DNA from: Leptothoe kymatousa TAU-MAC 1615
GTDB taxonomy: Bacteria > Cyanobacteriota > Cyanobacteriia > Phormidesmidales > Phormidesmidaceae
Assembly: GCF_018739865.1 (NCBI RefSeq)
Contig: NZ_JADOER010000011.1
Coordinates: 310,001 to 374,000, forward strand
Length of the DNA: 64,000 nucleotides
Direction of reading: 5' to 3'
In this document: positions 1-64,000 of the stretch, piece by piece
How positions within the stretch are numbered: position 1 is the stretch's first letter
Layout: each line of letters begins with the position of its first letter
The notes under the pieces: generated by a model
Databases searched by the model: none
Seen by the model: the letters and a program-made list of their open reading frames with translations, nothing else
What the model was told of the DNA's origin: nothing
Translations under genes and position numbers: made by a program

Positions 1-1195
1 GGGCATCTGCAGAAATCAGCGCCTGAAAATCGCCGCCCTCAACATTCCAAGCCTCATGGGCACAGCGTTGCACAATGCCATAGGCATCCTCGCGAGCAAT
101 CCCCTTTTCCACCAGGGACAGCAGCACCCGCTGACTAAACACCACCCCGCCGTACATGTTCATATTACGCTTCATGTTCTCGGGGTAAACCTGCAGATTT
201 TGAATTAGCTTAGTCGTCTCCACCAACATAAAGTGGGTCAGAATACAGCTGTCTGGGAAAATCACCCGTTCAACAGAACTATGGGAAATATCTCGCTCGT
301 GCCATAGGGCCACATTTTCTAGAGCCGCCAAAGCATTGGTACGAATCAGGCGGGCCAGTCCGGTTAACCGCTCAGACTTAATCGGGTTGCGCTTGTGGGG
401 CATGGCCGAAGACCCCTTTTGGCCCTTGGCAAAAAACTCTTCCACTTCCAGCACGTCGGTGCGCTGTAGGTTACGAATTTCCACCGCAAACCGCTCAATT
501 GAGGCCGCCAACCCGGCCAGAGTGGTCATAAATTCAGCGTGCACATCCCTAGAAATCACCTGGGTGGATGCGGTATCTGGCTTCAGGCCAAGCTTTTGGC
601 AAGTAAGCGCTTCAATTTCTGGATCAATATTGGCGTAGGTGCCCACCGCACCCGATATTTGGCCCACCGCAATTTCATCATGGATGCGGCACAGGCGCTC
701 ACGGTGGCGCAGCACTTCTGCCAGCCAACCCGCTAGCTTAAAGCCAAAGGTCATGGGTTCGGCGTGGATCCCGTGGGAGCGGCCAATCATCACCGTATTA
801 CGATGGTCCTGGGCCTTGGTGCGAATCACCTGAATCAGTTTTTCCACATGGGACAAAATCACCTTGTGACTCGCTACGATCTGGAGAGAAAGCGCCGTAT
901 CTAGCACATCGGAGCTGGTCATTCCCAAGTGAATATAGCGCCCCGCATCGCCCACATATTCATTGACGTTGGTCAAGAACGCAATTACGTCGTGGCGGAC
1001 TTCAGCCTCAATTTCTAGAATGCGTGCTACGTCAAACTTGGCCTTGGCTTTGATTTCGTCCACCGCTTCCTGAGGAATTCGGCCCAGGTCAGCTTGAGCT
1101 TCACAGACGGCGATTTCAACCTGAAGCCAGGTCTGGAATTTATACTCGTCGGTCCAAAGTTCGCCCATCTCGGGCAGGGTGTAACGTTCAATCAA
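1..1195 (-). CDS. purB: Adenylosuccinate lyase, partial (3' end beyond window); probable TTG start
   Basis: Reverse-strand reading gives (M)IERYTLPEMGELWTDEYKFQTWLQVEIAVCEAQ... and the fumarase/ASL-superfamily signature GSSAMPHKRNP; absent from the ORF track because it is truncated by the window edge. Confidence 0.93.
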   Translation of the reverse strand, partial: MIERYTLPEMGELWTDEYKFQTWLQVEIAVCEAQADLGRIPQEAVDEIKAKAKFDVARILEIEAEVRHDVIAFLTNVNEYVGDAGRYIHLGMTSSDVLDTALSLQIVASHKVILSHVEKLIQVIRTKAQDHRNTVMIGRSHGIHAEPMTFGFKLAGWLAEVLRHRERLCRIHDEIAVGQISGAVGTYANIDPEIEALTCQKLGLKPDTASTQVISRDVHAEFMTTLAGLAASIERFAVEIRNLQRTDVLEVEEFFAKGQKGSSAMPHKRNPIKSERLTGLARLIRTNALAALENVALWHERDISHSSVERVIFPDSCILTHFMLVETTKLIQNLQVYPENMKRNMNMYGGVVFSQRVLLSLVEKGIAREDAYGIVQRCAHEAWNVEGGDFQALISADA

Positions 1196-1418
1196 AACTC
1201 GTGTCGCAGGATACAACCGATCTATTGTACGCGGGCGGTCCCTACTTACTAAATCGAAATTCACAATAGTGCGAATTTGATTACATCACTGTTAATCAAA
1301 TCGCTGTTGTTGATTTAGCCCCCAAGGCTCCGCTCCCTCACCCTCAAGCTGCTAGATCAGGAATAGCCCCTGGCCGCTGTGTATCTCAAGGTCATCGCGC
1401 AGCAACCCTAATCAATCT

Positions 1419-2078
1419 ATGCCATCCCACATGACAACATGGCTACTCCATGGCTTAGACACGGCCCATGGCAATTTACCTTTCATGGTGTGGAATAGCT
1501 TTTTAGCCCTGATTCCATTGATTTTAAGTTTTTGGTTATTTCGAGGCCGGGGTAGCCATAGACGTCACTGGCCTTGGTGGATCGGATTTACTCTGTTTGT
1601 TGCCTTTCTCCCCAATGCCCCCTATGTGCTGACCGATATTATTCACCTGGTCAAAGATATTCGGATGGGCACATCGGTATGGGCGATCGCACTAATTTTA
1701 ATTCCCCAATATTTTCTCTTTATCGGCTTTGGTGTGGCCACCTATACGCTTTCGCTAGTGAATTTAGGTCGTTACCTAAGTCGGGAGGGAAAATGCCGCT
1801 GGGTACTACCGGCGGAACTCACACTCCATGGCCTCACAGCCCTAGGTATTTATTTAGGTCGTTTTCTACGATTTAACAGTTGGGATTTAGTCACTAGCCC
1901 CTTGGCCGTTATGGGAAATACCCTGGCATTATTATTGTCTAAGTGGCCCCTCGCAGTGATGTTTGGGACATTTATAATTTTGGCCGTGGTGTATTGGCTG
2001 CTAAAACAGGTCACCCTGGCCAGCATTCTCTATTGGCGCACCCGCAATTTACGAACCGCCCAGAGATATTGGGCATAG
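1419..2078 (+). CDS. DUF1361-family multi-pass membrane protein
   Basis: Hydrophobic ORF with WWIGFTLFVAFLPNAPYVLTDIIHL and YLGRFLRFNSWD, typical of DUF1361; similar to the 40144..41004 product. Confidence 0.8.
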   Translation: MPSHMTTWLLHGLDTAHGNLPFMVWNSFLALIPLILSFWLFRGRGSHRRHWPWWIGFTLFVAFLPNAPYVLTDIIHLVKDIRMGTSVWAIALILIPQYFLFIGFGVATYTLSLVNLGRYLSREGKCRWVLPAELTLHGLTALGIYLGRFLRFNSWDLVTSPLAVMGNTLALLLSKWPLAVMFGTFIILAVVYWLLKQVTLASILYWRTRNLRTAQRYWA

Positions 2079-2192
2079 CCCCCTGGGCTACTGGGAAAAA
2101 CCATCCACAAAAACGATGCCCCTCACAGAATGAAGGGCATCGTCAATGAAAGTCAACGTTAAATTAAAATCAAACCTTTAGTTCAAACCAGC

Positions 2193-2357
2193 CTAGTCAA
2201 CCTCAACCGACTCAAACGCACTGATTACAGACCAAGATAGACGCGTTACTAGAGTAGCTAGGGCAATGATGGTCACGAGGGTCAATACCGCATAGGGCAT
2301 ATGCAACCAAAACAGAACCATGCTGATGATGAGTAGGGCAAGCAGTGTCAGATCCAA
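2193..2357 (-). CDS. Small hydrophobic protein (54 aa, TTG start), not in ORF track
   Basis: Reverse strand reads (M)DLTLLALLIISMVLFWLHMPYAVLTLVTIIALATLVTRLSWSVISAFESVEVD*; GAGGA Shine-Dalgarno-like sequence 7 nt upstream of the TTG; two hydrophobic segments. Confidence 0.55.
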   Translation of the reverse strand: MDLTLLALLIISMVLFWLHMPYAVLTLVTIIALATLVTRLSWSVISAFESVEVD

Positions 2358-2540
2358 AGCGTTGTCCTCAAATGTTAGCTGTCTCTTACATAGTAGATAT
2401 TTTGTCGAGGGAGTATTAGTCCCAACAAAAAACTTATTAATGATTTATCTTTCAGAAAAGTGTTTTTAGAAACGCTATTTTGCCAAAACTTGGGGAACAG
2501 CCCTGATGATTACATCCACATACATCTTAGGCTTGCCCCC

Positions 2541-3992
2541 CTAGGGCTGAAACGCTTGTGCAATTAGAGCAATCCCTGTTTTTATTTGCTCTTCCGTAAT
2601 ATTCGTATAGCCAAAAACATAGTCTCCGTGGCAGCAGGGCACTTCATATTGAATCTGAGCGCTACATATTTCCACCCCCACAGAGGCAGCCCTAGCCACC
2701 GCCTCAGTATCACTGAGTTGCAGTGGCAACTTCGCCATAATGTGTAATCCCGCACTGTCCCCAAAGATTTCCACGGCCTCGCCAAAGTGCTGATGCAGGG
2801 CTTCAACTAAAACACGCCGTCGCTGTTCATAACACAGTCGCATTTTGCGCAGGTGTCGGTCCAAATGCCCAGCCGTAATAAATTCCGTCAAAGCATATTG
2901 GGTTAGCTTCGGGGGCTGTCGATCCGCTAGCCACTTCGCCTTACCAAACACATCCACCAGCGACTGGGGCAACACTAAATATCCCAAACGAATACTGGGA
3001 AACATCACCTTCGAGAAGGTGCCCACATATAAAACCGAGCCATGGGAATCTAACCCCTGCAACGACGGAATCGGACGACCGCCATAGCGATATTCACTGT
3101 CGTAGTCGTCTTCTACAATCAGCACATTGTTTTGATGGGCCCATTGCAACAGCGCCAACCGCCGAGGCAGAGAAAGCAGTGCCCCGGTGGGAAATTGGTG
3201 GGACGGTGTCACATAGACCAGCCGTGGCATCTGGTGATGGTGCATCAGTTTATCTACCATGAGCCCATCGCGATCTACCGATATCGGCAGGAGATGGGCA
3301 CCGTTCGCCTTAAAAATCTGGGCCGCCCCCCGATAGCCTGGTTCTTCCGTGGCAATGGTGTCACCAGGGTTAACGAGCAGACGCGTAATTAAGCTCAACG
3401 CCTGCTGGCTGCCATTGGTAATGATGACTTGATCGGGGGTACACCGCACCGCACGAGACTGTTGCAGGTAGCTGGCAACGGCCTGTCGCAATGGCTGATG
3501 ACCGTAGGCTTGTTCTTCATAGCCCAGCCAATGGGAGCTGGCTCGACAGTGCTTAGATAACAGTTTTCGCCATAGTTCTTTGGGGAACAAGTCCAGGGCG
3601 GGCTGACCGTAGCGAAAGCTAATGTCATAGGCCGATCTTGGCGGTCTGCCAGGGGATTTATCTACCTGTTGACCATAGGTGGATAGGGCAATATGTCTGG
3701 ATACGGGTTGGGGAGGCTCGGGACTATCTGCTTCTAATAAGCGTGGGGGAAGTTTACACACATAGGTGCCGGCACCAGGCTGCGTGTGCAAATACCCTTC
3801 GTCGATGAGCTGATCGTAGCCCTGGGTCACCGTGGTACGCGACAGCCCAAGAGATTTGGCTAAGGCTCTAGATGCCGGAATCCGCTGACCGGGCGACAGC
3901 CGCCCCGAGAGAATTGCCTGTCGCAGTTGGGCATAGACCTGGTGATGTAGCGGGTCAGGCAAGGCGGCATCAATGGTTAAGGCCAATTCCAT
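2541..3992 (-). CDS. MocR/PdxR-like GntR-family regulator with aminotransferase-like domain
   Basis: N-terminal wHTH (HHQVYAQLRQAILSGRLSPGQRIPASRALAKSLGLSRTTVTQGYDQL) plus fold-type I PLP domain with VYVGTFSKVMFPSIRLGYLV. Confidence 0.9.
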   Translation of the reverse strand: MELALTIDAALPDPLHHQVYAQLRQAILSGRLSPGQRIPASRALAKSLGLSRTTVTQGYDQLIDEGYLHTQPGAGTYVCKLPPRLLEADSPEPPQPVSRHIALSTYGQQVDKSPGRPPRSAYDISFRYGQPALDLFPKELWRKLLSKHCRASSHWLGYEEQAYGHQPLRQAVASYLQQSRAVRCTPDQVIITNGSQQALSLITRLLVNPGDTIATEEPGYRGAAQIFKANGAHLLPISVDRDGLMVDKLMHHHQMPRLVYVTPSHQFPTGALLSLPRRLALLQWAHQNNVLIVEDDYDSEYRYGGRPIPSLQGLDSHGSVLYVGTFSKVMFPSIRLGYLVLPQSLVDVFGKAKWLADRQPPKLTQYALTEFITAGHLDRHLRKMRLCYEQRRRVLVEALHQHFGEAVEIFGDSAGLHIMAKLPLQLSDTEAVARAASVGVEICSAQIQYEVPCCHGDYVFGYTNITEEQIKTGIALIAQAFQP

Positions 3993-4111
3993 GGGGGCAT
4001 ACCAAAATTGGGCTAAAAATTGGACTGGTAGGTTGATTATAAATTGGCTCTAGGCAAAGGCCAATTGCGATCGCTACAGTAACGTTATCAGCTCTGTTAT
4101 CTTTCCAATGA

Positions 4112-4828
4112 TTGTCCAAGGGGCACCCGCGAAAGACTTTTTCAGACAGCAAACTTTTTCAATTCAACACATCCATGAAAACAGCGCGCACCCAGGTAAA
4201 GCGAGTCCCTAAGCGGGGCAACTATGATCTCACCACAGTGTGTTCCATTTTAGATGCCGGACTGATCTGCCATGTGGGGTTTGTGGTCGAGGGGCAACCC
4301 TTTGTGATTCCCACGGCCTATGGTCGCATAGAGAATCGGCTATTTATCCACGGGTCTCCCGCTAGCCGCATGCTGAAATCGCTGCAACAAGGCATCGATG
4401 TGTGCGTCACGGTGACGTTATTGGATGGGTTAGTACTGGCGCGATCAGCCATGCACCACTCCATGAACTATCGCTCGGTGGTGGTGTTTGGCAAGGCTGA
4501 GCTAGTGAGCGAACGCGAGGAGAAACTACGGGCACTGTATGCGTTTACAGAGCATGTGATGGCGGGGCGTTGGGCGGCAACGCGGGAGCCCAATGAACAG
4601 GAATTGCAAGGAACGACGGTGTTGGCGTTGCCCATTGAGGAGGCCTCGGCCAAGATTCGCACCGGTCCGCCAGTGGATGATGCGGCGGATTATGATTTGC
4701 CCCATTGGGCGGGAGTGATTCCACTGCGGGTGCAGGCGGGGGAACCGATTGGGGACCCGCAATTAGCGAAGGGAATTGGGGTGCCGGACCATGTGACCCA
4801 ATATTTACAAAATTCGGTCTCCAGGTAA
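4112..4828 (+). CDS. Pyridoxamine 5'-phosphate oxidase-related flavin-nucleotide-binding protein
   Basis: RGNYDLTTVCSILDAGLICHVGFVVEGQPFVIPTAYGRIENRLFIHGSPASRML...; divergent from the MocR gene. The real start may be internal (MKTARTQVKRVPKRG). Confidence 0.85.
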   Translation: MSKGHPRKTFSDSKLFQFNTSMKTARTQVKRVPKRGNYDLTTVCSILDAGLICHVGFVVEGQPFVIPTAYGRIENRLFIHGSPASRMLKSLQQGIDVCVTVTLLDGLVLARSAMHHSMNYRSVVVFGKAELVSEREEKLRALYAFTEHVMAGRWAATREPNEQELQGTTVLALPIEEASAKIRTGPPVDDAADYDLPHWAGVIPLRVQAGEPIGDPQLAKGIGVPDHVTQYLQNSVSR

Positions 4829-4894
4829 AGAGATTTTCCAGGTAACAAACACTATGGGCAAGCTGCATAATCCACCATCCCCTAGGGACACGTC

Positions 4895-6097
4895 CTACAA
4901 GGTTAATGGGGGGACGGTTAGGCCTTTTAGGGAGACTTTTGTTAGTAGGCCTTTGCCCTGGACTAAAACGCCGAAGGTGCCTAGACCCATGGGGCTCATA
5001 TCCATGAGCTGATGCAGGGCTTGGCGACGTTGGATCAGTTGGTTGAAACCGTCGGGACCGGGGGTGATGGATTGGGTGAGGGTGGCGATGCGATCGCCCA
5101 AGCCCAGGGCCATTAAAAATAGCCCCTGCTGGGTAAAGCCTAGGTTGGTTAAACCTAGACTTTCTCCATGGTTTTCTAAGGCGGTAAAATCGATGTGGGC
5201 GGTGAGGTCCTGCTGGCCGATGTTGATGTAGGGATCGTTGTGGTGGCGGTGCTGATGGTAGCACTTGAGGGTACCCTGGTGGCGGGCGGGACTGTAGTAC
5301 CGCTGGGCGGTATGGCCATAGTCAATGGTGAGGAGAAAACCGCGATCAATGCGATGGGTGACTGTTTGAAGCCAGTCGAGGGCTGCGAGGTTAACCTCGG
5401 TGCGGTAGCCGTCGGGGTAGGTGTCCGATAGGAGATCAATACCTACCTGCTCAAAGTATTGGGATAGCTTTTCGGTGGAGAGGGGACCGAGGGTTTCTGT
5501 GAGGGTCTTGTTCTCGGCGGTGACGTAAATTTCTTGGAGCTGGTTGTTGTTTTTTTCGACGATGTGGACGGGGAATGCGTCCAACAGTTCATTGGAGAAG
5601 AAACAGCCGGTGATGGGGGAGGGTGTTTCTAGGGTAGTCCAGGTGATATTTGGGTGGGTGAGACGTTGTTGTTGCTGAGCGCGCAGGGCGGGGGATTTTT
5701 CGATGATGATGTAGTCTAGAGCGGCGTAGCAGTGGGGATGGTGCTGCTGCAAATAGGCAAGGACATCGGCGGCGATTAGGCCCTGGCCTGCCCCCATTTC
5801 GACAATATGAAACGGTTGGGGCTGGTGGAGGATATCCCACATTTCGGCAAACTGGACGGCGAGGAGCTGGCCGAAGTCGTGGCCCAGGTGGGGGGAGGTA
5901 ATGAAGTCGCCATCGGGACCGAGGACGGAGGCTTTGGTGGTGTAGTAGCCGTGGTCCGGGTGGTAGAGGGCCAGATCCATGTAGGTGGCGAAGGGAATGC
6001 GCTGATCGGAACTGGATTGAATTTGCCGAAAAATGACTTCCAGCAGATGTTTTGGCGAGTCGGCAGAGCCTTGGTACATTTGTTTACCAGCAACCAA
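4895..6097 (-). CDS. SAM-dependent methyltransferase, MidA/NDUFAF7-like
   Basis: IPFATYMDLALYHPDHGYYTTKASVLGPDGDFITSPHLGHDFGQLLAVQFAEMW...IVEMGAGQGLIAADVLAYL, typical of the MidA family. Confidence 0.88.
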   Translation of the reverse strand: MVAGKQMYQGSADSPKHLLEVIFRQIQSSSDQRIPFATYMDLALYHPDHGYYTTKASVLGPDGDFITSPHLGHDFGQLLAVQFAEMWDILHQPQPFHIVEMGAGQGLIAADVLAYLQQHHPHCYAALDYIIIEKSPALRAQQQQRLTHPNITWTTLETPSPITGCFFSNELLDAFPVHIVEKNNNQLQEIYVTAENKTLTETLGPLSTEKLSQYFEQVGIDLLSDTYPDGYRTEVNLAALDWLQTVTHRIDRGFLLTIDYGHTAQRYYSPARHQGTLKCYHQHRHHNDPYINIGQQDLTAHIDFTALENHGESLGLTNLGFTQQGLFLMALGLGDRIATLTQSITPGPDGFNQLIQRRQALHQLMDMSPMGLGTFGVLVQGKGLLTKVSLKGLTVPPLTL

Positions 6098-6147
6098 CAG
6101 GAGCTTATTTTATAGCTATTTGAAAATAGGGTATGGCTAATAAAAGG

Positions 6148-9100
6148 TTAAATTAGCATTGCCTCAACCTTTGAAACACCTTTGAGGGTTGTAATGGCAT
6201 TAATAGCTTTATCGCGAACAGCCTGATCCTCATCCCATAGGAGTTCCGATAGCTCATGTACTACTGTTTCAGAAACATAATTTAGCTGCTCTAAAGCTCC
6301 TACAATAAAGACACGTTTTTCAGACGATTCATCTTTAAGCAAAGGAATTAAAAGATTTACAATTTGCTCAGACGGAATAGATAAATCTATTTGAACTAAA
6401 ATATTAGTTGAAGATTTATACGATCTATAAATAGATCGTTCTTCGCTAGCGAGTAAACCTTGAAGCCTTGGCACAGTTTGTTCAACAAGATCTGGCAAGA
6501 GAGTGAATATTTCTCTTACCTTATTACCCAGATTCAATCCAAGGTTTTCTTCATCTAACAATCGACCTAAGCCTATCAAGATAAGATCTAGTGCATCCAC
6601 TATTCCAGACCCATCAGGGAATTGGAGAGGAAGATCATAGAACTGCCGGGCAATAAACAACCGTAGTTTTTCAACTATTGAGTCTAAATTAGCATCCATT
6701 TTCAATAATCCATAAGCAGCAATACCTTGGATTAAAAGATTCTGATTATCTAAAAGCAGATGAAATTTTTTAGATATAAATTCTGTACCACTCGTATGAT
6801 CTTCAATTAATGCCTGGAAATATTCACCTGCCAAACTAAAATATTCTTCAGCCTCTTCAAAACTTCCTTCAATTGACAAGGAAAGGGTCTTGTCATAAGC
6901 CTTTTCCATAGCCGAATATAGACTATTTGCAGCTAAATCAGACAATCTGCTAAATTCACCTAACGTAGAGATAGCATTATAATTCACGCTTTCTTCAGAC
7001 GTATCAAGTGCAATTAAGTTTACTTTCTTTTCTAAAAAGGCAGTAGGTTCGACTTTTAGTGCAATTAGTATTTTGCGAATATCATCAACAAGATAGGATT
7101 CATCTTCTTCAAGAATCCCAAACATTCTCCCAATTAAAGGAGGCAGTGATGTTTCTATGGACTCTAAAATTTTTAGAGTGGATTCTCTAATAGTCGCATC
7201 ATCATTTTCCATCAAATCTGCCACAGCAGCAATAATAAAATCTAAACCATTCTGTAGGTTTTCCTGTAGAATCAAAACCTGCTCAGGTACTTCATAGTTT
7301 TCTTCAATCAGGTACCTTTTTAGAAGATTAGCGACAGGAGCATCAACTCCAAATAAAACTAAAAAATATGCAGAAATAGAGCTGACCAATAAATTGTCAT
7401 CAGCAATTAGTCTTCTGAAGGTTTTTAATAAAGATTCTGGAGGCCGCTCCTTTAAATCATACAAGGTTTCACAGACAGTTTGTATGACCGAGATATTATT
7501 GCTCTTCAGTAAAGATACAAACTGTTGACTGGCAAAGTCTGATGTCTTAGTAGCTTCGTATAGAGCTGAAATTGCGTCACGCCGACAATCCTCATCAGTT
7601 CCATAAGCAACAGGAATGAGTTGACTTATCCAAGTCTCTTTAATTTTTCCTTCTTCTAGATAATTTTCTAATATCCGAATAAAATCTCTTTGTATATCAG
7701 CATTATCAGTATTTAGAATTGATTTCAGATCTAGTTCCACAATATCTGAATGAACACTTAACTGATATAAGCTCTCAAGGGACTCATGATGCCAGTCATC
7801 TTCTAAACAATATGATTTTAATATGACCAAGATTTCTTCGTTGGGTGTGTCTTTTAATTTTCCAATAGAATCTATTGCTGAACGACGTATCCAAGACGTC
7901 TCATGCTTCAGCAGAGAAGCTAAAACATCAATTACAGGCTGACTTACTTTATTTAAAGCAATCAACGTCTCTGTAGCAACTACGCGAATATAGATATCAG
8001 AATCATTGAGAACCTCAATCAGGTTACTAGATACTTTATTAGAGGCAGATTGTAATTCTCCCAAAGCCTCGATAGCATCGTAACGACTGTCTAAATCAAC
8101 ATCATTTACTACTGACAATAGTGTGTTGATAGCAAGTTCTTGATATTGCTTTTTGGGAAGCAGTACTTTAGCTACTTCAATACGTATAGACACATCTTCA
8201 GCATCTAACAACGGCAGAAGAGTTTCAAATTCTACATTTTCTAGCTCCTCTAAAGATCCTATTGCTTTAATCGCCTGAGTACGTTCTGAAATAATTTCTT
8301 CATTTTTAGTAAGGCTTATATTTAAGAGTGTGTTTACAACTTTTTTTTCTGTTATGCCTAATTCGAGAAGTGATTGAGCTGCTTGAAGACGGACTGATAT
8401 TTCTTTATCACTCAGCAAAGAGCAGAGTTTAGCCTTATAGTGAATGCCAATCTCTTTAGAACCACAAAGTTGACGAATTGCATGAGTTCGAACAAAATTA
8501 TTATTATCTTCATCACATATCAATTCTATAAGGGTATTAATAACTGTCCTATTCAATACACTCGATCTCAGTAAAGTTTGAGCTGAGATTAGGCGAACAT
8601 GAATATCCTCATCACTTAATAAAATCTCAAGACCGGTCAAGATTTTCTTTGGCTTCTTTCCAAAGCGACCTATAGAAGAGACTCCAAAGTATCTCACATA
8701 AGGATCTTTATCGGTTGAAAGACTTAAACAATTATTTAGAACAATATCAGAATCAATATACAGATTTCCTATTGTTCTAATTATACGATGTCTGACATGA
8801 TCATCTTCATAAGATATCAAAAACAATAATTTAGTGAAAACTTGCTCAAATCCTCTAGCAATTTCACCTAAAGCATCTATAGCTTGACATCGCAATGAAG
8901 TATTTACTGAGGTCTCTGTAAGCCTTAGAGTTCTTTGAACTATTAATTCTGATGAAAGATTATTTTTTGTGACTACTTTTAGCCAATTCATACACTCAAA
9001 ATAATTTCTATATTCTCCATAAGAAGGAATGCCAAACCCTACCGTTCTATCGAAAATTTTAACTAGAATATAACTAAGATTTTGCTTTTCCAACTCAGAA

Positions 9101-12100
9101 AAAGAGTAATTCAACTCATTCAAACATTCCAAAAGCATATAAATATATTTCACTTTTTGACTCGTAAAATAAGTATACCTTTGCGTATATTTGTCAGTTA
9201 ATTCCTTTAGTAAGCTACCTAATAAAGGTAAGACTCTTCCCGAACTATTGTATAAATTTTGCAATATTGAAAATACTTCTACACGAACTATATAATCTTC
9301 TTCTAGAAGGGGCGTTAATTCCGTAACTGCGCGCTCTTCAAAAAGCGTATCTAATTCTAATAGTAGTTTTATACATTTTACCTGAAGTTCTTTATCTTGA
9401 GTTTTTCTGATTGATAATATAGCCTCTTTCAATTCTTCCTTTTTCGCTAAATCCTGAAATAGATTAGATTCAGTTATTTTTTTTATATCTGAGAAAACTT
9501 CAATAATCGAAGGGACAATTTCTAAGATTTTAGATTTATCAATAGGAATAGCATTACTGAGTAATATTAGAGATACTGATTCTTGAATCCAAAGATTTTC
9601 ACTTTTAAATAACTTAAATATTCTCTTCTCAAGAATTAAATAAGCCTCCCTTGTTATTGCTCGGAATATATATTCTAATTGACTTTTTGACTCATCATTT
9701 TCCCTTAGCAAATGCGCAATAGCTGCAACAATAACATCTAAGGAATCTTCTAGCTCTGAATCACCAGATTCATTTAGATACTCTAAGATTTGTGTCGGCA
9801 AACCATAGTCTCCATCTTCAATGAATCCTGAAATCTCTGAAATAACCAGATCGCTCACAAGCTCGAACTTAACTAAAAAATATGTAGAAATACTAGTTGT
9901 AATAATGTCTTTTCGGCTCAGCATTAAAGGCACTAAAAAATCTTCTAATTTTCTTTTAATCCTAGGAGCCATAGAATTAAAAGAAAAAGAATCAATTATA
10001 TTCGACGCATCTTTAACTAGCTCAAAACTTGAATTTTCCAGGAGCTTTAAGATTTTATTTAAAGCTATGTCTGATTGTTCCAGAATGCTCTCCAAAATTT
10101 TTGATGCGTCACGTCGGAGATCTTCATCCTTGCCAGAAAACAACTCAAATAGTTTATGAATTATTCCCTCAGACACACTACCAATCTCAATCAAAGCTTC
10201 TCGTGCTTCATACCTCAAGTTTTCAACTTCTTCTTCATTAAACTCTGATAGATTCGTATCTAAAAAGTATAAAAGTTCACCAGAACAGTCTTTTGCTAAA
10301 CTTCCTAGTTTACCTAAAGCTTGAATAGACTTTTCTACAATCTTAAAATCCTCGCTTTTCAAAAGCTGAATTAACGTGTTTATCAAAGAAGCAGATCCAC
10401 ACTTTAATTCCGCTAGCGCATATGCTGATTGTGATTGAATTCTAATATCTTTATCTTGAATGGCTTCTAGAAAAACAAGAATCAATTGACCTGATAAAAC
10501 ATTCTCTGCTCCTAATAACTCAGATGCTTGTAACCGATTATCTGCAGTCCCATTTAATAACTGTTCACACAGAACATCCACTACTTTTGATGAGGTTTGC
10601 TCAAGCTTGAGGAGAGCACTAGCAGCTTGAAAACGAATATTAGGATTCGCATCATCGAGAAACTCTGTAAGGCTCTGTAGTATCAGGGGAGCAATATTAT
10701 GAAGCTTGCCTAATGCACAGATAGCACTAATCTGCACATCTTGATTTTTGTTTTTAAGTAAGCTGAGGAGTCTCTCAATGATGTACTTAGCCGAGTTCCC
10801 GAGGTTACCCAATGCTTCAGCCGCACTAGACTGAACCTCTGGATATTTATCATCCAGCAATAACGTCAGCTTCTCTAATACACTAGGCAATGAGCGATCA
10901 AGCTTACCCAATGCTTCAGCTGCGCTGGCTCTAACCTGATAGTCTTTATCGTTTAATAGCCCCTCTAATTCTTCGACTACCTCTCTAGAACCATTATTTA
11001 AGATACCTAATTTTTGTGCGGCATCTGAGCGTACATTAGCGTTTGTATCCTTTAGTAATGCAAGTAATCCCTTAATTGAGAACTCTGACTCTTGATCAAG
11101 TTTTATCAATGCTTTTGCCGCACTAGTGCGAACTCCAGGTGCTCTATCATTTAACAAATACTCAAGTTTTTCTAGTACAGTTTCAAGGCTGTCCAATAAG
11201 TCAGAACCGCTGTCTAATTCACCAATTAGCTCAGCAGCATGGATACGAACTCGATAGTCCTCATCATCCAGTTGATTAATAATTGCCTGGATAATTAAGC
11301 GATCTGATTGTTCTAAACTCATCAAGGTTTTTGCTGCCTGCAGACAAATACTTGATGAACTACTTTCAAGCATCTGCCGCAAGCCCTTAAGCGTGGCTTC
11401 ATCAGCTTTACCTGCAGCCTCTAGGCCCAAAATGGCAATGGTTTGAACTTTAATGTCGGCATCTCCCAAAAGCTCTAAGAATCGCATTTGCGTTGAGTTA
11501 GATACAACGCTCAATTCCACTAGTGCTGAAACAGCTTGGGCACGCACATGCGGTTCAGTATCCTCAGATGCTTGCATCAGAGTGTGTACAACCAGTTCAG
11601 AAGATTGCCCTAATTTACCAATAGATTGAATTGCACTTGCTCGTACATCCCCATCTAAGTCTTGCGCGGTTTTGATTAAAGCCGTCAGAGCGTCTTTTGC
11701 ATCAGCTCCAATTTTGCCAATTTCTCTAGCTGCTCGCTGTCTATCCTCTGGTTCTGCTACAGAAAGATCAGACATCAATCTACGGATTCGACGCCTGAGT
11801 CTTTCTGTAGCTAATACTTCAGGATCAAGACCTGCCAGTTGCTCCAATCGCTGAATGATACTTTCAGGCACTCTGAAACTGGAACCACTTTCCGCTTCAC
11901 AACAGTTTCGAAGCGCTAACAAAAAACCTTGGATTTCTTCCAATGAGTTAGACTTAGCATAAATCTCTTGAAAAAAGGCTTGCCAATCGTTCTCGTTATC
12001 ACGCAACCGCTCAACTAAGTGTAACGCTGCCAAATACTCTGCTAATGGATCGAGAGTAAAACGAATCCGAGTCTTTGCGGGCGAAATAGTTCTAATCAGA

Positions 12101-13509
12101 GAAAGTGGCTTTTCTAAATAATCTAAAGCATTCTTAGCTTGTTCTTGAGCAAAATTATTATCGCCCTTCAATAGCAAAAGTTTTTCTATGACTTGTTCTC
12201 GATTTGCTGTTTCCGGTTTTAAAGTATTTTTCAAGCACTCCCATGCAGTCACTTTTGCATTCTGCTGAACCTTTGTATCATCAAGTCTGCCATCTTGAAC
12301 GTTTCGATTTAACTCATTTAGATAGCTTAAAATCAAATCCGTAATATTAGTAGGAAGATCATTAATAAATTGATCTTGTACGACAGATATCATTTGGTCT
12401 GCGTACAGTCTAGCCAACAAAACAGTTATTTCTTTCTCTTCAGTGACAAGTTGTGATAAACGACGCAAAGCATCAAAGTAATCTTCATCTTCAAATAATT
12501 CGCGTTGGTCCTTAGCTTTCAAGTAGTCGTCCATAAAAATAGACAACTGCTTACCTGAAACACGCTGAGGTTTAATTGTTGTTTGAGTAACTTCACGCCC
12601 TAAAATATCCTCTAGCCGCGATGTGACAATTAGGGCATTAACTGGAGATTTAGGATCTTTGTACCTTACTGCTTTGCGTGTCTTCTCACTCATCTCAGAT
12701 AAGTGATCAACAATCACCAAAACTCTACGCTTCTCAAGTAACTGGTTTAAGAGTTCTTCTGATACAGGCTTTTCGTCATTTCTTAGATTCCTAATCTGTA
12801 GAGTAATTGCATCTAACAGCGTACCGTCTAGTTCTTCTTCGATAAGTACAGGAATCATGCGATGAGCGCATATTCGCTCTTCCTGAACTTCCGCCATTGA
12901 CCACTTCGCAATTTGGCAAGCTAAGCTTGTTTTGCCTATACCTCCCTCACCTACAATTACCAACCGAAAGAGCTGTCTTTTACAAAATGTTTGTAAATCC
13001 TCTGCCGTTAGCTGAGGATTAGTTTTTCGGTCAACTGACACAGGCAATGAAATATGTATCAGTCGCTCCTCAACCGTTGTACGGGATTCAAACTCTGTTA
13101 GAGCTTGTTCAATTCGAACATCTACCCAGGCATCAAGTACCTTGGGACGATATTTAAGCCACAGTACTATGTCTGGGGTTAGAGTGATTTGCGTACTCGG
13201 AATTGAAAACTGGGCAGGTAAATGCAATAACCAGAGTGGACGTTTCCACAAAATGGAAAGATAAGCAATACTTACCCCAGATAGCGTAAGTATTGGAAGT
13301 ATTGCTATCCAATTTTCCTTAAACCAATCGAAAACTATATCCGTGGAAGGTTGAGACTGTTGAACAGCTTGACTGACCGATGAAGAGGTTGTCCCCGGCG
13401 TCGAATTTGGTTGTGCGTAGCTGCCAGAAGCCAAAAATAATGCACTGAAAACACTAAGAGCTAAACCTCTGTAATTAAGTAAAAAAATTGTCTTCAGTCG
13501 TTGGGGCAT
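6148..13509 (-). CDS. Giant membrane-anchored NACHT NTPase with extended HEAT-repeat solenoid (2453 aa)
   Basis: N-terminal signal-like segment and second hydrophobic segment (WIAILPILTLSGVSIAYLSIL); Walker A GEGGIGKTSLA (near 12925-12952) and Walker B-like RVLVIVDHLSE; then roughly 1850 aa of HEAT-like repeats (e.g. LDGDVRASAIQSIGKLGQSSELVVHTLMQASEDTEPHVRAQAVSALVELS). Confidence 0.9.
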   Translation of the reverse strand: MPQRLKTIFLLNYRGLALSVFSALFLASGSYAQPNSTPGTTSSSVSQAVQQSQPSTDIVFDWFKENWIAILPILTLSGVSIAYLSILWKRPLWLLHLPAQFSIPSTQITLTPDIVLWLKYRPKVLDAWVDVRIEQALTEFESRTTVEERLIHISLPVSVDRKTNPQLTAEDLQTFCKRQLFRLVIVGEGGIGKTSLACQIAKWSMAEVQEERICAHRMIPVLIEEELDGTLLDAITLQIRNLRNDEKPVSEELLNQLLEKRRVLVIVDHLSEMSEKTRKAVRYKDPKSPVNALIVTSRLEDILGREVTQTTIKPQRVSGKQLSIFMDDYLKAKDQRELFEDEDYFDALRRLSQLVTEEKEITVLLARLYADQMISVVQDQFINDLPTNITDLILSYLNELNRNVQDGRLDDTKVQQNAKVTAWECLKNTLKPETANREQVIEKLLLLKGDNNFAQEQAKNALDYLEKPLSLIRTISPAKTRIRFTLDPLAEYLAALHLVERLRDNENDWQAFFQEIYAKSNSLEEIQGFLLALRNCCEAESGSSFRVPESIIQRLEQLAGLDPEVLATERLRRRIRRLMSDLSVAEPEDRQRAAREIGKIGADAKDALTALIKTAQDLDGDVRASAIQSIGKLGQSSELVVHTLMQASEDTEPHVRAQAVSALVELSVVSNSTQMRFLELLGDADIKVQTIAILGLEAAGKADEATLKGLRQMLESSSSSICLQAAKTLMSLEQSDRLIIQAIINQLDDEDYRVRIHAAELIGELDSGSDLLDSLETVLEKLEYLLNDRAPGVRTSAAKALIKLDQESEFSIKGLLALLKDTNANVRSDAAQKLGILNNGSREVVEELEGLLNDKDYQVRASAAEALGKLDRSLPSVLEKLTLLLDDKYPEVQSSAAEALGNLGNSAKYIIERLLSLLKNKNQDVQISAICALGKLHNIAPLILQSLTEFLDDANPNIRFQAASALLKLEQTSSKVVDVLCEQLLNGTADNRLQASELLGAENVLSGQLILVFLEAIQDKDIRIQSQSAYALAELKCGSASLINTLIQLLKSEDFKIVEKSIQALGKLGSLAKDCSGELLYFLDTNLSEFNEEEVENLRYEAREALIEIGSVSEGIIHKLFELFSGKDEDLRRDASKILESILEQSDIALNKILKLLENSSFELVKDASNIIDSFSFNSMAPRIKRKLEDFLVPLMLSRKDIITTSISTYFLVKFELVSDLVISEISGFIEDGDYGLPTQILEYLNESGDSELEDSLDVIVAAIAHLLRENDESKSQLEYIFRAITREAYLILEKRIFKLFKSENLWIQESVSLILLSNAIPIDKSKILEIVPSIIEVFSDIKKITESNLFQDLAKKEELKEAILSIRKTQDKELQVKCIKLLLELDTLFEERAVTELTPLLEEDYIVRVEVFSILQNLYNSSGRVLPLLGSLLKELTDKYTQRYTYFTSQKVKYIYMLLECLNELNYSFSELEKQNLSYILVKIFDRTVGFGIPSYGEYRNYFECMNWLKVVTKNNLSSELIVQRTLRLTETSVNTSLRCQAIDALGEIARGFEQVFTKLLFLISYEDDHVRHRIIRTIGNLYIDSDIVLNNCLSLSTDKDPYVRYFGVSSIGRFGKKPKKILTGLEILLSDEDIHVRLISAQTLLRSSVLNRTVINTLIELICDEDNNNFVRTHAIRQLCGSKEIGIHYKAKLCSLLSDKEISVRLQAAQSLLELGITEKKVVNTLLNISLTKNEEIISERTQAIKAIGSLEELENVEFETLLPLLDAEDVSIRIEVAKVLLPKKQYQELAINTLLSVVNDVDLDSRYDAIEALGELQSASNKVSSNLIEVLNDSDIYIRVVATETLIALNKVSQPVIDVLASLLKHETSWIRRSAIDSIGKLKDTPNEEILVILKSYCLEDDWHHESLESLYQLSVHSDIVELDLKSILNTDNADIQRDFIRILENYLEEGKIKETWISQLIPVAYGTDEDCRRDAISALYEATKTSDFASQQFVSLLKSNNISVIQTVCETLYDLKERPPESLLKTFRRLIADDNLLVSSISAYFLVLFGVDAPVANLLKRYLIEENYEVPEQVLILQENLQNGLDFIIAAVADLMENDDATIRESTLKILESIETSLPPLIGRMFGILEEDESYLVDDIRKILIALKVEPTAFLEKKVNLIALDTSEESVNYNAISTLGEFSRLSDLAANSLYSAMEKAYDKTLSLSIEGSFEEAEEYFSLAGEYFQALIEDHTSGTEFISKKFHLLLDNQNLLIQGIAAYGLLKMDANLDSIVEKLRLFIARQFYDLPLQFPDGSGIVDALDLILIGLGRLLDEENLGLNLGNKVREIFTLLPDLVEQTVPRLQGLLASEERSIYRSYKSSTNILVQIDLSIPSEQIVNLLIPLLKDESSEKRVFIVGALEQLNYVSETVVHELSELLWDEDQAVRDKAINAITTLKGVSKVEAMLI

Positions 13510-13824
13510 TACTCAAAGTAGATTAATTGCAAAAATCAGGCTGAATTCAGACAAAAAGCACACAACATAGAGTGCTTTGATTGCACAATCCTACATTATA
13601 TAATTTATAACAAGCTACTTTGGCGATGCTAGTGAGATTGACAAATCTACTATGTCCTTGGTCTGAAAATCATGCGGACTTCTCTGACTAAGACAGCTGC
13701 TGACAGCCATTGAATAAGTCATACTTACGAACGGAGTTTTTTACTCATTAAAGCTTCATTCGAGATTCGGTATATCTTTGAAAGTCAGTATCTCATTAGA
13801 AAAGTTATCCCTGTAATACAAACT

Positions 13825-15114
13825 ATGGGCAACTCTTCTATGGGCTTCAAGCACTATGCCGCCAGTACAACACTGCTACCATTGCTATTTTCATTGACTA
13901 TTAGCCCACTTAGCGCGCAACCAATCAATACTGAACAAATCGCCCGCAGCGCAACTGTTTCCACCCCCGATATCCTGAACGAAATCAACCGCCTGCGCCA
14001 AAACCCAGCCGCCTATGCCGACTGGCTCCAAACCACCCGCAGCTACTACATCGGCACCGCCCTCTACTGGCCCGGACAACGCCCCCTCCAAACCCAAGAA
14101 GGTACCACCGCCCTGGATAACGCCATCCGCACATTGCGTAACACCGCACCCCTAGCCCCCCTAACCACCAGCCAGGGACTTTCCCAAGCCGCCACAGACC
14201 ATGCCCAGGACCTGCACCTATCCGGTCGCTTTAGCCTCCGGGGCAGCGACGGCAGCACCGCCGAAGACCGCATCCAACGCTACGGCACCTACGAAGGTCG
14301 CCTCAAAGAACTCATTAGCGAAGGTCTCAACGACCCAGCCGCCATCGTCGCCGCCCTGGTTCTGGACGATGGCAATAGCAGTCGCAGCTATCAGCAAACC
14401 CTTTTGGCCCCCGACCTGCACCACATCGGCATCGGCTGCATCCCCAGCGGCAGGCTCACCCTCTGCATTACCAGCTTCGCCACCCACTACACCGACAACG
14501 CTGCCCCTGAACCAGTCGCCAGTAAAGCAACCCCCACTAGCAGCGCAACAGAGCATCTATCCACCCTGGCAGCAGACTTTATTGCCGAGACCAACACCCT
14601 GCGACGCAACCCGGCCCGGTATGCAGAAAAACTACGGGCACTGCGCCCCTACTATGACGGCAACCTGGTAAAACTACCGGGACAGCCTATTTTGCAAACT
14701 GTTGAAGGGGTCGCCGCCCTGGATGAAGCGATTGTAGCCCTCGAGAATACCGATTCTCTCCCACTGCTTAGCTATTCCACCGGACTTAGCCAGGGGGCAG
14801 CGGACCACGCCAACGACTTGGGCAATGGTAACGTTGGCCATTATGGCAGCGACGGTAGCGCACCGCTGGATCGGGTGAATCGCTATGGCACGATTCCTGC
14901 TGGGAATCGCATCGGTGAAAATATTAGCTTTGGTCCTTTCTCTTCGGCGGAATGGCACATTATCCAATTGTTAATTGACGACAATGTGCCGAGCCGTGGC
15001 CACCGTGAGGCACTGCTGCGATCTGAGTATCGCTTTACGGGCAGTGCCTGCAACAGCCATGCTACGTTTGAAATTGTTTGTGTTGCCACCTATGCGACGG
15101 CATACGAGGAATAA
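13825..15114 (+). CDS. Secreted protein with two tandem CAP (SCP/PR-1-like) domains
   Basis: Signal-like N-terminus; two copies of ILNEINRLRQNPAAYADWL.../FIAETNTLRRNPARYAEKL..., each followed by LSQ(A/G)A(T/A)DHA and GSDGS motifs. Confidence 0.83.
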   Translation: MGNSSMGFKHYAASTTLLPLLFSLTISPLSAQPINTEQIARSATVSTPDILNEINRLRQNPAAYADWLQTTRSYYIGTALYWPGQRPLQTQEGTTALDNAIRTLRNTAPLAPLTTSQGLSQAATDHAQDLHLSGRFSLRGSDGSTAEDRIQRYGTYEGRLKELISEGLNDPAAIVAALVLDDGNSSRSYQQTLLAPDLHHIGIGCIPSGRLTLCITSFATHYTDNAAPEPVASKATPTSSATEHLSTLAADFIAETNTLRRNPARYAEKLRALRPYYDGNLVKLPGQPILQTVEGVAALDEAIVALENTDSLPLLSYSTGLSQGAADHANDLGNGNVGHYGSDGSAPLDRVNRYGTIPAGNRIGENISFGPFSSAEWHIIQLLIDDNVPSRGHREALLRSEYRFTGSACNSHATFEIVCVATYATAYEE

Positions 15115-15157
15115 GTCATTCATCAAAAGGGTCGAGGGTGGGCCGTGCCTCCCAGCA

Positions 15158-16615
15158 TTACCGAATCTGCACTGCTGCGTTGTAGATTGCCTCGTTGGTC
15201 TGCACCGATTTTTGTAAATCCACCACCGGGTTGGGATAGTCCACACCCAGGGTCACATTGCACCGTTTCTGTTCTTCTTTATCCAGCTTCCAGGGGCTAT
15301 GGATCTTGCGCCGGGGCAGCTTTTGCAATTCTGGTAGCCAGTGTTTTACATAGTCTCCATCGGGGTCATAGTCCTTCGACTGCTTGGGAATATTAAAATA
15401 CCGAAACCCTCGTGCATCATTGCCGACGCCCGCTGTGTAGTTCCAGTTTCCCCAGTTGCTGCACACATCGTAGTCAATCAGCAGCGACTCGAACCACTCT
15501 GCCCCCATGCGCCAGTCGATGCCCAAATTTTTGGTTAAAAAGCTGGCCACATTCTGTCGTCCCCGGTTGGACATAAACCCGGTTGCCGCTAGCTCTCGCA
15601 TGTTGGCATCCACCAACGGGTAGCCGGTCTCGCCACGGGTCCACAGCTCAAATCGTTGCCAGTCTTCTTTCCAGGCCACCTTCAGCCCCCGCAATCCGGA
15701 CGGGTAAAACACCGTATCGCCATGTTTGGCACAAATAAACCGAAAAAAGTCTCGCCACAGGAGCTCGAACACTAGCCAGTAGGTGGAATCGTTCTTGACG
15801 CGCTGTTGTTCGTAGGCACCGACTTCTTCGTAGATTTTGCGGGGAGAGATGCAGCCGAGGGCTAGCCAGGGAGAGAATTTGGAGGAATAGTTGGCCCCGA
15901 GCATACCGTTGCGGTTTTGTTTATACACCCGTAGTTTGTCCACATCCCAAAAGTAGTGCTGCAGCCGCTGCAGGGCTTCGGTTTCTCCTCCGTTGAAGGA
16001 CAGCACACCCCGTGGGTCTGGGACTTTGGGTTCTAGACCGAGGTCATCCAGGCTGGGCAGCTCGCCAAGGTCCACCTTGGGTAGGGGCGGCAGTTGATTG
16101 GGTGAGGGAAATGCTGGATAGACCGAGCTGCTTTTTTCGACTTTCTTGCGAAAGGAGGTAAATACCTTGGGGAGCTGGGAGACGTCGAAGGGTAAATCGT
16201 CGGGATGGTAGAGGGTGGTCCCCCAGTAGATCTCGTAGCTAATTTTTAGCTGGGCTAGCTGCTGTTCGAGGGCGGCATCCACTGCGAGTTCTTCGCTGGT
16301 GATTTCTTCGTGCCAGTACACGGCATCTACCTGTAGGGCTTTTGCGATCGCAGCCACTTCTTCCTCCGGCTTACCGTGGCGCACCACCAGGTCAGCCCCT
16401 TTATCCCGTAGCGAGGCCCGCAGATCCGCTACGCTTTCTAGCAAAAACTGAGCCCGATAGGTCCCGGTCTTCGGAAAGCCAAAGCGGGTTTGGCCAAACT
16501 GACGCGGATCAAAACAATAGACCGGAATCACCTCGGCTTTCTGCTCTAGGGTACGATGCAGCGGTTCGTGGTCGTGGAGGCGAAGGTCATTGCGAAACCA
16601 GAGCAAAATGCGCAT
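15158..16615 (-). CDS. Cryptochrome/DNA photolyase family protein, DASH-like
   Basis: MRILLWFRNDLRLHDHEPLH... and FAD-binding region WLALGCISPRKIYEEV...GYPLVDANMRELAATGFMSNRGRQNVASFL. Confidence 0.92.
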   Translation of the reverse strand: MRILLWFRNDLRLHDHEPLHRTLEQKAEVIPVYCFDPRQFGQTRFGFPKTGTYRAQFLLESVADLRASLRDKGADLVVRHGKPEEEVAAIAKALQVDAVYWHEEITSEELAVDAALEQQLAQLKISYEIYWGTTLYHPDDLPFDVSQLPKVFTSFRKKVEKSSSVYPAFPSPNQLPPLPKVDLGELPSLDDLGLEPKVPDPRGVLSFNGGETEALQRLQHYFWDVDKLRVYKQNRNGMLGANYSSKFSPWLALGCISPRKIYEEVGAYEQQRVKNDSTYWLVFELLWRDFFRFICAKHGDTVFYPSGLRGLKVAWKEDWQRFELWTRGETGYPLVDANMRELAATGFMSNRGRQNVASFLTKNLGIDWRMGAEWFESLLIDYDVCSNWGNWNYTAGVGNDARGFRYFNIPKQSKDYDPDGDYVKHWLPELQKLPRRKIHSPWKLDKEEQKRCNVTLGVDYPNPVVDLQKSVQTNEAIYNAAVQIR

Positions 16616-16809
16616 GAACAGGTTGAGGTCGGTGGGTACATCGGCTAGAAAGACATTTTTTCTACTGACAGAGTATGCTTAATAAATGTTAGCAATGTCG
16701 CTGCTGATTTACGAGGCGGCCCGCAATGGACTCATCTAGGATGACGTCATTCGGCTCATCAAGACTCAGCAGTACAGGGTATCTAGTTTTAAGGAAAGGA
16801 ACACAATCG

Positions 16810-17265
16810 ATGGCAATCAAAGTGGGTGACAAGGCTCCGGATTTTACCCTGCAGTCTCAGGCTGGAGACTCGGTAACGCTATCGAGTTTTCAGGGGCAAA
16901 AGGCCGTCGTGCTTTACTTTTATCCCAAGGATGACACCCCAGGATGCACCACGGAATCCTGCACATTTCGCGATAGTTTCCAGGATTTTCAGGAGCTGGG
17001 CGCTGAGGTGATCGGCATTAGCAGCGATTCACCGGATTCTCACCAAGCGTTTGCAAGCAAGTATAGTTTGCCGTTTACGCTGGTGAGCGATGCTGGGTCA
17101 GCGGTACGTAAGGCCTATGGGGTGCCTGCAACCCTGGGGTTGTTGCCAGGTCGGGTCACCTATGTGATTGATAAAACAGGCACTGTGAAGCATATGTTTA
17201 ATTCGCAGTTCAACCCGAAGAAACACGTTGAGGAAGCATTGGGTGTGTTGAAGGGGTTGGGCTAA
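16810..17265 (+). CDS. Thioredoxin-dependent peroxiredoxin, BCP/PrxQ type
   Basis: MAIKVGDKAPDFTLQSQAG...VLYFYPKDDTPGCTTESCTFRD; likely start is internal to the track ORF 16726..17265. Confidence 0.92.
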   Translation: MAIKVGDKAPDFTLQSQAGDSVTLSSFQGQKAVVLYFYPKDDTPGCTTESCTFRDSFQDFQELGAEVIGISSDSPDSHQAFASKYSLPFTLVSDAGSAVRKAYGVPATLGLLPGRVTYVIDKTGTVKHMFNSQFNPKKHVEEALGVLKGLG

Positions 17266-17273
17266 GGACGCCC

Positions 17274-19517
17274 CTATTGGTCTGTGATCTGCTGATTGAG
17301 CCAGTTAATCACGGCCATGGAACGGGCCGTAAACGCAATCACATACTCTTTGGCTGTTGGCCCTTGCTGTTGCACTTTGGCATAGATGTCGGTTTCGCGG
17401 ACTTCTTCGGGGGCTGACTGTGTTTGAATGAGTAGCTTAATGTTGGTGAGTAAGTTAAGGGGTTCATCTCCTTGAATATTTAACAGGGCCGTTTTGGGTG
17501 AGAGTTTTTGCAAACTGCCACCACAGTGTTGGGCCCCTACCTGCTTTCCTTCTAGGGCTACATATTCAACGGAGATCGTCTGATGTACGGGTTTTAGCGG
17601 TAAATCTTCTGGGGTCAGAAACAGTTTGAATTGATCGCCCCGAATGCCGGTGACGTCGTAGATCGTAATGGGACGTTTAATGCCTTTGGGATAGACCTCC
17701 ACTTTGCTTTGGATGGCCAGACGATGGTGATTGATGGTGCCAATTTCTTCGTGGGTATCTTCGGAAATAAAGATTTGGCCGCCGGTCGTATAGGACTCGA
17801 TGCGGAAGGCGAGATTGACGGCACTACCAATGACGCTATACTTGGTGCGCTTTTCTGAGCCAATGTTGCCGACAATCACACTGCCGGTATTGATGCCAAT
17901 CCCCATTTCTTGTTCGGGAAATCCTTTTTCTCGCATGGCAACATTCACGTCTACCATGGCTTGTTGCATTGCGATCGCACAGGCCACGGCCCGGTCAGGA
18001 TGATTATCATTGACCCGGATGGTGGGAGCACCAAAAATCACTAGGATGCCATCCCCCATAAACTCATCAATGATGCCTCCATATTCATTGATCACATCGG
18101 ACATATAGCCCAGGTACAAATTGAGAATTTGCACCACCTGCTCCGGCGGCAACTGTTCCGAAAGAGCGGTAAAGCCCCGCAGATCGGAGGTGAGGATGGT
18201 AATTTTGCGCGTCTCTCCCCCCAGCTTAAGATTTTCAGGATTGTCCAACAAATTAGCAACAACCTGATCGCTCAAATAGCGACTAAAAGTGCGCCGAATT
18301 TGGCTAGCACTATGGGCCAGGTAGGTATTCACCCCAGCGGCAGCCCCCGTCAGGGCCATCAAGGGAGGAACCATGGGCACCCACCAGCCCAACAACAACA
18401 ATCCATAGGTGCCTGCCACCAAAGCACAGCCAAGGGCAACGAGAAAAATAACCTGGCGCCATAGCGTATCCTTAGCCGGATTGCGCTGCATCCAGGTAAT
18501 TGTTGCCCCAAATAGAGACCACAGAAAAATCCAGAGAATTTCCACCGGTTCTGACAAGGTGCGAATCAGCGCCCGACCATCCAAAGCGGCACTAATTATT
18601 TGGCTGGTGAGATTCGCGTGAATTTCCACCCCAGCCATGGACTTCGGCAGGGCCAGCATCTTGCTACTGTGGGGCACAAAGAAACGGTCCTTGAGACTTT
18701 CCGCCACGGAGCCAATAAAAATCACCCGATCCTTGGCCCAGTCCTCCGGTAGCTCGTCATTTAGCACCGCCCGTAGGGGCACGGTTTCAAAAAGTTCGCT
18801 GCCCCCCCGATAGTTAATCAGGGTTTGATAGCCCTCGGCATCAGCCCGAATATAGCCCCCGTCGTTTTTGTTAAAGGGGCGAAAAACAGCCCCGTTCAAC
18901 TGCCACCAGTCGTCGATGCCCACCGGCTGGGGACCAATCCCCTCAGCATCTAGGTACAGCAGGGCCAAATATAGGGCAAAGCTCGGGGCCTGGACACCTT
19001 CCGGGGTGGTCACCATCAACAGACCGCGACGAATTGTGTTGTCGTTATCCACAATGCCATCGTTGATGCCCACCTGGCCCAACTCCGCTAGCACCGGGGC
19101 CGGATCAATTAAGTCTCGATCGGCACTGTCCCCCAAAATGGTCCGCATCCCGATGAGGTTCGGCGTATTGCGAAACACCTCTTCTAGCTCAGCGTGGCCC
19201 GGTTCCACCGGCACGTCGCGAATAATGTCGAGGCCAATGGCCCTGGGCTGCTGGCTCGACAATTTTGAAATCACCTCAGCGTAGACCGCATCTGGAATGA
19301 TGGCCTGGCCCATCTGGCGAATATCTTCTTCATCGATACCCACAATGGCCACACGAGTATCGGGCGTTTCTGGACGCCACTGCAGGTAGCGATCATAGGT
19401 GAGCCATTCTAAAGGTTGCAACAGCCCCAGGGCGCGCAACAGAATAATTATAATGGTCATCGTCGGGGCGGCAACAACAATACCGCGCCATTGCCACCAA
19501 AGACGTTTAAGATTCAT
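17274..19517 (-). CDS. CHASE2-domain adenylate/guanylate (class III) cyclase
   Basis: CHASE2-like N-terminus (YDRYLQWRPETPDTRVAIVGIDEEDI), three TM helices, cyclase motifs TSDLRGFTALSEQL, DEFMGDGILVIFGAP, GIGINTGSVIVGNIGSEKRTKYSVIGSAVNLAFRIE. Confidence 0.93.
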   Translation of the reverse strand: MNLKRLWWQWRGIVVAAPTMTIIIILLRALGLLQPLEWLTYDRYLQWRPETPDTRVAIVGIDEEDIRQMGQAIIPDAVYAEVISKLSSQQPRAIGLDIIRDVPVEPGHAELEEVFRNTPNLIGMRTILGDSADRDLIDPAPVLAELGQVGINDGIVDNDNTIRRGLLMVTTPEGVQAPSFALYLALLYLDAEGIGPQPVGIDDWWQLNGAVFRPFNKNDGGYIRADAEGYQTLINYRGGSELFETVPLRAVLNDELPEDWAKDRVIFIGSVAESLKDRFFVPHSSKMLALPKSMAGVEIHANLTSQIISAALDGRALIRTLSEPVEILWIFLWSLFGATITWMQRNPAKDTLWRQVIFLVALGCALVAGTYGLLLLGWWVPMVPPLMALTGAAAGVNTYLAHSASQIRRTFSRYLSDQVVANLLDNPENLKLGGETRKITILTSDLRGFTALSEQLPPEQVVQILNLYLGYMSDVINEYGGIIDEFMGDGILVIFGAPTIRVNDNHPDRAVACAIAMQQAMVDVNVAMREKGFPEQEMGIGINTGSVIVGNIGSEKRTKYSVIGSAVNLAFRIESYTTGGQIFISEDTHEEIGTINHHRLAIQSKVEVYPKGIKRPITIYDVTGIRGDQFKLFLTPEDLPLKPVHQTISVEYVALEGKQVGAQHCGGSLQKLSPKTALLNIQGDEPLNLLTNIKLLIQTQSAPEEVRETDIYAKVQQQGPTAKEYVIAFTARSMAVINWLNQQITDQ

Positions 19518-19557
19518 GCTTCAGCACTAGGTGAGACTCTCGAGCAGCCGTTGTCGA

Positions 19558-20376
19558 TTATCGAATGCCGTCAAGCAGCTGTTCTAAATTACTGGTGCCA
19601 TGGTCGACGTCGCTGCTGGGCACCGCCATCGGCACGGCGGGAGGAGCGACATCGACCACGGCGGCCTCCTGACCCACAATGGGTTGCGCTGCGACTGCGT
19701 CTAAATCCACCGAGGATAACAGCTGGGTCCATGGGTCAGGATTGGTGGAGCGGAGGGATGCAGCCAAGGTCAGGGTTTCTTGCCAGGCACCGGCGGCGGC
19801 GTAGAGTTCGGCCTGGGCTAAGGCATCATCGGCGGCGGCCTCTAGCTCGGCTAGTAGTGCTGGGCTCGCATCCAACCGCTGAATGCCCCCACCAATTAAG
19901 ACATCGTCACTGCGATCTCTAGGATCGCAAACCAGCGCCAGGTCCCAATAGTACAGGTTGCCAGCGGCAAAAATAGGCGTCACCCCATCGCTTTGGTAGC
20001 GGGGCAGTTGCAATTGAATCGTACCTGGGGTGTCGGGTAGCGTCACGATTTCTTGGTAAACGTCCTCCCCCACTTCGTCTACCACGGTGAGTTCGGCGTT
20101 GACGGCCCCGGTTTCAGGAATATAGAACCACAGGGATAGGGGAATATCGGCATCTGCACCAAATGCTGTGGAGATCGCATTGTGGGGCAAAATTGAGGTC
20201 AATGAAGGCTTCTGTTGAGGATCCAGGCAGGTTTCACCCCGGGTGGCCAAGGATGGTCCCCGGGCCGGGGCACCGCGATCGCGGGTTTGGGGAAACTCTA
20301 GGGCGTAGCTAGGACCCGCCGCTGCCACCATCAAACTAGCAAGAACAGCCTGGATAAAACGCGAACGAATAGACAT
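19558..20376 (-). CDS. DUF928-family exported protein
   Basis: Signal peptide MSIRSRFIQAVLASLMVAAAGPSYA; RDRGAPARGPSLATRGETCL...; adjacent to the CHASE2 cyclase gene. Start chosen internal to the track ORF ending at 20505. Confidence 0.8.
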   Translation of the reverse strand: MSIRSRFIQAVLASLMVAAAGPSYALEFPQTRDRGAPARGPSLATRGETCLDPQQKPSLTSILPHNAISTAFGADADIPLSLWFYIPETGAVNAELTVVDEVGEDVYQEIVTLPDTPGTIQLQLPRYQSDGVTPIFAAGNLYYWDLALVCDPRDRSDDVLIGGGIQRLDASPALLAELEAAADDALAQAELYAAAGAWQETLTLAASLRSTNPDPWTQLLSSVDLDAVAAQPIVGQEAAVVDVAPPAVPMAVPSSDVDHGTSNLEQLLDGIR

Positions 20377-20960
20377 GACGATTTTTTCTCTCTGACAACC
20401 TAAGAGTGACCATAATTGAACGTAGAAATAGCTGCTGATGTCGAAAATGATGCACTTTGCCATCCGGGCAAAGGTCTGCGCCAAGATCATAGTGTGAATC
20501 AGCAATACTACGAAAAATCTTGATGGCGTTTAACTTTTCTTACCTGAACACTACAGAGGCATCAGTACTGGTTTCGGTTATTTTTTACAAGACCAATCAA
20601 AAAACTGCCTAAAAAAATAACAATAAAATTGGATATGCACCAACTAACCTAAGGGGCTTTTAGCTTGATGAATATAGATTCCATAGATTTACAGCGCTTA
20701 TTTTTTGCGCTCAAAACCCTCTTAGAATATCTGTAAATTCCTCAGAAGAGATGTTGTTTTTTATACATCCAAACAACTGCCAACAATAAAATACACGGCT
20801 TGGCAGGTTAAGCATCGGCACATAGCAAAAAGGGGCGCTCAGGGATTTCCGCCCCGCACCCCTCTTGATCTAATGAACATTCTGCAGGGCTTTACCCTTT
20901 TCGCAGCATGTTCTAAACGCCGAACTGGAGATGACCTGTGGGAGTTACCACCTAGCCGTC

Positions 20961-22007
20961 TTACTCAGGAATTTCGAAGGCAACTTCCAGGTCCACGGAC
21001 CCTTCTTCAGAATCGAGGCCAAAATATCGCGCCTCTATGCCTTCAATATCCGCCTCGTCTAAAGAAACCAAAGACGTCACAGAGCCCAAAGAAAGCAAAT
21101 CCCCTGGTTTTAACTCCACCCCTTGGCTATTGAGGGTATCCCGCAGCCACCGCACCGCATTGATGGGATGCCCGAGCAACGCTTCACTGGTGCCCTCTGC
21201 CAAAAACTGGCCCTTGTCGTTGTTTAGGACCACCCGAATATTGGCCAACTGCTCCATACCTGCAACATCAGCGGCCAACTCCACCGGTTCACCGACCACG
21301 CCATATCGAGCCCCCACATTCACGGCCACCAGGGCGCCAGCATTAATATTGGCATTTTCTGCGTAGATCAAGTCTGGTAGCTCTAAAAAGGGAATAACCG
21401 CATCCAAGGCTGCTAGCAGCTCCAGATCTGTCTCGGCTTCGTTAATATCTGGGCCGCCTACCCGCACCATCAGGTCCCCCTCAGCATGGGGACGGCTGCC
21501 GAACTCAAGGGGCAACGAGTCGCCACTTTCCAGCAGCATATTTTCTAGCAAGAACCCATAGAGGGGATGGTTCACACCCAGCTGCGCCTGGGCTTTGGAG
21601 TTGGACAGGGCCACTTTATAGCCCACCACCGAGCCCTCTTCCCCGGCTTCATTCATCAAGCGCCGCACAAAGGTAATGTGGACCGAATCAATCTGGCGCG
21701 AGGAAAGGCCGTCGGTGAGGATGGGGGCCGGATACCCTGCGGCATAGTGCTGGAACAAAGACACCGCCACCAGATCGGTATAGCTTTGGCTCAAACGTAG
21801 GGGCTGCAGTGGTGTTGGCAATGGCTCCGCCGCTTGAATGGCGGTTGCACCCCCCGCCATAAGTAGGCCCAGGCCAATTCCTTGTAACCAGCGCCAGTTC
21901 TTCATACCTTGTTCCTTTACTCGTTTACTGATGGTGAATATTGTAGAGATGCAAGTGATTGTGTCTAAGAGATATTTTGCCTGGAAGACATGTTGCCTGG
22001 GTGACAT
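20961..22007 (-). CDS. 2-keto-4-pentenoate hydratase (MhpD/FAH superfamily)-like protein with N-terminal signal peptide
   Basis: VVGYKVALSNSKAQAQLGVNHPLYGFLLENMLL...HAEGDLMVRVG...HPINAVRWLRDTLNSQGVELKPGDLLSLGSVTSLVSL; preceded by MKNWRWLQGIGLGLLMAGGATAIQAAEP, so the true start is probably internal to the track ORF. Confidence 0.8.
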   Translation of the reverse strand: MSPRQHVFQAKYLLDTITCISTIFTISKRVKEQGMKNWRWLQGIGLGLLMAGGATAIQAAEPLPTPLQPLRLSQSYTDLVAVSLFQHYAAGYPAPILTDGLSSRQIDSVHITFVRRLMNEAGEEGSVVGYKVALSNSKAQAQLGVNHPLYGFLLENMLLESGDSLPLEFGSRPHAEGDLMVRVGGPDINEAETDLELLAALDAVIPFLELPDLIYAENANINAGALVAVNVGARYGVVGEPVELAADVAGMEQLANIRVVLNNDKGQFLAEGTSEALLGHPINAVRWLRDTLNSQGVELKPGDLLSLGSVTSLVSLDEADIEGIEARYFGLDSEEGSVDLEVAFEIPE

Positions 22008-22359
22008 CGTGTCTGAATAGACGTTGTGTCTAAATAGACCAAGGCACTGTGTCCTAGTTGACTATTTAGAATACAAATCTTTAGCGACCATAGCACCCAA
22101 CAGGGTGACGACTTATCAACTGGTTTTGTGCTAAGGGGGCAACGTTCTTAACTAACCCTTATCGTCAAAGTCCCTTTGCTTTATACATTCTTGGCCGAGA
22201 CAACGATGAGACGACGATGAGACAACGATGGCAATCCATCAAGGGTCTGCCCAAGCATTATGCTTTAAGGGCACTTTGTTACTGTATATAAAGTATTCAG
22301 GATCGTGTCCTCAGGTGTTTCGCGATCGCAATAGTCGTTACTCTTGCAACGTCATACCT

Positions 22360-22686
22360 ATGAAGGCAGAAATTTTAAATTCAGCCATTCGAGCAACAGC
22401 ATCACCCACCGTGGTGAAAGAAAAGGCGAATCAAACCACTCGCCAGCCCTACCCCAACTACAAAATCATTGTGCTCAACGATGATTTCAATACGTTTCAG
22501 CATGTCGCAGAAACCCTGGTGACATACATTCCCCACATGACCCCAGATCGGGCGTGGAAACTGACCAATCAGGTGCACTACGAAGGCCAGGCAACGGTTT
22601 GGGTCGGCCCCTTAGAGCAGGCTGAGCTGTACCATAGCCAGCTAATTCGCGCCGGATTGACCATGGCACCCCTGGAGCAGGCATAG
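22360..22686 (+). CDS. clpS: ATP-dependent Clp protease adaptor ClpS
   Basis: YPNYKIIVLNDDFNTFQHVAETLVTYIPHMTPDRAWKLTNQVHYEGQATVWVGPLEQAELYHSQLIRAGL; start at MKAEIL inside the longer track ORF. Confidence 0.9.
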   Translation: MKAEILNSAIRATASPTVVKEKANQTTRQPYPNYKIIVLNDDFNTFQHVAETLVTYIPHMTPDRAWKLTNQVHYEGQATVWVGPLEQAELYHSQLIRAGLTMAPLEQA

Positions 22687-22688
22687 CG

Positions 22689-22991
22689 ATGGCCCCTAAG
22701 CCCAAAGATGCCCGTGGTCGCGTGGTGCTCAACCATTCCACCCATATCCCTGGCCTAATTGCGATTCTGCACAAACTCTCGGCCCACCCCCACATTAAAA
22801 CGCTGACCCCAGCGGTGATTAGCCGGGGGCGCTCCCATGCACCAAAGTTTCGACTCAAAATTTCGGTGCCCATTCGCGGCGGGTTTAAGCTAATTGCGCG
22901 CCAAGGCAAGTCTATTCAAGAAGTGTTCATCATCACCAACCTGAATCTAGAACAACTCAAGGAAGCCATTCAGGCCGTTGTACCGGGGTGA
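22689..22991 (+). CDS. DUF2103-family small protein
   Basis: GRVVLNHSTHIPGLIAILHKLSAHPHIKTLTPAVISRGRSHAPKFRLKISVPIRGGFKLIARQGKSIQEVFIIT; 2 nt after clpS. Confidence 0.75.
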   Translation: MAPKPKDARGRVVLNHSTHIPGLIAILHKLSAHPHIKTLTPAVISRGRSHAPKFRLKISVPIRGGFKLIARQGKSIQEVFIITNLNLEQLKEAIQAVVPG

Positions 22992-24106
22992 GTGCGGAGG
23001 AAACCCATGCACCTATACAGGAAGGGAAAGCTCAGTTTGCGATCGCCCAGGCCTTTTACCGACCTGCCAGCAAAATTGGTCGCGATTTAGCCATCCTGGC
23101 CGCCGCCATCTATCGCCAAACCAACGGACAGCTCAGGATAATCGACGCCATGACCGGCTGTGGCGTTAGGGCACTACGCTATCACCTAGAATCAGGTGCC
23201 GACTGGGTCTGGGCCAATGAAGGCAACCCGGACCTCCGCCCCCTGGTCCAGCAAAATTTGGCCCAGGCCATGGCCCCCAACACCTATCGCATTAGCCACC
23301 AGGAGGCGAACCAGCTATTTTTTAGCTGCGCCCAACACAAAGACTATTACGACCTCATCGACATTGATAGCTTTGGTAGCCCCACCCCATTTATCACCAC
23401 CGCCCTTTGGGCCATAAAGCTGGGCGGCCTGCTCTACCTAACCAGCACCGATGGACGTACTACAAGCGGCCACGCCCCAGAAAAAAGCGTACAAATCTAT
23501 GGAGCCTGTGCCCGCAGCCATCCCGCGGTGCATGAACAGGGGTTGCGCCTGCTAATCGGCAGCGCGGCCCAGCAAGCCGCAGCCCGTGGATTTGCCATTG
23601 AGCCAGTGTTCTCCATTTTCAATGGCTACATCCATCGAGCCATGGTGAGGGTGGTTAAACAGCCCTGGCAAAACGAAAACTATGGTTTTTTAGCCTATTG
23701 CTACGGCTGCGGCCAGTTCCGCACCGCCAACTGGCGACAGCTGGGGCAGCTAAGCTGCGCAGCCTGTGGAAGCGCCCCTGTCGTTAGTGGACCGATGTGG
23801 CTAGGCCCGCTCCACGCTGCGCACTACATCACCCAGATGGCAGATCTGGCCCACCAATGGCAATGGCCAAAACCCATTCAAACTCTCCTGCAAACGCTTT
23901 TAGACGAAGCCCCCATGCCCCCCTATTACTATCCCCTGCCAGAACTCGGGCGCCGAGGGCACATGGATATTCCACCGAGGGATCGGCTAATCGAGGCCCT
24001 GCGCCACAGCGGCCATCGCACTACCCGCACCCATCTAGATGCCCAAGCAGTTAAAACGGAGGCCTCCCTGGCCGCTTGCATTGATATCGCCAAGTCATTG
24101 ATATAA
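22988..24106 (+). CDS. tRNA (guanine-N2)-dimethyltransferase, Trm1 family (GTG start)
   Basis: EGKAQFAIAQAFYRPASKIGRDLAILAAAIYRQ...IDAMTGCGVRALRYHLESGADWVWANEGNPD...YDLIDIDSFGSPTPFITTALWAIKLGGLLYLTSTD; overlaps the preceding stop (GTGA). Confidence 0.88.
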   Translation: MSAEETHAPIQEGKAQFAIAQAFYRPASKIGRDLAILAAAIYRQTNGQLRIIDAMTGCGVRALRYHLESGADWVWANEGNPDLRPLVQQNLAQAMAPNTYRISHQEANQLFFSCAQHKDYYDLIDIDSFGSPTPFITTALWAIKLGGLLYLTSTDGRTTSGHAPEKSVQIYGACARSHPAVHEQGLRLLIGSAAQQAAARGFAIEPVFSIFNGYIHRAMVRVVKQPWQNENYGFLAYCYGCGQFRTANWRQLGQLSCAACGSAPVVSGPMWLGPLHAAHYITQMADLAHQWQWPKPIQTLLQTLLDEAPMPPYYYPLPELGRRGHMDIPPRDRLIEALRHSGHRTTRTHLDAQAVKTEASLAACIDIAKSLI

Positions 24107-24270
24107 TTTGCCGTCCATCCCATCGCCATGGTGCGGCAATAATTTTGTCTATACCACAAACAACAGATATTATCTCCCCATATCCTGATATCTACGCTCA
24201 ACCCTGTCTTCTTTTGTGGGCCATAGCCTGGCCACCGTTGACGCATACGCCCTCACCCAAGAGCCTAAAG

Positions 24271-24311
24271 ACAACAACAACAATCAAAACAACAACAATC
24301 AAAGCAACAAC
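24271..24311. repeat. Low-complexity ACA/ATC-rich tract with a 15-bp near-tandem unit
   Basis: acaacaacaacaatcaaaacaacaacaatcaaagcaacaac read directly. Confidence 0.7.
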
Positions 24312-25187
24312 ATGCGTGGTTTACCTGGCTATTGGTGATGGCATGCCTGCCCGACAGTGACTATGCAGAAAAGGCACTGCACATTAATGGAGACACGGTT
24401 CTCACCCCCCATTCATTGCCGGGGGCCTTACCCTGGCCAATCACACATTGATACCCAGAACCATTAGCCTATGCTTGTTGTTCAGGCATCGATTATCTCT
24501 TAAGGAAACAGTTATCCTGCCCAGTGTTGTTACCGCAATTGGGTTCGCGATTTTGGCGTTAAATATCAATCGGCAGGAACAGTAACAACTTTCAACCTGA
24601 CACAAAAGATCACACTACATTGCCGAAAGCGGCAAAGAATGCGTAGGTAATTTTCGATACCTTAGTACACAGAACATACATCGGACGCAGCTGCATAGAC
24701 CATGGGAGAACGACTTACTAGACAAAGCGCCTACTCAACAAGTTTCCTTAATATTACCCAGCCGTACTTAAAGAAACAGCAAAGTTCAAGCACATACTAC
24801 ACGAAGTAGCCTATATCTAGTAACAGTGAAAACAGCCCCATCCGGACTAATTACATTATATAAAGTAAAGGAACGATAAATTCTACGTAAAGAGTCCGTG
24901 CAAAGCTCATTCATCAATCGCTCTTTGTTGTTACTATTGGGCCGAGTAACCTAGGTAGGTTCCACCTAAGATTAGGTCTCAAAATGCACTTGCGAACTTT
25001 AGAAGAGTGCTCTTTATATCGCTCAAGTCCCAAGGCTTAGGCACCGCAGAAGCACTGTTCTTGTCAACGAACAACCACGTATTATTTCAGAACATTTAGT
25101 TAACTTTCCAGGAAGAGATGGAGACACGGACATGTCTCCTGTAAATGTATCTTCTTCAGAAAAATTTCTACCAGTTAATATTTCGTC

Positions 25188-26939
25188 ATGAATAAAAATC
25201 AGTTCGATGCCAAGGCCGAGCCAGGAACGTTAAGTTCCATCGATCCTCAATCGGTTTGTGTAGTGGGTAGTGGCCCGGTGGGTCTTGCCTTTGCGCTGCG
25301 CTTAGCCAACGCGGGCAAGGCTGTAACAGTGATCGACAGTGGCAAGTTTGCGGCCAAAGATCAGGGCCATGAATTTTTCTGCGGCACAGTTGCCAGTGCG
25401 GCAGACGCAGCGGATCGAACTGACCCCACCCTTGTGTCGGAGGGAACGCTGTACTCCAGGCAAGACTACATGACCTACTCCCGCTACTTAGGGTCTGGTG
25501 GTAATTCTTGTCGTTGGGGTGTAGAGTGGCGACCCGCTGCCGAAGGCCGGGTGCGGATTGTGCCAGGTGCCCTGGCCGATTTTGATGCTCGTCCCGAGTT
25601 CGATATTCCAGCGTGGGCTGCACCGGGCATCGATGTCTATAGCCGCTACAGAGATGCTTTAGATTTCTTTGCTTTAGAAGGCCATAATTTCGACATCGGC
25701 GGATACCAGGATGACTTTAATCCGGTGCCTCTATCGACCTTCACCCTACCCACTAAACTGTTCCACTTTGCCCGCTCTAAGGCCATCAGCCAACAGCGAG
25801 TGGCGGAAGCCAAAGCACATCCGGGCATTACGGTTTGTTCAGACCTACATCTCGTGCGGATTGAGACCAACAAACAAGAGACGGTAACCGGCCTGGTGAT
25901 GTGCCGTCCAGATGGTAGTGAAGTTCGCATTCAAGCCGGACACTATGTCTTGGCCTTGGGCGGCATTGAAAATGCGCGCCAGCTACTGCTAGCAAAACAA
26001 GATGGCGCCCTGGCCGACCCCCACGACGTATTTGGCCGCTGGTTTGTGGATCATCCCCACACCCGCCTGGGGTATTTAACGGATCCTAATCCTGATGAAT
26101 TGCTCAAGGCGACAGCTTGGTACGACTTCCAAGAAGTCGCGGGCACGCCCATTATGCGTGGCCATGAGATTCAACCTGAAATCGCCCAGGAACTCGGCAT
26201 CCTGAGATTCTCCATTGATTTGGTAGGACGCCCGGTCGGTGATTCTTCCAAGACAGGGGTGGCCGTGGCCCAGGCTTGGGACCGGTTAAAGCGCCGCGAC
26301 AGGAAAGGGTTCCTGGGCTTCTTGCCCCAGCTAGCCGCTGATCCAATTCGGGCAGGCAGACTTATTTATGAAGCCTGGAATAATCCTGTGCATAATACAG
26401 GGAAAGGCGGTTGGAGCGATCCGGCAGCTCGCTACCACAGCTTTGGCTCGGTCTCGGTGGAGGCGATGTTTGAGCAGCGGCCATCACCTGATAACCGGGT
26501 TCGGTTGGGGACAAACTGCGATCGCTTAGGTCGCCAGCTACCTGTACTACAGTGGTCCTGGAGTCAGAAAGAGACTGAATCCATCAACCGGGCTGCGGAT
26601 TTTGTTGCCGATGCATTCAAGCAATCGGGCGTCGGCTCCTTTGTCACCATGCGTGAATTGGGCCAAGGAGATATTCCCCGCGCAGGCAGTGGTTTCCACC
26701 ACATGGGTGGCACTCGCCAAAGTGTTAACCCCTCCGATGGTGTGGTCAATGCGGAGAACCGCATGCATGGCGTCGACAATCTCACGCTCATTGGCACCTC
26801 CGTCTTCCCCAACAGTGTGGGCTATGCTAACCCCACATTGACGGCGGTGGCAGACGCCATCCGAGTGGCAGACATCTTCAGCGGTGTCGCCCCTCGCGTT
26901 GCCGAAGACACACCGTTCGAAGCGTTTGCGGTTTCCTAA
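25188..26939 (+). CDS. GMC-family FAD-dependent oxidoreductase
   Basis: VCVVGSGPVGLAFALRLANAGKAVTVIDSG; C-terminal HHMGGTRQS...NLTLIGTSVFPNSVGYANPTLTAVADAIRVAD. Confidence 0.87.
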   Translation: MNKNQFDAKAEPGTLSSIDPQSVCVVGSGPVGLAFALRLANAGKAVTVIDSGKFAAKDQGHEFFCGTVASAADAADRTDPTLVSEGTLYSRQDYMTYSRYLGSGGNSCRWGVEWRPAAEGRVRIVPGALADFDARPEFDIPAWAAPGIDVYSRYRDALDFFALEGHNFDIGGYQDDFNPVPLSTFTLPTKLFHFARSKAISQQRVAEAKAHPGITVCSDLHLVRIETNKQETVTGLVMCRPDGSEVRIQAGHYVLALGGIENARQLLLAKQDGALADPHDVFGRWFVDHPHTRLGYLTDPNPDELLKATAWYDFQEVAGTPIMRGHEIQPEIAQELGILRFSIDLVGRPVGDSSKTGVAVAQAWDRLKRRDRKGFLGFLPQLAADPIRAGRLIYEAWNNPVHNTGKGGWSDPAARYHSFGSVSVEAMFEQRPSPDNRVRLGTNCDRLGRQLPVLQWSWSQKETESINRAADFVADAFKQSGVGSFVTMRELGQGDIPRAGSGFHHMGGTRQSVNPSDGVVNAENRMHGVDNLTLIGTSVFPNSVGYANPTLTAVADAIRVADIFSGVAPRVAEDTPFEAFAVS

Positions 26940-26981
26940 CCAGCAGCCCACGCACTAATAACGATTCTTCCACGAGCCACC

Positions 26982-27018
26982 CAGGAAGCTTGATTAATCC
27001 AAGCTTCCTGTTTTTTTT
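26982..27018 (+). terminator. Rho-independent terminator-like hairpin
   Basis: Perfect 11-bp stem CAGGAAGCTTG / CAAGCTTCCTG, 7-nt loop ATTAATC, then eight T; 43 nt after the GMC oxidoreductase stop. Confidence 0.88.
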
Positions 27019-27388
27019 GCTGCCGATCGGGACGACAACAACCGACAAACAAACAAGAGATATTTGCAACAACAAGTGGGTGAACTCAATATTTCACAAG
27101 ACATATACAAGCCTATTGACGTCGCAGTTTTGGCCCCCTCGACATCTGCCAGCTCATTGGGTCAATCTCCTTACACGGTAGAGAGACTTTCTGAGATTTA
27201 CAAATCCCCCATAGCCGAGAACATTTTTCTGTAAAATATCTAACCGCCTTCCCTAAATATTTTCCCATGGACGACCGGCAATTTCTTCGAGAAAAGTATT
27301 TTCTATTTTTGTCTCATCGTAACTATATGATTTATCATTTAGAGATACGTTATAGACGTTAGTAAATTTTCACTGTATTGATTAGGCT

Positions 27389-28222
27389 ATGGTAAATCCG
27401 ACCCAGTACCCCGTAATGGTGATTGGAGGGGCAGAAGATAAGGTCGGTCCCCGTAGCATATTGACGAATTTCTTCAAAAGTGCTGGTGGAGCCCAGGCAA
27501 CCATTGGCATTGTTCCTTGCGCATCCCAAGAGCCGAGCGTAGTGGGTAATCGCTACACCCGCATTTTTAGTGAGCTAAAAGCTAAGAGCGTTAAGGTTCT
27601 AGATATTAGGCGGCCGCAGGAATGTGATCAGGATGGTTGGCTCCAGGCTTTAGATAGCTGCACTGGGATTTTCCTCTCCGGCGGCGACCAGGTGCGGTTG
27701 TTTGAATTTATCCGCAATAGTACTTTCGCCACCACCCTTAAAAAACGTCTGAACCTGGGCACGCTAGTGCTGGCCGGAACCAGTGCCGGTGCTGCAGTGA
27801 TGGGAGAAAAGATGATTTCAGGCGGAAGTAGCGGTGAGTCACCTAACCGTGGGCTGGTAGATCTCATGGATGGGTTGGGATTTGTTCCAGAAGTGTTAGT
27901 CGATCAACATTTCCACAATCGCAATCGGATGGCGCGGTTATTGAGTGCGATCGCAGCCAACCCCGACAAACTAGGTATTGGCATTGACGAAGATACCTGT
28001 GCCGCCTTTAAAGGAGATGGCACCTTTGAAGTCATTGGAAAAGGGACCGTCACCATCATTGACCCCCGCGAATTAACCCACACCAACTATCGTAGCTCTG
28101 CCCCAACATCGCCCCTTAGCCTGCACGATTTGCGGGTGCATATTCTCAGCGAAGGCGATGAATACGACTATAGACGCCGCTCAGTATGTATGCCCACCCA
28201 TGGCATGGTGTCTCATTTTTAA
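27389..28222 (+). CDS. cphB: Cyanophycinase (peptidase S51)
   Basis: PVMVIGGAEDKVGPRSILTNFFKSAGG...GIFLSGGDQVRLFEFI...LVLAGTSAGAAVMGEKMI...GLGFVPEVLVDQHFHNRNRMARLLSAI. Confidence 0.95.
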   Translation: MVNPTQYPVMVIGGAEDKVGPRSILTNFFKSAGGAQATIGIVPCASQEPSVVGNRYTRIFSELKAKSVKVLDIRRPQECDQDGWLQALDSCTGIFLSGGDQVRLFEFIRNSTFATTLKKRLNLGTLVLAGTSAGAAVMGEKMISGGSSGESPNRGLVDLMDGLGFVPEVLVDQHFHNRNRMARLLSAIAANPDKLGIGIDEDTCAAFKGDGTFEVIGKGTVTIIDPRELTHTNYRSSAPTSPLSLHDLRVHILSEGDEYDYRRRSVCMPTHGMVSHF

Positions 28223-28599
28223 TCACCAACTACGGCAAAGTATGCAGGTGTCGCTAAAGGTTGTTGCAATTTATCGATAGGGTGTGAAAAATCACGGGAG
28301 CCCATCAGTTTTTATCGTTGGATAACATCGAAAGTTGCATATTTCAATGCGCTAAATGCATCAAATACCCAGTAAAGTATCATGGTATCCTGACAAAGCT
28401 AGGATATCTGTAATTCCAATCAAGCGGTGTTGTATTATCCATTACAGTTAGCCCACACCCTTTGGGTTCAATTATTCAACACCCTTTAAGTTATTTTTGG
28501 TCTAGAACAGCTTTCCGAGAGTCGCACCAAAATTGGAGACCTCTTCACGAAATATTCCGATCAAAATTTCAAAGCATTCACTTAAAATCAAATACATCT

Positions 28600-28613
28600 G
28601 TAATTAATTTTAC
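28600..28613. promoter_or_regulatory. Candidate NtcA-binding site upstream of cphA
   Basis: GTAATTAATTTTAC exactly matches the GTA-N8-TAC consensus; about 165 nt upstream of the cphA ATG at 28780. Confidence 0.5.
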
Positions 28614-28779
28614 AAAAAATATATGACCCAGTTAGCAAGCCTGAGCTAATTTTTGCAGGCATGTTCGCTTTTATCCGTACTAGCTCTCCCCCATAAAGAG
28701 GGCCTGTAGCTTGGCATACGAAATTAACTGGCCCCTTAATTTCTGTTGGCATCTATCCACATACATTTTTTTGTCACCT

Positions 28780-31470
28780 ATGAGAATTCTGCACACTCGC
28801 ACATTGCGTGGCCCCAACTATTGGAGTATTCGCCGTCCTAAGCTAATTGTCGTTCGCTTAGATTTAGAGGAACTCGCAGAGAGTCCTTCCAATACGCTAC
28901 CTGGCTTCTACGATGGGTTAGTGCAAGTGCTGCCCAGCTTGGAAGAGCATCACTGCTCCCCCGGCTGTAGAGGTGGCTTTTTGCGCCGTGTGCAAGAAGG
29001 AACCATGATGGGCCACATCGTGGAACATGTCGCCCTCGAGCTGCAGGTGCTCACTGGCATGACCGTCGGCTTTGGCCGCACCCGAGAAACCAGCACCGCT
29101 GGAATCTATCAGGTGGTGGTCGAATACAAAAATGAAGCCGCTGGCCGCTATGCCACCCGTGCCGCCGTGCGATTGTGCCAAAGCATCATCGATACAGGCT
29201 CCTACCCCGCAACTGAACTGCGCACAGATTTAGCCGACCTCAAAGAATTGCAAGCAAACGCGGCGCTGGGGGCGACCACCGATGCCCTAGTGGGCGAAGC
29301 TGAGGCCCGGGGCATCCCCTGGATGGAATTAGAAAACTGTGATCTATTCCAGCTGGGCTATGGCAAATATCAAAAACGCGTTCAGGCAGCGCTCACATCC
29401 TCCAGCAATGTGCTGGGTGTAGAACTCGCCTGCGACAAAGGACGCACCAAAGCCGTCCTAGAAAATATGGGTGCCCCAGTGCCCGCTGGCGCATTAATTT
29501 ACAGCTTTGACGATCTCGAACCCACGATTGAGAATCTGGGTGGTTATCCCATCGTGATTAAGCCATTGGATGGCAACCATGGCCGTGGCATCACCATTGA
29601 TATTCGCTCCTGGCAAGAGGCCGAAGAAGCCTATGACCGCGCCAAGGAAATCTCCAGGGGGATCATTGTTGAGCGTTTTTATGCCGGTCGGGATCATCGC
29701 ATCCTGGTGGTGAACCATCAGGTAGTCGCCGTCGCAGAACGGGTGCCCGCCCACGTAGTGGGTAATGGCGCATACACCATCGCCGAACTCGTAGAACAAG
29801 AAAACCAAGATGAACGCCGTGGCAATGGCCACGACAACGTGCTCACCCAGATTCAGCTAGACGATTCCACCGACGAAATGTTGGCTCGCCAAGGGTTGAG
29901 TGTGGATACCGTTTTAGAAATGGATCAGTTGGCCTACCTGCGGGCAACGGCCAACCTCAGCACAGGTGGCACCGCCATCGACCGCACCGACGACATTCAC
30001 CCAGACAACGTGTGGCTAGCAGAGCGCGTCTCACGGATTATTGACCTCGATATTGCGGGGATCGATGTGATCACCACCGACATCACCAAGCCTTTGAAAG
30101 AAGCAGATGGGGTGATTGTGGAAGTGAATGCCGCCCCAGGGTTGCGGATGCATTTAGCGCCTAGTGAAGGGGTGGCCCGCAATGTGGCAGCCCCCATTTT
30201 ACAAATGTTGTTCCCACCGGATACTCCCACCCACGTACCCGTGGTGGCAGTCACAGGCACCAATGGCAAAACCACCACCACCCGCCTGATCGCTCACATT
30301 GCGCGCCAGGTTCACGCCGCCGTCGGCTTTACCACCACCGATGGGATTTACATTGGCGATCACCTGATTGAAAAGGGCGACACCACGGGTCCCCAAAGTG
30401 CGCGGATGATTTTGCAAGATCCCACCGTGGAAATGGCCGTATTAGAAACAGCCCGAGGCGGTATTTTGCGCTCTGGGTTGGCCTTCCCCCACTGTGATGT
30501 AGGTGTGGTGCTCAATGTTGCAGCCGACCACCTAGGTCTGGGCGATATCGACACCATCGACCAAATGGCTAGGGTTAAAGGCGTAATTGCTGAGGCTGTC
30601 CATGCGGATGGTTACGCCATTCTCAATGCCGATGATGAACGCGTAGCGGCCATGGCCGATCGGGTGGCGGGTAAGGTCGCCTACTTCTCAATGGATGCCC
30701 AAAACCCGTTGGTGCAAGACCATGTGCGGGATGGAGGCATTGCCGCCGTTTACGACGATGGCCACATTGTTATTTTGCAAAACGAGTGGGTGCATCGGAT
30801 TGAGCACGTCACTAAGGTACCGCTGACACTGGGCGGACGGGCACCGTTTATGATTGCCAATGCCCTAGCAGCCAGCTTGGCCACATTTGTTCAAGGCATC
30901 ACAGTGGAACAGATTCGGGCCGCACTGCGCAGCTTTGAGGCCTCCGCGCAGCAGACACCAGGTCGCATGAACCTATTTAACATGGGGCGCTTCCATGCAT
31001 TGGTGGACTACGCCCACAACCCCGCAGGCTATGAAGCCGTAGGTGGTTTTGTAAAAAACTGGTCTGGCCCCACCATCGGCGTGGTCGGTGGCCCTGGGGA
31101 TCGGCGCGATGAGGATCTGATTGGTCTGGGGCAACTCGCCGCCACCTTCTTTGATCACATTATTGTCAAAGAAGATGATGACCGTCGGGGCCGCCCTGCA
31201 GGGGAGGCGTCAGGGCTAATTGTCCAGGGCATTGGGCAAGTGCCTGACTCTGCCGTATCTCACTTTATTCAATTGGATGAGACCACAGCGATTGAATGGG
31301 CCCTAGACCATGCCCCGGAAGACGCTTTAGTGGTGATTTTCCCAGAGCAGGTGAGCCGGGCAATTGAAATCATTCAAAAACGTGACCCCATTGTGGATGA
31401 TGCCAATCCAGCGTTGTTGGTCGACCCTGCGGATGAGTCGTCTGTGGAGCCTATGCCCGTAGGCAGTTAA
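28780..31470 (+). CDS. cphA: Cyanophycin synthetase
   Basis: MRILHTRTLRGPNYWSIRRPKLIVVRLDLEELAESPSNTLPGFYDGL...; ATP-grasp region NHGRGITIDI; Mur-ligase-like VVAVTGTNGKTTTTRLIAHI; start internal to the track ORF. Confidence 0.96.
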   Translation: MRILHTRTLRGPNYWSIRRPKLIVVRLDLEELAESPSNTLPGFYDGLVQVLPSLEEHHCSPGCRGGFLRRVQEGTMMGHIVEHVALELQVLTGMTVGFGRTRETSTAGIYQVVVEYKNEAAGRYATRAAVRLCQSIIDTGSYPATELRTDLADLKELQANAALGATTDALVGEAEARGIPWMELENCDLFQLGYGKYQKRVQAALTSSSNVLGVELACDKGRTKAVLENMGAPVPAGALIYSFDDLEPTIENLGGYPIVIKPLDGNHGRGITIDIRSWQEAEEAYDRAKEISRGIIVERFYAGRDHRILVVNHQVVAVAERVPAHVVGNGAYTIAELVEQENQDERRGNGHDNVLTQIQLDDSTDEMLARQGLSVDTVLEMDQLAYLRATANLSTGGTAIDRTDDIHPDNVWLAERVSRIIDLDIAGIDVITTDITKPLKEADGVIVEVNAAPGLRMHLAPSEGVARNVAAPILQMLFPPDTPTHVPVVAVTGTNGKTTTTRLIAHIARQVHAAVGFTTTDGIYIGDHLIEKGDTTGPQSARMILQDPTVEMAVLETARGGILRSGLAFPHCDVGVVLNVAADHLGLGDIDTIDQMARVKGVIAEAVHADGYAILNADDERVAAMADRVAGKVAYFSMDAQNPLVQDHVRDGGIAAVYDDGHIVILQNEWVHRIEHVTKVPLTLGGRAPFMIANALAASLATFVQGITVEQIRAALRSFEASAQQTPGRMNLFNMGRFHALVDYAHNPAGYEAVGGFVKNWSGPTIGVVGGPGDRRDEDLIGLGQLAATFFDHIIVKEDDDRRGRPAGEASGLIVQGIGQVPDSAVSHFIQLDETTAIEWALDHAPEDALVVIFPEQVSRAIEIIQKRDPIVDDANPALLVDPADESSVEPMPVGS

Positions 31471-31558
31471 TCAGTTAAATGGAACAACAATTTCGGGTGT
31501 GTTGAACGTGGTTTCGACGCACCCGAAATTGGTTTTATACACCCCCAAGAGCACTACC

Positions 31559-32575
31559 ATGGGTAAGCAAAAGGACTTCGAATATTCTCTAACTTGTGGT
31601 TCTCCTAGCAGTGCTCGGAGTGAGCCCGAGCCTGCTATTTTACTGATCGGCGGTGCTGAAGGGGGCAAATCGGGCGAAGATGCTGCCACCAAATGGTTTC
31701 TCGAAAAGGCCCGTGGCGGAAACTATCTCGCCATCCGCACCGGGGGCGTTGGCAAACAAGCCAGCTTTATTAGCCGCAACTATCGAGACTATGTTCACTC
31801 CGCCGCAGAACTCTCCATCGACAGCAGAGAAGCGGCCAACAGCCGCGAAGTAGAAGACTATATTCGCGAAGCCGATGCCCTGTTTATTGCCGGGGGAGAC
31901 CAAAACCTATATCAAGAGTTGTGGGAAGGCACCCGCACCGAAGATGCGATCAATTATCTTATCAACGACAAGAAAGCGCCCGTCGCTGGTACCAGTGCAG
32001 GCATGGCCATCTTGGGCAGCTACTACTATGCGCCAGATCATCAGGGTATAATCAGCTCAGAAATTTTGGATGATCCCTTTCATTTCAATACGCAGACCAT
32101 TCACAAAAGCGATTTTATTCAGGTGCCGTTTTTATCTAATGTGATTACCGACACCCACTTGGACCGGATTAACAAACGGAACCCAGAAACTCGCTACGGC
32201 AGAATTTTAGGATTGTTGGCCAGGGTAATTGCGGCAGATAAAAACTCTCTGGACAATCATGCCATTGGGTTAGAAGAAGGGGCTTTTGTTGCCATCGATA
32301 AAACAGGAATAGCCAAGGTCTTTGGTAATGGCACCCATCGCGGGCAGGATGCGTATTTTCTTTCGCCCAATGGTGCGCTACCTGAACAGATGGAACCTGG
32401 CTGGCCGTTGGTTTGGGACAATGGCGGAAAAGCGGTCAAGGTTTATAAAATTGCTGGCACACCGGAAGGGACAGGAGAGTTTAATTTGAATGATTGGGCT
32501 ACAGCATCTGGGGGCCATTGGGAATATTGGTACACCCTTGGTGGTAAGTCTGGATTACGGAAAAAGTCATCGTAG
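31559..32575 (+). CDS. Second S51/cyanophycinase-like peptidase
   Basis: PAILLIGGAEGGKSGEDAATKWFLEKARGGNYL...ADALFIAGGDQNLYQELWEGT...PVAGTSAGMAILGSYYY, with GxSxG nucleophile motif. Track ORF starts at a GTG at 31499. Confidence 0.82.
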   Translation: MGKQKDFEYSLTCGSPSSARSEPEPAILLIGGAEGGKSGEDAATKWFLEKARGGNYLAIRTGGVGKQASFISRNYRDYVHSAAELSIDSREAANSREVEDYIREADALFIAGGDQNLYQELWEGTRTEDAINYLINDKKAPVAGTSAGMAILGSYYYAPDHQGIISSEILDDPFHFNTQTIHKSDFIQVPFLSNVITDTHLDRINKRNPETRYGRILGLLARVIAADKNSLDNHAIGLEEGAFVAIDKTGIAKVFGNGTHRGQDAYFLSPNGALPEQMEPGWPLVWDNGGKAVKVYKIAGTPEGTGEFNLNDWATASGGHWEYWYTLGGKSGLRKKSS

Positions 32576-32715
32576 GGTGGGCTATGCCGACCAAGCCGAG
32601 AAAATCCGTTACACAATTTGATGGCAATGGACCTGTAGGACATCTCCCTTGCCCCTATAGTGCATCCTACCTCTAGTGCTCAGACTCTGGCTGGCCAATC
32701 CCTACGGAGGCTCCT

Positions 32716-32777
32716 GCCTCCTGGCTGTGGCAGAGCCACAATCTTACACTCCAGGCAGAGCCTTGGAGCGAGAGAAC
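32716..32777. repeat. Copy 1 of 62-bp imperfect direct repeat
   Basis: gcctcctggctgtggcagagccacaatcttacactccaggcagagccttggagcgagagaac; 57/62 identical to 33679..33740 by eye. Confidence 0.88.
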
Positions 32778-32930
32778 ACCCTCTTTATACTGGAGTCCCT
32801 TGTAGACAAGTGGCATAGTTGCACCATCATAGTAAAAACCTAAGAGCAATGCACTAGACACTCATCCGTTTCCATAATTCTGGAATTGCACTCCTACCTA
32901 GTCAAGCAAAAACTGTTACTAGGCAGAAAA

Positions 32931-33599
32931 TTAGCCAACTTTTCTCTTTTTCCAATCTAGCTCCATCGTTAACTTCCCAAGGTGTTGCAAAATCGCTGTC
33001 ACCTGATGCATTTCATTGCCTTGTCTAAATAAAGTAAAGAGCTCTGATAGACCGTAAACCGGCTGGGGCTGTTTAAGGAGCTTGACAAACATAAAATGCC
33101 GACCATTGGTAAGTAAACCAAACAGGGGCAACGCCTCGTCTGGACTAGCCATCATATAGGTCAATGCTTGGGGCAGCGCTTCTAAAACATCCGACTGCTG
33201 GGGCTTAGTCTCAATGGTGACCACCCATAGATTCTGATATAGCACCAATAAATCAATGCGGCCACGGATCATCTCTCCGTCAGCATCTGAATCCTGGTTG
33301 GGAAAGGTAACCTCCACCTGTTTTTCAGCTTTGGGTACAAAGGGAGCAGTTCCTAAACCAGACACAGCTAACAGTGGGGCCAAAATCGACATTTTGACCA
33401 CCTCTTCGTGCAGGCGATATTTGATTAAGCTCAGAAAATTAGCTTTCGCCTTATCTAGCCAGTACAGGTCTCGCTCATCTAGAGCCATCGCCACCCCCTG
33501 CCACTCCGGGAAAAAAGCAGGATCGGTCGATTGCTGCAGACCAAAGCGTGCTTCTACATCATGAAGTTCCAGATTATGGGCGGCAATCACTTGGACCAT
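32931..33599 (-). CDS. PD-(D/E)XK nuclease-like protein (HsdR N-terminal-like), stand-alone
   Basis: GRIDLLVLYQNLWVVTIETKPQQSDVLEALPQALTYMMASPDEALPLFGLLTNGRHFMFV resembles the D...ExK nuclease core of type I R-subunit N-termini. Confidence 0.65.
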   Translation of the reverse strand: MVQVIAAHNLELHDVEARFGLQQSTDPAFFPEWQGVAMALDERDLYWLDKAKANFLSLIKYRLHEEVVKMSILAPLLAVSGLGTAPFVPKAEKQVEVTFPNQDSDADGEMIRGRIDLLVLYQNLWVVTIETKPQQSDVLEALPQALTYMMASPDEALPLFGLLTNGRHFMFVKLLKQPQPVYGLSELFTLFRQGNEMHQVTAILQHLGKLTMELDWKKRKVG

Positions 33600-33678
33600 G
33601 GCACAGATAGAAGATGTAAATCATCAGACTGCTGACTATCTATTCTATCCTAGTACAATTGAATCCTGCTAAGGCTTT

Positions 33679-33740
33679 GCCTTCTAGCTGTGGCAGAGCC
33701 ACAATCTTTCACTCCAGGCAGAGCCTGGGAGCGAGGGAAC
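33679..33740. repeat. Copy 2 of 62-bp imperfect direct repeat
   Basis: gccttctagctgtggcagagccacaatctttcactccaggcagagcctgggagcgagggaac; contains small palindromes (GTGGCagaGCCAC). Confidence 0.88.
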
Positions 33741-33767
33741 AAAGCACCGATAATATAAGCCTTGCCA

Positions 33768-34694
33768 TTAGCCTAAAGTGTAGTAACTCTCTCCACCCTG
33801 CTCAATCCACCCACAGACCATCCCCGTTGTTGACTGTGCCGACGCACAGCGCCCTGCCGCGTCAATGGCAATCACGCCGCCTTGTCCCTGTACCCGATTC
33901 ACCAAATACTCAATGCCCGCCTGGGTCGCGGTCTCCACATCCATGCCCCGCCACTGCACAAACATGGCAATCGTCTTCGACAAAACCGTTCGCAAAAACG
34001 CTTCTCCATAGCCCGTTGCCGAAACCGCACAGGACTGATTATCCGCATACACCCCGGCCCCAATAATGGGAGAATCTCCCACCCGGCCCCAGGAGTTATT
34101 TACTAAGCCTCCGGTGGATGTAGCCGCGGCCAAATCACCGTTCAAATCGTAGGCCACTGCACCCACTGTTCCGAGCTTTTCTGGCTTCACCCGCTCGTGG
34201 TCCAACGTGATTGTTCCAGCCGCTTGGGCTGCCTCCCACTGTTTTACCCGCATTGGCGTAACGAAATACTCTTCTGGGCAAAATTCCACATCCCGCAGCT
34301 TGGCAAATTCCATCGCCCCATAGGCCACTAAAAGAACCTGTTGGCCATGGTCTAACACCTGACGCGCCAGGGAAATTGGATTTTTTATTTGGCTCACGCA
34401 GGCTACGGACCCCGCCCGTAAATCGGCACCATTCATTAGGGCTGCATCCATTTCCACCTTGCCCTTGGCGTTCAGCACCGACCCACGGCCCGCATTGTAA
34501 AGCGGGTCGTTTTCTAACAATGAAACACAGTATTCAACAACATCCAGGGCACTATCTCCCCGCTCTAGGCGCTGGCGTCCCTGGTATAGGATGGCGTTAA
34601 TACTTTGTTGAAAACCCTCTTCGCTACTGCCAAACTTTAGGGTTTGAATCGCCCCCGCGCCACCGTGGAGAATGAGAGAATAGGAGTTAGTCAT
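33768..34694 (-). CDS. Isoaspartyl peptidase/L-asparaginase (plant-type, Ntn hydrolase)
   Basis: LILHGGAGAI...DALMNGADLRAGSVACVSQIKNPISLARQVLD...KLGTVGAVAYDLNGDLAAATSTGG, with the autocleavage Thr in GTVGAVA. Confidence 0.93.
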   Translation of the reverse strand: MTNSYSLILHGGAGAIQTLKFGSSEEGFQQSINAILYQGRQRLERGDSALDVVEYCVSLLENDPLYNAGRGSVLNAKGKVEMDAALMNGADLRAGSVACVSQIKNPISLARQVLDHGQQVLLVAYGAMEFAKLRDVEFCPEEYFVTPMRVKQWEAAQAAGTITLDHERVKPEKLGTVGAVAYDLNGDLAAATSTGGLVNNSWGRVGDSPIIGAGVYADNQSCAVSATGYGEAFLRTVLSKTIAMFVQWRGMDVETATQAGIEYLVNRVQGQGGVIAIDAAGRCASAQSTTGMVCGWIEQGGESYYTLG

Positions 34695-36369
34695 CAGCCT
34701 TCCCAACAGTTTCGCTAGGGTCTAGCTCATCGAGTATGCGAAAGCGAATGTGGTTGATGGCCAAATCGCGCAGGGAAAAATCGTCTGGTTTGTCGTCGGC
34801 ATTCATTTTGGTAAAGGGAATGTCTTTGCCAATTTCGGTGTGGTACCAGGACAACCCCATGAAGAAACGCTCGGGATAGGGCCCTCGTTCGATAACATCA
34901 TCGACATTGGATTCCATGGGTAGCCAGCCCACGCCGGGGACATAAAATTCTAGCCACACATGGTTAAAGTCGGGCTCTAGGGGCAGGTGGCGATATTCGG
35001 CATGGGGCGGGCATTTGTAGCGGCCAATGGTGCGACAGGCGATGCCGTTGAGCCGAGCCAGGGCTAACAACACGCCGACATATTCACCACAGGAGCCGGT
35101 TCCCCTGGCGAGGGCAACCGCTGGGGTATCAATGGCGGGCTGAATGCCGTAGGACATGCGATCGTAAACGTAGTTGCGAATGCGCAATATTTTGCGTAGC
35201 ACATTGGTTTCGGTCCCGGCCCCTTCCCGGGCGGCCTGTTGAATGCTGGCTTTTTCCATGTCCAGCTCGTCGTCATCAATGAGGTAGCGTTCTAGCTCTG
35301 TGGGCAAGGGGCGCTCACCTTCGATGTCCTCGGGGGTGAGGCTATATTTCAGGCTATACATTTCTACGGTGGCTTTCCAGCCCACTAGGCCCCCCTGAAA
35401 GGGCTGGATTTGGTCGAACCGGAAGACTGCGACCTGCTGGCCGTTTTGGTCTTCGATGGTGAAGGGATGGCCAATGGGTTCCACATGGCGTACGCGCTGC
35501 CGCAGGGTATTGGAAGGTAGAGCGATGCGCCACTCGACGTTGTTGAGGGTAACGGCATCGAGGGGCAGGAGTTCTTCTACGTAGGAAAACTCCACCAGGT
35601 AACCGTTGGACAGGGTGTAGTGGTCTGCTGGGTTGTGGTGCAGGTAGAGGGGATGGATAAAGGTGCGATCGCGAAACGTGAGTTCGTGGGGCGATTCGGC
35701 ATTGGGGTTATCCCGAATGTAGGGTTCTTCGTCGGCATAGACGATGTGGCAAACGGGATCTTGGGCCGGGTCGGGCTGATAGAAGGCAATGCCGGTGGGT
35801 GAACTGTAGGGGGTGAGGGCGCTGAGCAGAATTTTGCCGGTAGTGTGCTCCAGGCAGTAAACCGTTTGCTCGGTTTGGTCACAGACCCATAGGCCCTCTG
35901 CATTGGCCGCCAGGGTTTCTTCGCCGACGCCGGGTTGGGGAAACTTGCCAATCGGTTCGCCGGTGTCGCGATCAAATAGGTGAATATAGCCAGATTTTTG
36001 GCAGCTAACGTAGACGGTGTTTTCCCAAACGGCCACCCCCGCTACGGTATAGGGTAGTTCGGCCAGTAAGCTGGTTTTTAGGGTGGCGCGATCGCACCAA
36101 AATACTTCTCGGTCTCGCCCAAACCAGAAAGTATCGTGCCAGAGTGATAGCCCCACGGCATCGATCCATTCTTTATCTTCTAGCTGGTGGGGATTGAGGA
36201 TAACGGTGTTATTGGTTTTGGGATTAACGGAGATCAGATAGCCCCGCACCCGATCGATGGAAAAAAACTGGTCTCCATCTGCTGCTAGGCCAGATAGGGC
36301 ATAGACACCAATGGGTCGAATGGTAGATGGTTGTTGCAATGTTTGGTTGGGCACCCCGCAGTCAGGCAT
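34687..36369 (-). CDS. Beta-propeller-like N-terminus plus transglutaminase-like (cysteine protease fold) C-terminal domain
   Basis: N-terminal propeller-like repeats (VAGVAVWENTVYVSCQKSGYIHLFDRDTGEPIG); transglutaminase-like core ARGTGSCGEYVGVLLALARLNGIACRTIGRY...DFNHVWLEFYVPGVGWLPMESNVDD. Its stop overlaps the start of the downstream isoaspartyl peptidase gene. Confidence 0.82.
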   Translation of the reverse strand: MPDCGVPNQTLQQPSTIRPIGVYALSGLAADGDQFFSIDRVRGYLISVNPKTNNTVILNPHQLEDKEWIDAVGLSLWHDTFWFGRDREVFWCDRATLKTSLLAELPYTVAGVAVWENTVYVSCQKSGYIHLFDRDTGEPIGKFPQPGVGEETLAANAEGLWVCDQTEQTVYCLEHTTGKILLSALTPYSSPTGIAFYQPDPAQDPVCHIVYADEEPYIRDNPNAESPHELTFRDRTFIHPLYLHHNPADHYTLSNGYLVEFSYVEELLPLDAVTLNNVEWRIALPSNTLRQRVRHVEPIGHPFTIEDQNGQQVAVFRFDQIQPFQGGLVGWKATVEMYSLKYSLTPEDIEGERPLPTELERYLIDDDELDMEKASIQQAAREGAGTETNVLRKILRIRNYVYDRMSYGIQPAIDTPAVALARGTGSCGEYVGVLLALARLNGIACRTIGRYKCPPHAEYRHLPLEPDFNHVWLEFYVPGVGWLPMESNVDDVIERGPYPERFFMGLSWYHTEIGKDIPFTKMNADDKPDDFSLRDLAINHIRFRILDELDPSETVGKADD

Positions 36370-36635
36370 GGATGGGAGAAGGATTGAGTGGTTAGTGGTT
36401 TTTTATTATAGGGATCTGGGGAGCTTAGGAATTGCAGCCTGGTACACTGACAAGCTTTCTGCTTTTAAGAACGAAAAAGTCTACTCTTGTAGTCCGTAAC
36501 TTTAACCCTGATCTTGCCGTAACTCTGTCTTTACCAATTTTTAAGTCTTGGTAGACATCTCCTTTCGGGGGGTGTGGGGGAGTTTAGGCCCCCACGACAT
36601 GGGGGGTTTCAGGGGGGAAAGCCCTGAGCGCACCT

Positions 36636-36669
36636 TCTTGCATTTGTCCCACTCTTGCATTTGTCCCAC
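36636..36669. repeat. 17-bp tandem duplication
   Basis: tcttgcatttgtcccac x2 read directly. Confidence 0.85.
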
Positions 36670-36831
36670 TTGGTCATAAATGCACTAGATCACTGGTCAA
36701 AAGCAAAACCGGCTGCGTGGGGTCCCGCCGAGTTCCCCACACCCCCATGGCTAGGGCGTTCCGCCGCCCTAGAACCTACGGGAAAATATAGTTGGTATCC
36801 CTGATAGGCGGTTGGGGGTGCGGTTGGGTAA

Positions 36832-36865
36832 TTTAGAATTTTGCGCGGGGCGACAAAATTCTAAA
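36832..36865. repeat. 12-bp perfect inverted repeat with GC-rich loop
   Basis: TTTAGAATTTTG-cgcggggcga-CAAAATTCTAAA. Confidence 0.85.
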
Positions 36866-36988
36866 AGGGTTGAGGTTTCGAGTTCGTTGGGATGGCAAAT
36901 TTGAAGTGCAGGAACCAGGCAAAGCGAGGATTCTTGTAGGGGCACTCCCTTGTGGATGCCCCGATCCCTAACGCCTTTCTCCAAAGGC

Positions 36989-39091
36989 TTAAACCTTCGC
37001 ATATTCACCAGTCAGCTTACTCAACTGCTTCACCAACAAGCTCAAAAACAAGCCCACGTCTGTGACCACTCCAATGGATTCCAGCGAGCCTCGGTCGCTC
37101 AGCTTTGTCACCACCGCCGGGTTAATATCCACACACACCATCTTCACGCCAGCGGGGGTCATGTTGCCCACACCGATGGAATGTAGCATGGTGGATAGCA
37201 TCAAAATCAGGTCCGCCCCTTCGATTAGGTGGGCATAGTCGGCCTGGGCCTGGAGCAGGTCCATTTGGGTATCGGGCAAGGGGCCATCGTCTCGAATGGA
37301 GCCTGCCAATGAGAAGGGCACGTTGTGTTTGACGCATTCGTACATGACACCGCTGGGTAAAATGCCCTGGTCTACGGCCTTGGCGATGCTGCCGCAGCGA
37401 CGAATGGCGTTGATGGCTTTGAGGTGGTGTCGATGGCCACCGTGGACGGAGACGCCACGCTTCATATCCATGCCGAGAGACGTTCCCATTAGGGCTTGTT
37501 CGATGTCGTGGACCGCGATCGCATTGCCCCCAAGCAGCCCGTGGACATACCCGTCTCGAATCAGCGTTTGTAGGTGTTCACTGCCCCCGGTGTGAATCAC
37601 CACCGGCCCTGCCGTCACCACCGCTTTGCCCCCCTGGTCACGAATGCGCCGTAGATCCCAGGCAATTTGTTCCACCACCAGTTCTACGCGACGCTCGCTG
37701 GAGACACCGGCCCCCATAAAGCTAAATTCTTCTGAGGACGGTTGCTTTAGGGTCGTTGCCGTACGCTGAGTGCGAATCCCAGCACTGCCGACCACCACCG
37801 ATTCCCCTACCCGTAAATCCCGCAGCAGTTTGCAGCGTGCCACCGGCCCATCAGACGTATGGGTAATTGCGATCGCGCCATCCATCCGCTGGCCATGTAC
37901 CCGAATCCACTGCCCTGCCACCAGCACATCCGTCGGGTAAATCGCCGTTACATAAAAATCATCGGGCGCCACCCCAGCCTGCACCACCGCCTCAAGATGA
38001 GCATTCGCCACGGTCTCGGAACTGACGACGGCCCCCAGATCCACCAGCTGGCCCATGATGTCCTCAATCACCTCCGTATCCGGCGCAGAGACTTTCACCT
38101 CAGCCATAGACGTATCCTGCCGCTGTTCGCCCAAATGGAAGTTCAGTACCTGAAAGCTACCGCCACCAGACACGATGGTATCCAACGCACGATTGACCAA
38201 CCCCGAATCTAATAAATGCCCTTCCAAATTAACCACACGACTTTGAACAGAAGACGCCTGGGGCGACGCCTGACGAGACTCCGTCAGCCGCAGGGTTAAA
38301 CACTTGGCCGCCCCACCCGCCTTCAAAAACTCAGTCAGGGGGGTGGTCATCACGATAAAGCCCCGAGCAGATAGGGCCTGGTGCAGGCTATCGCTGGCAC
38401 TATTCATCACAATGGTCTGGCCCACATTGACCGCATTGCAAGCAAAGTTCACCGCATCTACGTCATCCACCACAATGCGCTTTTCCGCCGGAATGCGACG
38501 CTCAATCAAATGGTTGGAATAGGTATCAAACGCAGGCGGATAATACAGCAAATCACCATTGGTGAGCGGACAAAAACAGGTATCCAGATGATAAAAACGA
38601 CGATCAATCAGGCGTAGCGACAGCACCTCCACATCCAGCCACTTGGCCAAATAGGGATGGGCATCTAACTCCGAGCGAAACCCATACCCGGCCCAAAGAC
38701 AGCCGCTGGCACGATCCAACAGCGCGTCCCCCGCCCCCTCAAACGGCAAACTCTTAGGCAGGGTGTGCACCGTATAGCCATTATCTTCAAACCATTTTTG
38801 AAAATGGGGCTCTTCCCCCTGGCGTTCGGGATGGAAAAAGCGACTAAGCACCACGGTTTTACCCAGCACCAACCCAGCGTTGGCGGTAAATACCATATCG
38901 GGCCATCCAGGCTGGGGCGCCACCAATTCAACCGTCGCCTGCTCCTTCAGAATATGGTGCAGACCTTGCCACTGGTCCTGGGCACGTTCTCGAGACGAAC
39001 GATGGATGTTGCCCTCCATCCAAGGATTAATGACGTAATCCACATCGTAGTGCTGCGGAGCACACATCAAAATTCGCACAGACTCTGTCAT
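36989..39091 (-). CDS. Bifunctional arginine-guanidine-removing / ornithine-proline cyclodeaminase-like enzyme (AgrE/ArgZ-like)
   Basis: N-terminal amidinotransferase-fold MTESVRILMCAPQHYDVDYVINPWMEGNIHRSS...GWPDMVFTANAGLV; C-terminal LOR/SDH-type region with ALMGTSLGMDMKRGVSVHGGHRHHLKAINAIRRCGSI. Confidence 0.9.
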   Translation of the reverse strand: MTESVRILMCAPQHYDVDYVINPWMEGNIHRSSRERAQDQWQGLHHILKEQATVELVAPQPGWPDMVFTANAGLVLGKTVVLSRFFHPERQGEEPHFQKWFEDNGYTVHTLPKSLPFEGAGDALLDRASGCLWAGYGFRSELDAHPYLAKWLDVEVLSLRLIDRRFYHLDTCFCPLTNGDLLYYPPAFDTYSNHLIERRIPAEKRIVVDDVDAVNFACNAVNVGQTIVMNSASDSLHQALSARGFIVMTTPLTEFLKAGGAAKCLTLRLTESRQASPQASSVQSRVVNLEGHLLDSGLVNRALDTIVSGGGSFQVLNFHLGEQRQDTSMAEVKVSAPDTEVIEDIMGQLVDLGAVVSSETVANAHLEAVVQAGVAPDDFYVTAIYPTDVLVAGQWIRVHGQRMDGAIAITHTSDGPVARCKLLRDLRVGESVVVGSAGIRTQRTATTLKQPSSEEFSFMGAGVSSERRVELVVEQIAWDLRRIRDQGGKAVVTAGPVVIHTGGSEHLQTLIRDGYVHGLLGGNAIAVHDIEQALMGTSLGMDMKRGVSVHGGHRHHLKAINAIRRCGSIAKAVDQGILPSGVMYECVKHNVPFSLAGSIRDDGPLPDTQMDLLQAQADYAHLIEGADLILMLSTMLHSIGVGNMTPAGVKMVCVDINPAVVTKLSDRGSLESIGVVTDVGLFLSLLVKQLSKLTGEYAKV

Positions 39092-39477
39092 GGTCAAATC
39101 CAATGAACCTAGGGGTGGTTGCAAAATAATCAGTAAATAAACGAGAGCTCAACACTCGCCAACCAATTATTAACGATCTAGGAACCACAACATTTTTTTG
39201 CCTGGAAGTGTATTTCCAGACTGCTAAAACAGGCTAAAAAGTCAAAATCTCCTGACCTGAGTTGTTTTAGGCATGCCAAAATGCAAAAGCCGCATACTGC
39301 ATGACGACAAAAATTTTGCAACTGACCAAAGGTCCATGCTTTGTTTTACAACGGCCCACAAACTGCAAAGCAATTTGCACAAACAAAACCAGACAACGCC
39401 AAAGTTGTTTTACGAATTTAATTTATGCAAAAACCGCATCAGCGATCGCAACAGAACAGAAAACACCCCAGCAAGCC

Positions 39478-39711
39478 CTATTCCCTATAGCTGGCCATGG
39501 GTTTATTAATATTCGCCTTACCCACATTGAACGAAATGGCAAAGGGGCTATCTGTTTTTAACGAGGCTTTTCTGATTTCTAAACCAATCACATGGCCATC
39601 TTCGTCATAGTCAAGCACCAATCCAGGGGAGATTTGGGTTGTTTCTTCAATCACAGCCGTGACAAGAGCAATCTGTAGGACGTCTTGTTCTGGATCGTAA
39701 ATGACTTTCAT
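39478..39711 (-). CDS. DUF2283-family small protein
   Basis: MKVIYDPEQDVLQIAL...SPGLVLDYDEDGHVIGLEIRKAS is the typical DUF2283 pattern. Confidence 0.82.
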   Translation of the reverse strand: MKVIYDPEQDVLQIALVTAVIEETTQISPGLVLDYDEDGHVIGLEIRKASLKTDSPFAISFNVGKANINKPMASYRE

Positions 39712-40143
39712 ACAAAGAATTCCTTGTTTCCAGGGACGGATGACTACTCAGGAATAACGACCATGCACTATTCCATAGTCCCGAGTTCTGCGCCCTAGAT
39801 TATAAACAGTTGAGCGCCCACTTGATGACGACGCAATAATTTCTGAAGGATTCGGGACCACATGACTCGTCTCAATCTCTAACAAAAACGCTGACCGATT
39901 GCGAACACACTAATGATCCCCCCAGCATCTGCATTATGCAGCAGACCAGCAGCCACATTAAAGCGAAAAAATTGACTGCTATGCCCCTTTACTCTGTTAA
40001 ACCAACCAACCCATACATCAGAAGATTCAATTGTGATGTATGGCTCAGCTTATCTAGTTTCACCACAGCGCATCTAACAGTGATATCCATCAACGTACCC
40101 AAGGTGTTGTCTAGCCCCACTCAGCCATGGATATCTTGTCAGA

Positions 40144-41004
40144 TTAATTCAATGCATTTTGCCCTGTCCGTGCATAGTGGATTCTCAGCTTTAACCCCAG
40201 GGTCACTTGCTTCATAACCCAATAGAGCACCGTCAGTAACACAAACGAAAAGAAAATAACCGCCACTGGTCGCTTGGACGTCAGGGTGTTCAATGTGGTT
40301 GCCAGCACACTGGTTGGATCAACAACAATATCCCAGCTATTTAGTCGAATAAACCGCCCCAGATATACACCAAAGGCACACAAAGCATGGATACTAATCT
40401 CCACCGGCCAAGTCAGTGCCTGCAATCCCTTCTGTTGCAGATAGAAATTTACATTTAAAAGAGAAACCACATAGGCCTCAAAGCCAACAATAATGGCCGC
40501 CATATGCAGCGGAATAAAAATAAAAGCAACCACCCAAATTTTGATCGTGCCAGCACTCGTGCCGCGAATCAGGTGCAAAATATCGGTTAAAACATAGGGG
40601 GCATTGGGCAAAAATGCGATGAAAGTAACCAGGCCGATCCACCACAGCCAAAGCTTCCGCGTGTGGGACTGTTTAAATAACCAAACACTGACCCCCAGGG
40701 CAATAACCATTACCCCGGCTAACCAAAGCAACTGGAGCAGCGTGCTAGGGTCAGCCGTCTGAATACCACGCACTACACCAAATGCAAACCGCTTGAGCCT
40801 GGGCAACCTGGACTCTAGGCCAACGATACCGATCAGCGCCGTACCAAAACAGGCGAGGGCAAACCAAAACGGCGGCATGGCCTTGCGGCGAAACAGCCGA
40901 AAGCTTAGCAGCATCGGGATAAAGGCTAGAAAAAGGTTCCACCAAATCCAACCGCTGTAAAAATTATTAATACCTTGATAAATATCAACGATGATCCATC
41001 GCAT
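40144..41004 (-). CDS. DUF1361-family multi-pass membrane protein
   Basis: LWLWWIGLVTFIAFLPNAPYVLTDILHLI...VYLGRFIRLNSWDIVVDP; similar to 1419..2078. Confidence 0.85.
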   Translation of the reverse strand: MRWIIVDIYQGINNFYSGWIWWNLFLAFIPMLLSFRLFRRKAMPPFWFALACFGTALIGIVGLESRLPRLKRFAFGVVRGIQTADPSTLLQLLWLAGVMVIALGVSVWLFKQSHTRKLWLWWIGLVTFIAFLPNAPYVLTDILHLIRGTSAGTIKIWVVAFIFIPLHMAAIIVGFEAYVVSLLNVNFYLQQKGLQALTWPVEISIHALCAFGVYLGRFIRLNSWDIVVDPTSVLATTLNTLTSKRPVAVIFFSFVLLTVLYWVMKQVTLGLKLRIHYARTGQNALN

Positions 41005-41143
41005 AGATTGATTAACCCTAGATATATCGAAACATTACAGTTCTACTCATTTCTCAGGGTTAATTTCAATATGGGTTGGCGCCAGCGGCCTATGTTCGTT
41101 TGCCACGTTCCCAATTCTGCACCCCAAATTCAGCCCTTGCCTA

Positions 41144-41635
41144 CTATGGATTTTCTTCCTCACAGGCACCTATACTCACCCAGCTGGTGGAACCATCCTG
41201 CCAAATCTCTTTTTTCCAAATCGGGGCATTGTGCTTCAGTGTATCGATGGCATATTTGCAGGCGGCAAATGCCTCTGACCGATGGGGACAGCCCACAGCA
41301 ACAAGCACACTAATCTCTCCTACGGTGAGTTTGCCAGTGCGATGGTGAATGACCACATGGGTGATGTCGGGCCACTGCTGGCGCATCTCTGCCGAAATTT
41401 GTTTAAATACGGCCGCGGCCATGGGCTCATAGGCTTGATACTCTAGGGCAACAACGGCTTTACCCTCAGTGTTGTCGCGCACCATACCACTCATAACAAC
41501 AATGGCCCCATTGGCGCCATCATCCGCGGCACGATACACATCGTCTATGGACAATGGCGCAAAGGTAATGGCAAAACTATCAGCATCATTGGACTGGGTT
41601 TGTACATTAAGGTTAAACGGAAGGCCAATGGTCAT
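41144..41635 (-). CDS. moaE: Molybdopterin synthase catalytic subunit
   Basis: GAIVVMSGMVRDNTEGKAVVALEYQAYEPMA...VVIHHRTGKLTVGEISVLVAVGCPHRSEAFAACKYAIDTLKHNAPIWKKEIW. Confidence 0.93.
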   Translation of the reverse strand: MTIGLPFNLNVQTQSNDADSFAITFAPLSIDDVYRAADDGANGAIVVMSGMVRDNTEGKAVVALEYQAYEPMAAAVFKQISAEMRQQWPDITHVVIHHRTGKLTVGEISVLVAVGCPHRSEAFAACKYAIDTLKHNAPIWKKEIWQDGSTSWVSIGACEEENP

Positions 41636-41841
41636 AGGTATGATAGGTGGAGGGTAAATGCGGCAAATACGCTTTGCCCAGGCAGATCGTCCCTAGCCAT
41701 TTTAGGGTGTCTATTAGACATTGCAAACCATGTAAATAGTGTCAGATTCTAGATTTTGTGAGGGAAAATTGATCATAGACTCTGCTAGCGGTTGCCATCT
41801 AACTAGGCACAGAGCTTTGAAACCATCGGAGTGTAAGCATT

Positions 41842-42105
41842 ATGCAATCTGGAATTTTCGCCATCGCCAATATCGGAAAATATCGCCTATACGTTGGCGA
41901 AAGCCATCAGCTTAAGGAGCGATGGGCCAAAATGCTATATATGTTCGACCAAGGAAAATTCCCATCCAAACGGTTACAAGCCGCATGGCAAGAATCTGGA
42001 GAGGAGCGAAAGTTCACATTTCACACGGCTGCAGAAATTTCTGAAGATACTCAACTATTTGGCTATCGTCAGTTTTTGAAAGATACGGACACCCAAGATA
42101 GCTAA
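41842..42105 (+). CDS. Small GIY-YIG-like protein (87 aa)
   Basis: GIFAIANIGKYRLYVGESHQLKERWAKML resembles the GIY-YIG N-terminal motif (GI-x-I...YVGxS...R); very short. Confidence 0.5.
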   Translation: MQSGIFAIANIGKYRLYVGESHQLKERWAKMLYMFDQGKFPSKRLQAAWQESGEERKFTFHTAAEISEDTQLFGYRQFLKDTDTQDS

Positions 42106-42748
42106 TCTCTTTATGTGGCGAACGGCTGCCACCCCCTTACCTTTGTTCTGCCGTAGGTTACGCTAGGGCTAACGTAATTTAATGAAACTGTCTCTGGTGT
42201 TGGGCTGCACTTCGTTCCACCTAACCTACATCAGGATTTTTTGTCAGCCGGTCAGTCAGGCTGAGCACTGCAAACTTGAGGGCAATTGCGACACATGTGA
42301 TATCTCTCACGTTCTGGATATTGCCCGACCGAAAGCAACAACAACCCCCTTTATCTTTCTAACGTCATTACCCTAGCCAGGGTGACCAAAAACGATTTCA
42401 GATATCACACTGCCTCTAACCTGCTAAAACAGCGAACATATTGTTACACTCTGTGGATTGAATGTACGCCGAATTACCTGCACAGAAGTCTCTTTAGAGC
42501 CTTTTTTTACGACATTCTTACTCAGCTTAGTTTCTTATTTTTGTCAGCTATCTGGCCTGATAACAATACCTTATCGATTTATTTTGATGGGTCCATTCTC
42601 CCCTCAAGGCAAGGGTTTACGCATTTTAAAGAGCTGAAAATTCAGAAAAATATGTATCCGGGACGCTATGTCAGAACAACTTCTATACCTTAAATTTAAG
42701 TAGACTCACGTAAGTCGTCTACCATTACTGTCTCTCTACGGAACTCCC

Positions 42749-45700
42749 ATGGTTCTAACGCAGCGCAGACTCAGTTCTCTTTCCCAACGTTCCATCGTTG
42801 TTAGCCTGGCATTAGTGCTGGCTTTGAGCGCATTTCCGCAGCCAGCTACGGCGATGTCCCTGGCGATGGTGCCGGTGGCCCAAACATCAGGGGCCACCGG
42901 TCAGGTTGGCAACACTGTTGTCAACAATAAAAATGTCGCGAATCTTGTTACGCAAGGGCAAGGTCTAACGATTGACGGCAGCCAATTGATGCAACCCATC
43001 AATCAGGCGCTGAAGGAAAGTTTTGAGCAAGAATATCCAGGCACAGATGTGACCCTGCGAACCAATGGGACTGAACCGGCCCTGGATGCGCTGTTAAATA
43101 ACGATATTGACCTGGCAGCCATTGGCCGATCGCTGTCTGCCACCGAGAAGGCAAAAGGGCTGGTGGAGATTCCCGTTAGTCAGGATGCGATCTCAATCAT
43201 CATAGGCCGCAACAACCGATTTACCGGGCACCTCACCCTGGAACAATTTGCCCAGATCTTCCGGGGAGAGATCACAGATTGGTCAGAGGTGGGCGGCACA
43301 CCCGGCCCCATTCGCTTTATTGATCGGCCCCTGGCCAGTGATACCCGCGCTGTGCTTGGCACCTACGGTATTTTAGGAACCGCGGAACGAGCCCAGGGTG
43401 AGCGGGTGGTCCAGCTAAAAACCGACAATACGGCAGAGGTGATTCGCCAGCTGGACGATGATGGCATTAGCTATGCGATCGCAAGCCAAATCAAAGGCCA
43501 GCGTCGGGTCAAGCCCGTCAAAATGGCGATCCTACAGGACACGCTGCCCGGCGAACAGGCCTACCCCTACGCCCAGATTCGGGGCTATGCCTACAAAAAA
43601 AATAATGCCAAAGCCGTTCTTCCCTTCGTTAATTGGGTAACCGGCGCATCAGGCAAAGCGGCCATTGGCGCCGGTAAAACCGCCGAAGCCGCAGCCATTG
43701 CCACCGCCCTCAATCCACCCATGCTGGCGACAGATGCCGCCACATCCGGGGGCAACATAGGCTTTATCCCTTGGTTATTGGGGCTACTTCCCCTCCCCTT
43801 CCTATTCCTGCTTTGGGGGCAGCGGCGCTCAGCGGCAGAATCAACGTCCCCCAAAGAAAGCCCATTCGCAGAGATCAAACGCCCCGAAACAAAACCAGCG
43901 GCCGCTAACGTCGAAGCTAAACCCGCTGCCCCGACAGCTCCCAAGCCCATCGCCGCCAAGCCCGTCGCCCCCAAGCCCATCGCGCCACCGCCACCGGCTA
44001 AACCCGCTGCGCCCAAGCCGGCGGTAGCTGCGCCGCCGCTGGCTTCGGCACCCAAACCAGCAGCCCCCATCAAGCCACAGACCGTTCCCACACCGCCCAT
44101 CAAGCCAGCGGCGGCTCCAATGCCAGTCGCACCAAGGCCCACATCGCCGCCCACGGTGGCCAAACCCATCAACACAACACCGGGTACCACCCTATCGATT
44201 GTGCCTTTTGAAAAAACAGCCGGCTGGAACAATGCCGAGCAGGTCGCTCACAAAGGGTTCGAATATTTAAAGTCGGAACAAGCTGACAAAGCCGAAGCTT
44301 ACTTCCAACGGGCCCTAGAACTCTCCCCCAGAAATCTCCTAGGTCTCCTGGGGTTGGGTAGCGTATTTTTAACCCTAAAACAGGGAGAAAATGCCCTAGC
44401 CCAGTTCAACCAGGCCACTGAGATTGATCCAGGTAATATCGATGGGTGGATTGGCAAAGGCAAGGCTCTAACCTCGTTGGGACAAGCCGACGCTGCCCTA
44501 GGAGATTTTGACCGGGCACTGCAGCTAAATAAAACCTCCATCGATGCCCTAAAAGCTAAAGGCGATGCCTGTTTAGCCCTAGGTCAACTCGATGAAGCCA
44601 ATGGTTGGTACGGCGAGGCCAATGCGCTGCTCAGCGGCACCCCCATCCCCACATGGAAGCCTGGTTCGAGTGCTCAAACCGTGATGGTGACATCTCCCAC
44701 TAAGGCGCCCGTAGCGCCCGCAGCGCCCACAGCACCCGCAGCAACACACTCCACAGAGAACGCAGGCGTCGCCCAAACGGCTGGCAGTGCAGAACCTAAG
44801 GCCGTTTCGGCTGCCCCCAGCGACGACGCAGGCCACCTCGCAACTATTCGACAATTGGTCAATTGGAATGATCCAGAGGCCATCTGTCAGAAGGGACTGT
44901 ATTACCAAAGCTTAGGGCGCTCCAAGGAAGCAGAATACTGCTTTCGACGGGTATTGGAACTCTCTGGGCACAACGTGACTGCCATGATCGGGTTGGGGCA
45001 AATCGTCCTAGATGCGGGGCAGGCTGACCATGCACTGACGCTGTTTAACCAGGCCGTTGAGCTAGCCCCCAACTCACCTAAAGCCTGGATTGGCCAAGGA
45101 GATGCCCTGATGGCCCTAGGTCGCGGCGATGCAGCCAAACAAAGCTACGCTCGGGCCTGGGGAATCACCCCGGAGACGGCTAATGCTAAACTTTCTCCGA
45201 AAACTGTCATTTCCCCCACGGCGGTCATTTCCCCCACCACTCTAAGGTCTCCCGCAGCGATCGTTTCCCAACCGGTGAGTCAACCATTGGTGAGCCAGAC
45301 AGTGGTGGCGCCACCAGAGAAAACGCCCGCCCCCCCATTGCCTGTGGCACCCCCCGCTCCGGCGTCCTATGTGGCACCATCAACGCCACAGCTACTGGAT
45401 ATGGTGATTTTGGTGGATAGCCAAGCGCCCAATATGGATATCACCGCCATGGAACGGGTGATGGGCGATGTACTCTCAGCCACTCATCGCCCGACCGATA
45501 CGCGCGTCACCTGGCTAGGCACCCATGGCACTATGGCAGGGACTCCCGTTCACCAAAGTGTCCCTGACTATCTGGGTAGCCTGGGCAAAGTTTCCGACAC
45601 TCCAGACGGTGTAATCTCTTCGGCTGAGGCCATGGCAACGATCGCCCAACACTTCGACTGGCGTCCCGGAGCGGCCCAATCTCTCTTGTTTGTTGGGGCC

Positions 45701-46321
45701 CAAGGTCTTCATAACGACAACAACGAAAAAACCGCCGTTCAATCCGTTGTTCAAGCGGCTAATGGCACAGGCACCATTGTTAGCACTTACCTGTATAAGC
45801 CCGCCGATGAGGCAGATAGGGGTGCGATCGCAGCCCATAAAGAACTGGCCATGGCAACGGGGGGGTTGGCCTTTGTCAACGACGGCAATACCCCCATGGG
45901 CGACGTCCTAGGGCAAACCATAGAAAAGACTTGTCGAGAATGTGTCTATCGCAGGCTAACCATTCGCAGCCATAGCGACTGCCTTAGCCTAGATCCAGCT
46001 CGACTCCAATCATTCAACAGTGCTAGGTCCCTCAGCCCAGGTAAATACATTATTCGCATCAATTCAGGCACCTTTAGCTATTGGCCAGATGCCCCCACCT
46101 TCGAACCCGAACCCTGGGTCATGCTGTGGATTAACGGAGGTCGGTTTATCAACCAGGACACCAATGTGGCCGTGGGAACAACATGGCTCACCCTCAATGG
46201 CTATAACGACGTGCTCAAACTAGAAGTGTTAGCAGACACGCACCTCTGCGCCTTGTTTTTAGATACCTACAAAGACGATAACGTGGGCCAGATTACCCTG
46301 TCCATCGTAGAGGCCGGCTAG
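42749..46321 (+). CDS. Membrane-anchored multidomain protein: PBP-like domain, TM, Pro/Ala linker, TPR repeats, vWA-like domain, shared C-terminal domain
   Basis: Signal peptide; PBP-like FEQEYPGTDVTLRTNGTEPALDALLNNDIDLAAIGRSLSATEKAKGLVEIPVSQDAISIIIGRNN...LTLEQFAQIFRGEITDWSEVGG; TM FIPWLLGLLPLPFLFLLWG; TPR-like repeats; LLDMVILVDSQAPNMD vWA-like; C-terminal PEPWVMLWINGGRFINQDTNVAVGTTWLTLNGY. Confidence 0.83.
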   Translation: MVLTQRRLSSLSQRSIVVSLALVLALSAFPQPATAMSLAMVPVAQTSGATGQVGNTVVNNKNVANLVTQGQGLTIDGSQLMQPINQALKESFEQEYPGTDVTLRTNGTEPALDALLNNDIDLAAIGRSLSATEKAKGLVEIPVSQDAISIIIGRNNRFTGHLTLEQFAQIFRGEITDWSEVGGTPGPIRFIDRPLASDTRAVLGTYGILGTAERAQGERVVQLKTDNTAEVIRQLDDDGISYAIASQIKGQRRVKPVKMAILQDTLPGEQAYPYAQIRGYAYKKNNAKAVLPFVNWVTGASGKAAIGAGKTAEAAAIATALNPPMLATDAATSGGNIGFIPWLLGLLPLPFLFLLWGQRRSAAESTSPKESPFAEIKRPETKPAAANVEAKPAAPTAPKPIAAKPVAPKPIAPPPPAKPAAPKPAVAAPPLASAPKPAAPIKPQTVPTPPIKPAAAPMPVAPRPTSPPTVAKPINTTPGTTLSIVPFEKTAGWNNAEQVAHKGFEYLKSEQADKAEAYFQRALELSPRNLLGLLGLGSVFLTLKQGENALAQFNQATEIDPGNIDGWIGKGKALTSLGQADAALGDFDRALQLNKTSIDALKAKGDACLALGQLDEANGWYGEANALLSGTPIPTWKPGSSAQTVMVTSPTKAPVAPAAPTAPAATHSTENAGVAQTAGSAEPKAVSAAPSDDAGHLATIRQLVNWNDPEAICQKGLYYQSLGRSKEAEYCFRRVLELSGHNVTAMIGLGQIVLDAGQADHALTLFNQAVELAPNSPKAWIGQGDALMALGRGDAAKQSYARAWGITPETANAKLSPKTVISPTAVISPTTLRSPAAIVSQPVSQPLVSQTVVAPPEKTPAPPLPVAPPAPASYVAPSTPQLLDMVILVDSQAPNMDITAMERVMGDVLSATHRPTDTRVTWLGTHGTMAGTPVHQSVPDYLGSLGKVSDTPDGVISSAEAMATIAQHFDWRPGAAQSLLFVGAQGLHNDNNEKTAVQSVVQAANGTGTIVSTYLYKPADEADRGAIAAHKELAMATGGLAFVNDGNTPMGDVLGQTIEKTCRECVYRRLTIRSHSDCLSLDPARLQSFNSARSLSPGKYIIRINSGTFSYWPDAPTFEPEPWVMLWINGGRFINQDTNVAVGTTWLTLNGYNDVLKLEVLADTHLCALFLDTYKDDNVGQITLSIVEAG

Positions 46322-46441
46322 GGGCTCTCGATAGCCTTTGCCCCAGACATATTCAGAGCCGATTGCCCCATAAAAAACAACGACTCTGAACAGACACAAT
46401 GATTTGAACAACTTGTAATTGAAATAGAAGGAAGACTCAAA

Positions 46442-46822
46442 ATGCGCGTAGTTGTTGATAGTCAAGAGCATTGCTACGAACTGGACCAAGAGTATTTAAA
46501 TCAGCTCCAATCCACGGCCAATTCAACCCAACTAGAGCCAGGCACCTACGTTATTCGCATCGAGCGTGGAGCCTTTAGCTATGGTCCCGAGCAACAACAG
46601 GTTACCCCCGAGCCCTGGGTCATGCTTTGGATCTATGGCGGTACGTTTGTAAACCGAAAAACCAACGTCAAGGTGGGCGCCACCTGGAGCAGCCTCAATG
46701 GCTATGACGACACCTTGACCTTGGATGTCCTAGAAAAAACAACGGTATGTGGAGTCTTTTTTGACACTTACAAAAAAGACTATTCAGGCGACATCACCCT
46801 GTCGATTTTAAAAGACAGATAA
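46442..46822 (+). CDS. Stand-alone version of the shared C-terminal domain (126 aa)
   Basis: MRVVVDSQEHCYELDQEYL...PGTYVIRIERGAFSYGPEQQQVTPEPWVMLWIYGGTFVNRKTNVKVGATWSSLNGYDDTLTLDVLEKTTVCGVFFDTYKKDYSGDITLSILKDR; aligns to the C-termini of both flanking genes. Confidence 0.87.
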   Translation: MRVVVDSQEHCYELDQEYLNQLQSTANSTQLEPGTYVIRIERGAFSYGPEQQQVTPEPWVMLWIYGGTFVNRKTNVKVGATWSSLNGYDDTLTLDVLEKTTVCGVFFDTYKKDYSGDITLSILKDR

Positions 46823-46892
46823 CCTTCAGGCCTCTAACGTCTTCAGCATTCACGTTTCAGCCTCGGCCCAACCACTGCATATCTAATCCCTT

Positions 46893-49800
46893 TTGCTTGC
46901 GTCTCCCATGAAAGAACCAAAGGCATCTCAGCATACCCGTCTGCACCCGTGGTCCTCTCCCCAGAATGAGCCCAGCTCCCATCAGGGGGTGCCACGCCCT
47001 GTTCCCCGCCGCCGCCGGATGTCTTTGGCAAGGTTTATTGCCATTGTTCTCAGCACCGCCGCCGTCACCCAAATGACCGGGACCAGTTTATCAACGGCAA
47101 AGGCCCAATCCTTTGGACAAAATCCTGACGGGTTTCCTATCCCCGCATCGTTACCCGATGGCACCACCCTGAAGCTGGACGGTTCCACCAGCATGCGCCT
47201 GACCAACGAAGCCGTAGAGCAACGCTTTGAGGCCCAGTATGACAACATCGACATAGAACTCAGAGCTAGCCGCACCGATCAGGCCTTTGAAGAGCTGATT
47301 AACGGCGATATCGACATCCTAGCCACCGGGCGTCCCCTCACGGAGGAGGAAAAAGCTCAAGGTGTCGTAGAGGTGCCCCTAGAACAACGGGAGAAACTGG
47401 CCATCATCCTGGGGCCAGACAATCTTTTTCCCACGGAGGATGACCCCAGCACCCCTGACATTGAAAGCAATCTCACCTTTGAACAGTTTGCCCGCATGTT
47501 TCGCGGAGAGATTACCAACTGGTCTGAAGTGGGCGGTCCCGACCTGCCCATTCGCTTTGTCGATCGACCGGAATATAGCGATACTCGACGCGCCCTCAGC
47601 ACCTACACCGTGTTTGACGGCCAGCCATTTGCCACGGGTAGTACGGCAGCACCTACAGCTGACGACGAGACTGAGACCGTCATCAACGCCCTGGGGGAAA
47701 ATGGCATTGGCTATGCGGTTGTTTCCCAGGTAGCCGACCGGGATGACGTGCGGATCATTCCCATGCACCAAACGTTGCCAGACGATCCACGCTATCCCTA
47801 TTCGCAATATCGAGCCTATGTTTACAAAGAAGGGGCCGATCCGGCGGCCCTAGCCTTTCTAGGGTTTGCCACCAGTGCACCGGGGCAAGAAGTGATTGGT
47901 GCGCCAGCAGGTGCGGCGGCAGGTGCGGCACCTGCCGCCGCGCCGCCGCCGCCAGAAGGGATCAACCCAGAGGTGGTCAACCCAGAGGTGGTAAATCCTG
48001 AAGAGGTGGTCCCCCCCAAAGATGGGGCAGCGGCTGGGAAAGGCATTTTTCCCTGGTGGTGGTTAGGATTGTTAGCCCTAATTCCTTTGTTGTGGTTGGC
48101 CCTGCGGGGGCTTAGCAGCGGCGGGGCAGCAGCGCCTCCTGTGGCAGCGGCACCGCCCGCCCCTCGCATGGTGGTCACTCCCCGCAATTGTCGGGAGGGC
48201 TACGCCTATTGGGAAGTCTCCAAAACACTGTTAGACCAGGCTAAAAATGCCGGTCCCCATGCCGTGAAGGTGCGTTTGTACGATGTGACGGGCAACGGCC
48301 CAGACGCCCCCCTACCCAATAACTTCACCGCTGAATTTGACGGTCTTGAGCACAGCCAGGACCTCCATTTCCCGATTCCTGTGGATGGTCGCACCTACCG
48401 GGGGGAAGTGGGGTATCTGGGTCGCGACAATCAGTGGCATACCTGGGCTACATCGGACCCCGTCAAGGTCCCTGTCTGCCCCCAAGGCAACAAGGCCACA
48501 GCTAGGCCGCAGAAGAAAGCGCTCAATGCCGGTTTGGTGGGATTGGCCGCCGCCGGGGCCGCCGGGGCTGGCGCCGCTGTTGCCAAAGCAGGAACTAAAC
48601 GCACGCTGCCCCCCAGCCGCATGGTGCTTACCCCCCGCACGTCGCGTCAGGGCTATACCTACTGGGAAGTGCCCCAGGAGCGCATTGAGGCGGCCAAGCA
48701 GGAGGGCGGTAAAACCAAGCAGGTGCGTCTATACGATGTCACTGGCCGATTGCCCAACGCCCAGCTCCCCGACCCCATTCTCCAGGTTCATTGCAAGGAG
48801 CCTGACACCGATCGGCTCCTGCCCATCGAACGACCCGATCGAGACTATGTGGCCCAGATGGGCTATCTCACCCCAGAAAATCGCTGGTTGCCCCTAGCGA
48901 AATCGAATGTGGTGCGAGTGCCCGCCCAGCCCACCCCCATAGACCAGATCGGTCAAGCAAAATCAGCGGCTCCCTTGGGGGCATTAGGGGCCGGGGCCAT
49001 GGCCACCGGCCTAGCGGCCACCGGTTTGAAAGATGCGCTGCAGCCAGAAGCACCCAAAATCAATCTGGCGGCACCGGTGGAGGTGAAGGTGGAGGTGGCA
49101 TCCCCTGAAGAATTTCAGGTGCAGTGGACCATGGCCAAGGACCAGAAACTGGCGTTGCTCAACAATGCCGCCTACCATCCCGTGGTTAAGCTCCACGATG
49201 TCACTGGCCTAGATTTTGAACGCCAACCCTCCCACAGGGTGACGGTGCATCCGGTCACCGCAGGCGATTTTAACGGCAACACCGCTGCCAAGGTGCTGCC
49301 CGTGCCCCAGTGCGATCGCGACTACTTAGCAGAGCTGGGCTACGACCACAACAACACCTGGGTTTCCCTGGGCCAGTCCAAAACCACCCAGGTAAAATGC
49401 CCGGTTAATGTTGCAGCCCCGGTGGAGTCCGTTTCCATTGAAGTGCTCTCTCCCGAAGAGTTTCAGGTGAAGTGGGTGATGCCCAAAGCCCAAAAACAGG
49501 CATTGCTAACAGAGGATGTCTACAGACCGCTGGTCAAGCTCAAAGATATGACGGGCAAAGACATGGCGGGCATGGGTACAGACCAGCCAGCGGCCCAAAA
49601 TATCTTCACCCATGGGGTGACCGCAGGCGATTTTGATGGCAATACCGCTGCCAAGGTGCTGCCCGTGCCCCAGTGCGATCACGACTACTTAGCAGAGCTG
49701 GGCTACGACCACAACAACACCTGGGTTTCCCTGGGCCAGTCTCGCCTCACCTTTGTCAAATGCCCGGTCAACGTCAAAGCTCCGGTGGAAAATATCGCCA

Positions 49801-51653
49801 TTGCCGTGCAGTCACCGGAAGAATTGCAGGTGCAATGGGCCATGGCCGAGGACCAAAAACAAACATTGTTGGACGATGACGCCTACACTCCCCAGGTAAA
49901 AATTTACGATGTCACCGGCATTGATTGGGCCGCCCAGCCATCCCACAGTGTCACCGTCCATCCCGTTACTGAGCACACCTTTAGCGGCAATACCGCTGCC
50001 ATGGCGGTGCCAGTATCCCGTTGCGATCGCGACTACCTAGCCGAACTGGGCTATGGCGATGCCCAGGGCAAATGGACCGCCCTAGGGCACTCTCACCATG
50101 TCCATGTGAAATGCCCCGTCAATGTCAAAGCCCCCGTCGAAAATCTCTCCATCGCAGTGGTGTCCCCCGACGAGTTTCAGGTGCAGTGGGCCATGGCCGA
50201 GGACCAAAAACAAACATTGCTCAACGACAACGCCTACACCCCCGAGGTCAAAATCCTCGATGTCACCGGCATTAACCTCGATCAGCAACCGGCCCACGGG
50301 GTTACCGTCCATACCATTCAGCCCAAGGATTTTGACGGGAATACCGCTGCCATGCAATTGCCCGTGCCCCAGTGCGGTCGCGACTACCTGGCGGAGCTGG
50401 GCTATCGCCACGGCAACACCTGGGTCTCCCTGGGCAAGTCTCGCCATACCCATGTGCAGTGCCCCGTCAATGTGAAGGCCCCAGTGCAGACCGTCTTAAT
50501 TGAGGTGCGCTCCCCCGAAGAGTTTCAGGTGCGGTGGTTTATGCCAGAAGATCAAAAACTGGCCCTATTAAACGATGGGGCCTATACCCCCCATGGGGCC
50601 TATACCCTCTTGATCAAAATTCACGATGTCACCGACATGGACCTGTCCCAACAACCGGCCCACAGGGTGGTGACCTATCCCATCACGCATCGAGATTTTG
50701 ATGGGAATAACGCGTCCATGCTGTTACCCATACCCCAGTGCGATCGCGACTACTTGGCGGAGCTGGGCTATAACCATGACGGCGACTGGGTCTCCCTGGG
50801 CAAGTCTCGCTATTCCTATGTGAAATGCCCCGTCAATCTAGAAGCGCCCGTTGAAGACCTGGCCATGGAGGTGCGTTCTGCTGACGAGTGTCAGGTGCAG
50901 TGGACCATGACCGCAGACCAGAAGCGGGTGCTCTTGGCAGATCAGGCCTACGTACCCGAGGTCAAAATTCACGATGTCACCGGCATTGACCTGGATCGGC
51001 AACCGGCCCACAGCACCACCACCCACGCAGTCCTAAGGGATAATTTCAACGACAATACCGGTGCCATGGTGCTGCCCATATCCCAGTGCGATCGCGACTA
51101 CTTAGCAGAGCTGGGCTACCACCACGGCCACACCTGGGTTTCCCTGGGTCGCTCAGCCCATGTTCATGTGGCCTGTCCGCCGCCGCCTGCCCCTGAGCCA
51201 GACACCAATCTGCTGTCCGGGCTGGGGGCTGGGGCCCTAGCCGTTGGCCTAGTTCAGCCCCCCAGCTCAACAGAACAAGGCCCTACCTGTCGGCAACGGT
51301 TAACCATCGACAGCCAACACCATACCTACAGCCTGGATAAGCCCAAAATGTTGGAGCTCCAATCGCGAGCCCAGCAAGTTGTCCTCCCCCCCGGATGTTA
51401 CATCCTCACCCTCGAACAACCGGCAACGGCCAACCCCAGAGAGCCCCACATGGTGATCTGGATTTACGGGGGACGCTTTGTCAATCAACAAACCAATGTG
51501 GAAGCGGCCTCCACCTGGAGCACCCTAAATGGCTACGGTGACAGTCTCACCCTAACGGTCATAGAACCCACAACAATATGCGCCCTCTACTTCAACACGG
51601 TTCCTAACCCAGAGCAGGGGCAGCTCACACTGTTGATTTTAAAAGACGAATAG
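46893..51653 (+). CDS. Membrane-anchored multidomain protein: PBP-like domain, TM, eight DUF4912-like modules, shared C-terminal domain (1586 aa)
   Basis: PBP-like head (LKLDGSTSMRLTNEAVEQRFEAQYDNIDIELRASRTDQAFEELINGDIDILATGRPL...FARMFRGEITNWSEVGGPDLPIRFVDRPEYSDT); TM IFPWWWLGLLALIPLLWLALRGL; modules starting near 48165, 48618, 49071, 49416, 49779, 50130, 50478 and 50844; shared domain from about 51291. Confidence 0.85.
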   Translation: MLASPMKEPKASQHTRLHPWSSPQNEPSSHQGVPRPVPRRRRMSLARFIAIVLSTAAVTQMTGTSLSTAKAQSFGQNPDGFPIPASLPDGTTLKLDGSTSMRLTNEAVEQRFEAQYDNIDIELRASRTDQAFEELINGDIDILATGRPLTEEEKAQGVVEVPLEQREKLAIILGPDNLFPTEDDPSTPDIESNLTFEQFARMFRGEITNWSEVGGPDLPIRFVDRPEYSDTRRALSTYTVFDGQPFATGSTAAPTADDETETVINALGENGIGYAVVSQVADRDDVRIIPMHQTLPDDPRYPYSQYRAYVYKEGADPAALAFLGFATSAPGQEVIGAPAGAAAGAAPAAAPPPPEGINPEVVNPEVVNPEEVVPPKDGAAAGKGIFPWWWLGLLALIPLLWLALRGLSSGGAAAPPVAAAPPAPRMVVTPRNCREGYAYWEVSKTLLDQAKNAGPHAVKVRLYDVTGNGPDAPLPNNFTAEFDGLEHSQDLHFPIPVDGRTYRGEVGYLGRDNQWHTWATSDPVKVPVCPQGNKATARPQKKALNAGLVGLAAAGAAGAGAAVAKAGTKRTLPPSRMVLTPRTSRQGYTYWEVPQERIEAAKQEGGKTKQVRLYDVTGRLPNAQLPDPILQVHCKEPDTDRLLPIERPDRDYVAQMGYLTPENRWLPLAKSNVVRVPAQPTPIDQIGQAKSAAPLGALGAGAMATGLAATGLKDALQPEAPKINLAAPVEVKVEVASPEEFQVQWTMAKDQKLALLNNAAYHPVVKLHDVTGLDFERQPSHRVTVHPVTAGDFNGNTAAKVLPVPQCDRDYLAELGYDHNNTWVSLGQSKTTQVKCPVNVAAPVESVSIEVLSPEEFQVKWVMPKAQKQALLTEDVYRPLVKLKDMTGKDMAGMGTDQPAAQNIFTHGVTAGDFDGNTAAKVLPVPQCDHDYLAELGYDHNNTWVSLGQSRLTFVKCPVNVKAPVENIAIAVQSPEELQVQWAMAEDQKQTLLDDDAYTPQVKIYDVTGIDWAAQPSHSVTVHPVTEHTFSGNTAAMAVPVSRCDRDYLAELGYGDAQGKWTALGHSHHVHVKCPVNVKAPVENLSIAVVSPDEFQVQWAMAEDQKQTLLNDNAYTPEVKILDVTGINLDQQPAHGVTVHTIQPKDFDGNTAAMQLPVPQCGRDYLAELGYRHGNTWVSLGKSRHTHVQCPVNVKAPVQTVLIEVRSPEEFQVRWFMPEDQKLALLNDGAYTPHGAYTLLIKIHDVTDMDLSQQPAHRVVTYPITHRDFDGNNASMLLPIPQCDRDYLAELGYNHDGDWVSLGKSRYSYVKCPVNLEAPVEDLAMEVRSADECQVQWTMTADQKRVLLADQAYVPEVKIHDVTGIDLDRQPAHSTTTHAVLRDNFNDNTGAMVLPISQCDRDYLAELGYHHGHTWVSLGRSAHVHVACPPPPAPEPDTNLLSGLGAGALAVGLVQPPSSTEQGPTCRQRLTIDSQHHTYSLDKPKMLELQSRAQQVVLPPGCYILTLEQPATANPREPHMVIWIYGGRFVNQQTNVEAASTWSTLNGYGDSLTLTVIEPTTICALYFNTVPNPEQGQLTLLILKDE
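49071..51180 (+). repeat. Six tandem ~345-365-bp DUF4912-like coding repeats, parts nearly identical at DNA level
   Basis: Recurring (V/I)SPEEFQVQW.M..DQK..LL...Y.P.VK..DVTG...PVPQCDRDYLAELGY.H.N.WVSLG.S....VKCPVN; ccccagtgcgatcgcgactacttagcagagctgggctacgaccacaacaacacctgggtttccctgggccagtc recurs at ~49307 and ~49667 almost unchanged. Confidence 0.87.
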
Positions 51654-51700
51654 GCCCTATTTCGCAGAGGCCTATGGCACAGGGCCTATTCCATAGGGGC

Positions 51701-52717
51701 CTACTTCACCCCGCCAATCAGATACAACAGGGCCATGCGAGTTGCCACCCCACTGGTAACTTGCATGGGCACCAAACTGAGCTCAGGATCATCCATCAAA
51801 TCGGATGTCAGCTCCACACCACGGTTGGTGGGGCCAGGGTGCATAATTTTTACCGTTGGTTTGCACCCCTGCAACCGCTCCCGAGTAATGCCAAACCGCC
51901 GATGATATGCGCGCAAACTGGGGAGCAAATGCTGACTCATGCGTTCATGCTGTAGCCGCAGCGCCATGACAAAATCAGCGTCCTCTAAAGCAGGCTCTAG
52001 CTGCCAGTGCACATATAGCCGACGCTCTAGGGGCGGGCTCTTTTCCCCCGTTTTCACAGGCCGTTTGAACGCCTCCAGAAAATGCTTGGGCAATAGGGTC
52101 GGTGGAGCCACCAGATGCACCTCCGCACCACAGGCGGTCAAACTCCAAATGTTGGAACGGGCCACCCGCGAATGCAAAATGTCCCCAACAATCACTATTT
52201 TTTTGCCCTGCAAGTGGTCAATGTGGGGGGCGGCGCCGTCGAGGGTGGCGCACATGGTAAATAAATCTAATAGCGCCTGGGATGGATGGGCATGTTGACC
52301 GTCCCCAGCATTGAGAATACCAACACCGGAGTTAATGCGATCCATCTCTTGGGCAATGATGGTGGGTACGCCCGCCTGCTGATGGCGAATGACCATCAGG
52401 TTGGTGCCCATGGCTAAATAGGTCTTGGCGGTGTCGAGAATGGTCTCCCCTTTTTTCAACGATGAGCTGCCTGGAGAAAAGTTAAGAATATCCGCAGAAA
52501 GCCGCTTAGCCGCCAGCTCAAAACTGCTACGGGTGCGGGTAGATGGCTCAAAAAATAAATTGGTAATGACTTGTCCCTGGAGGGCTGGCACCTTTTTGGT
52601 ACGGCGGGACAAAACTTCACGAAAACTTGCCGCAGTTTGCAGAACGGTTTGATAGTCACTGGGCGTAAAGTCTTCTAGGGAAAGAATGTGGCGACGACTC
52701 CAGCTATTGTCGGCCAT
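51701..52717 (-). CDS. pyrB: Aspartate carbamoyltransferase catalytic subunit
   Basis: [45 protein letters not shown]...[15 protein letters not shown]...[11 protein letters not shown]. Confidence 0.95.
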
Positions 52718-52752
52718 AAACAAATCACAAAAGTATTAAGAACATTCCTCGG

Positions 52753-52798
52753 CTGGGGTAGCAAACTGTCACAATTTAGAGACAGTTTGCTACCCCAG
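52753..52798. repeat. Perfect 18-bp inverted repeat, 10-nt loop
   Basis: CTGGGGTAGCAAACTGTC-acaatttaga-GACAGTTTGCTACCCCAG, between pyrB and the GerMN gene. Confidence 0.92.
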
Positions 52799-52840
52799 TT
52801 TGTAGGATATGGGCATAAATCCTACTTAGTATTTCATCCG

Positions 52841-53428
52841 ATGGTTCGGTTCCCAAAGATATTGTTAGGTTTATTTGTAGCGGCAAGTCTAGCCGTTGCA
52901 GGCTGTAATGAGGCTCCAACCGTAGATTTGGCAGAGCCGACCACGGAAGAGTCGGCTGCGCCACCAACGGTAGACGCAGAGCCCAGCACTATTGCCGCCG
53001 AGCCTGAGGATAAAGACAAGGATAAACCCGCTGCAACGGAGGCCCAGCCCAATGCAACGGACGCTGCTGAAAAAGATCCCAAAATGATGGCGGTCTCCAT
53101 CTATGTGATGGATGAAACCTGCACCAAATTTCAACCGGAATCGGTGGAGGTGCCCGCCGATACAGCCATGACCGAAGCGGTGGGCAAAGTGCTAGAACGC
53201 CATAGCTTTGAGGCATTTAAGCTATCGGGCTATCGCGTCAATGTGGACAGTAATAAGGCGACGGTTGATCTGCGCCTCTCAGAAGAGTCCGAACGGCAGT
53301 TTTTGTCCCTGTCTAGCTGTGAGCAACAAGGGCTGTTTGGCGGCCTGGAAGAAACCTTGATTCAGCATCCCGATTGGCAAGTTGACCAAGTGGAATTTAC
53401 CAACCGAGGCAAGGAAATTGTGCTGTAG
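52841..53428 (+). CDS. GerMN-domain putative lipoprotein
   Basis: Lipobox MVRFPKILLGLFVAASLAVAGC; C-terminal VSIYVMDETCTKFQPESVEVPADTAMTEAVGKVLE...GYRVNVDSNKATVDLRL...LSLSSCEQQGLFGGLEETLIQ. Confidence 0.82.
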   Translation: MVRFPKILLGLFVAASLAVAGCNEAPTVDLAEPTTEESAAPPTVDAEPSTIAAEPEDKDKDKPAATEAQPNATDAAEKDPKMMAVSIYVMDETCTKFQPESVEVPADTAMTEAVGKVLERHSFEAFKLSGYRVNVDSNKATVDLRLSEESERQFLSLSSCEQQGLFGGLEETLIQHPDWQVDQVEFTNRGKEIVL

Positions 53429-53447
53429 GGTGGGCATTTTCCACCCT
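53427..53447. terminator. Possible terminator between convergent genes
   Basis: AGGGTGG-gcatttt-CCACCCT followed by cttttac, at the GerMN gene stop; weak T-run. Confidence 0.4.
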
Positions 53448-53450
53448 CTT

Positions 53451-54050
53451 TTACCGTTTAGAAACACTGCCATGGTCCTTTAAGTACCAGCGCCATGGTT
53501 TATCAGCAGCTTTGGAAATGCCAATGCGGGTGGTTTGCACGAGCCCATGGTGTCCTTGATCTAGCCGCCGTTGAAACTGGGCTGAGCGATGTTCGAGCCA
53601 CAGGTGGTGCTGGGGCATCAGGGGGAGGCCATCATGGCGACGGTCAATGGTTAAGGTGCGGCATAGTTTGCCAGGTCCTGCGGCCACACGGTTTCCCTGG
53701 CGGGCGTACTTAGGGTCTAGCGCTTGGGGTAGTTGGTCAAGGGCGATGGCGCGCACCAGCACGGCACTGCCCGTATTGACGGCTTCAGTGACCACGTTAA
53801 AGCAGTGATACATGCCATAGATCAAGTACACATAGCTCTGGCCAGGGGGGCCAAACATGGCGCCATTGCTCTGGGTTTTGCCGCGATAGGCATGGCAGGC
53901 GGGATCATCTGGACAGTAGGCTTCGGTCTCAACGATCAGGCCCCGCAATATTTCGCCATTGAGCTGGCGCACAAGGGTGCAGCCCACTAGATCTGGAGCG
54001 ACCTCCAAGGTATTGCGATCGCACCAGTCAGCAGAAATGATCACGCCCAA
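53451..54050 (-). CDS. DNA-3-methyladenine glycosylase (AAG/MPG family)
   Basis: LVGCTLVRQLNGEILRGLIVETEAYCPDDPACHAYRGKTQSNGAMFGPPGQSYVYLIYGMYHCFNVVTE. Confidence 0.94.
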   Translation of the reverse strand: MGVIISADWCDRNTLEVAPDLVGCTLVRQLNGEILRGLIVETEAYCPDDPACHAYRGKTQSNGAMFGPPGQSYVYLIYGMYHCFNVVTEAVNTGSAVLVRAIALDQLPQALDPKYARQGNRVAAGPGKLCRTLTIDRRHDGLPLMPQHHLWLEHRSAQFQRRLDQGHHGLVQTTRIGISKAADKPWRWYLKDHGSVSKR

Positions 54051-54211
54051 GCCAGCCCGTTAGACAGCAGCAGATAACAGTTATGTAACAGTCCTGCTAT
54101 CTATGATTGCATTTCTCAATCCAGTTGCTACGATCCAAGGACTGGTTGGGATAGACCCATCACAGATTCTCAAACCGTCCCTATCACTATCGACGAAGGA
54201 ATTAAGCACCT

Positions 54212-54334
54212 GTGGATATTAAAGCGATTTTACCTGTCCTAGCCATTGTCTTTTCAGTCGCCTGTCTGTTTTTTGGCACCCAAAATGGCTTCTACGATTC
54301 TGACGATTACCATGGCAATGGCTCTGCCCACTAG
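54212..54334 (+). CDS. Small single-TM protein (40 aa, GTG start), not in ORF track
   Basis: (M)DIKAILPVLAIVFSVACLFFGTQNGFYDSDDYHGNGSAH*; AAGGA upstream; N-terminal hydrophobic helix and polar C-terminal tail. Confidence 0.6.
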   Translation: MDIKAILPVLAIVFSVACLFFGTQNGFYDSDDYHGNGSAH

Positions 54335-54363
54335 GGCCTCAACCGTAATACTCGTTTGAGGCG

Positions 54364-56043
54364 ATGGGGGTTGGGACCGTTGTACCACCACTGGGATCGA
54401 CAGATATTGCCGATGATGGCACTGTCGTCTGCTATCCCTATGGTGTAGGCCATGGCGAAGAAGGCGTTAGCCTAGGCATTACCATCGGTCCCTATCGCAT
54501 TCTTCTAGACTGCGGCTTAAGCGACCTGGCCCCGCTGGAGTCTGGGCCACTCCCAGATTTCGTTTTTTGTAGCCATGCCCACCATGACCATGGGCGTGGC
54601 TTAGCTTTGTTTCAGCAACGGTGGCCCCACATCCCCATTTACGCCACCGCCCCAACGGCGGCCCTGCTAGCGGCACAACCAGACCAAGCCCAATCGCTCC
54701 AAAGCTTACCCTGGCGTACCCCCGTAGAAATAGCCCCTAGTCTCACCCTAGAACTCTGGCCCGCTGGCCATCTTCCCGGCGCAGCCTGTGCCCTCATCAC
54801 CTACAAAACGGGCCTGAAAACCTACCGCATCTTTTACACCGGGGATTGTTTTCTCTCTAGTACTCGGCTGGTGGAAGGTATGCCCTTGGCGGCATTGCGC
54901 AACTTAAACCCAGACGTCCTGATTGTGGAAGGACACCTGGGTGCCCATCGATACCCCAACCGTCGATATCAAGAAAATCAGCTAATCGAGCGGCTGCGAT
55001 CGCACCTAAACAAGTCTCACTGTGTCGTCTTTCCTGTCCCTATTTTAGGCTTGGGGCAAGAGCTCCTAATGCTGTGGCGCAGTCACTATCAATTTACCGG
55101 CCAGCCCTTAACCATTTGGGTAGACCCGATCATCGCCCACAGCTGCGACACTTACCTCGCCCTACTAGAACAACAGCCCGCAGCATTTCCCCGCAAAGTC
55201 CAAAATTTTGCCAAGCATCAGGCCATTTTTTGGGATGAGCGCATTAAGCCCACCATTAAACCTCTACCCAGCGAGCCCAACGTTCAGGCAATGCATGGAC
55301 CGGCCATTGTCTTGGTGCATCCAGCCACCCCCATCGACCGTTACTGCCAACACCACCACGGACCTTGGAGCGTCTTTTTACCAGAACAAGCTAATCTGCG
55401 AGCATGGCAAACCCAGGTTAAAACAGAGGCGGCCCCCTACGACTGGTTAGATAGCTTTAAAAACACCACCACCACCGGCACACTGCAGCTAGAAACCTAT
55501 CAGCTCTACAACCATTGCGACGGGGATGGCACCACCCAGCTCATCCATAATCTCCGGCCTCGCCACGTCGTGTTTGTCCACGGTCAGCTAGAACAGCTCA
55601 GTGACTTGGCCAACCTAGACACACTCCAAAGTCGCTATCAGGTCCATATTCCCCTGCCAGGCAATCCCTTATCCCTCTCCTTAGATTCTAGATTTACATC
55701 ACCGCCGCCGCCCCAAGAAGCAACCTTTGAGGGCACCGTACATGATTCCCCCTACCAAGTATCCATTCGCCTGCCGCCAACAGTCACGGCCGATGCCCGC
55801 TGGCAGGCGTTCGCCGAAACCGGCATCATCGAAGCCCAATGGCAGGGAGAAAACTTGGTATTACGGGGAGTAGATCCCCTAGAACTCGCGACCATCACCA
55901 ATCGTTTGGCCCCCAATCGAGCCGTGTGCGATAACTGCCAGTTCTACCGACAGCGGAGTTGCCAACAGCCCCAGTCAGCACTATTCGGCAAAGTTGTTGC
56001 CCCCGATGGCTACTGCCCAGAGTTCATTGCTTTGCCAACCTAG
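54364..56043 (+). CDS. Metallo-beta-lactamase-fold hydrolase with C-terminal Cys-rich motif
   Basis: DFVFCSHAHHDHGRGLALFQQRWPHIPIYAT...FYTGDCFLSS; C-terminus VCDNCQFYRQRSCQQPQSALFGKVVAPDGYCPEF. Confidence 0.82.
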   Translation: MGVGTVVPPLGSTDIADDGTVVCYPYGVGHGEEGVSLGITIGPYRILLDCGLSDLAPLESGPLPDFVFCSHAHHDHGRGLALFQQRWPHIPIYATAPTAALLAAQPDQAQSLQSLPWRTPVEIAPSLTLELWPAGHLPGAACALITYKTGLKTYRIFYTGDCFLSSTRLVEGMPLAALRNLNPDVLIVEGHLGAHRYPNRRYQENQLIERLRSHLNKSHCVVFPVPILGLGQELLMLWRSHYQFTGQPLTIWVDPIIAHSCDTYLALLEQQPAAFPRKVQNFAKHQAIFWDERIKPTIKPLPSEPNVQAMHGPAIVLVHPATPIDRYCQHHHGPWSVFLPEQANLRAWQTQVKTEAAPYDWLDSFKNTTTTGTLQLETYQLYNHCDGDGTTQLIHNLRPRHVVFVHGQLEQLSDLANLDTLQSRYQVHIPLPGNPLSLSLDSRFTSPPPPQEATFEGTVHDSPYQVSIRLPPTVTADARWQAFAETGIIEAQWQGENLVLRGVDPLELATITNRLAPNRAVCDNCQFYRQRSCQQPQSALFGKVVAPDGYCPEFIALPT

Positions 56044-56162
56044 CAAAGTCCCCAAACAACTCCCGAAGACCCTGATCACAGCAGGTCCTGCCCCATGGCG
56101 CCAAGGCAACCGATACCCCCATGGGAGCCTATTTAGAGGCCTATTCCCCTAACTGCGGTTAA

Positions 56163-56450
56163 TTAATCAGGAATTTGCTCAGAAGCAGGACAATCATCAG
56201 AGACCGCCAGCTCCGCATCTCCCTTAGGCACGGTAGCTAATTTTTGTTGAATCGCACCAATGCTCTCCAGCCGTACCATTTCTTCCCATGCACAGCATTC
56301 GTCATCCTCTTCAGTTTCATAGCGTAGGGTAACGAGATCACCTTCGATATTTAAAATCTTAGCCCGCTCAATCCAGCGATGCTGATCTCTCAAAAATACC
56401 CACACTTCACGACCGTCGCAGGAAAGTTGGTATATTTTGCGATGTAGCAT
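56163..56450 (-). CDS. Conserved-looking small hypothetical protein
   Basis: MLHRKIYQLSCDGREVWVFLRDQHRWIERAKILNIEGDLVTLRYETEEDDECCAWEEMVRLESIGAI...; no conflicting ORF and protein-like composition. Confidence 0.65.
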   Translation of the reverse strand: MLHRKIYQLSCDGREVWVFLRDQHRWIERAKILNIEGDLVTLRYETEEDDECCAWEEMVRLESIGAIQQKLATVPKGDAELAVSDDCPASEQIPD

Positions 56451-56672
56451 AAAAATCTACCCGTCATCTAGGCGACTATGTGGCACCATAACCACAACCT
56501 AAGCCATTGGTGATTTAGAGCATGAAATCGCCTTCAAGACATGCTAGGAATCAATGCCTGCTAGCAGCAATCATAGGCTAGATCATCAAGGCTTAACTTA
56601 ATACAGCTTAAGGGAGGGTCAGGGAATTTGACCACCCAGAAATGCACACCCCCATGGTGACGAAGATCAATT

Positions 56673-57419
56673 ATGGAATTGAAACTGTGTACCTGGCCTG
56701 AAGTCGAGGCTTACCTATCCCAATCTCAAGGGATCATTTTTCCCATTGGTTCCACAGAGCAACACGGCCCCACCGGCCTGATCGGCACCGATGCCATTTG
56801 CGCTGAAACCATTGCCTTGGGCGTGGGCGACCAGGTCAATGCCCTAGTAGGCCCCACCATCAACGTAGGCATGGCGCTGCATCATACAGCTTTTCCAGGC
56901 AGCATCAGTCTCCGCCCCAGCACCCTGATTGCCCTCATTCAAGACTATATAAAACCCTTAGCCAGAGCTGGCTTTAACCGTTTTTACTTTATTAACGGCC
57001 ACGGGGGCAATATGGCCACCCTCAAAGCAGCGTTTTCCGAAACCTACGCCCTCTTGGCCGATCTTAATATCCAGGGTGCGGACCAAGTGCGCTGCCAGCT
57101 AGCCAACTGGTTTATGTGCCGCTCTGTCTATACCCTGGCCAAGGAACTCTACGGCGACCAAGAAGGCTCCCATGCCACACCGAGCGAGGTTGCCCTCACC
57201 CAATATGCCCACCCTGATCACATCAAATCCGCCCCATTAGAGCCCCAAGTAGCACCGTCCGGACATCGCATCTACGGTGCAGCCGACTTCCGGCGCTTTT
57301 ACCAAGATGGCCGCATGGGCTCCAATCCCGATTTAGCGACACCAGAACATGGCAAACAGTTCTACGACGCAGCGGTCAAAGAAATGAGCAACGGTTATCT
57401 AAAATTTCTCAATGGTTAG
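56673..57419 (+). CDS. Creatininase-family protein
   Basis: IIFPIGSTEQHGPTGLIGTDAICAETIALGVGD...HHTAFPGSISLRPSTLI...FYFINGHGGNMATLKAAF. Confidence 0.92.
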   Translation: MELKLCTWPEVEAYLSQSQGIIFPIGSTEQHGPTGLIGTDAICAETIALGVGDQVNALVGPTINVGMALHHTAFPGSISLRPSTLIALIQDYIKPLARAGFNRFYFINGHGGNMATLKAAFSETYALLADLNIQGADQVRCQLANWFMCRSVYTLAKELYGDQEGSHATPSEVALTQYAHPDHIKSAPLEPQVAPSGHRIYGAADFRRFYQDGRMGSNPDLATPEHGKQFYDAAVKEMSNGYLKFLNG

Positions 57420-57471
57420 CTTTATTCGTGGGGACTTAGCATGCTAGGTCCCTACGAATAGGTAAATACAT

Positions 57472-57759
57472 CTAGCTACCCAAAATTTTGGGCACCTTAA
57501 AGAAATCATCTTCGCGATCTGGAGCGATCTCCAAAATCGATTCGCGATCTTCAAACGTCTCCAGCTGATCCTGACGGGTAATGTTACTGAGTTCAATGGC
57601 TCGTGTAGTCGGCTCAATATTATCGGTATTGAGCTCGTTGAGCTGCTGGACATAGTCCAAAATGCCGCTGAGCTGCTCTGTAAACTGCTGCTCTTCGGCT
57701 TCAGTCAGGTCTAATCTGGCCAACAGTGCAACTTTACGAACCTGTTCTAGATCAATCAT
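57472..57759 (-). CDS. gatC: Asp-tRNA(Asn)/Glu-tRNA(Gln) amidotransferase subunit C
   Basis: MIDLEQVRKVALLARLDLTEAEEQQFTEQLSGILDYVQQLNELNTDNIEPTTRAIE...FFKVPKILG. Confidence 0.95.
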   Translation of the reverse strand: MIDLEQVRKVALLARLDLTEAEEQQFTEQLSGILDYVQQLNELNTDNIEPTTRAIELSNITRQDQLETFEDRESILEIAPDREDDFFKVPKILGS

Positions 57760-57841
57760 GTGAAGAAATTAACGGTTAAACCTTGGGTGGGCTATGCCCA
57801 TATCCAAAACTTGAGAGGCGACCAGCAGGCCAACAAACATT

Positions 57842-58070
57842 AGGCATACGGGCCTGCTTGGGCACAGACTGTACCTTTAGAAAAACACATTCGCAGGCAT
57901 ACGGGCCTGCTTAGGCACAGACTATACCTTTAGAAAAATACGTCCGCAGGCATACGGGCCGTATTGGGCACAGACTATACCTTTAGAAGAATACATCCGC
58001 AGGCATACGGGCCGTATTGGGCACAGACTATACCTTTAGAAAAACACGTCCGCAGGCATACGGCCTGTGT
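57842..58070. repeat. 53-bp tandem repeat: four full units plus a fifth partial unit inside ycf3
   Basis: Units start at 57842, 57895, 57948, 58001, 58054 (aggcatacggg...gggcacagactatacctttagaaaaacacgtccgc), exact 53-bp period. Confidence 0.93.
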
Positions 58071-58557
58071 TTTTCAGCCAGTTCTGCGCCTCGATATAGT
58101 TATTGGGAGCCATCCGCAAGGCCTCAAGCCAATAGGTGGCCGCCTGATCGTACAGCACTTCTGCTGTTTTGTTATCCCCAGAATTCTCGGCTTGCTCACC
58201 ACGATAGTGATGGATCACTGCCGTATTATTCAGAGCTTGGGGCATGCGAGGGTTCAGATCAATCGCCGCCGCATACTTTTCTAAGGCTGCATCATGATCG
58301 CCATTACTGGCGTAAATCAATCCCATGTTGTACAAGATAAAGCTCTTGTCATAGGGATCTTCTTCTAACTCGAGGGCAGCTCTGTAATTATCTAATGCTT
58401 CTGCATATTCACCATCGGCTTGGGCAGACATGCCATCACGATAGTAAGCAAATGCTTCTTTAGCCTGCTTCTTTGTGGGCAACATCTTCAGGATCATATC
58501 GGCCATGACCGTAAAAGACTTGTCGATGAAATTATCGTTACGCTGAGTTCTAGGCAT
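58036..58557 (-). CDS. ycf3: Photosystem I assembly protein Ycf3 (TPR)
   Basis: [92 protein letters not shown]. Confidence 0.96.
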
Positions 58558-58670
58558 GGCAAGGCTATTACATTAAGAGTGCCGAGCCTTCATTCTAATG
58601 GAACAACGCAGCCACATCATTAAGTTGGTATGGGTCTGTAATAAACCGGGTTCAAACCCCTCTAGTCAGG

Positions 58671-59162
58671 CTAAGCCGCACGCCGCACGCAATCATCCAC
58701 ACAGGAGATGAGATCGGCCAGGGTGTCTAGCTGAGTTTCATCAAAATGGTCGCTAATATCTACACCAAACTGGTTGACGACGTCATCACACAGGCGCATG
58801 GACCAGTCGAACCAACACACCAGGGGAAATTGTAGATCATCGACTAAGCGATCCTGGGGTCTTACGAGGCTAAATTCTAAGCCGGAGTAATCCTTTAAAG
58901 AACGATAAATAAAGGCTAACGTTTTTGACTGAGCACGGGTGGCGCGATGACATTCTGCACACCATGCCTGGGCTGATAAGGGTCGACGATGACGACGAAG
59001 AGCCTGATTGACCTGACGACGCACTGACAGGTCTGGGCTCATGTCCTGGTACGCCTGGAGACTATGAAGATAGTTGTTTACTCTTTGCCATGGTTGCCCC
59101 ATACTGCTTTTGCCTAAGCCACACCCTGGAAAAATTAATCGTTTCGTTAGCGCACTATACAT
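58671..59162 (-). CDS. Hypothetical protein with ACP-like C-terminal region lacking the usual carrier serine motif
   Basis: DRLVDDLQFPLVCWFDWSMRLCDDVVNQFGVDISDHFDETQLDTLADLISCVDDCV resembles ACP helices (D.L.DDL...FGV.I.D....TL.DLI..V). Confidence 0.55.
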   Translation of the reverse strand: MYSALTKRLIFPGCGLGKSSMGQPWQRVNNYLHSLQAYQDMSPDLSVRRQVNQALRRHRRPLSAQAWCAECHRATRAQSKTLAFIYRSLKDYSGLEFSLVRPQDRLVDDLQFPLVCWFDWSMRLCDDVVNQFGVDISDHFDETQLDTLADLISCVDDCVRRAA

Positions 59163-59565
59163 GCTGAGACCTCACACAACTAATGCGCCAAAGATATTGA
59201 GCCGATGTCCGTTATCTAAGCTCTCACTATTAAGTTTGTCCATAGCTGCTTGGTGCCTTATTGGAGTCGATTTCAGGCCGGTCACTTATTTCACTGGCTG
59301 ACCGTGTGTTCATTGTTCCCCTAGGTCTTAGCAAAATTACGGTGGAGGCCCTGGTAAACGGCTGACATTGCTTTGCTTACGTGGCATTTGATAAATCAAT
59401 CCTAGGGTAACTAACCAAGGAAATCGGTAAAGTTTAAAAATAACTTTAGTTCCAAAGATTATGCAGGAAGCGCCGCTAGCACTCCTTTTCAGCCGCCTAT
59501 GGCAAGCCATAGCAGCCTTACATAAACGATGAAGTCTTCAATGAACGGGTTTTGCCCAGTAGATT

Positions 59566-61293
59566 TTATACGGCAATCTGGACCAGGGCTAGACGTTGCT
59601 CTAAGTAAGCCTGCAACTGTGCGGCATTCATCGGTTTACCGATCAAATAACCCTGGACAAAATCGCACTGATAGGCTTCTAGAAAAGATTGCTCATCCAT
59701 CGTTTCTACACCTTCGGCGACAATACACAAGCCTAAATCGTGGCCCATTTGAATGGCCGATTGTAAAATCACTTGGTTTTTGTGGTCGGTGGTAACGCCC
59801 CGCACAAAACAGTTGTCGATTTTGAGGGTGTCAATGGGCAGCTTTTGCAGATAACCGAGGGACGAATATCCAGTACCAAAGTCATCCACCGCTAAACGCA
59901 TGCCTAAATCCTTAAGTTCATTTAAGGTTCTGATGGCAGCGTTTGCATCCTGCATCAGGGCCGTTTCGGTAATTTCTAGCTCTATCATGTGGGGGGATAG
60001 CCCGGTGTTTTTAATCGTGTGGGCAATCTGTTGGCTCAAGGTGCCTTGGTTAAACTGCACACTCGATAGGTTCACCGACATGTGACGCAGCCCTAGATTC
60101 ATGTCGTGCCACTGACGGGCTTGTTTACAGGCGGTTTCTAACACCCATTGGCCGATGGAGATGATCAGGCCTGTTTCTTCGGCCAGGGGAATGAATTGGC
60201 CTGGAGAGATGTATCCCATTTCAGGATGCTTCCAACGGATCAAGGCCTCAGCCGCTTCGATGCGCCCTGTGCGTAGATTTAATTGCGGCTGGTAGTAAAC
60301 TTCGAACTCGTTGCGCTCAAGGGCATATCGGAGCCAGGTTTCTAACCGAATTTGATCGGCGGTGGCCACCACCATATCGGATTGATAAAACTGGCAGTAG
60401 CTGCTTTTTTGGCTTTTGGCATATTCCAAAGCGGCATCAGCCTGACGCATGAGTGTGGGGAATTCTTGGCTGTCTTTGGGATAGATGGAAACACCAATAC
60501 TGGCGGACAGAAATACTTCGTGGTCGGGCAAGGAAAAGGGCCGACTCAGGGCATCCATCAGCTCTGTGGTGAGTTGGCTGATGTTAGAGAGCTGTGGATC
60601 CTCGGCCCTCAGGGCAATGGCAAATTGATTGCCTGTTAAACGTGCCAGGGGCGTGCTATCTGGCAAACAGGCTTGGAGACGATGACTAGCCGATTGCAAA
60701 ATGCTGTCTCCAGCGGGATAGCCCAGAATGTTGTTAATCTGGCGCAGCCGATCCAGGCTGAGCGAGAGGAGCGCCACAGGCTCCTTAGACGCTTGGATGA
60801 GCTGGTCAAAACGCTGCTCAAATAGCAGATGATTGGGTAGTTTGGTGAGGCTGTCATAGTTGGAGAGCCGATTGAGATGCTCCGCCGCTCGTCTGAGATG
60901 ACTGAGGTAGTGGTGGGCAACGGCATCATGGTGTTGGAGACGGGTTGCGATCGCACTGAGCAAGGTGTCATCGGCAAAGGGATATACCAGACAATCATCC
61001 GCGCCCAGCTGCATCATATGGCGCACATGCCCAGGGTCTGGCAAGGAACTGAGCATAATTAAGGGGGTGATGGCCAGCTGCCCATCATTGCGCATTTTTT
61101 GGAGCACATAATCTCCCTCACAGTCACTTAGCTGCCATTCACAGAGCACCAGGTTAGGAGCATGGGATTGAGCCAGCTCTAAGCCAGCGGCCCCCGTGCC
61201 CGCCTGCTCAACGCTATAGCCTGCTGTCGCCAACACCTTTAATGTTGTCGTGGACCACAACTTGGATGACCCAATCAGTAAAATCTTTTGCAT
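59566..61293 (-). CDS. Receiver-like / GGDEF / EAL signalling protein
   Basis: REC-like N-terminus; degenerate GGDEF (ARLTGNQFAIAL); intact EAL signatures (EAEALIRWKHPEMG, ELEITETALMQD, LAVDDFGTGYSSLGYLQKLPIDTLKID, IVAEGVET). Confidence 0.92.
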   Translation of the reverse strand: MQKILLIGSSKLWSTTTLKVLATAGYSVEQAGTGAAGLELAQSHAPNLVLCEWQLSDCEGDYVLQKMRNDGQLAITPLIMLSSLPDPGHVRHMMQLGADDCLVYPFADDTLLSAIATRLQHHDAVAHHYLSHLRRAAEHLNRLSNYDSLTKLPNHLLFEQRFDQLIQASKEPVALLSLSLDRLRQINNILGYPAGDSILQSASHRLQACLPDSTPLARLTGNQFAIALRAEDPQLSNISQLTTELMDALSRPFSLPDHEVFLSASIGVSIYPKDSQEFPTLMRQADAALEYAKSQKSSYCQFYQSDMVVATADQIRLETWLRYALERNEFEVYYQPQLNLRTGRIEAAEALIRWKHPEMGYISPGQFIPLAEETGLIISIGQWVLETACKQARQWHDMNLGLRHMSVNLSSVQFNQGTLSQQIAHTIKNTGLSPHMIELEITETALMQDANAAIRTLNELKDLGMRLAVDDFGTGYSSLGYLQKLPIDTLKIDNCFVRGVTTDHKNQVILQSAIQMGHDLGLCIVAEGVETMDEQSFLEAYQCDFVQGYLIGKPMNAAQLQAYLEQRLALVQIAV

Positions 61294-61554
61294 AAAGCTA
61301 CGTCACGAACCGAGACAATCGCAGGGCATTAGGCAACTCCACAGGTTGTCGTATGGCACTGGGGCCCGACACCCTGAAATAGTTGATTCTGTCTCAAGTT
61401 CTAGCAGTAGGGGCAACGCTGCCCACGTGCATCGGCTTGGCTTCGTTGATAGAAAACCAATTCACGTGGTTCAAGACAGTTGCTATAGAATTCCCGAGAT
61501 GGTTGGTGATCGCTCGGGTCGGATGCAATTTTCAGCGAGGCTACCCGCAACCCA

Positions 61555-62916
61555 TTAGAGGGCTATTTGCGCCAAAGTTTGGGCAAAGGGAGGATAGGAC
61601 ACCGCAGCGGCTTCTGCCCGCTGAATGGAGGTGGTGCCCTTAGCCCGCAAGGCCGCAACGGCCAAACTCATGGCAATGCGATGGTCCGTAAAGCTATCCA
61701 CCTGATTGCCGGTTAAGGTCGCCCCACCTTGAATTTCTAGACCATCGGCGAGTTCTGTCACAGAGGCCCCTAAACGATTTAGCTGGCTGGCGGTCACGGC
61801 AATGCGATCGCTTTCTTTGACCCGCAGTTCCGCCGCCTCTTCAATGCGGGTCGTGCCCTCAGCAAATAGGGCGGCCACCGCCAGAATAGGCACCTCATCA
61901 ATTAACCGGGGAATCAAGTCGCCACCGATGGTGCAAGCTTTTAACCGGCTGGTCCGCACACGGATATCCGCCACCGGCTCACCGGTAACCTCACGGGTAT
62001 TTTCTAGGGTGATGTCCGCCTCCATGCGCTGCAGGGCTTCCAAAATGCCAGTGCGGGTGGGGTTCACCCCGACATTTTCAATCACCAAATCTGAACCAGG
62101 CACAATGGCGGCAGCCACCATCCAATAGGCAGCGGAGCTAATGTCCCCAGGCACAATCACTGTTTGCCCCTGGAGCTGACTGGGGCCATGGACAGTGACT
62201 CGACAAGCCTCCCGATCCACCGTTAGTTTGGCGCCAAACGCCTGGAGCATGCGTTCGCTGTGGTCGCGGGAGAGACTGGGCTCAGTCACTGTAGTATCAC
62301 CATCGACAGATAAGCCCGCTAGCAAAATGCAGGATTTTACCTGGGCAGAGGCAATGGGCGATAGATAGTGGATGGGATTTAATTTTTGGCCTTGAACCGC
62401 CAGGGGCGCCAAGCTATTGCCATCCCGGCCCCAAATTTGTGCCCCCATGGATGTCAGGGGTTTAATCACGCGGGCCATGGGGCGAGATCGCAGCGAGCTA
62501 TCCCCCGTCACCGTAAAAAACCGCCCCGGCTGGGAAGCCAGCAACCCCATCATCAGCCTCAGGGTAGTGCCCGAATTACCTGCGTCTAGTACCCCAGTGG
62601 GCTCCTGCAGCTGCCCCACCCCCAAGCCTTTCACCGTGACCCACTCAGCGTCTAAGTCAGAAATGTCTGCCCCCATCGCCTGGAAACAGGCCGCCGTACT
62701 GCGGGGGTCTTCCCCTAGCAATAGGCCCTTGATGCGGGTTTCGCCACTGGCCAATGCCCCCAACATTAAGGAACGATGGGAAATTGACTTATCACCAGGC
62801 ACCTGGAGACGCCCCTGCAAACCTTTGCCACTGGAAGTGATGGCCCAGGTTTGGTGAGCAGCGTCGTCGGTCTTAATGGATAGGGCAGAAGTCACCATGG
62901 GCACAAAATTCAGCAA
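61555..62916 (-). CDS. aroA: 3-phosphoshikimate 1-carboxyvinyltransferase (EPSP synthase)
   Basis: [32 protein letters not shown]...[18 protein letters not shown]...[19 protein letters not shown]. Confidence 0.96.
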
Positions 62917-62968
62917 GCAGCGCCTCTGATTTTATCGTGCACCGGTCCAGGAGCAGCATCCGAAGCAT

Positions 62969-63532
62969 TTATTCTGCCGCTGGGGTTTCAGCCTCAGCTT
63001 CCGGGGTATCCGCCCCGCAGTATGTATTGATATCGCCCACCAATGTGGCTTCATTTTGGGACAAATTTTGCAAATTGGTAAAGGCCGTATTGGCCTTGGA
63101 TTGAAACTCTTCCAAGACGTTGCTCAAATCCGTTTCCGATTGGGCATCTGCCACCAACTGCATGGCTTCCCCAGCCACCTGCAACTCTTTAGCGGAGCCC
63201 GTAATGATATCGGCATAGCCCTTGCGATAATCAGAAAGCTGTTCATCGGCCAAATCTAGATCGTTCAGGCTCGTAACCATGCCATCGATGCTGCCAACAA
63301 CTTTATCCACAGCACCAATATACTGACTGGCCGCCGTTTGAATATCCGTTAAGCTTTCGGCTCCCTGGGCCTGCTGAGTAAAGCTATCGATCTCAGTTTC
63401 AAACTCATTCTTAAATACCTGAGCCTGGTTAATCACATCCGCAAACGCATTACACTGAGCCACCGTCGAAGAACCACAGCCAGTGAGTGTTAAGGCGGCT
63501 ACTCCTAGAAGAATTGAGCGTGAAAGGCGCAT
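62969..63532 (-). CDS. Putative lipoprotein of unknown function
   Basis: Lipobox MRLSRSILLGVAALTLTGCGSS; mostly helical remainder; start chosen internal to the track ORF. Confidence 0.72.
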   Translation of the reverse strand: MRLSRSILLGVAALTLTGCGSSTVAQCNAFADVINQAQVFKNEFETEIDSFTQQAQGAESLTDIQTAASQYIGAVDKVVGSIDGMVTSLNDLDLADEQLSDYRKGYADIITGSAKELQVAGEAMQLVADAQSETDLSNVLEEFQSKANTAFTNLQNLSQNEATLVGDINTYCGADTPEAEAETPAAE

Positions 63533-63775
63533 TAGTTGATTTCCGTATAGTCGCAAAGGCATTAAAAGCTGATGTTGTCACGAAGGCAAGAGGGAATCAG
63601 CAAAGCCTGTATCTTTTACAAGTTACCCAGTCCGATAGTAAATATGTCCAAGGGCATTTCCACCAGTCAGGAACTTGCAAAAATCTCTTTCACAGCTTGA
63701 CTTTCCCAAGTAAGCTCTTGGCAACAAAATGGACTAAACTTGATAAATCTTTATAACTTGCCGGGTAAAGACTTC

Positions 63776-64000
63776 ATGGTTTTGAGCATTGACCAACATC
63801 GACAGACTTTTCCCTCTTTGCAAAATAAAGTTTATTTTAACTACGGTGGCCAGGGGCCAATGGATATGAGCGCTCTGGGTGCCATCCAAGAGGCTCACCA
63901 AGTCATCCAAACAAAGGGCCCTTTCGGTAGCGAAGTCAATCAGTGGCTCCAGACAGAGGGACAAGAAACTCGACAGGTGCTGGCCCAAGAAATGGGTGTA
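63776..64000 (+). CDS. Aminotransferase class V / cysteine desulfurase-like, 5' part (runs off window)
   Basis: MVLSIDQHRQTFPSLQNKVYFNYGGQGPMDMSALGAIQEAHQVIQTKGPFGSEVNQWLQTEGQETRQVLAQEMGV; typical N-terminus of the family. Confidence 0.72.
   Translation, partial: MVLSIDQHRQTFPSLQNKVYFNYGGQGPMDMSALGAIQEAHQVIQTKGPFGSEVNQWLQTEGQETRQVLAQEMGV

Follow-up and report, generated by a model that had tools for sequence, protein, structure and literature searches.

The NLR-type proteins characterised to date are for the most part soluble before activation, with an N-terminal effector; at rest, their ADP-bound ATPase is held closed. Defence against phages is a known function of STAND and NACHT proteins, and NACHT-CLec proteins diversified by diversity-generating retroelements (DGRs), one locus of which has a membrane topology, have been proposed as antigen sensors (PMC10907252, PMC12169576). 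The antiphage bNACHT proteins (e.g. bNACHT25, PMC12169576) and Avs have a central NACHT/STAND ATPase followed by a C-terminal arm, and some bNACHTs have no discernible effector (PMC12169576). STAND/NACHT proteins with modular arms, and with arms diversified by DGRs, are already known; since Dore et al. (2024, PMC10907252) describe DGR-diversified NACHT-CLec proteins as putative antigen sensors, some of them predicted to have a membrane topology, the principle is not new.

The window, that is, the whole stretch of 64,000 nucleotides that was analysed, carries on its minus strand an unbroken ORF with an ATG start, complement(6148..13509), encoding 2453 aa; an open frame of 2453 codons cannot be of chance origin. 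Its parts are listed in Table 1. Besides Walker A (GEGGIGKT), the ATPase carries a Walker B motif ending at D268, a TSR at 296-298 and the winged-helix motif LDPLAEYLAA, and the motif columns are mostly invariant or nearly so across the aligned relatives. With Pfam, NB-ARC scored 26.0 bits (cut-off 23.5) and NCH4 (PF22731) 51.0 bits (cut-off 27); NACHT (PF05729) reached 22.6 bits, just under the cut-off of 26.7 that is passed by several relatives (L061, 38.1; L062, 35.7; L072, 31.8). A sequence search of the PDB gave weak matches, to ArsA P-loops and one NB-ARC protein, 9h2l. No nuclease or other enzymatic effector was found in the protein by Pfam, hydropathy or the AlphaFold2 model, and nothing but signal peptide, linker, transmembrane (TM) helix and juxtamembrane linker lies N-terminal of the ATPase.

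At the N-terminus, n- and h-regions and a signal-peptidase-I-like site (SYA|QP) near aa 33 can be seen, together with one hydrophobic stop-transfer segment (KD peak at aa 68-86; helix at aa 67-89 in the model); cleavage site and topology were read by motif and hydropathy, not with a dedicated predictor. Most full-length relatives likewise have an early hydrophobic stretch, an AxA-like site and a second hydrophobic segment directly before the conserved linker, and the TM helix was found in nearly all intact relatives. In many of them a HEAT domain of 250-400 aa occupies the place of the linker at aa 34-66. Because the ATP-binding motifs need the NACHT part on the cytosolic side, the parsimonious topology would be type I: signal peptide, extracytoplasmic part, one TM helix, then cytosolic NACHT and C-terminal arm. 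That the membrane segment itself is the effector is a conjecture, compatible with this anatomy and not favoured over a plain anchor, since a single single-pass helix is left after cleavage of the signal peptide and its family-wide constancy suits an anchor equally well. The preliminary description had reported an uninterrupted ORF, without giving its strand, an N-terminal signal/TM region, a NACHT P-loop with Walker B and no nuclease or other effector, and had read the protein as a membrane-anchored STAND NTPase whose solenoid takes the place usual for a sensor; all of this is borne out by the frame, the motifs in their conserved columns and the domain anatomy.

About three quarters of the protein consists of the HEAT arm. 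HEAT_2 (Pfam) scored 324.5 bits in 13 stretches, about 35 loose HEAT motif matches were counted, and the array repeats every 33 aa (autocorrelation 0.48 over aa 580-1000, falling off further on). Segment-wise Pfam scans gave clear HEAT in three regions (about aa 587-1110, 1530-1930 and 2390-2445); no Pfam match was obtained for aa 1151-1450 or 2201-2330, which are helical by low-confidence prediction only. The dozens of HEAT-like repeats counted earlier thus stand in number, but the array is not uniform, owing to these two stretches. An AlphaFold2 model of aa 1-900, built from 23 sequences with the plasmid-record row left out of the alignment, had a mean pLDDT of 84.5 and comprises a disordered N-terminus, the helix, the ATPase, the winged-helix region and a regular helical-repeat solenoid. 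The single-sequence model of aa 1254-2453 (pLDDT 41.8) is usable only for calling this part helical. Foldseek against the PDB placed HEAT/ARM solenoids on top, with NLRC4 and NOD2 among the matches; VIA-align gave HEAT/ARM solenoids only and, its matches being confined to the solenoid at about aa 565-900, is silent on the NACHT part. Recent growth of the array by tandem DNA repeats was rejected: the best internal pair is only 72% identical over 50 nt, so the array is either old or was acquired as such. For aa 1101-2453 no specific homologue was found in 386 genomes, generic HEAT matches of 24-36% only being obtained.

Table 1. Features of the NACHT-HEAT gene (positions in the window) and DGR repeats of two relatives (positions in the named locus)
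Feature	Position	Strand	Basis
Whole ORF, membrane-anchored NACHT-NCH4-HEAT protein	6148..13509	-	ORF and Pfam
aa 1-33, Sec-type signal peptide (predicted)	13411..13509	-	hydrophobic h-region aa 8-26 and sequence
aa 34-66, S/T/Q/P linker, largely of low complexity, extracytoplasmic by prediction	13312..13410	-	pLDDT < 50 for aa 1-55
aa 67-89, single stop-transfer transmembrane helix	13243..13311	-	KD 2.06 and modelled helix
aa 90-178, conserved juxtamembrane linker (RPxWLL... YxPRVLDAWV)	12976..13242	-	near-invariant columns in A1/A2
aa 179-510, NACHT/STAND ATPase including winged helix	11980..12975	-	Pfam NB-ARC/NACHT, model, Foldseek (NLRC4, NOD2)
aa 187-194, Walker A, GEGGIGKT	12928..12951	-	alignment of relatives
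aa 262-268, Walker B, RVLVIVD	12706..12726	-	alignment of relatives
aa 519-563, NCH4 (NACHT C-terminal helical domain 4)	11821..11955	-	PF22731, 1.3e-13
aa 587-2453, solenoid of HEAT repeats, predicted to be a cytosolic arm (sensor or scaffold)	6151..11751	-	Pfam, periodicity, model
L035, DGR variable and template repeats	L035:2653-2772 and 4602-4721		reverse transcriptase between
L073, DGR variable and template repeats	L073:12050-12179 and 13917-14046		

The closest relative, L052 of genome G246 (938 aa), comes from another cyanobacterial order and has the same order of parts, signal peptide-TM-NACHT-NCH4-HEAT, with 47% identity over 907 aa and about 60% in the ATPase. It differs in that its HEAT array has about 10 repeats, as against the 1870-aa array here, and its gene has about the same GC as its flanks. 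Since L052 shares the architecture with a much shorter array, the long array is particular to the lineage of the 2453-aa protein. The DGR-diversified NACHT-CLec conflict proteins (Thiohalocapsa DGR 3, clade 5D; PMC10907252), likened by architecture, share the NACHT switch and an exchangeable C-terminal arm; two relatives in the present family are likewise DGR targets with an FGE end, whereas the 2453-aa protein has HEAT instead of FGE, and no DGR. Compared with the bNACHTs and Avs, it has a secreted N-terminus and a TM helix in place of a nuclease or other effector, gives no PADLOC Avs match and carries NCH4 where bNACHT25 carries NCH1 (PMC12169576). The eukaryotic NLRs NLRC4 and NOD2 match in the arrangement of NACHT and solenoid (Foldseek E about 5e-7 to 1e-6), but the present protein is membrane-anchored and has HEAT rather than LRR, and since full-length TM-scores are low the resemblance is one of arrangement only.

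About 40 relatives share a constant core, TM helix, NACHT and NCH4, with swapped arms of three types: extracytoplasmic HEAT, cytosolic HEAT and a cytosolic FGE/C-type-lectin domain. L056-L065 have for the most part about 250-400 aa of extracytoplasmic HEAT and little beyond NCH4, L053 and L054 have HEAT on both sides, and a C-terminal FGE-sulfatase domain (C-type-lectin fold) is found in L035, L070, L073-L075, L077, L079 and L084. The distribution is patchy: with aa 1-620 as query, relatives were found at E<=1e-10 in 13 of the 63 genomes of the order (source genome included), and at E<=1e-15 in 15 of the 386 genomes sampled from the phylum. A related-locus search over genome contigs yielded L035 alone. 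Members were found in 22/42 genomes of the f15 order and 28/53 of g34. Sister subfamilies that bear extracytoplasmic HEAT are common in both, and their ATPases reach 95-99% identity, which is not what a gene in a fast arms race would show. In comparisons of two to three genomes, sister-subfamily members share neighbours, and some sister subfamilies are vertically kept, with synteny, in two cyanobacterial groups. Around the family no recurring partner gene was seen beyond synteny among near relatives; a CHASE2 protein considered as a recurrent neighbour was dropped, the cluster being united by protein-kinase domains (Pfam). No family homologue was found in phage records or viral contigs, a result neutral for or against a sensor role.

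In one clade the extracytoplasmic arm also diverges faster than the ATPase. Among f15 orthologues, mean identity is 55% in the extracytoplasmic arm, 84% in the ATPase and 77% in the short C-terminal HEAT, and the arm is below the ATPase in 55/55 pairs, which share one tree and are not independent. For G315/G322 the values are 51% (arm) and 90% (ATPase); G338/G436 show hardly any difference (93% and 95%). Relaxed constraint can give the same picture as selection.

Diversified C-type-lectin ends bind ligand in known DGRs. Two FGE members of the family, L035 and L073, are bona fide DGR targets. The final 120 nt of the L035 NACHT-FGE gene are repeated 1.9 kb downstream, with 10/10 differences at template adenines; in L073 the variable and template repeats (VR/TR) of 130 nt have 22 differences, 19 of them at template adenines. 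In both, a reverse transcriptase sits between gene and template. As the FGE arm occupies the place of the HEAT array of the 2453-aa protein, a DGR-diversified domain at this position gives the strongest case so far for a C-terminal arm that faces the ligand as a sensor. The 2453-aa protein itself has no FGE domain by Pfam and no DGR beside its gene, and the source genome yielded a single reverse transcriptase, on contig C18. For L070 the case for a DGR acting in trans was unconvincing, the sole template-like match in its genome being 44 nt at 77%.

The gene differs from its surroundings in composition: its GC is 30-43% (30-42% in 400-codon bins), as against 47-59% in the flanking kilobases, and its GC3 21-33%. 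The genes on the left (SAM methyltransferase, pyridoxamine-oxidase-like and MocR-type regulator, names assigned by reading the sequences) are syntenic in five congeners and those on the right (photolyase, peroxiredoxin, CHASE2-cyclase) in three; in congeners the two blocks lie apart, with no NACHT relative at either. A maximum-likelihood core tree pairs the protein with L052 (100/99), in a part of the tree that holds patchy copies and DGR-driven arms, while relatives of its own order are mostly FGE-ended and nearly all separate from it. Low GC, absence from all seven congeners, the synteny breakpoint and the grouping with L052 together indicate that the gene was apparently acquired horizontally; universal conservation at syntenic housekeeping positions, which the preliminary description had set against a defence role, is not what is seen for this gene. 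Also at the breakpoint, divergent from the NACHT gene, lies a secreted-looking protein with two CAP (SCP) domain matches (window 13825-15114).

The reading that we prefer, with roughly even confidence, is that of an NLR-related STAND receptor anchored in the membrane, with the HEAT arm sensing a cytosolic ligand and the output arising at the membrane. Signal peptide and stop-transfer helix would leave a short tail outside the plasma or thylakoid membrane, with NACHT and HEAT in the cytoplasm. By analogy with NLRs, the ADP-bound ATPase would be kept closed at rest by NCH4 and the HEAT arm. A cytosolic ligand would bind along the long HEAT surface; it would most likely be an invader product or an invader-altered host protein, the invader origin being conjectural. 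Binding would open the ATPase, allowing ADP/ATP exchange and oligomerisation at the membrane, where clustered TM helices might perturb the membrane or the clustered platform might recruit a partner.

Whether such a receptor would serve defence is a separate matter. With PADLOC 2.0.0 the protein matched HEAT models only and no Avs/NACHT model. No defence island was found at the locus, where 33 neighbours gave only generic PycC-like and DrmC-like matches, or around about 20 relatives, where 92 neighbours gave scattered single matches, a comparison made without a formal background rate. The PycC matches most likely stem from the CHASE2-adenylate/guanylate cyclase at window 17274-19517, which is syntenic with peroxiredoxin and photolyase in congeners. 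The suggestion of a defence gene is so far unsupported: the search of homologue neighbourhoods proposed with it gave no defence island, there is no Avs match, and inheritance of some sister subfamilies is vertical. A role in conflict would nevertheless be plausible. It is possible, though we consider it unlikely, that the protein is instead a membrane-bound STAND for signalling or stress regulation, in which NACHT acts as a switch that integrates a cue, internal or from the envelope, and relays it through HEAT-scaffold contacts. The vertical, syntenic inheritance of the sister subfamilies and the occurrence of single genes amid housekeeping genes fit such a role, the extracytoplasmic HEAT arms of many relatives suit envelope sensing, and a signal-transduction role has also been argued for DGR targets of cyanobacteria (PMC7517822). 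Against this, the present copy is missing from congeners, looks to have been acquired horizontally and stands in the patchy, DGR-armed part of the tree.

HEAT solenoids are typical protein-binding scaffolds, and the structural neighbours of the arm, PP2A A subunit, importin alpha and Vac8, together with its share of the protein, agree with a membrane-tethered scaffold or trap, in which the arm captures a protein at the membrane and NACHT only regulates conformation, with no oligomerisation-driven death. We regard this as improbable, since the ATPase motifs are conserved family-wide, as in a switching NLR, and the arm is replaceable by an FGE-ended one. That the gene is a horizontally acquired passenger, no longer functional or not expressed, would agree with the frequency of broken relatives and with a GC that is not ameliorated, but is highly improbable for 2453 codons without a stop and with all catalytic columns intact.

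Extending the receptor reading from this protein to its relatives, we tentatively suggest a transmembrane NLR-like family of type I, in which a TM-NACHT-NCH4 engine would carry arms on either side (extracytoplasmic HEAT, cytosolic HEAT of up to 1870 aa, or a cytosolic retroelement-diversified lectin-fold domain) and the ATPase would report outside and inside cues to the membrane. The open-licence literature searched yielded no family that combines a secreted N-terminus with a single TM helix and has sensor arms on either side of the membrane. Exchangeable arms, some under retroelement-driven mutation, suggest an immune-like receptor. If so, a constant anchor and switch with variable two-sided sensors, some programmed to mutate, would make the family a bacterial equivalent of an immune receptor that spans the membrane, and a tractable system for studying the action of a STAND switch on a membrane when no enzymatic effector is present.

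Broken copies of the family were found in G034, in G073 and on two Nostocales plasmids, and in G229 a NACHT gene (L067:8809-10163) is fragmented at a position sharing neighbours with congeners. Plasmid relatives come from Nostoc (split frame), Scytonema (truncated) and Rhizobium (26% identity). The split NACHT-FGE relative on the Nostoc plasmid (L084:2627-12727) has a MoxR ATPase and a SAV_2336-domain protein about 3 kb away, a trio resembling a ternary conflict system (PMC7159879). The one on the Rhizobium conjugative plasmid (L085:5355-9320) has a signal-like segment and a Ycf48-like propeller, then TM segments and the NACHT part, and is possibly a non-cyanobacterial version of the family with an extracytoplasmic propeller. 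Two more long ORFs of the window, at 42749-46321 and 46893-51653, encode 1190 and 1586 aa.

Follow-up and report, generated by a model that had tools for sequence, protein, structure and literature searches.

A conserved cyanobacterial gene set: one or two large membrane proteins and a small soluble one that usually share a C-terminal domain

What is to be made of three adjacent genes of which two encode large membrane proteins of different build, while all three carry the same C-terminal domain (CTD)? Such a locus lies in the window, by which we mean the whole 64,000-nucleotide stretch of DNA analysed here, and a reading of the sequence alone had proposed it as an undescribed system. The genes, called A, B and C, are co-directional ORFs on the plus strand with gaps of 120 bp (A to B) and 70 bp (B to C), reproducing the ORFs, strand and spacing given by the sequence-only reading. 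Their architectures are PBP-TM-TPR-vWA-CTD for A, the CTD only for B and PBP-TM-8xDUF4912-CTD for C.

42749..46321, plus strand: gene A, 1190 aa; signal peptide, PBP_like_2 domain (72-299), TM at about 337-355, Pro/Ala-rich linker, two TPR blocks, degenerate vWA (about 886-1070) and CTD (1068-1190)
42929..43723, plus strand: PBP domain of A; closest solved relative Sll0540 (9L8J), E 4.6e-41
45374..45958, plus strand: predicted vWA-fold domain of A without MIDAS, from an AF2 model, Foldseek and an alignment with L127
45950..46318, plus strand: CTD of A, from the genome search with B, identity to B and domain mapping
46442..46822, plus strand: gene B, 126 aa; CTD alone, without signal peptide or TM; AF2 pLDDT 91.8
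46893..51653, plus strand: gene C, up to 1586 aa; signal peptide, PBP_like_2 domain (87-329), TM at about 385-403, eight DUF4912 modules and CTD (1466-1586)
51288..51650, plus strand: CTD of C, from the genome search with B, identity to B and domain mapping

Gene C is listed with a TTG start codon; translation may in fact begin at the ATG at 46908 or that at 47019. Pfam matches were found for the claimed PBP-like domains (PBP_like_2, residues 72-299 of A and 87-329 of C), for the TPRs of A and for DUF4912, with eight stretches in C; gene B gave no match in the Pfam and NCBIfam scans. Hydropathy places an N-terminal signal at residues 16-34 of A and a single TM near residue 337 of A and near residue 385 of C, and it detects neither signal nor TM in B, in agreement with the claim that B lacks a signal peptide. 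The related claim, of a signal peptide and one TM in both large proteins, thus holds for the signal of A and for both TMs, while the signal peptide of C was read from RRRRMSLARFIAIVLSTAAV only and was not scored by the hydropathy scan. Because of the signal peptides, the single TM positions and the signal-less B, the PBP domains would lie outside the membrane and every CTD on its cytoplasmic side. Terminator and promoter scans of the window gave matches no richer than those in shuffles, and no known RNA elements were found there.

The domain common to the three proteins, put at about 125 aa by the earlier reading, proved real: B is 51% and 48% identical to the CTDs of A and C, respectively, the copies spanning residues 1068-1190 of A, 1-126 of B and 1466-1586 of C. 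A search with B against the window's own genome returned just these three copies (E 5.6e-85, 8.0e-37 and 5.9e-32), the next best hit having an E of 0.39, in an assembly that is 75% complete and against which all genome-wide absences are to be read; such three-copy sharing is far beyond chance. The AF2 model of the CTD, built from a 63-sequence alignment, has a mean pLDDT of 91.8 and consists of one N-terminal helix followed by beta strands. It had no Foldseek match at E<=1e-3 in the PDB and viral structure sets; the sequence had no match in Pfam, NCBIfam or PADLOC, and a profile search of PDB sequences gave nothing credible. A TNF-like or cyclic-nucleotide-like fold was considered and rejected (best E>=6e-3, low TM-score). 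On the predicted structure, we read the CTD as a new small beta-sandwich family, absent from the Pfam, NCBIfam and PDB copies searched, that recurs in filamentous cyanobacteria with its own conserved gene pair.

Scanning GTDB r220 yielded 133 CTD relatives, and the 76 loci that were fetched and kept are all cyanobacterial (76/76); in an even sample of the class, the CTD is present in 51 of 390 genomes. Among the named loci, a PBP gene comes immediately after 46 of the 69 small CTD genes, at a median gap of about 107 bp, and where the fetched DNA was long enough, the gene after the small CTD gene is usually PBP-(DUF4912)n-CTD, with n ranging from 0 to about 10. The homologues of B and C are thus neighbours in other genomes too and, judged by this gene order, B and C are the conserved core and A is an optional slot. 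In the CTD tree, the B-type and C-type copies each cluster, with 9 and 8 label changes compared to about 41 after shuffling; clustering so strong, and so far beyond chance, argues that the pair is old. The PBP-TPR-vWA-CTD type of A was found in five of the eight searched genomes of the window's genus (the window, L053, L054, L055 and L056, the L053 copy being a fragment at a contig edge), and the CTDs of this type form a single clade with 100/100 support. Of the proposed undescribed, conserved three-gene system, there stands a real conserved locus in which a small CTD protein accompanies a membrane CTD protein; the trio that includes this form of A occurs only within the genus-level group of the window. 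Filamentous cyanobacteria, then, have a conserved and apparently undescribed set in which a small soluble protein is encoded along with one large membrane protein or two, the CTD being their usual link. The open-access literature searched holds no description of it. We call it new because neither the libraries nor the open-access papers searched contain a family, fold or described system that matches it, and not because a new function was demonstrated.

Stand-alone CTDs with no PBP gene near them occur in Nostocales and Okeania, and the CTD therefore has other contexts as well. Those of Nostocales include lone CTD genes of about 139-155 aa that form one clade and have no PBP gene nearby (L081, L088, L089, L093, L094, L099, L113, L118 and L120). 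Large proteins with tandem CTDs and coiled-coil tails are encoded at L127:6048-11570, at L122:3-3821, upstream of a B-C pair, and in L179-L182; the one in L127 combines a MIDAS-bearing vWA, a propeller-like stretch, two CTDs and a coiled coil. A gene of about 175-186 aa directly follows C in eight loci (L125:11370-11927 and seven others), and a similar-looking gene follows a CTD-less PBP-DUF4912 gene in L219. As PBP-TM-DUF4912 proteins without a CTD also exist, the set with the CTD forms just one part of a wider PBP-TM family. Another PBP-TM fusion of the window's genome, at L177:3783-6056 (G000:C15), ends in a long low-complexity repeat region.

Outside the window's genus, the A slot is either empty or holds a PBP-(TPR)-pseudo-glycogen-phosphorylase without a CTD, and because this protein carries no CTD, the proposal of two receptors joined by a common cytoplasmic domain fails as a general rule. 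Immediately upstream of B, the loci L050, L084, L104, L108, L128 and L185 carry a gene for a PBP-TM-(TPR)-carbohydrate phosphorylase whose phosphorylase part matches PF00343 at E 1.5e-286 to 6.4e-256 where scanned and TIGR02093 above its cut-off; at L124:803-4981 (the same as L194), the gene for this protein is broken into two reading frames. Fusions with an ORF longer than 1150 aa occur in 12 of 50 CTD-bearing genomes versus none of 42 CTD-less ones (hypergeometric about 3e-4, which is not a clean probability, the genomes being related). Eleven pseudo-phosphorylase genes, in as many genomes other than that of the window, directly adjoin a small CTD gene, including the one of G279 that is cut by a contig edge, and the fusions that do not adjoin one are those of G107, G118 and G297, all of one genus.

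In all fusions read at the sites concerned, the PLP lysine Lys680 has become I, M or A and Lys568 is gone, and in every fusion read there, His341 is lost (NDTH to NDTD) and the 280s loop is missing; in the split frame of L124, the loop was read from one half and the lysine sites from the other. The site names follow rabbit phosphorylase numbering. A true GlgP encoded 2 kb downstream in L108 retains Lys680, Lys568, His341 and the 280s loop. Since the fusions are 53-62% identical to true GlgP with the catalytic residues missing, the A-slot phosphorylase must be catalytically dead with its fold kept. Dead glycogen phosphorylases fused to phosphate-binding-type sensors appear to be undescribed; the searched portions of a 2026 review of glucan breakdown in phototrophs mention no PBP-fused dead phosphorylase (PMC12892837). 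Such disabled GlgP copies, in the third gene of some relatives, suggest that sensing outside the cell may be linked to carbon storage inside it, and the fusions would give a handle on the coupling of outside nutrient state to carbon storage. The A of the window has no phosphorylase and no PBP-phosphorylase was found in the window's genome (75% complete), and the glucan link is for this reason drawn from the relatives, extending to the window by analogy of the slot; in the window's set, the coupling idea is testable with three genes.

The middle of the window's A, called vWA-like in the sequence-only reading, went undetected by Pfam but is a vWA by predicted fold: the AF2 model of the region has a pLDDT of 80.6, and Foldseek ranks the vWF A1 domain first among its matches (E 3.1e-6, prob 1.00). 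DSQAP stands in place of the canonical DxSxS MIDAS motif, and the MIDAS is lost in five of five members of the genus (DSQxP, DGQAP or NTQxP), while the homologous vWA in L127 keeps DTSPS. This metal-less vWA fits the pattern of the catalysis-dead phosphorylases.

The PBP domains match PF12849 (PBP_like_2) with E 5.6e-29 in A and 3.9e-28 in C, both below the TIGR02136 cut-off. Across 82 PBP domains of A, C and the phosphorylase fusions, a set including some same-genome sequences under two locus names, DRPxxSDTR replaces ...SGT, GRxLT replaces (S/D)RPL, and an acid stands where PstS has Gly. In PstS, the SGT loop and the Ser/Asp before RP are phosphate contacts. As the loop residues are strongly conserved in their new pattern, the simplest reading is a site that is retained but altered, a candidate for ligand binding.

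With confidence that is evenly balanced, we consider the locus a transmembrane receptor or scaffold complex, assembled through its CTDs, with non-catalytic cytoplasmic modules and plausibly tied to glucan storage. C, and A where present, would hold a PstS-derived, non-transport ligand-binding domain in the periplasm and cross the membrane once. The cytoplasmic modules would be non-catalytic throughout, being DUF4912 repeats in C, TPR and the metal-less vWA in the window's A and, in other lineages, TPR and the dead glycogen phosphorylase in the A slot. We infer that the CTDs of the membrane proteins and free B co-assemble through the shared beta-sandwich, with B, a putative adaptor or competitor in the sequence-only reading, capping, bridging or tuning the complex. 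Where a pseudo-phosphorylase is present, its likeliest role is to retain glucan binding or to partner active GlgP, and the breakdown of storage glucan would then be tethered or regulated at the membrane under the control of the PBP ligand. The more specific proposal is a hitherto unknown transmembrane control of cyanobacterial storage glucan, in which a PstS-derived receptor, ending inside the cell in a dead glycogen phosphorylase or in a dead vWA that can take its place, works together with a DUF4912 scaffold linked through the CTD and with a soluble protein made of the CTD; we put it forward tentatively and find it rather doubtful. If true, pseudo-enzymes would couple an extracellular signal to the mobilisation of glycogen or the tethering of its granules.

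A structural scaffold without sensing, in which PBP and CTD just assemble structures or anchor them to the inner membrane (storage granules or envelope or motility structures, for instance), would account for the loss of every testable catalytic or metal site, for a DUF4912 number that ranges from 0 to about 10 and for the CTDs in the vWA-propeller-CTDx2-coiled-coil protein of L127. The strong conservation of the PBP loop residues in their new pattern, however, suggests a kept ligand, and we regard the purely structural role as unlikely.

Phosphate is a possible ligand but not a favoured one, judged by the residues of the site. A receptor for phosphate status, with PBP domains that bind inorganic phosphate like PstS and report to the cytoplasm (in the window, via TPR, vWA and DUF4912), would agree with the matches to PBP_like_2 and PstS models, with Sll0540, the closest solved relative, being annotated as a phosphate-binding protein relative (PMC3610870), and with the consumption of phosphate by the phosphorylase reaction. 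The anion-contact loops are nevertheless consistently changed across the 82 domains, and this makes such a receptor quite improbable. Nor were Pst or Pho genes recognised beside the locus in the neighbour gene lists read, and A and C, with their TM and cytoplasmic domains, depart from a soluble or lipoprotein PstS encoded beside pstCAB. An anti-phage defence operon, which the patchy distribution might suggest along with the TPR and vWA domains found in certain defence systems, is disfavoured as extremely improbable, PADLOC having hit only TPR models of a generic kind, and these weakly, with no match for B, C or the phosphorylase fusion, and the remaining recognised genes of the window being housekeeping or storage.

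Some of the neighbouring genes deserve mention. Upstream of the locus, window positions 27389-39124 encode a cyanophycinase, a cyanophycin synthetase, an asparaginase-type enzyme, a transglutaminase-like protein and a probable AgrE-type arginine enzyme. In the window, the cphB-cphA pair lies 14-11 kb upstream of the locus; most Okeania loci have it about 1.2-1.5 kb upstream of B. In the sister genomes of the window, G003-G005, the surroundings of the locus do not include it, and a cyanophycin link was treated as coincidence. A 2453-aa secreted-looking protein is encoded at 6151-13509 on the minus strand. In a Nodosilinea-type clade (L090, L101, L102, L116 and L117), the locus is followed by glgC (ADP-glucose pyrophosphorylase), which is weak evidence for a glycogen link because it lies directly downstream of C in that one clade only. 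DUF4912 itself was rejected as a glucan domain, since glycogen genes do not consistently adjoin the stand-alone DUF4912 protein in the six contexts that were read. This protein, of about 410-540 aa, turned up in 26 genomes out of the 27 searched, G045 being the exception (L216:5800-7026 is one example), and those read have a Rho_N/SAP-like N-terminus.

Among known systems, the eight modules of C belong to DUF4912 (PF16258), a family with no known assignment of function whose name occurs, in the open-access literature, in a sole paper, on a cotton transcriptome. The vWA of A shares the fold of the vWA domains (Foldseek E 3.1e-6 to vWF A1) and is homologous to the MIDAS-bearing vWA of L127, but differs from the MIDAS class in lacking DxSxS and a Pfam match. 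Proteins of the PstS/SphX type (PF12849; Sll0540, PDB 9L8J) are of the same fold family as the periplasmic domain of A and C (E 4.6e-41), whereas in A and C this domain is fused to a TM and a large cytoplasmic part, its phosphate-contact loops are changed, and no genes for a transporter were recognised next to it. The C-terminal domain of the relatives' A-slot protein is in the family of GlgP (PF00343, TIGR02093, GT35), with 53-62% identity, but is without the PLP lysine, Lys568, His341 and the 280s loop, and is anchored in the membrane behind a PBP domain. Finally, a Ser/Thr kinase-TM-PBP protein of the window's own genome (L178:4062-6131; G000:C4) likewise joins a PBP-like domain to a cytoplasmic part by way of a single TM; unlike A and C, it has a catalytic kinase domain, a C-terminal PBP and no CTD.
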